Of a stretch of DNA of 26,477 nt, positions 1 through 26,477 are shown piece by piece. The DNA is taken from positions 1-26,477 of IMG/VR virus record IMGVR_UViG_3300042374_000494. One strand, 5' to 3'. The stretch's first letter is position 1. Each line of letters opens with the position of its first letter. This DNA comes from a virus. The notes beneath the pieces were generated by a model. That model saw only the letters and a program-made list of their open reading frames with translations, was not told the origin of the DNA and did not search any database. Position numbers and translations under genes: made by a program.

Positions 1-2330
1 AAACTTGCTCCAGTTGGTAAGATGTTGAAATCTATTACGATAAATTCCGCTGTCTTAGCCGGTTGTAAGAAAATTTGTCCTGCTAATATGTTTCTATCAA
101 TTACATCAGGTGTGTTGTTACTTTCATCCATTACAACTCTGAAAGCGTATAAACCTTGTCTTTGTTGAACTGCCTCTAAGTAAGGGTTCACAGTGTTTAA
201 GAATCTTTGACGAGTTGTAGAAGTATTTTGTTCGAACACTAAGAAACGAGATGTAGATGCGATAAACTTCTTAAGAGTGATAAGTAATCTTCTAACATTG
301 ATTCTATCTAAAGCTGATGCCTTATCTTGCAATGTTTTCTGTCCGAATGCTACAATACCTTGTCCAGGGAATGCTGCGATTGGGTTTACTTTGTTCTCAT
401 ATAGAGTATCTCTTTCAGAATGTGTTAATCTATTCAACACACTAACTGCTCCACTAATACCACCTCTATTCAAACCAGCAGGTGCGAACCATTCAGCTGC
501 CAATCTATCGTTTGCAGCGAATACAGCCGGCATCAATACTGATGGAGGTACACTCATTAATTTGTTACTATTAGTATCAACTGTCTTAACCCAAGGGTAG
601 TAAGTTCCAACATAGTTAGAATCTACTGAATTTGCTTCTTCAGTTGCTTCAGTAATTAATGCGGTTGCTCCCACAAAATCAGCGATATAGAAACAATCTT
701 GTCTATCTTCAACCATATCAATTACTTTTGTAGTAATAGATGGGTGTAAAGAACGAATAATACCAGGAGTTACAACTAAATTAATATCGTATTCATCTGC
801 ATTTGAAATAGCGTTGATTGCTTTTGTATATGCAATTGAACCATTTGTTGAGTTATTTGAAAGGTTAAATCCTTGCGAATTTGCCGTAGTTATTGCTGTA
901 CCTAAGTTTATTTTTGTTGTTGGTGCCATACCATCGAATCCGTATTGGAATCCTAATACAAATTGTCTTTTAACCATATCAGATGAAGTTGAACCAGTCA
1001 TTTGAAATGCTAATTGAGAATCGAATGCGAATGCTACGTTTGCTCCAGTTAATGCTCCGTCAGCAATTGGTTTTAAGTATTGTTTGTTATCATCAGATGT
1101 TCCGATAGTTTCGAAATCAAATCCAGAATAATATACAGGAGATGATGATGTGTTATTTACTGAACCAGTTTGGTAAACTACTGCAGGTACTTTATTTACA
1201 TCTCCAGCTCCCATACGAATTGGATTAACATATGCTCCATGTCCAAATGGTGCTGATGAAATTGGGAATGAACCCGCTTCAGCTACAACCACTCTTACAT
1301 ATTTTGATTTGTTTGAGTAATCACCATTTTCAGTTATTTTACCATCAGATTCAATCGTATTCCATCTATCACCTATTCTTCTAGCTATATAGTTAGGAGA
1401 AGCAGGGTCTAAGTTTACATTATTAAATGTTTCAATTACTGTCTTTCTCTTATCAGTATCACTATATCCTCTTACAGTTACAGTAAATGTTGAGTAATCA
1501 GTTGCTCCATCTTCACCAGCTGCCTTAACATTAGAAATGCCAATTTTGAATTTAGTGTTATATGGAGTACCATGTCCTAAAGTTACAAACTTAAATAAAT
1601 CGTATCTAACGTTGTTGTTATCTTTTTGAGATTTAACGTAAGGAGTTTCAGCTGCACTGATATCACCATATACTTGTGCGGGTAATGCTGATGCTGATAC
1701 ATATGTACCACCTTCCACTCCACCAGCTCCAAATGCTGCGTTAGTGTAATTAGTTGTTGCTATATTTTTGAAATAAGCGTAAGTGTATGCTGTTTTAGCG
1801 CCAAATGGTGAAGTACCAAATGTATCGGCTACATCATTTGTAGCAGTTTCTAAAATAGATGCTGATACAATTCCAAATGAAGAAGATAATACAAAAGAAC
1901 CAGATGCAAATCCAGGTCCAGATGCAGTTGAAGCCATTCCAAAATTTGGTATTCCAAATCCTACTGCTTCATCACCAGCTTCAGTTGAATATAAAACTCC
2001 AATAAGTTTTTCTCCAACCAAACCACCAGATGCGAATATACCAATAGGTGCGGTTTGTTGATAACCACCAATACCACCAACTCTTACGATGGTAGCACTT
2101 CCAGCTTCTCTTAAATAGTTTTGTACTGCATATTCAGTATAATAAGTTCCATCAGGAGTACCGAAGATATCTTCGAATTCTGATTGCGTTCTAACAATTG
2201 TTGGAACAAATGCAGGTCCTTGCTTAAAAGGTCCTATAAATGCTGCTCCAATTTCACCTACTCCTTGCGCTAGGAAGGAAAGGTCATTTTCTCTTGTGAA
2301 TACGCCGGGTGATACGATTCTTTCTGCCAT
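1..2330 (-). CDS. Contractile tail sheath protein (T4 gp18-like), C-terminus cut by window edge
   Basis: Polymerises around the tail tube and contracts to drive the tube through the host envelope. The frame is open for 776 codons and runs off the left edge. It starts at ATG 2330 with MAERIVSPGVFTRENDLSFL, an opening typical of marine T4-like sheath proteins. The C-terminal part reads NPYLEAVQQRQGLYAFRV, then DESNNTPDVIDRN, then QPAKTAEFIVIDFNILPTG, which matches the sheath C-terminal domain (Phage_sheath_1C family) including its conserved NNTP..IDRN segment. T4 gp18 has 659 residues, so this one is longer. The visible end is close to where relatives stop, so I expect few residues to be missing. 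The leader is A-rich (AGAAATAAA directly before ATG) with at best a weak GAGA-type ribosome site. It is the last gene of the block visible here and lies downstream of a 144-base gap holding a hairpin. Function is certain at family level; the exact 3' end is unknown. Confidence 0.95.
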   Translation of the reverse strand, partial: MAERIVSPGVFTRENDLSFLAQGVGEIGAAFIGPFKQGPAFVPTIVRTQSEFEDIFGTPDGTYYTEYAVQNYLREAGSATIVRVGGIGGYQQTAPIGIFASGGLVGEKLIGVLYSTEAGDEAVGFGIPNFGMASTASGPGFASGSFVLSSSFGIVSASILETATNDVADTFGTSPFGAKTAYTYAYFKNIATTNYTNAAFGAGGVEGGTYVSASALPAQVYGDISAAETPYVKSQKDNNNVRYDLFKFVTLGHGTPYNTKFKIGISNVKAAGEDGATDYSTFTVTVRGYSDTDKRKTVIETFNNVNLDPASPNYIARRIGDRWNTIESDGKITENGDYSNKSKYVRVVVAEAGSFPISSAPFGHGAYVNPIRMGAGDVNKVPAVVYQTGSVNNTSSSPVYYSGFDFETIGTSDDNKQYLKPIADGALTGANVAFAFDSQLAFQMTGSTSSDMVKRQFVLGFQYGFDGMAPTTKINLGTAITTANSQGFNLSNNSTNGSIAYTKAINAISNADEYDINLVVTPGIIRSLHPSITTKVIDMVEDRQDCFYIADFVGATALITEATEEANSVDSNYVGTYYPWVKTVDTNSNKLMSVPPSVLMPAVFAANDRLAAEWFAPAGLNRGGISGAVSVLNRLTHSERDTLYENKVNPIAAFPGQGIVAFGQKTLQDKASALDRINVRRLLITLKKFIASTSRFLVFEQNTSTTRQRFLNTVNPYLEAVQQRQGLYAFRVVMDESNNTPDVIDRNILAGQIFLQPAKTAEFIVIDFNILPTGAS

Positions 2331-2388
2331 TTTATTTCTCGAATTTGTATTTTAAGTTTGTAATTAAGATAATCCAATTAATTACTTA

Positions 2389-2396
2389 TATAAATA
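2389..2396 (+). promoter_or_regulatory. TATAAATA octamer in the gap before the sheath gene
   Basis: An exact TATAAATA on the plus strand (TATTTATA on the coding strand), 59 bases upstream of the sheath start. It matches the T4 late promoter octamer but faces away from the gene. It belongs to a set found in every long gap of this window. Function is inferred only. Confidence 0.35.
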
Positions 2397-2402
2397 TAAA
2401 GA

Positions 2403-2450
2403 AAATATCCAAAACACAAATTTGTTTATAAATCTGCATTTTGGATATTT
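2403..2450 (-). terminator. Perfect 12-bp inverted repeat, possible terminator
   Basis: The arms AAATATCCAAAA (2403-2414) and TTTTGGATATTT (2439-2450) are perfectly complementary around a 24-base loop. On the coding strand the second arm runs into TTTTCTTTATATTT, which is U-rich. The hairpin sits 24 bases beyond the stop codon of the 134-residue gene and ahead of the sheath gene. It could end or attenuate upstream transcripts, or be an RNA processing or stability element. The stem is AT-rich, so it is only moderately stable. Confidence 0.5.
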
Positions 2451-2474
2451 AACATTTTTTTCTTATAATTTGTA

Positions 2475-2879
2475 CTAAACAGGCGCTGGAGTTGATACTT
2501 GCGGTGCAACTACACTACCAGATGTAGGAGACCAAGGTAAATTTGCTTCATCAACTTGTAAACTAGTCCACTTATTAGCATTGATTTCTTTTTGTATTTG
2601 TCCGTTTATATGCTCCATGTAGTTTGTAGATGTATTTGAACCACTTACATGATTTTTTACCCAACCAAGAACTATTTCTTCTGTCAATTCATGATAAGGT
2701 ACAAAGCTTCCTGTGTTTATATTATTGATATTAAACGGAGTTGCTCCAGTAAATGTACCAACATTCCCATCTTCATCGGTTGCTGTGATTTTCCAGTTAG
2801 TCCCAACGATAGCTTCATTCACATTTTGGCTATCTTGCTTTTTTAGCCCTATTAATTTCCATTCGTATGTTAATCCCAT
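2475..2879 (-). CDS. Small conserved phage protein (134 aa), unknown role
   Basis: A complete 134-residue frame starting MGLTYEWKLIGLK and ending in a Pro/Val-rich tail. The conserved core has a TDEDGNVGTF segment (residues 34-43) and FVPYHELTEEIVLGWV (59-74), followed by a helical stretch. This pattern (Y-W-K start, DEDGN, FxPYxxLTEExVLxW) recurs in short proteins of T4-like marine phages. I recall the family as DUF7936 but could not check this. No signal peptide, membrane segment or enzyme motif is visible. It sits between the 2548-residue fibre and the sheath gene, so a virion or tail-assembly role is likely by context. The start has no visible Shine-Dalgarno sequence. The gap to the upstream fibre is 54 bases and holds a TATAAATA octamer. 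Confidence 0.8.
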   Translation of the reverse strand: MGLTYEWKLIGLKKQDSQNVNEAIVGTNWKITATDEDGNVGTFTGATPFNINNINTGSFVPYHELTEEIVLGWVKNHVSGSNTSTNYMEHINGQIQKEINANKWTSLQVDEANLPWSPTSGSVVAPQVSTPAPV

Positions 2880-2903
2880 AATAAATCAGTTTTGTTTATA
2901 TTC

Positions 2904-2911
2904 TATAAATA
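2904..2911 (+). promoter_or_regulatory. TATAAATA octamer in the gap before the 134-aa gene
   Basis: An exact octamer on the plus strand, inside TATAAATATAT. On the coding strand it reads TATATTTATA and ends 25 bases before the ATG at 2879. It is a member of the recurring gap element; function is inferred. Confidence 0.35.
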
Positions 2912-2933
2912 TATTGTTTTTAAAAAATAACTA

Positions 2934-5900
2934 TTATTTTCTATCAAATAAAGTTTTTAGCATTTCTTTGATTTCAGAAATTTCATTATTTTGTTTTTCA
3001 ATAATAGTTTGTTGTTCTTTAATAGCCTCTACTAAAAGTGGAACTAACTTATCGTAATCAATTGTTAGATAGTTCTCACCACTCTTAGAACCTTTTATTT
3101 CTTTAGTTTCTGAATCTATATCAGTATCAAATGGTGCTAAGTGCACAATTTCAGGTAATATACTTTGAACTTCTTGAGCTGACAAACCTAATTGTACTTT
3201 GGTATCAGTATATCCTACTGAATGTGCTAGCTCATTATTTACATAGTAGAATCCATTTAATTTAGATATCTTTTCTAATGGGTTTTCAATATTACCAATT
3301 TTTGTTTTTAATCTTTCATCAGAATAGTATGCTATAATATTTCCTTGTGCAAATATCCAATCATAACAATATATGTTGTTATTGATAATATAGTTAAATC
3401 TAGATGTTGAGTTAAAGTCACCATAATATCCAGTGTCGTGGTCATAGAAAATCGGAGAACGGATATCGTTATACACATATACACCATATGGTTGCATTGA
3501 CATTCTATCTGAACCGGCATAGTATAAGTAAAGAATTGCTCCACTCATTAACCACACCCATCCTCTAGCACTATCATGCACACCAACGTTATCACCCATA
3601 GTACTCATAAAGGTATAACGAGAACCTATACCCCAACCTTGCCAGCCGTTTCTACCACCATCGTAAGTTGTATAGTTACCATAAGGGTTTCCACCACACT
3701 CAGCTGCCCATATACCTCTACCATATGATTGGTTATACAATCCAGTACAACCATAGTTTCTCCACCATCCGTAGTTATAACCCTGGTCTATGTATATTTC
3801 ATTCAAACGGTTGCCACCATTTATATCTAAATAATATCCAGTATTATCTCTATCGTAAATAAAGTTTGTTCTTATCTCATAAAGATAAGTTCTATTTCCA
3901 GAGTAGTGGTTGATGTAAGTTTCATATCCGTTTTGGCAATCTAAGTGTAAGTTACCATTAGTTGTTACAACAGATGCAGTTCCATCGGGTCTACCATTTG
4001 AACCAACATAAAGATATGCTCCCCAAGTTGGGTTAGGTCCATGTAAAGTACCACCACGTTGTCTAATACACGAATTTGATGTACTATTAAAATCTGCATA
4101 ATATCCGGTATCATCTGAATCATAGAATACGTTTGCACGAAGGTCACCAGAACCTCCACCACCATACATAGCGAATTCTTTCCATCCAGAAACTCCACCA
4201 CCCCATTTACCTCTTGCCCAATATCTATTTGCAGTTGCATCACCAGCACCTACCATCATCCAACCATAAGCCGCACCACCATCGGATGTTGCATAGTGTT
4301 GTCCCGATACGATACCTTGTGCGTGAATATATCCACCACCTTGAGGGTGACCTGTTCCACCACCCCAAATATCCCATCCAGCAAATCCAGCTTTCCAAGC
4401 ATTATCCCAGTTTCCAGCAGATGTTCCCCATCCAAAAGTACCTGTCCAATAGTTTGTATCACCAGTATAATCAAATCTAGGAGTAATCCAATGATGACCC
4501 CTATTCATTGCTGCATGTGTTCTATTAGTAAATCTATTTAAGTTTGATGTACCATTTGCATCTAAATACCATCCAGTATCGTGGTCATAGAAAATAGGTG
4601 ACCTCATATCTGCTCTTGCCCAAATAACAGATGCTATTGCCGCATTTGTTGTACCATTTTCTACTACTAATAATCCGTGCGTATTTAGGTAACTAGCTTG
4701 TCCACCTGCGTTTGGATGCGACCAAGATAAACCATATAAGTTACCAAGCGATGTACCATCAACAGGCATTCTCCAAGGAGTACCCATTGAGAATATACCC
4801 TGAAAACGAACTGATGTATAAACTCCGAATATAGTTTGTCCGTAGTTATAATCTAAATAAATATGTTCGTTTGCATCAACTCTAATACCACCATTAGCTA
4901 CTACATAATTTAATCTAGCAGTACCATTAGGGTTTACATAATACGAAGTATCATTTGAATCATAAAATATTGGTGCTCTTAATGAGTTACCGCCAGTTAA
5001 ATAATCGTTGGCGTAAACAGTACCATTTGAATACCATTCCATTGTACTATAACGAGTACCGCTGGTGTTTGTGTTATAGAAATATGTATTACCACCGGTG
5101 TTAAATCTCATATAGGCTTGTCCCTGTCCGCCATTGATTCTACTAAATCCACCAGGTCCACCACCATCGTTTTGTACGTTAAATCCAAAACCACCATCAT
5201 TCCAAGTTACACCAGGTTCAGAAACCCACATTTGTAAATAAGATGGAGTACCAGTACCCATTTCATTTCCTCTAGCAGTTAATCTAATTGTAGAGTTACC
5301 ATGCCCACCTGCTACTTCAAATCTACCTCTTACATAAGAACCACCATTTAAGTCAGTATAGTATTCCGTATTATCGGAATCATAGAATATAGGTGCTCTC
5401 ATAGATGATGCAGCCTGTAAGTATCCTTCTGAATATGTGTATCCAGAATAAAAATACATTCTGTACGAACCTCCTCTAGTTATTCTTAAATCGTGATTTG
5501 TAAATGAACCAACAACCGATAATCCACCAACATGTGAGAACATACCAGTTTCAATACCTTCACTTCTAGCATAAACTCTTATAATTGAGTGAGGACCATT
5601 TGAAACGTGAAGTTGAGTACCCCATCCACCAGGATCGGACCAATCACTACCACCATCACCAACATATAAGTTTCTTAATCTAGAAGATGAGTTAAGGTCT
5701 AAACGGAATGTAGTATCTGCTGAATCATAAAATACAGGTGCTCTCCAATCGGATGTTGCTGTACCAGTACCAGTTATTACCATGCCACCAGAAAATCCAA
5801 AACGAGAATAAGTTGTACCATTGTTTCTTAATGCCAAATGATGGTCATATCCACTTCCATATTCATAAGCCAATCCATACATATTACCCAATGGCCAGCT

Positions 5901-8900
5901 TTCTCCAATTGTCCAAATTACTTTGTCAGCAGTACCCGTAGAATTATAATCACCCATCAAACCACCTCTATCACGACTTACTAAATAGTTAGTGTAATAT
6001 GAACGAGCGTACATATTAAGAGTACTATTTACATTTAATCCAAGTAAATTAGATGTTGAAGCAGGGTCTGTGTAATATCCGGTATTATTTGAATCATAGA
6101 ATATTGGTGCTCTCATATCACCATCTGCCTGCATTTGACCTGCTCTATTAAAATAGAATCTATCACCAATTCCATTAAAATGGAAAATTAATGCTTCATA
6201 TCCATTCCAACCATCATTTACCAACCAAGGGTAATATGAATTGCTATATGCAGTATTGCTTAAACCAATTAAATATCTATTATTGTGAGATAATTGTAAA
6301 GCGTAAGTATTTCCACCATTAAAGTTACCACTATTACCGACTTTTAATGCCAATAATCTAGATTGATTATCACCATCTACATAATATGCACTATTATTAG
6401 AATCGTAATAAATTGGAGAATACATTGCACTTCCCGCTTGAACATTAGTACCAGCATAGAATGATACTGGTGTTCTTAAATTACGAAGGTCACCTGATAT
6501 ATTTGAATATGAATCGGATTCTATTGCTACTGAATATCCTTCAGCAACATCCATTATTCCACTATAATATGAACCATTTTGTATTTTTCTTAAAACAACT
6601 TGTCCATAAGACCAAGATGATGAACCATTACCAATTACGATACAATATCTACCATCTTTAACACCAACTCTTACAGGTTTATCAGTTTGTCCAATTACTT
6701 CTGCATTTATGTTATACCACGCACCATTCCAGTTATGTCCACCAACTCTTACAGTTGATGCAGCATTTCCATTATATTCGTAGATATCAATTACAGCATG
6801 AATCATACCATAGTTACCAGTTCCGCCAGGGAATTTAATAACTACTGCTCCAGTTGCACCCGTTGCTCCCCAAACTGCGTAAGGTCTACCTACTAAGTTA
6901 TCTTGCTTTATACCACCTGCTACTCTTAAAGATGTTGCTGTTGTGGCTGGGTTTAAGAAAAATGCGGTATTGTCTTGGTCATAGAATATTGGAGAACGCA
7001 TTGAACCATCTGAAAACATATTACCAGATGTATCTATACCAGCTACTGTTCTACCTGCCGCTTCTGAATAAAAATGGAAACTTTCCGTACCAACTAATTG
7101 TGATGATGTTCTTTTACCTACATACCAACTGCTACCAGATCCTCCAATATAGCGAACCATTGCTTCATAGCCATTACCCGGATTAATAGTAAGATATTTA
7201 TGAGCTGCGCCTGTTATATTAATAGGAGTGTTGTTTCCTCCAATCATACCAATATAAGAAACATCATTGATACTATTACCATTCAAATACATCGTACCAT
7301 ACAACCAGTTTGTACCAGTTGAATAAATACCAGATGGATGATATGATGCGTTTCCAGTTCCTGCTACGTTACTATTTCCCTGATAAGAATATGCTTGTAA
7401 TGTATTTAAGTTTGAGTTACCAGCTCCATTTATAAAATATGCTGTATTATCCGAATCATAAAATATTGGTGCTCTAAAATCTACGTTAGCAGTAATATTT
7501 CCAGAACTATTAATATTCATTCTTAAACTTCCACCAGTAGCATGAGTAATTGCATTATGTGTATAAAAATCTATTTGAGTTGCTGGGTTAGCTTCATATA
7601 TATTTCCTCCAATATAAATTTGGTTTGCGGCTGCACTATTATATGCTCCTATAATGGTTGTTCCTTGTGCTTGTGATGTTGCATTATAGTGAGTACCAGT
7701 TAAAGTTGAAAATTTATTACTACCTTCACCAGCAGGTCCCATTAGGATATTACCACCACTACTATTACCAGCAGCGGTTAATCTTATTTTATTAAATGAT
7801 GGTGAATCTGAAGTTCTTACCGCCTGATTTAAATAATCTGAAAATTGATAACCATCCCATAAATCTGCATTAAGATTAGTAACAACAGTTGTTGATGTTA
7901 CTGCCAATGGAGATGTACCAGTTGCTACAGTTGATGTTATTCTATTGAATGATGGTGAATCAGATGTACGGACATTTTGGTTCATTAAATAAACCTCAGT
8001 TGCTCCTTGCCCAGTATCAATTGTACCACTAAGAACTACATTACCACCTACTTCTAATGTATTATCAGCATACCATCTGTCCGTTGATTCGTTCCAATAA
8101 AATGATACGGTGGATGCATTACCTCTCTTAACTTCTATACCAGCATTTTCAGTTGGTGCAGTTGATGCTCCAATATCTGCATTAAGTGTAATAATATTAT
8201 CACCTATGTTAAGAGTTGTTGTATTAATATATGTTGTTGTACCACTTACAGTAAGGTCACCACTAATTGTAGCGTTACCAGTTACTGCTAATGTAGTACC
8301 ATCAAATCTTAAATTTGCTTCAACGGTTGCGTTTGGTGCAGTTCCGTTTAATGTGATTACACCATTATCAGTTGTACCAGTTAATGATAGTAACCCAGAT
8401 GTGCCAGATGTACCACGTGTTCCTGATGTACCGCTCGTGCCAGAAGTTCCACTAGTCCCAGACGTACCACCACTACCAAAGGTTCCTGATGTACCAGAAG
8501 TTCCTGATGTGCCACCACTTCCAGAAGTTCCTGATGTGCCACTACTTCCAGAAGTTCCTGATGTACCTCTAGTTCCACTTGTGCCAGAAGTTCCCGATGA
8601 ACCACTTGCTCCAGAAGTTCCTGATGTACCAGAAGTTCCCGATGAACCATTTACTCCACTTGTACCAGAAGTTCCTGATGTGCCACGAGTTCCAGAAGTT
8701 CCTGATGTGCCACTACTTCCAGCAGAACCACTTATTCCAGAAGTTCCTGATGTTCCTGATGTGCCAGACGAACCACTTATTCCGCTAGTCCCACTACTAC
8801 CACTTATTCCAGAAGTTCCTGATGTTCCCGATGAACCGGCACTTCCACTTACACCACTTGTACCAGAAGTTCCCGATGTACCATTTGAGCCCGAAGAACC

Positions 8901-10580
8901 TTGTGCCCCAGAAGTTCCTGATGTACCATTTGAACCTGAAGAACCTTGTGCTCCAGAAGTTCCAGAAGTTCCTGATGTACCATTTGTACCAGAAGAACCT
9001 TGTGCTCCAGAAGTTCCTGATGTGCCTCTAGTTCCAGAAGTTCCCGATGAACCACCAGTACCACTTACTCCACTCGTCCCACTACTTCCAGAAGTTCCTG
9101 ATGTGCCACTACTTCCAGAAGTTCCTGATGAACCCGATGTGCCAGAAGTTCCCGATGAACCACTTCCTCCGCCAGCTCCAGTTATACCAGAAGTTCCTGA
9201 TGTACCACTTGTGCCAGAAGTTCCCGATGTGCCACGAGTTCCAGAAGTTCCTGATGTACCGCTTGTACCTGAACTACCACCAGCACCACCAATACCGCTT
9301 GTACCAGAAGTTCCTGATGTGCCGCTTGTACCAGAAGTTCCTGATGAACCACTTACTCCGGAACTACCACTACTACCACCAGCACCACTTACTCCAGAAG
9401 TTCCTGATGTTCCAGAAGTTCCACTACTACCATTTGAACCCGATGTGCCAGAAGTTCCCGATGAACCACTTGCTCCACTTGTACCACTACTTCCACTAAT
9501 TCCACTTGTACCAGCTGAACCAGTAGAACCTGAAGTTCCAGCCGAACCAGAAGTTCCTGATGTACCTCCACTACCAGAAGTTCCTGATGTGCCAGAAGTT
9601 CCCGATGTACCACGAGTTCCAGAAGTTCCTGATGAACCTGATGTGCCAGAAGTTCCAGCCGAACCAGATGTTCCTGATGAACCAGAAGTTCCCGATGTGC
9701 CAGAAGTACCACTACTTCCACTTGTCCCACTACTTCCAGAAGTTCCTGATGAACCAGACGTTCCTGATGAACCTGATGTCCCACTACTTCCAGAAGTTCC
9801 TGATGAACCACTTGTACCACTACTTCCACTTGTGCCGCTTGTACCGCTTGTGCCAGACGTTCCTGATGTGCCGCTTGTACCTGATGTACCAGACGTTCCA
9901 GAAGTTGCTGCTGCAAATCTTCTACTAATTCTTCCTGTTGTTGTATTAAGAACTAATACTTCGTTTGTTGTATTATCAGTTGGTATTGTATCGCCAGTAA
10001 CAAACATTGAACCACTAACTGATAAACTACCAGTTATTTGTTGGGTATCGTTTGATGCATCACCAAATTTGTTACTTCCACTTGCGTAGATTATAGAAGA
10101 TGAGATGTATGTTGCAAATAATTCCGTTGTATTTATTTTTCCAGCTACATTTAAATCTCCTTTGAATATACCACTACCAGTTACAATTAAAAAATCATTA
10201 ATCGTAACTCCTGTATTAATTCTTACTCCTTGATTTGGAGATATTTGTGCAGTTACAGATCCTGATTTTATTCTATTAATATCACCAATTGAATCTGCTG
10301 ATATATTAAATAATCCACTACCATCTCCTCTAAATAATGATGCCGTTACAAATGATGAAACACTAAGTGAACCAGTTATTTGAGTATCCGATTTTAATTT
10401 CAACGGATTACTTCCAAATGAATCTATTTCATCCGTTTGTATTTTGGAAGCACTAAAATTTCCAACCACATCTACCGATTGTGATGAAAAACTAGCTATT
10501 CTACTTCCACTTACAAATAAAGAAATTGTATCTTTATTTTGTTGATTTAAACCATTAGGATTGTTACCCAAATACTCCAT
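2934..10580 (-). CDS. Giant tail fibre (2548 aa): collagen-like stalk, 11 FYDS modules, S74 self-cleaving chaperone
   Basis: A receptor-binding fibre predicted to trimerise. Residues 1-224 hold beta modules shared with the other giant fibre: GDGSGLFNI, the SGSVTAQISPNQG motif, and SSIIYASGSNKFGD near 161-175. Residues 225-729 are uninterrupted Gly-X-Y, mainly GTS and GSS triplets, with six Arg and no acidic residues. A connector (LTGTTDNGVITL, INTTTLNIGDNIITL, NVRTSDSPSFN) typical of marine T4-like fibres follows. From about residue 1030 to 2385 there are eleven copies of a module marked by RAPIFYDSDNTAYY-type sequence. The C-terminus is a Peptidase_S74 intramolecular chaperone. Its SDERLK motif places the catalytic Ser at 2420 and Lys at 2425, so cleavage would release the last ~129 residues, which end in a coiled coil. 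It starts at ATG 10580, 11 bases after the 110-aa gene. It is likely a long distal fibre; the receptor is unknown. Confidence 0.92.
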   Translation of the reverse strand: MEYLGNNPNGLNQQNKDTISLFVSGSRIASFSSQSVDVVGNFSASKIQTDEIDSFGSNPLKLKSDTQITGSLSVSSFVTASLFRGDGSGLFNISADSIGDINRIKSGSVTAQISPNQGVRINTGVTINDFLIVTGSGIFKGDLNVAGKINTTELFATYISSSIIYASGSNKFGDASNDTQQITGSLSVSGSMFVTGDTIPTDNTTNEVLVLNTTTGRISRRFAAATSGTSGTSGTSGTSGTSGTSGTSGTSGSSGTSGSSGTSGSSGTSGSSGTSGSSGTSGSSGTSGSSGTSGTSGTSGSSGTSGSAGTSGTSGSSGTSGTRGTSGTSGTSGTSGSGGTSGTSGSAGTSGSTGSAGTSGISGSSGTSGASGSSGTSGTSGSNGSSGTSGTSGTSGVSGAGGSSGSSGVSGSSGTSGTSGTSGTSGTSGIGGAGGSSGTSGTSGTSGTRGTSGTSGTSGTSGTSGITGAGGGSGSSGTSGTSGSSGTSGSSGTSGTSGSSGTSGVSGTGGSSGTSGTRGTSGTSGAQGSSGTNGTSGTSGTSGAQGSSGSNGTSGTSGAQGSSGSNGTSGTSGTSGVSGSAGSSGTSGTSGISGSSGTSGISGSSGTSGTSGTSGISGSAGSSGTSGTSGTRGTSGTSGTSGVNGSSGTSGTSGTSGASGSSGTSGTSGTRGTSGTSGSSGTSGTSGSGGTSGTSGTSGTFGSGGTSGTSGTSGTSGTSGTRGTSGTSGLLSLTGTTDNGVITLNGTAPNATVEANLRFDGTTLAVTGNATISGDLTVSGTTTYINTTTLNIGDNIITLNADIGASTAPTENAGIEVKRGNASTVSFYWNESTDRWYADNTLEVGGNVVLSGTIDTGQGATEVYLMNQNVRTSDSPSFNRITSTVATGTSPLAVTSTTVVTNLNADLWDGYQFSDYLNQAVRTSDSPSFNKIRLTAAGNSSGGNILMGPAGEGSNKFSTLTGTHYNATSQAQGTTIIGAYNSAAANQIYIGGNIYEANPATQIDFYTHNAITHATGGSLRMNINSSGNITANVDFRAPIFYDSDNTAYFINGAGNSNLNTLQAYSYQGNSNVAGTGNASYHPSGIYSTGTNWLYGTMYLNGNSINDVSYIGMIGGNNTPINITGAAHKYLTINPGNGYEAMVRYIGGSGSSWYVGKRTSSQLVGTESFHFYSEAAGRTVAGIDTSGNMFSDGSMRSPIFYDQDNTAFFLNPATTATSLRVAGGIKQDNLVGRPYAVWGATGATGAVVIKFPGGTGNYGMIHAVIDIYEYNGNAASTVRVGGHNWNGAWYNINAEVIGQTDKPVRVGVKDGRYCIVIGNGSSSWSYGQVVLRKIQNGSYYSGIMDVAEGYSVAIESDSYSNISGDLRNLRTPVSFYAGTNVQAGSAMYSPIYYDSNNSAYYVDGDNQSRLLALKVGNSGNFNGGNTYALQLSHNNRYLIGLSNTAYSNSYYPWLVNDGWNGYEALIFHFNGIGDRFYFNRAGQMQADGDMRAPIFYDSNNTGYYTDPASTSNLLGLNVNSTLNMYARSYYTNYLVSRDRGGLMGDYNSTGTADKVIWTIGESWPLGNMYGLAYEYGSGYDHHLALRNNGTTYSRFGFSGGMVITGTGTATSDWRAPVFYDSADTTFRLDLNSSSRLRNLYVGDGGSDWSDPGGWGTQLHVSNGPHSIIRVYARSEGIETGMFSHVGGLSVVGSFTNHDLRITRGGSYRMYFYSGYTYSEGYLQAASSMRAPIFYDSDNTEYYTDLNGGSYVRGRFEVAGGHGNSTIRLTARGNEMGTGTPSYLQMWVSEPGVTWNDGGFGFNVQNDGGGPGGFSRINGGQGQAYMRFNTGGNTYFYNTNTSGTRYSTMEWYSNGTVYANDYLTGGNSLRAPIFYDSNDTSYYVNPNGTARLNYVVANGGIRVDANEHIYLDYNYGQTIFGVYTSVRFQGIFSMGTPWRMPVDGTSLGNLYGLSWSHPNAGGQASYLNTHGLLVVENGTTNAAIASVIWARADMRSPIFYDHDTGWYLDANGTSNLNRFTNRTHAAMNRGHHWITPRFDYTGDTNYWTGTFGWGTSAGNWDNAWKAGFAGWDIWGGGTGHPQGGGYIHAQGIVSGQHYATSDGGAAYGWMMVGAGDATANRYWARGKWGGGVSGWKEFAMYGGGGSGDLRANVFYDSDDTGYYADFNSTSNSCIRQRGGTLHGPNPTWGAYLYVGSNGRPDGTASVVTTNGNLHLDCQNGYETYINHYSGNRTYLYEIRTNFIYDRDNTGYYLDINGGNRLNEIYIDQGYNYGWWRNYGCTGLYNQSYGRGIWAAECGGNPYGNYTTYDGGRNGWQGWGIGSRYTFMSTMGDNVGVHDSARGWVWLMSGAILYLYYAGSDRMSMQPYGVYVYNDIRSPIFYDHDTGYYGDFNSTSRFNYIINNNIYCYDWIFAQGNIIAYYSDERLKTKIGNIENPLEKISKLNGFYYVNNELAHSVGYTDTKVQLGLSAQEVQSILPEIVHLAPFDTDIDSETKEIKGSKSGENYLTIDYDKLVPLLVEAIKEQQTIIEKQNNEISEIKEMLKTLFDRK
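3430..7485 (-). repeat. Array of 11 FYDS modules in the 2548-aa fibre
   Basis: Eleven protein-level repeats with core [MLDW]R[AST]P[IV]FYD[SHQR][DN][ND]T, then an aromatic pair and a short SxLN-type strand. Cores lie near residues 1033, 1193, 1385, 1488, 1615, 1726, 1865, 1990, 2145, 2233 and 2372. Copies 8 and 11 read FYDHDTG and lack one residue compared with the rest. The sequence between cores (about 90-190 residues) is diverse, rich in Gly, Asn, Tyr and Trp, and differs from copy to copy. The conserved core with a variable filling suggests a repeated trimeric knob or blade. Confidence 0.85.
8394..9906 (-). repeat. Collagen-like Gly-X-Y stalk of the 2548-aa fibre (DNA repeat)
   Basis: About 505 residues (225-729) of Gly-X-Y triplets, mostly GTSGTS. 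At DNA level the commonest unit is 18 bases, GGN ACA TCA GGA ACT TCT, so adjacent triplets use different synonymous Thr and Ser codons. Minor variants are AQGSSG, SGSAGSSG, GAGG and six GTRGTSG. No Pro, Asp or Glu is seen. The repeat also opens a long false reading frame on the plus strand. Confidence 0.9.
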
Positions 10581-10591
10581 TATCTAAAACT

Positions 10592-10924
10592 TTATGTTAT
10601 TTCTAAAACCGAAACAATTACATCTGCTGAATTTGCTAACGATGATGTCACCGAAATAAAATCAGTTGCTTCTAATACAACTTTTTGCTCACCACCTACT
10701 AATACAGTAGAGCTGCCTGGCATAATTAATGCATCTTTAACAACATATACAGTTTTATTTCCGGATGCATCTCTCATCATCACACTTACTGATATATTAT
10801 TTGAATTTACATTTGCCACATTCACACCAATCACGGTTGTAGATGAACCAGCGGGAGTTTCGTAAACTTTAACCCCAGTTGTTCCTATTGAACCAGTTAT
10901 ACTATTTTTAAATGTATTTGCCAT
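10592..10924 (-). CDS. Small beta-domain structural protein (110 aa)
   Basis: A complete 110-residue frame starting MANTFKNSITGSIGTTG. Its key segments are YETPAGSSTTVIGVNVANV (residues 21-39), then strands around VMMRDASGNKTVYVVKDA, and GGEQKVVLEATDFISV near 77-92. The pattern is all-beta, without signal peptide or membrane segment. Similar short proteins (TPA..TTVIGL..AN, GGDQKVVLE.TD.I.V) are common beside structural genes of T4-like marine phages; I know of no established function. The 305-residue protein in this window has the same N-terminal and C-terminal halves separated by a large insert, so the two are probably homologous. The leader before ATG is 19-nt identical, including ATGGC, to that of the 305-residue gene. 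It lies 12 bases after the 92-aa gene and 11 bases before the fibre. A virion or fibre-attachment role is likely. Confidence 0.8.
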   Translation of the reverse strand: MANTFKNSITGSIGTTGVKVYETPAGSSTTVIGVNVANVNSNNISVSVMMRDASGNKTVYVVKDALIMPGSSTVLVGGEQKVVLEATDFISVTSSLANSADVIVSVLEIT

Positions 10925-10936
10925 TTCTTTTTATTT
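10925..10936 (-). promoter_or_regulatory. A-rich translation leader of the 110-aa gene
   Basis: The coding strand reads AAAAATAAAAAGAA immediately before ATGGC, with the leader starting at the upstream stop codon. No GGAGG is present. The same 19 bases including ATGGC precede the 305-residue gene. A-rich leaders of this kind fit hosts with weak Shine-Dalgarno use, such as Bacteroidetes. Confidence 0.45.
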
Positions 10937-11215
10937 TTATCCTAATGCTATTGCAAAAGCTATTGCTGAATCTAATACGTTTACACCATCAACTAAATAT
11001 CCGCCAGCTGTTAAATTCATAGAACCTGTCATACTAACCGAACCACTAATAGATAATTTATTAGTAACATCCAAATTGGCAAATGCCGCCTGTTGTACAT
11101 CAATTGTACCTTTGAATGAACCAGTTAATGAACCTGTGAATGAGCCACTTAAATTTGCGTAAGCAGATGAGGCTTGGGTAATTGAGCCAGAAAATATAGG
11201 ACTGTGTATAATCAT
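10937..11215 (-). CDS. Fibre-module mini-protein (92 aa)
   Basis: A complete 92-residue frame. Its repeats GSFTGSLTGSFKGTI and LSISGSVSMTGSMNLT match the short beta modules of the two giant fibres in this window ([16 protein letters not shown]). The C-terminus, VDGVNVLDSAIAFAIALG, is a hydrophobic helix-like end. It may be a small partner of the fibres, for instance a cap or attachment piece, or a remnant of a once longer fibre gene; the sequence does not decide. The start is ATG 11215, directly behind an AT-rich inverted repeat built from two TATAAATA elements. The next gene follows 12 bases after its stop. No homologue with known function is recalled. Confidence 0.7.
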   Translation of the reverse strand: MIIHSPIFSGSITQASSAYANLSGSFTGSLTGSFKGTIDVQQAAFANLDVTNKLSISGSVSMTGSMNLTAGGYLVDGVNVLDSAIAFAIALG

Positions 11216-11216
11216 T

Positions 11217-11252
11217 TATATTTATATACTTTTGTTATAGGTATAAATATAA
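11217..11252 (-). promoter_or_regulatory. Inverted pair of TATAAATA elements upstream of the 92-aa gene
   Basis: On the plus strand TATTTATA lies at 11219-11226 and TATAAATA at 11242-11249. The flanks extend the match to arms of about 12-14 bases with a 2-base bulge, around an 11-base centre. The copy at 11219-11226 reads TATAAATA on the coding strand, only 3 bases before the ATG. It could be a promoter pair, a hairpin in the mRNA leader, or a processing site. Confidence 0.4.
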
Positions 11253-11264
11253 GTAATTTTCCTT

Positions 11265-11708
11265 TTAAGGTTTCACCGGCCAAGTTATACTAAATGGATT
11301 AGTTTGAGATGTAATATCTCTTAAAGATTGTCTGTAATCAGACCAAATTGCTTTTGTTTCGGATGGAATATCTCCCAATTGTGTCCAATCACATTCAGAT
11401 AATAATTCATTTCGAGTTTCTCTAACAATAAACCATTGATTTTCCAATCTATAATCTATTTCACTTTGAGATGCATCAGCTTGAATCCAATTTTGATAAT
11501 ATACACCATCGGTTAAAACAGGAGTTCCTTCGGTAATATTTTTTGTGTAATCGTTTGGCATCGGAGTTGGAGTAACAACATACATATCCCACTCATTCAA
11601 AGCTTCATCAGATAATTCGGCAGGTAAACTTACATTTGGATAAGCTGCTCTTAATTCAGAAATACTATATGGATAGTTTATTGTTTCATCTATAATTCGT
11701 AAATACAT
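11265..11708 (-). CDS. Tail assembly chaperone-like protein (Phage_tail_APC type, 147 aa)
   Basis: A 147-residue protein with the signature of the Phage_tail_APC family at residues 96-132: RETRNELLSECDWTQL, then WSDYRQSLRDI. Members of this family sit next to tail fibre genes and are thought to help fibre or tail assembly. The N-terminal part (SISELRAAYPNVSLPAEL, residues 15-32) is also typical of T4-like phage proteins in such loci. It starts at ATG 11708, one base after the stop of the PKD/leucine-rich-repeat gene, so the two are surely co-transcribed and probably translationally coupled. A 49-base gap with AT-rich elements follows its stop codon. It likely acts in the host cytoplasm during assembly; its client is not shown by the sequence, but the neighbouring giant fibres or the PKD protein are candidates. 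Confidence 0.82.
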   Translation of the reverse strand: MYLRIIDETINYPYSISELRAAYPNVSLPAELSDEALNEWDMYVVTPTPMPNDYTKNITEGTPVLTDGVYYQNWIQADASQSEIDYRLENQWFIVRETRNELLSECDWTQLGDIPSETKAIWSDYRQSLRDITSQTNPFSITWPVKP

Positions 11709-11709
11709 A

Positions 11710-12615
11710 TTATTTGAAATTTAAAGGTATTGATGCAAAATTTGATAAACCAGTACAATTATTAAATGCATCAGTTCCAGCTGGCGTTGGAATTCTATTC
11801 CATAGTTCAGGTGCAGTTCCAGTCAATGCATTTGTAGTTGAACTCATATTATATAAGTTAGTAAATGTTGTTACATTCGTATTATTTGTAAATTGTAACA
11901 CATTTGTTAATGCTCTACAATTTCTAAATGTACCAGAAAAAGTTGTTACGCTTGTGTTTAAATCAAATAATGTAGATGGTACAGATGTTAAGCCAGAACA
12001 CGCAAAGAAACAAGATGCAAAAGATGTTACTAATGGAACATTATCAAATAATCCAGTTGGTACTGTTGTTATTGTTGGTATTGATGAAAATGCACTATTG
12101 AATGATGTTGCATTTGGAGAAAAATCAAAAATATCAGCTGGTATTGCCGTTATTCTAGTACCATTCATAAAGTTTGTAAAATTAAGTACTTCTGCTAAAC
12201 CAGTGTATCCACCAACTCCACTCAAAGATGCACTACCAGGTATTGCTGTTAAATTTAAACACCCATAAAAGTTTATAGTTCTTAAACCAACAATTCCCCA
12301 TTGAACTAATTCAGTAATAAGAGTTCTAATAGATGCATTATTGTTTACAGCAAATCCAGGCATAAATCCACTTATAGTAATTGTATAAGTTCCAGCATTT
12401 ACATACGTGTGTGTTCTATTTATAGAATTACTTGCAGTTATTAAAGGTGAATTGGCAGAACCATCTCCCCAACTTATTATTAAACTAGGAGTAAGTCCAC
12501 CATAATCAACCAATGGAGTTGTAAATACAGTATTAGAAGTAGTTGTTGTTACTTTAAATACAAATGGATATGCCTCCGAACCTTCTTGTGATACTAATCT
12601 TCTAAATATTCCCAT
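11710..12615 (-). CDS. PKD domain plus BspA-like leucine-rich-repeat protein (301 aa)
   Basis: A complete 301-residue protein without signal peptide. Residues ~15-85 form a PKD-like beta sandwich: SWGDGS at 48-53 and HTYVNAGTYTITISG at 69-83 are its hallmark strands. Residues ~98-295 are imperfect repeats of about 22-26 residues (AIPADIFDFSPNATSFNSAF, VPTGLFDNVPLVTSFASCF, VPSTLFDLNTSVTTFSGTF). They match the BspA / DUF285 surface-protein repeat, a leucine-rich-repeat type used in adhesion. I infer a virion-displayed adhesin or fibre tip. It lies 16 bases after the 3491-residue fibre and one base before the APC chaperone. No protease or transmembrane motif is seen. It could instead be an accessory baseplate spike; the domain assignment is firmer than the role. 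Confidence 0.78.
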   Translation of the reverse strand: MGIFRRLVSQEGSEAYPFVFKVTTTTSNTVFTTPLVDYGGLTPSLIISWGDGSANSPLITASNSINRTHTYVNAGTYTITISGFMPGFAVNNNASIRTLITELVQWGIVGLRTINFYGCLNLTAIPGSASLSGVGGYTGLAEVLNFTNFMNGTRITAIPADIFDFSPNATSFNSAFSSIPTITTVPTGLFDNVPLVTSFASCFFACSGLTSVPSTLFDLNTSVTTFSGTFRNCRALTNVLQFTNNTNVTTFTNLYNMSSTTNALTGTAPELWNRIPTPAGTDAFNNCTGLSNFASIPLNFK

Positions 12616-12631
12616 AACTTTAAATATAATA

Positions 12632-15600
12632 TTAACTTAAATTTTTACCGGCTACAAATCCATAATATGTAGTACCACCATTAAATGTGTAGAATACTAA
12701 TACATCAACACCAGACGATGTTAGAATTGGTGCACTTCCACCAGCCCAATCAATACTAGCAGGCCATGTAATTGAATATGCCCCAGCATTTACAACTACT
12801 AAAGTAAATCCAAATGCGTTTGATGCAGGTGGGTTAGTAAACGTTATTGTTGATGTACCATTAAATTGTCTTCTAAAGTTGTTTGCTGTTGATAAATCTA
12901 AAGTTACACTACCACCAGTTGATAAATCAGAATAAGTTTCTCTGAATGTTGTTGATGCAATATAATTTGTTGAACTTATATATCCACTAGCTCCTATATT
13001 TCCAGTTAAGCTTATTGTAGTACCATCAAATGTTAAATTAGGTTCGGCCTGAACGCCTATTGGTGAATCTATATATGTAAGTACTGCATTATTAGTTGTA
13101 CCTGTTATTTGCAATCCAGATGTACCAGAAGTTCCGGAACTGAATCCTACTGCCGATGTACCACTACTACCACTTATTCCAGAAGTTCCAGAAGTAAATC
13201 CAGGTGCATTTGTTCCAGAAGTTCCAGAAGAACCAGCTGCTCCAGTAGAACCATTAGCTCCACTAGTACCACTACTTCCAAAGAATGTACCATCCAATCC
13301 AGAAGTTCCTGATGTCCCAGACGTTCCAGAAGTAGATGTTAAGCCGGATGTACCAGCCGAACCACTTGTACCAGAAGTACCACTACTACCAAAGAATGTT
13401 CCATCAAATCCAGATGTACCACTAGTTCCAGAAGTTCCGTTTGACCCACTTATACCGCTTGTGCCAGAAGTTCCTGATGTTCCACTCGTACCACTACTTC
13501 CAAATAAAGTTCCATCTAAACCAGAAGTTCCCGATGTACCAGAAGTTCCTGATGAACCACTTACTCCAGAAGTTCCTGAAGTTCCTGATGTACCAGAAGT
13601 TCCACTGCTACCAAAGAATGTTCCATCGAATCCAGAAGTTCCTGATGTACCAGACGTTCCTGATGAACCACTTACTCCACTTGTGCCAGAAGTACCGCTT
13701 GTTCCCGATGTACCACTACTACCAAAGAATGTACCATCAAATCCAGATGTACCGCTTGTACCGCTTGTACCAGAAGTTCCATTAGTTCCGTTTTCTCCAC
13801 TTGTGCCAGAAGTTCCCGAAGTACCAGATGTACCTGATGAACCGAAGAATGTACCATCCAATCCGCTTGTACCAGAAGTTCCGCTTGTACCAGAAGTTCC
13901 GCTTTCTCCAGATGTGCCAGACGTTCCTGATATTCCAGAAGTTCCACTACTTCCAAACATTGTACCATCCAAACCAGAAGTTCCAGATGTTCCATCCGTG
14001 CCACTTATACCACTTGTACCGCTTGTACCATTTTCACCAGAAGTTCCAGAAGTTCCAGAAGTTCCCGATGAACCAAAGAATGTACCATCTTGTCCAGAAG
14101 TTCCCGATGTACCGCTTGTACCAGAAGTTCCTGAAGTACCGGATGTTCCTGATGTGCCACTTTCTCCGCTTGTACCAGATGAACCAAAGAATGTTCCATC
14201 TAAACCGCTTGTACCAGAAGTTCCATCTGTACCGCTGATTCCACTTGTACCATTTGTACCATTCTCTCCAGAAGTTCCTGATGAACCACTTGCTCCAGAA
14301 GTTCCTGATGACCCAAAGAATGTTCCATCTAAACCACTTGTACCAGAAGTTCCCGATGTACCATCACTTCCGTTTATACCACTTGTGCCAGATGTTCCCG
14401 ATGTACCACTACTTCCACTAGCTCCAGAAGTTCCTGATGAACCGAAGAATGTACCATCTTGTCCAGAAGTTCCTGATGTGCCATCTATTCCAGATGTACC
14501 ATCACTTCCGTTTACACCACTCGTACCAGAAGTACCACTACTTCCACTTTCTCCAGAAGTTCCTGATGAGCCAAAATATGTTCCGTCTAAACCAGATGTG
14601 CCAGATGTTCCCGATGTACCACTTACTCCAGAAGTTCCTGATGTACCATCACTTCCAGAAGTTCCTGATGTGCCATCACTACCAGAAGTTCCCGATGTGC
14701 CAGAAGTTCCTTCAGAACCATTTGTACCTGAAGTTCCTGATGTGCCACTTGTACCATTACTTCCCGATGTACCACTTGTACCATCACTTCCAGAAGTTCC
14801 CGATGTGCCATCTATACCAGATGTACCCGAAGTTCCTTCAGAACCATTTGTACCAGAAGTTCCAGCCGAACCATTTGTGCCAGAAGTTCCTGAAGTTCCA
14901 GATGTACCATCTGAACCACTTGTACCGCTTGTGCCAGATGTGCCCGAAGTTCCATCACTACCACTTATACCAGAAGTTCCTGATGTGCCAGAAGTTCCCG
15001 ATGTACCATCTAATCCACTTGTTCCAGAAGTTCCTGATGTGCCACTTGTCCCAGAAGTTCCTTCAGAACCATTAGTACCACTAGTGCCGCTTGTGCCACT
15101 ACTACCACTTGTACCACTACTACCACTTGTACCTTCGGTTCCCGATGTACCAGAAGTTCCTGATGTGCCAGAAGTTCCTGATGTGCCACTACTACCACTC
15201 GTACCGCTTGTACCAGAAGTTCCCGATGAACCTTCACTACCAGAAGTTCCCGATGTGCCAGAAGTTCCTGATGTTCCAGAAGTTCCGCTTGTGCCACTAC
15301 TTCCAGATGTACCATCACTACCTGATGTTCCCGATGTGCCAGAAGTTCCAGATGAACCAGAAGTTCCTGATGAACCAGTTGAGCCTGAAGTGCCAGAAGT
15401 TCCTGAAGAACCTGAAGTACCACTACTTCCAGCTTCACCATCCGAACCACTTGTACCAGAAGTTCCTGATGAACCAGTTGAGCCTGAAGTGCCAGAAGTT
15501 CCTGAAGAACCTGAAGTACCAGAAGTTCCTGATGTACCAGCCGAACCAGATTCACCAGCAGTACCCGAAGTGCCCGCAGTTCCACTACTACCAGACGTAC

Positions 15601-18600
15601 CGCTTGTGCCAGAAGTTCCACTACTACCATTTGAACCAGATGTGCCAGAAGTTCCTGATGTACCAGAAGTTCCCGATGTGCCAGCAGTTCCTGCCGAACC
15701 TGTACTACCATTACTTCCACTTGTACCAGAAGTTCCTGATGTGCCACTTGTTCCTGATGTTCCACTACTTCCAGAAGTTCCTGATGTGCCAGAACTTCCC
15801 GATGTTCCTGATGTGCCAGAACTTCCCGATGTGCCAGAAGTTCCTGATGTACCTCTAGTTCCAGAAGTTCCCGATGTGCCAGATGACCCAGAAGTTCCTG
15901 ATGTACCGCTTGTACCATCCACTCCACTCGTACCAGAAGTTCCTGATGTACCACTCGTACCGCTTGTGCCAGAAGTTCCTGATGTACCGCTTGTGCCGCT
16001 TGTACCAGAAGTTCCTGATGTGCCAGAAGTTCCTGAAGAACCTTCACTACCAGAGGTTCCCGATGTTCCACTACTTCCGCTTGTACCAGATGAACCTTCA
16101 CTACCAGAAGTTCCTGATGTACCAGACGTACCAGAACTTCCACTCTCTCCGCTTGTACCAGAAGTTCCTGATGTACCTGATGTGCCATCCGTACCACTTA
16201 CTCCAGAAGTTCCTGAAGTACCAGAAGAACCAACTGCAGCTGCTATATTTCTATATGCTAATTTTTTTGATATAGTATCCCATATTACTACTTGCTCATA
16301 AGATGCGGATGGTAAATTTCCTAACAATACACTACCACTAACTCCCAAACTTCCACTAACAGTTAAGTTTGCGTTAATACTACTATCTTTGTTTACCTGT
16401 AAGAATGATGCTGTATTTACTCCTTCCGCATTTAGAGCGTAAAGAGCGTATGATGCGGTAAATGCTAATGAAGCAGTACCAACCAACATCGAAGAAGTTT
16501 GTGAACTAAGTAAATCACCAGTACCAGTACCACCAGTACCACCGCCACCTAATATTCTTACTAATACACCATCTGAACCAGACGATATTACATCAACACC
16601 AGAACCAGTAAAATGAATTTTTCCTACTTGTGCTTTTACTAATGAACTCGTTTGGTATATAAATAATTCAGTACCACCACCTACACCTGCGTTTAATGCG
16701 TAAGATGCGGTTAATGCGTAAGAAGAACTTACTGCACTAAATACAGCCATTGATGATGTTTGTGAATTTCTTACAAAATTTTCTAAATCACCCAATGCTG
16801 CCAATGCCCCACTATCAAATCCAACAATACTTTCAGCTATACCAGCTCTAATTGCGTATGATGATGATAAAACATTACCAACTACTCTATCACCAGTTAT
16901 TGTTCCATTGATTAATGAACCACCACTACCAATTACAACATGCCCACTAGTCAATCCACTAAATACAATTTGAATAGTATCATCATCAATTGATTTTATT
17001 GTGCCAGGTAAAATTTGGTCTTCCGAACCAGTAGCATAAACCTGAACCATTGGGTATCTGATTCCTAAATTATGTACAATAGTTAAATTACTTACATTAT
17101 TAAATGATACAGTTTCAGTTAATGAAGTTTCAGGTTGTGGAATAAAATATCCTCTATTCTCATCAAATCTTAAAATATCATACTGCGCCGATGCAGTTGG
17201 TCCTACTCCTTGGAAATTATATGTACCTAAGAATGAACCACTTACTAATGGAGCAAATACTCTATTTGAAGCAGTAATATCAGTTGCAGTTAAATCATTA
17301 CCAACATAAAGATTACCCCAAATTGATGAAGATGTATTTACTACAAATCCTTTATCAGGAGAAATTGATGCGGTATATGAACCACTCTTTAATATAAATG
17401 TTTCAAATGATAAGTTAGCAATATTGATGTTAGTTAATCCACTACCATCTCCAATGAAAGCAGAACCAGAAGAAAGTATAACGTTTCCACCAGTAACAAA
17501 TAATCCACCACTAACACTTAAATTACCAGACACAAATGTCCTAGTACCAATTTCCAAACCTTTGTTTGGAGATATTACCGCCTGAACTGAACCTGATATA
17601 ATTCTATCTAATTTAAGGTCTTGTAATGCGTTTGCAGGAATGTTAAATAATCCACCACCATCACCTATATAAAGTGCTGCAGTTATTGGTACGTTTACAT
17701 CTAATTTTTCTGGGTCAATAATAGCAACACCAGAACCAGAATTAATTTTAAATAATTCAAGTCCTTCAATTGATTCCGGTGGGATATTAAATAATCCACT
17801 ACCATCACCATAGTAAACAGATGCGGTAATTGAACCACTAATTGCTACTGATGATGTAAATTGAGATTTATATGAACCAGAAGATGGTGCTGTAATTACT
17901 TGGAATAGTTCACCACTTGCCACCGATGCAGTTGCTGAACCACTTGCTATCAATGGTGCGGCTGATGCTTGTACGTTTGTTATAAATCTACCATCACCAA
18001 AAAGAAATCCTCTTGCTGTTAAATCATCTGCTCTTAATGAACCACTAACATCAATTGAACCAGTAAATCTAGAACCAATAGCCGAACCAGTTACAGCAGT
18101 TGTTACTATAAATGTATCTCCACTTTGAACGGATGCCGTTGCAGAACCACTACCAATGAATGGTGCAGCTGCTGCTTGTACGTTTGTAATATATCTACCA
18201 TCACCAACAAAGAATTGAGATTGTACGCTACCACTAACATCCACACTACCCGTTATACGAGTACCAATTTGATAATCAAGCCCAGAACCAGTTGCTCCAG
18301 TAGTTACTATAAATGTATCACCACTTGTTACAGAAGCTGTTGCAGAACCACTTGCTATTAATGGAGATGCTGCCGCTTGTACATTTGTTATAAATCTACC
18401 ATCACCAATAAAAAATCCATCATTTGATAATCGTACACTTCCACTTACTGAAATACTTCCACTAAATTGTGAACCACTATCTTGCGATTGAACTCTAAAT
18501 CCAAAATTAGGAGATACTGATGCAGTTACCGAACCGGATTTAATTTCCGTTGATACTAATGCATCTTCCGTTAATGCTGAACGAGGAATGTTTCTAAGAT

Positions 18601-21600
18601 ATGTTCCATCCGCAAATATAAATGATGATGAATTTATAAATAGTCCTCCACTGTTTTCGTTTATAAACAAACTACCACTTACATCAACCGAACCAGTAAA
18701 TTTAGAAGCGATTTGAGTTTTATATATAAAATCTGGGTTACCATCTAATACATTTATAACTCCCGCCATTGATGAATGGAATTCACAATTATAATATAAT
18801 GTATTTGGTGCACTTCCAGAAACTAAAAATCTTATTTGTCCATTATCTTCACCATTATTTGTAACCCAACTATTATAAAAATTACTATTACCAATGCCAG
18901 GTGTTTGATTAATCCAAAATGGATGCCCACTTGCATTTACATTAAAAACATATTCATAATTTCTATGTAATGTAAGTGTAGGATTTGAACCACTTATTAA
19001 CCTATTACTTATATTATAATTGCCACTTCCATCATTAGTTACAATGAATACATTATCAAATTCCAAAGAAGATGTAAATGGAGTTTTAACTACGAATCCA
19101 AAATCAGGTGAAACCGATGCAGTTACAGAACCAGATTTAATTTCTGCTGAAACCAATGCATCTTCCGTTAATGCTGCTCTAGGAATATTTCTTAAAAAAG
19201 TACCTTGTGCGTATATGAATGATGATGAATCAATTCTAATACTTCCACTAAAGTCAGAACCACTTTCAAATGATGCTACTCTAAATCCAAAATTAGGAGA
19301 TACAGATGCAGTTACACTACCACTAGCAATTCTAACAGTATCCCCAGATATTGCAGATTGTGGAATATCAAATAATCCTTTACCGCTACCACTAAACATT
19401 GAAGCGGTAATATTTCCATCAACTTTAGTTTCTCCAATTAATGTTATTTCAGCTGGAACATATAATGCATCTACTACATTGATAGTACCTGCCATTGATG
19501 AGTGTAATTGGCAATTATAATATAATGTATTTGGTGCACTACCAGAAACTAAAAATGTTATAACACCAACATCATCTCCATTATTAGTTATCCAAGAATC
19601 GTATGCATTATTAGTACCAATGCCACTTACCGATTTAATCCAAAATGGATGGCCTGATGCATTAACATTAAATACATATTCTACATTTCTAACTAAAGTT
19701 AAAGTTGGGTTTGAACCACTTACTAATCCGTTACTAATATTATATAAACCAGAACCATCATTAGTTACCGTAAATACAGTATCTATATCATAGTGTGGTA
19801 TTTCTCTTGCCGATGATGATACAATAAAACTTCCACTAATTGTAGAGAATGTATTTACTCTAAGACCATAATCTGGCGAAATCGATGCCGTTGCCGAACC
19901 ACTTGCAATTCTATTAATTTTAAATGATAATGCTGATTCAGGAATATCACTTAATCCACCACCACTACCACTAAAGAACGAGCCACTTTCAACTCTAATA
20001 TATCCACCACTTACAAATAAACTACCACTAAATTGTGAACCGCTTTCAATTGATGTTACTTTAAATCCTTCATCAGGACTTACCGAAGCAGTTACACTAC
20101 CACTTTTAATTTCAACACTTAATAAAGCGTCTTGTGTTAATGCAGAACGAGGTATGTTTCTAAGATATGTACCTTCAGAAAATATAAATGAAGATGAATC
20201 AATTAAAACACTACCACTAAATGATGAACCACTTTCAAATGATTCAACTATAAATCCAAAATTAGGAGATACAGATGCAGTTACACTACCACTAGCAATT
20301 CTTTTTAATTCTTCAGATAATGCTGAGAATGGAATATCCGTTAAACCAGCACCACTACCACTAAATACCGATGCTGATACCGACCCAGAGAAATTGGATA
20401 CTGATGCAAATACTTCAAATCCTCTATCAGGAGAAACTGATGCAGTTACACTACCACTAAATATTTTTGAAAGGTCTAAATCTGCTAATGCCGATAATGG
20501 TATATCATATAATCTTGCACCACTACCAGAATATGAACCAGAGTATAATTCTATACCACTGCCACTTACAAAAATAGAACCTGTAAACTGAGAACCGCTT
20601 TCTATTGATTCAACTTTAAATCCAAATTGAGGAGAAACAGATGCTGTTACGCTACCACTTTTAATTTCAGTACTTAATAAAGCATCTGGCGTTAAAGCTG
20701 CTCTTGGTATATTAAATAAGTTTGCACCACTACCAGAATAAGTTGAACCAGAAGTAATTGAAACATTTCCATTTACAAGCACACTACCACTTATACTCAC
20801 ACTACCACTAAAGGCAGAACCCCTTTCAACTGATGTTACAATAAATCCAGTAATATTATCAACTGATGCAGTAACAGAACCAGAAACTATTTTTGATGAT
20901 AATTGAGGAGGTACTGATATATTAGTTAATTTACTACCATCACCTTCAAAAAATGCAGCTAATACAGAACCAGTAACATATACTGAACCACTTATATCAA
21001 TAGAACCTGTAAATTGTGAACCACTTTCCAATGATTCAACTCTAAAGCCATCATCAGGATTTACTGATGCCGTTATACTTCCACTTGCTATTCTGAATGA
21101 ATCTCCAGTAAAAGCAGAACGAGGTATATTAAACAATCCAGCACCATCACCTTGTATAAATGATGCTGAGAATGAACCAGTAAATTCTCTTGCTTTTACA
21201 ACATCTCTTACAAATAAACTTCCAGTAATAACTTCATCGCCATATATAAGAACACCACTATTTCTTTCAACTAATTGGTCTACTATATTAATAGTACCAT
21301 ACATAGCAGGTCCGTTCTGAGAATTATAATATAATGTATTTGGTGCGTTTGAAGGTACTGCAAATGTTATAGTACCATTATCTACTCCGTTATTAGTTAC
21401 ACCATCACTATAAGCTCCACCAGTCCCAGTACTAATTTCAGTTTTAATCCAAAATGGTTGAGTTGGTGCCGTTATATTGAATGTATATTCTATACCCCTT
21501 ACTAAAGATATTGTAGGATTTTGTCTTGTAGTATCACCATCAAATTGATATGCCGCGTTTGAATCATTTACTACACTAAATACTGTTTTTAAAGATTCAG

Positions 21601-23107
21601 TTGCGTAATATTTTGCAGATGCTGATATTATCATACTACCACTAAAGGTAGAGAACGTATTTACTATAAGTCCATTATTAGGAGAAATTGATGCTGTTGC
21701 AGAACCACTACTAATTTTTGTTAAATCTAAATCTTTTAATGCCTTTACAGGAATATCAAATAATCGTTCACCACTACCAGAAAAAGATGAACCAGAAGTT
21801 ATTTCTATACCTCTAGCCCCACTTACAAAAAGTGAACCTGTGAATTGAGAACCTGTTTGTTCCGATATTACTCTAAATCCAAAATCAGGAGAAGTTGATG
21901 CAGTTACACTACCACTTGCTATTAATGTTGCTACTAACGCATCAGGAGTTAAGGCAGAACGAGGTATATTAAATAATTTTTCACCACTACCACTATAATA
22001 TGCACCAACTGCTAATTCAACATTGCCACTTACAAATAAACTACCAGTAAATTGAGAACCAAATTCAGCAGATTTTACTACAAGTCCAATATTTGGTGCA
22101 ACGGAAGCAGTTACACTACCACTTGCTATTAATGTTGCATCTTCCGATAAAGCTGATTGTGGGATATCAAATAATCCTCTACCAGAACCAGAATACATTG
22201 ATGCGGTTATTGTTGTATTAACTACCAATCCTAAGTTTGGTGAAATTGATGCAGTTGCAGAACCACTAGCAATTCTAGTTGATACCAATGAATCAATATT
22301 TAGTGCTGAGAATGGGATATTAAATAATCCCTCACCACTACCACTAAAGAATCCACTTCCAGATGGTATTGTTATATTTCCACTTACAAAAAGAGAACCA
22401 GTAAATGTAGAACCACTTACTGTTGATGTTACTAAAAAACCTTCATTTGGTGATACCGATGCGGTTACCGAACCTGTTACTAATCTTGTTGCTTGAGGTA
22501 AATTAAATATATCTCTACCATCCCCAAAGAAAGAACCGGTAAATGAACTACTTATTGATTGTGATGCAGTTATGTCATTTACAATAATAGATGAACTAAC
22601 TAATACAGAACCAGTAAATTGTTGTCTATCATCATAATTATCACCAAAAACATTTGAGCCTGATGAATAAATTATAGAAGATGAAATATAATTTACAATT
22701 ATACTTTCAGCATAGATTGTATCATCAACATAAAGGTCACCTTGAATTCTAGTGTTTGTATTTACAACTAAATTTCCTTCTACAAAAGATGCAGTTGCTG
22801 AACCACTAGCTATTTTAGTAGCAGCTGGTAAATTAAATAATCCTTCACCATCGCCAATAAATGAACCAGTAAATGAACCTGTAAATTGTCCAGTTACTCT
22901 ATCTAAATCTAAACTTCTTACAAATCCTCTATTACCCTGGTCATCCGAAACTACAATAGCTGGATTTGTTAATAGTGAAGCAGAAAAGTTAGGAACACCT
23001 AAATTCGGCTCTGCTTGGGATAAATCCAAGAATTGATACCTGTCAGATGTTACATTTTTCGGGCTTACAACCCTTACCCTGCCCGTTAATAGATTACTTA
23101 TTGCCAT
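12632..23107 (-). CDS. Giant tail fibre (3491 aa): 22 beta modules, 3 cupredoxin-like domains, acidic collagen-like stalk
   Basis: One uninterrupted 3491-codon frame. Residues 1-75 are unique and may anchor the fibre. Residues ~75-1945 carry 22 modules of roughly 80 residues, each with GDGxGLFNIP and [16 protein letters not shown] motifs. [14 protein letters not shown] lies near 142-155. Three cupredoxin-like domains are inserted at ~500-610, ~1110-1212 and ~1350-1456. Domains 2 and 3 keep a His-Cys-His-Met set (H1153, C1199, H1202, M1205; H1395, C1441, H1444, M1447) and domain 1 has lost it. A VHNLG...SGHVVI beta domain spans ~1995-2060, followed by [13 protein letters not shown] repeats. 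Residues 2293-3331 are Gly-X-Y. The end (~3331-3491) is a beta domain with [12 protein letters not shown] and FVAGKNLS, common at phage fibre C-termini. There is no S74 chaperone. It starts at ATG 23107 with GGA 9 bases upstream. The collagen/connector plan is shared with the 2548-residue fibre, implying paralogy. Confidence 0.9.
13115..16231 (-). repeat. Collagen-like Gly-X-Y stalk of the 3491-aa fibre (DNA repeat)
   Basis: About 1040 residues (2293-3331) of Gly-X-Y, dominated by GTS and GSS. By hand count there are about 44 Asp/Glu, one Arg and no Lys. The DNA uses the same 18-base alternating-codon unit as the other stalk. The part nearer the C-terminus carries twelve evenly spaced interruptions, annotated separately. 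Near the end the pattern frays ([25 protein letters not shown]). Confidence 0.9.
13280..14578 (-). repeat. Twelve phased [12 protein letters not shown] interruptions in the acidic stalk
   Basis: Twelve copies of [LQF]DGT[FYML]FGSSGTSG between residues 2844 and 3275. Each has GTFFG, four residues per glycine instead of three, so each shifts the triplet phase by one. Successive copies are 111, 111, 111, 111, 120, 111, 120, 111, 129, 129 and 129 bases apart in plus-strand order. These are 37, 40 or 43 residues: 12, 13 or 14 triplets plus one. Confidence 0.9.
17335..22870 (-). repeat. Array of 22 short beta modules in the 3491-aa fibre
   Basis: Protein-level repeats with motifs GDG/GSGxGLFNIPxxAL, then [RKE]I.SGS[VA]TAS[VI]SP[ND]xGFxV, then SGSxFTGSxxVSGS. 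I count 22 copies of the SGS[VA]TAS-type motif; the last copies are more diverged ([25 protein letters not shown]). The average spacing is about 84 residues, with longer intervals where cupredoxin-like domains are inserted. One copy also occurs at the N-terminus of the 2548-residue fibre. Confidence 0.85.
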
Positions 23108-23127
23108 GCGTTACATTCCAGCTTTGT

Positions 23128-23155
23128 TATAAATATAGAGAATCCCTTATAAATA
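23128..23155 (+). promoter_or_regulatory. Two TATAAATA octamers upstream of the 3491-aa fibre gene
   Basis: Exact octamers at 23128-23135 and 23148-23155 on the plus strand, 20 bases apart start to start. They lie in the 67-base gap between the 305-residue gene and the giant fibre. On the coding strand they read TATTTATA, 21 and 41 bases before the ATG at 23107. Two copies before the longest gene may mark a strong late start; this is inference. Confidence 0.4.
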
Positions 23156-23174
23156 TCAATCAATGATATTATTG

Positions 23175-24092
23175 TTATTCATTTGCACTTTCTAACAAGG
23201 AAAGAACCACAGTTAATTCGGTTGAACCAGAAACAATAAATCCATAAGTTTCTTCTAATACTAATTTACCAGAAACCACCGGTGAAAGTGAATCTGCTGG
23301 CGGAATTGTTACATTTGTTACTAATCTTACCGCCTCTTGCTCAACAAATACAGGAGATTCAATTGTAGCTTTGATAACATCTACCAAAGAATTCACCACA
23401 TATATAGATGCTGATATACCTGCTGTTGTACCATTTACAAATCCATCTAACACAGATTGAGTAACTCCACTTTGAAATAATAATGGTGAAAGTGCAGAAC
23501 CGGTTACAGATTCGTTTTTTATAATTTGATTTGATAATACTTTTAAGTAATCTAAAGCAAATATAGATGCAGAATATTCAGTAGTATCAATAAGCGATAC
23601 TCCATTTTTATCAAAGTATGCTTTTGCTGCTTTATTTGTTCTGATTGTTGTATTATTAGCTATATCATATTTTATTGCATCTACATCATCTAAAGTGTTT
23701 TGTTCAAAATAAGATGATATAAAAGTAAATGGAGTTTCCGATAAACTATTTTGATTATTAGTATATGCTGCTATTTCTTTTCTTAAAAATTGTCTATTTG
23801 AGTTTAATAGTAAAGATGCGCTAGCAAAACTACCACTAAAATTTAATAAAGATACAGAAGAACTTATAAATGAACTACCACTATATACATTTCCAAATTC
23901 AGGTACAGGTATTTCTTTATTTGATGTTACAAATATAGTTACAGGTTGTGTTACCAAACTATTATTTGTAATTTGACAAGATAACACAATTGATGATACA
24001 CCTGCGGGAGTTGCATATATTTCATCTTGCTCACCAGTCAGTCCTGTTACTACTGACTGGAATCGATTTAACGGTACAAAAACTTCTGCCAT
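23175..24092 (-). CDS. Structural protein with split beta domain and helical insert (305 aa)
   Basis: A complete 305-residue frame. Residues ~10-57 (YATPAGVSSIVLSCQITNN) and ~250-302 (NVTIPPADSLSP, GKLVLEETYGFIVSGS, LTVVLSLLE) align by eye with the two halves of the 110-residue protein at 10592-10924. The part between, ~60-250, looks like an insertion. Within it, LLNSNRQFLRKEIAAY (95-110) and DDVDAIKYDI...RTNKAAKAYF resemble a worn copy of the Cys-x-Arg-Asp helical repeat of the upstream gene; the Cys is lost. The likely role is a baseplate or fibre-connector virion protein, as for relatives in T4-like marine phages; no direct function is known. It follows the repeat protein by 25 bases of A-rich leader and precedes the giant fibre by 67 bases. 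Homology by insertion is inferred from motif order. Confidence 0.78.
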   Translation of the reverse strand: MAEVFVPLNRFQSVVTGLTGEQDEIYATPAGVSSIVLSCQITNNSLVTQPVTIFVTSNKEIPVPEFGNVYSGSSFISSSVSLLNFSGSFASASLLLNSNRQFLRKEIAAYTNNQNSLSETPFTFISSYFEQNTLDDVDAIKYDIANNTTIRTNKAAKAYFDKNGVSLIDTTEYSASIFALDYLKVLSNQIIKNESVTGSALSPLLFQSGVTQSVLDGFVNGTTAGISASIYVVNSLVDVIKATIESPVFVEQEAVRLVTNVTIPPADSLSPVVSGKLVLEETYGFIVSGSTELTVVLSLLESANE

Positions 24093-24117
24093 TTCTTTTT
24101 ATTTTTTATTTTCTTTT
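24093..24117 (-). promoter_or_regulatory. A-rich translation leader of the 305-aa gene
   Basis: The coding-strand gap is almost entirely A with scattered T and G, ending AAAAATAAAAAGAA before ATGGC. These 19 bases including ATGGC are identical to the leader and start of the 110-residue gene. There is no purine-rich GGAGG. It probably serves as a low-structure ribosome-loading site. Confidence 0.45.
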
Positions 24118-26477
24118 TTATATTTGTAGTGCCAATGAGAACGGAGTTACTAATGAGAATAGAGATTTACTAAATGTTCTACCCACAAGAGTACCAGTTG
24201 CCTGATTAATACTCAATCCAGTACCAATTCTAAAGTCACCATCCTGATTACCTGATGTGAAGAAGATTCTACCTCCACCCAATTCGGTAATTTCGTATAT
24301 TGGATTTGCAACACCACTACCACCCTGATTCGGAGGAAGTGCTTTAAATGTTACCCCACTACCATTATAAGAGTAGTCAATACCAGTTGCCACAATCAAT
24401 GAACCAAATGATTCTAATGGTGCCCCAGCTGCTATAAACTCTGCTCTCGTTCTTAAATATCTATTCGTTTCCAAAGTTTCCAATAATTGGTCTCTAGTCA
24501 CAGCTATTGCACTTCCATATTGACCATCATAGTACGAAGATGCTGCTCTAATTCCTCTCTCATTTCCACCATATAATAAATCAGTTACAGCCGCATCTAC
24601 AATAAATCCAGTATCACGAGAACAACTTGCCTCATTATATACTAAATATGGGAATGCTCCATTTGTATATCCAATTGCTCTTTGTTTCAATTCATCTTTA
24701 CCAGCTTTCAATCTTTCAGCTGCTTGTCTTCTCTTAGTTGATGGTGCTAAGTATGTTAATAAAGTGTTTGCTACAATTTTTTCAGATATTCCTCTTGCGA
24801 AGTTTATACCATCTATCGTTTGTTTCTTTTGTCCATTATTATCACTATAACTATCCACAATTGCTACTGATGGGAATTTGTAGTAGTATGAACCTGCTTC
24901 AATACTTCTTTCATTGCCACCATAAACCAAATCAGTTCTAATTGCATCTATGATAAATCCTAAATCTCTACTACAACTTATTTCATTATATTTTAAATTA
25001 CTCCAAGATGCTGATAAGAACGTTATAGTTTCTTTTTGTATTAATTCTTTATTATCTGTCAACAATTTTGCCGTTGTTAATAAAGATGCCGATGGTACTA
25101 AATATGTTGGGTTAGTAATTACCTTTTTAGATAATCTTCCAGCATATCTGATACCAGTAAGAGTTGGGTCTAACTGATTTTGAGTAGATGGTACGCCTTT
25201 ATTAATTGCGTTAGAAGGATATAAGTAATAATATTGTCCAGCTATCACACTTCTTTCTTGTCCACCATATAATACATCCGTAGCTGCCGCATCTATTAGA
25301 TATCCAACATCTCTTTTACAAGTTGTTTCGTTATAATATACACCACTCCAAGAAGAACTTACATAAGCGATAGTTTCCTCTGCTACAAATGATTTGTTCT
25401 TTCTTAATAAATCAAATGATGCTGATGCCTCTACTGATGCCGTTACGAATAGTATGTTTTGTGCAATCTTTTGTGCTATTCTACTTGCGTAGTTTATACC
25501 ATCAATTGTTTGTCCTAATTGTCCAACACCATCACCATCTCCTTCAATAATTGCCTTAGATGGATATTTGTAATAGAACTCTCCGCTGAATACACCTCTT
25601 TCATTTCCACCATATAATAAATCGGTAGTAACACCATCTAATATATAACCAACATCTCTCTTACACTTATCTTTATCGTACTCAAATGTACTCCAACTAG
25701 CAGTTAAGTAAGCTAGTGTTTCATTTTGTATAAACTCTCTATTTTTTCTCAACAAATTAACCGATGCTGATACTATTTGAGATGCTGTCACAAATGTTAA
25801 TGATGCCGCAACATTTTTAGAAAGTTGTCCTGCGTAATTAACACCTGCTAATGTTGGTTGTAATTGTGAACCTTGCGCTTGTGATGGATATAAGTAATAG
25901 AACACCCCAGCGTTTGTACTTCTTTCGTTTCCACCATATAATAAATCCGTAGAAACTGCATCTATGATATGACCAACATCTCTTTTACAAGTTAATTCAA
26001 TATAAGATGCCGTACTCCAAGAAGAAGATAGGTAAGCAATAGTTTCATTTTGTATAAACTCTCTATTGTTTCTGATTAATGCGTATGATGCTGATACAAT
26101 CGCTGATGCGGTTACATAAGTTACATTTTGAATTACTTTTTGTGCTAACTTACTTGCGTAGTTTATTCCATCAAGCGTTTGGTTCAATTGTGCTCCTTGC
26201 GCCTGTGATGGGAAATCATAGTAGAATATACCATTAAATAATGATGCTGAATTTGAGTTGAATACTAAATCCTCAGCTGCTCCACTTATAATTAATCCTA
26301 CATCACGTCTACACTTACTTTCATCATAAGATGCGGTTGACCAAGATGATGATAGGTAAGCAATAGTTTCATCCTGTATGAATGAAATGTTATTTTTTAG
26401 TATTCCGTATGCAATCCATTTATTATCATCACTTACCGGAGTTGTATAAGATGATGTTGGTAAACTTAATGATGCCG
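24118..26477 (-). CDS. Virion structural protein with six Cys-x-Arg-Asp helical repeats, N-terminus cut by window edge
   Basis: The frame is open from the right edge to TAA at 24118, 785 codons visible. A TTG at 26187 is an internal codon, not the start: the reading frame upstream is open and encodes another repeat. Six repeats each contain an [IV]xxETIAYLSSSW helix, then C[KRS]RD[VLT]G[YHFL]I[IVL]D, then DLLYGGNERS and YYxxPS, then DGINYAxxLAxKV. The Cys codons lie at 26311, 25987, 25663, 25318, 24973 and 24622, giving periods of 108, 108, 115, 115 and 117 residues. The first visible copy has lost LYGGN (it reads LVFNSN). The C-terminus has GGGRIFFTSGNQDGDFRIG and GTLVGRTFSKSLFSL, an ending found in structural proteins of T4-like cyanophages and other marine T4-like phages. 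A baseplate or tail-fibre-attachment role is likely; function is unproven. Confidence 0.88.
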   Translation of the reverse strand, partial: ASLSLPTSSYTTPVSDDNKWIAYGILKNNISFIQDETIAYLSSSWSTASYDESKCRRDVGLIISGAAEDLVFNSNSASLFNGIFYYDFPSQAQGAQLNQTLDGINYASKLAQKVIQNVTYVTASAIVSASYALIRNNREFIQNETIAYLSSSWSTASYIELTCKRDVGHIIDAVSTDLLYGGNERSTNAGVFYYLYPSQAQGSQLQPTLAGVNYAGQLSKNVAASLTFVTASQIVSASVNLLRKNREFIQNETLAYLTASWSTFEYDKDKCKRDVGYILDGVTTDLLYGGNERGVFSGEFYYKYPSKAIIEGDGDGVGQLGQTIDGINYASRIAQKIAQNILFVTASVEASASFDLLRKNKSFVAEETIAYVSSSWSGVYYNETTCKRDVGYLIDAAATDVLYGGQERSVIAGQYYYLYPSNAINKGVPSTQNQLDPTLTGIRYAGRLSKKVITNPTYLVPSASLLTTAKLLTDNKELIQKETITFLSASWSNLKYNEISCSRDLGFIIDAIRTDLVYGGNERSIEAGSYYYKFPSVAIVDSYSDNNGQKKQTIDGINFARGISEKIVANTLLTYLAPSTKRRQAAERLKAGKDELKQRAIGYTNGAFPYLVYNEASCSRDTGFIVDAAVTDLLYGGNERGIRAASSYYDGQYGSAIAVTRDQLLETLETNRYLRTRAEFIAAGAPLESFGSLIVATGIDYSYNGSGVTFKALPPNQGGSGVANPIYEITELGGGRIFFTSGNQDGDFRIGTGLSINQATGTLVGRTFSKSLFSLVTPFSLALQI

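Follow-up and report, generated by a model that had tools for sequence, protein, structure and literature searches.

Does a phage fibre that carries cupredoxin-like domains bind copper through them, or does it use the fold as a knob or spacer? This question is raised by the 26,477-nucleotide stretch of DNA analyzed here (the window), which derives from an uncultured contractile-tailed phage, a virus of bacteria. An intact ORF encodes a giant collagen-like tail fibre of 3491 amino acids, which matched Pfam Collagen (E 2.8e-114) and PHROG tail fibre families. Three cupredoxin-like domains of ~102 residues each were all located in the shaft, the N-terminal two thirds of the fibre, which also contained 19 SGSxTASV-type and 17 GDGxxLxNI-type repeat motifs. 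The fibre, its regions, the domains, and the codons of their candidate ligand residues, as read from the sequence, are:

12632..23107, minus strand: giant collagen-like tail fibre gene
16298..23107 (approximate), minus strand: shaft of the fibre
12953..16276 (approximate), minus strand: collagen-like Gly-Thr-Ser repeat stretch (Pfam Collagen and sequence)
12635..12952 (approximate), minus strand: C-terminal tip region, matched on residues 3285-3489 by phrog_19200 (virion structural protein family)
21272..21577, minus strand: domain 1 (D1), residues 511-612, ligand pattern erased (best model Z 10.6)
19463..19771, minus strand: domain 2 (D2), residues 1113-1215, putative ligands intact (best model Z 11.4)
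18737..19045, minus strand: domain 3 (D3), residues 1355-1457, putative ligands intact
19649..19651, minus strand: codon of D2 ligand H1153
19511..19513, minus strand: codon of D2 ligand C1199
19502..19504, minus strand: codon of D2 ligand H1202
19493..19495, minus strand: codon of D2 ligand M1205
18923..18925, minus strand: codon of D3 ligand H1395
18785..18787, minus strand: codon of D3 ligand C1441
18776..18778, minus strand: codon of D3 ligand H1444
18767..18769, minus strand: codon of D3 ligand M1447
21302..21460, minus strand: erased D1 site, with Q550 (21458-21460), S596 (21320-21322), G599 (21311-21313), and the kept M602 (21302-21304)

The sequence-only reading of this locus had named the residues concerned in D1, D2, and D3, and all of them proved correct in the translated ORF. 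D2 and D3 present His, Cys, His, and Met in type-1 order, which D1 does not; with H/C/H/M in D2 and D3 and Q/S/G/M in D1, the site is kept twice and lost once in one gene, as had been claimed. The proposed gap of 46 residues between the first His position and the Cys position was likewise found in all three domains. Its likening to plastocyanin spacing stood for His-Cys (46 vs 47) and Cys-His (3 in both), but not for His-Met (3 vs 5). D3 and D1 are 74 and 52% identical to D2, respectively. Because three relatives (L010, L011, and L012) have an intact copy in the D1 slot, D1 would most simply represent a secondary loss of the site. The only two Cys among the 3491 residues of the fibre are the ligand Cys of D2 and D3, and no HxH motif occurs among its nine His (1105, 1153, 1202, 1381, 1395, 1444, 2012, 2056, and 2165).

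AlphaFold2 models were made for D2 (pLDDT 96.8) and D1 (pLDDT 95.9), with D3 represented by its sequence. The cupredoxin barrel had been set beforehand as the point on which the proposed identity could be refuted; both models matched solved cupredoxins and the proposal stood. The top fold match of both was the cupredoxin domain of copper nitrite reductase 2dv6. VIA-align superposed D2 on 2dv6_A with Z 11.4 and an rmsd of 2.3 over 94 of 109 residues, and on rusticyanin 2cal with Z 10.6 and an rmsd of 2.3 over 94 residues, while D1 reached Z 10.6 and 10.3 with the same two structures. Foldseek searches of the PDB yielded 13 chains at E<=1e-3, 12 of which were titled rusticyanin, AcoP cupredoxin, or Hyphomicrobium copper nitrite reductase; the title of the remaining chain, 3cvd, contains no protein name, and we take it to be a plastocyanin. 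As modelled, D2 and D1 belong to the cupredoxin fold superfamily, and the erased copy D1 retains a confident predicted fold.

A relationship to copper proteins was also apparent in profile searches. A wide family profile (A5) matched 9cck (E 7.2e-4), 6hbe (E 2.4e-3), and plastocyanin 2plt (E 9e-3), which is weak but consistent; the best-stretch E-values in the PDB search were weaker (0.0055, 0.53, and 0.011, respectively). In the alignment to 2plt, the His, Cys, His, and Met of the domain fell on the His, Cys, His, and Met of plastocyanin. The alignments to 9cck and 6hbe paired the Cys-x2-His-x2-Met loops, with the domain's first His not opposite a ligand in 9cck. Penicillin acylases, which are unrelated, appeared at E 0.03 in the same search. 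A5 consists of 36 hand-picked copies, all of which proved intact, and its invariant columns (H47, Y91, C93, H96, and M99) are therefore not independent evidence of conservation, which comes instead from the ligand counts over the whole set of copies. Copper proteins below E 0.01 were reached only by A5 and not by the narrow profile A3, whose PDB matches were weak: Auracyanin B (E 0.36, not significant) was listed beside an oxidase-like protein, virus spike proteins, and a ribosomal protein. D2 alone had no match in the PDB at E<=10, and hhalign of A3 with a Polaribacter azurin (L104) gave a probability of 1.1, with only the domain end aligned.

Neither PF00127 nor any other Pfam copper family matched D1-D3 in a scan up to E 10. 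Among relatives, PF00127 weakly matched 10 of 36 (best E 0.0017), and the NCBIfam amicyanin model (TIGR02657) touched 4 of 72 copies (best E 0.01). An At5g54830-like Pfam domain touched 42 of 72 copies (best E 1.9e-5). In known cupredoxins, the first ligand His is usually followed by Asn; 94 of the 96 intact copies carry Pro in that place. PROSITE pattern PS00196, as printed in PMC517927, matched none of the 96 intact distinct copies, and neither did its C-to-M core, which demands Pro or Gly between Cys and His. That the loop escapes PS00196 and the window domains escape PF00127 may be why the domain has been overlooked.

The suggestion that the C-x2-H-x2-M pattern should be sought in other phage fibres was borne out: the domain was found widely, as 180 stretches (120 distinct) in 101 sources, of which 82 were fetched by similarity or were the window itself and 19 were isolate-phage regions chosen for matching. 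This number of copies, together with the restriction of the fibre's Cys to ligand positions, indicated that the pattern is not due to chance. The four ligand columns were filled in 114 of the 120 distinct copies, the remaining 6 being fragments that were dropped. Ligand sets were HCHM in 96 copies, HCHA in 3, and others in 15. Cys and the second His were both present in 99 copies, both absent in 15, and in no case present singly. Of the 1830 pairs that 61 moderately conserved columns can form, this one showed the strongest association (phi 1.0), and the pairs of the first His with Cys and with the second His came third and fourth (phi 0.84). These values are inflated by the common descent of the copies; an independent-pairs test on the ligand columns was not significant (p 0.25). 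Met was the ligand most often kept alone, occurring without Cys in 9 copies. The Cys-3-His-3-Met(Ala) column spacing was the same in all 148 His-Cys-His stretches, duplicates included, and the first His preceded Cys by 46 residues in the window and in 106 of the 148 stretches (41 to 76 in the rest). Across the 96 intact copies, each of the two synonymous codons was in use at the Cys position and at the two His positions. In 36 of 54 domain-bearing viral ORFs, a set that includes that of the window and some fragments or near-copies, Cys occurred only as the ligand Cys.

A tree of the copies forced only 3 independent losses of the site on well-supported branches, and the best tree had 7. A lost copy was present in 16 of 53 multi-copy ORFs; 10 of these, many of them near-copies of each other, kept an intact copy, and 6 (L059-L064) kept none, among which the three PLIN copies (L062-L064) are incomplete and strongly diverged, with uncertain ligand columns. 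Single erased copies occurred in L065, L066, and an S-B43 ORF. The existence of ORFs without any intact copy suggested that metal is dispensable in some fibres. For erased copies compared with intact kin, dN was low relative to dS, at 0.31 and 1.73 (D1-L010), 0.20 and 0.86 (L004-L006), and 0.10 and 0.69 (L053-L050). Being pairwise, these values do not distinguish changes on the erased branch from those on the intact branch, and dS is near saturation for D1.

At a threshold of 1e-5, 326 records matched the domain. The 19 isolate regions that were viewed were chosen for spread, so that isolate counts represent a sample; in these 19 regions, no copper annotation of the domain was found. Its carriers comprised phage fibres, cyanophage gp9-type baseplate connectors, podovirus proteins, phage subtilases, and lipoprotein-like bacterial proteins, and the phages that have it included some of Synechococcus and of Prochlorococcus; it was also present in genomes of Flavobacteriaceae. 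The cultured cyanophages P-SSM2, S-RIM2, and S-SSM5 carry copies with intact ligands. Searched against the PDB, a Bdellovibrionales protein matched no copper protein, and the best 60 of 116 matches of an S-H9-1 protein were subtilisin-type proteases. The nearest relatives of the phage by sheath protein were Microcystis phage Mel-JY01 (48%), an uncultured phage (44.5%), and Flavobacterium phage immuto (41%), in whose records the domain had no match. The psbA gene was found in none of 10 kin contigs and is present in P-SSM2; since it is also absent from Mel-JY01, a phage of a cyanobacterium, its absence does not decide on a cyanobacterial host. A plasmid search yielded no match.

Sequence, predicted fold, and ligand conservation together indicated that the fibre knobs are cupredoxin domains, of which the intact copies probably bind copper, thereby clamping the knob and completing a contact face. 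Each ~102-residue unit would be a cupredoxin domain set into the fibre shaft as a side knob, and the putative type-1-like copper sites of D2 and D3, with their amicyanin-type loop, would each hold one copper ion, acquired either as the particle assembles or from the surrounding water. At one barrel end, this ion would link the Cys-His-Met loop with the His strand and thereby stiffen the knob, and the completed face may meet a component of the host envelope. The fold alone would have a second, metal-free task as knob, spacer, or adhesive surface, so that copies could lose the site and still be kept.

That the fold acts as a knob or adhesive module only, with the four residues kept for packing or stability and no metal in the virion, would agree with the confident cupredoxin model of D1, with the lack of any intact copy in 6 of 53 multi-copy and in some single-copy ORFs, and with the failure of PS00196 to match. 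For packing, however, a pair of His with a single Cys, always at the same distance from Met (148/148), would be unusual. Packing residues usually tolerate single changes, whereas Cys and the second His are never kept singly, and it is Met, the most packing-like ligand, that most often remains alone. We consider such a purely structural role unlikely. A chance likeness of a generic fibre beta-sandwich to cupredoxins, already disfavoured, is extremely improbable: middling Z scores are common, with the best Z of unrelated models typically lying at 7 to 8, and penicillin acylases came up at E 0.03 in the profile search, but D2 scored Z 11.4 with 94 of its 109 residues superposed, all but one of the 13 best Foldseek chains bear the title of a copper protein, and a separate sequence-profile match to copper proteins aligned the ligands.

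Other alternatives retain the site and change its use. Type-1 sites expose a ligand His at the docking face, which would suit redox or receptor mimicry, in which the fibre docks on a host copper-uptake or electron-transfer protein as a copper 'Ferrojan Horse'; the placement of the domain on fibres, on a baseplate connector, and on bacterial proteins that resemble lipoproteins also fits. The iron of T4 gp37 provides a precedent for metal-carrying phage fibres (PMC11705849). This proposal is nevertheless rather improbable, as no common receptor is evident across Synechococcus and Prochlorococcus phages and Flavobacteriaceae genomes, and gp9-type connectors are annotated as baseplate parts, which puts the domain there instead of at a fibre tip. 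We know of no host partner of the domain. Mimicry overlaps with the copper-clamped knob in its metal site and differs in purpose, and the likelihoods assigned to the readings do not sum to one. Apo-cupredoxins can take other metals, and phage fibres are as a rule trimeric, which would bring three Cys together per level; Cys-His-His-Met might thus bind, for example, zinc, or Cys might form interchain disulfides. The metal's identity cannot be told from sequence, but the alignment with the plastocyanin site is complete, Met included, and disulfides leave the joint gain or loss of the second His with Cys unexplained. Both variants are accordingly given a very low probability.

If the intact copies do bind copper, the wide occurrence of the domain in aquatic-phage fibres and baseplates implies that virus particles may carry protein-bound copper. 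We tentatively propose, at less than even confidence, that many aquatic-phage virions are copper proteins: a family of type-1-like sites on their fibres and baseplates, which may number from several to dozens per particle, would make a step in host attachment or tail triggering depend on metal, and the particles would transport protein-bound copper in lakes and seas. The passages of PMC11705849 on metal in phage fibres treat it as iron held by HxH motifs, and among the papers listed by searches of open-licence literature, preprints excluded, none was seen to describe a cupredoxin domain in a phage fibre. Because the blue-copper-like site is conserved in fibres and also occurs in the tail-fibre connector of cyanophages in culture, it would be testable by elemental analysis and spectroscopy. 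It would offer a possible function for a domain so far labelled hypothetical or 'connector', and poses the questions of whether infection depends on copper and whether phages are copper carriers.

Among known systems, T4 gp37 binds iron via HxH motifs, which are also reported in marine phages (PMC11705849). These 'Ferrojan Horse' fibres share with the present one the proposal of metal binding by a phage fibre, and differ in ligands and their arrangement, as none of the nine His here forms such a motif. Plastocyanin, with ligands His37/Cys84/His87/Met92 (PMC517927), shares the cupredoxin barrel, the Cys-His spacing of 3, a nearly equal His-Cys spacing, and four aligned ligands (2plt). It differs in its longer His-Met spacing, in belonging to a family (PF00127) unmatched by the window domains, and in being a soluble carrier instead of a domain embedded in a fibre; the fibre-domain family, moreover, has Pro after the first His. 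Amicyanin serves methylamine oxidation, a context not found here. Its loop (Cys92/His95/Met98 in 1AAC) has the same Cys-x2-His-x2-Met spacing, but its first His lies 39 residues before Cys (PMC517927) instead of 46, which rules out membership. Cupredoxin domains of copper nitrite reductases (2dv6, 6tfo, 6tfd, 9cck, and 6hbe), with 2dv6 as best fold match and 9cck and 6hbe, with C-x2-H-x2-M loops, as best sequence matches, are likewise accessory domains of larger proteins; they serve an enzyme, whereas the carrier here is a virion fibre. The gp9-type 'baseplate wedge tail fiber connector' (phrog_677) was absent from the 23 PHROG families matched by the whole fibre, and the isolated domains matched only positions 301-411 of its 412 (D2, E 8.1e-23), leaving the gp9-type N-terminal part unmatched. 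The N-terminus of the S-RIM2 connector, the only one tested, was identified as T4_gp9_10_N. Unlike the fibre, these connectors (S-RIM2, S-SSM5, and P-SSM7) are short proteins with one copy of the domain, but they carry that same domain at the C-terminus, with its ligands intact.

In the 26,477-base window, an IMG/VR virus record, the tail genes under study lie on the minus strand:

3-2330, minus strand: tail sheath
2934-10580, minus strand: another giant collagen-like fibre of 2548 aa, ending in a Peptidase_S74 chaperone
12632-23107, minus strand: giant collagen-like tail fibre, a single intact ORF of 3491 aa

Neighbours of the 3491-aa fibre gene include the tail sheath, the S74-terminated fibre and a tail assembly chaperone. 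The window covers tail genes of a contractile-tailed phage. The sheath was closest to those of Microcystis phage Mel-JY01 (48%) and Flavobacterium phage immuto (41%). Two long plus-strand open frames, 13461-16301 (946 aa, opposite the collagen-like repeats of the 12632-23107 fibre) and 8110-10089 (659 aa, opposite the second fibre gene), are probably composition artefacts.

The shaft of the larger fibre consists of repeats (19 SGSxTASV-like and 17 GDGxxLxNI-like motifs), within which three domains of approximately 102 residues are inserted; a collagen-like Gly-Thr-Ser stretch spans residues ~2296 to 3325, with a short C-terminal region beyond it. All residues named in the sequence-only reading, which described copper-type His-Cys-His-Met ligands in domains 2 and 3 (D2, D3) and their erasure in domain 1 (D1), were verified in the translated fibre. 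All three matches in the window fall in this gene, and the second fibre lacks the domain.

That reading had also proposed a cupredoxin-like fold. AlphaFold2 models of D2 and D1, based on input alignments of 72 rows, were confident (pLDDT 96.8 and 95.9, respectively), and they matched solved cupredoxins; D3 is 74% identical to D2. A Foldseek search against the PDB yielded 13 chains at E<=1e-3, 12 of which are titled rusticyanin, cupredoxin AcoP or Hyphomicrobium copper nitrite reductase, while the title of the 13th (3cvd) gives no protein name. In VIA-align, the top match of D2 was the reductase 2dv6_A (Z 11.4, rmsd 2.3, 94 aligned, chain residues 24-135), followed by two sister structures and rusticyanin 2cal (Z 10.6); the erased D1 matched 2dv6_A and 2cal with Z 10.6 and 10.3, respectively. 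In BFVD, the predicted structure matched short 'beta-sandwich protein' entries from Pithovirus- and Marseillevirus-like records (A0A481Z6J5, A0A481YVH3, A0A481Z7Q7 and others; E about 9e-8 to 6e-6). A profile built from 36 diverse intact copies retrieved 9cck (E 7.2e-4), 6hbe (2.4e-3) and plastocyanin 2plt (9e-3) from the PDB, with noise starting at about E 0.03 (penicillin acylase). In the alignment to 2plt, His, Cys, His and Met coincided with the four plastocyanin ligands; in those to 9cck and 6hbe, only the Cys-His-Met loop lay opposite a corresponding loop. By its predicted fold, modelled with high confidence, and by its ligand order, the domain belongs to the cupredoxins.

Viral loci were fetched with the patterns PNTLYYN and [TN]VF[TIS]V[TV]ND, neither of which requires any ligand. 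Across the window plus 70 viral and 11 cellular loci, 154 domain stretches were counted; addition of 19 isolate regions brought these to 180, of which 120 were distinct. After omission of 6 fragments, 114 copies had all four ligand columns filled: 96 carried all four ligands (HCHM), 3 formed a subfamily in which Ala replaces the axial Met (HCHA; L068:5974-6303, L069:5956-6297 and L070:5956-6297) and 15 lacked Cys and the second His. The site is thus retained in most copies, though some have lost it. Intact sites occurred in 2/3 window copies, 11/11 cellular copies, 58/74 viral-contig copies (3 others being HCHA) and 25/26 isolate copies. In the 'phages' set, 326 of 50,697 records matched D2 at 1e-5; their names include Synechococcus in 258 cases, cyanophage in 45 and Prochlorococcus in 19.

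Among cyanophage proteins, nine that bear a gp9-type connector annotation or can be recognised as such carry an intact domain at or near the C-terminus; the one tested, from S-RIM2, starts with T4_gp9_10_N. In 7/9 regions, the following gene encodes a further copy that has diverged strongly and likewise carries His-Cys-His-Met.

Connectors with an intact domain: L090, L091, L092, L094, L097, L098, L099, L101, L102
Regions with the divergent copy in the next gene: L090, L091, L092, L098, L099, L101, L102
Flavobacterial CHRD plus cupredoxin-like proteins: L072:5512-6312, L074:4738-6312

The domain also occurred near the N-terminus of a hypothetical protein in the podoviruses P-GSP1 and P-SCSP2 (Autographiviridae), behind a subtilase domain in S-CAM4, in a protein annotated as subtilisin-like protease in S-H9-1, and in four places in P-SSM2. 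Two cyanophage subtilase-like proteins (L095:779-2827 and L096:1318-3324) end in the domain with its site intact. Cellular carriers comprised a 146-aa protein from a Bdellovibrionales MAG and CHRD proteins of Polaribacter and Flavobacterium, of which it forms the C-terminal part; judged by sequence, they begin with what resembles a lipoprotein signal. Of 199 sampled genomes from the Polaribacter family, 22 matched at E<=0.001, some weakly. Since three records with window-related sheaths gave no match, the domain behaves as a mobile fibre module rather than a lineage marker.

Cys and the second His were found together in 99 copies, jointly missing in 15 and single in none, the strongest association among 1830 pairs of 61 moderately conserved columns; pairs of the first His with Cys and with the second His ranked third and fourth. 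Column spacing of Cys-3-His-3-Met(Ala) was constant in 148/148 His-Cys-His stretches, and the His-Cys distance was 46 in 106 of these. Cys codons of the 96 intact copies were mixed (TGT 50, TGC 46), as were His codons, and ligand Cys were the only Cys in 36/54 viral ORFs with the domain. The counted copies are related to one another. In a tree built without ligand columns, Cys changed at least 7 times; an independent-pairs test (p 0.25) could not reach significance because well-supported branches force only 3 changes.

D1 was identical in the window and two further loci (L001, L002). Because these three separate assemblies agree, sequencing error is an unlikely cause of its erasure. Its closest kin were intact copies in the D1 slot of L010 and L011 (SH-aLRT 84, below the 95 mark). 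Pairs with intact kin had dN well under dS (D1-L010, 0.31 and 1.73), which fits continued purifying selection, with dS near saturation and erased and intact branches not separated. A lost copy occurred in 16/53 multi-copy ORFs, of which 10 retained an intact copy and 6 (L059-L064) none; L065, L066 and an S-B43 ORF each have a single erased copy. It therefore appears that the fold serves some purpose even without metal.

Carriers have in common that they are exposed, on the virion or probably at the cell surface. Most simply, the domain reads as a knob on the side of the fibre with a predicted copper site, in which the first His, on one strand, and Cys-His-Met, in the last loop, would close around a single ion, probably copper. 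Bound copper might, with lesser likelihood, stiffen the knob within the fibre; according to PMC5792602, copper holds part of the azurin chain and alters its mechanical unfolding pathway, which fits such a role. Least likely of the three, the completed metal face may touch the host, a counterpart to what PMC11705849 proposes for iron in phage fibres.

Among the papers listed in the literature searches, none described cupredoxin domains in phage fibres; the fold is known, the domain is a widespread variant of it, and its setting is new as far as these papers go. Identity with plastocyanin, azurin or amicyanin was ruled out by mixed spacing, by Pro directly after the first His (94/96 intact copies) and by PROSITE PS00196, which matched 0/96. 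Relative to the tables in PMC517927, the phage domain joins a plastocyanin-like His-Cys distance to the amicyanin loop.
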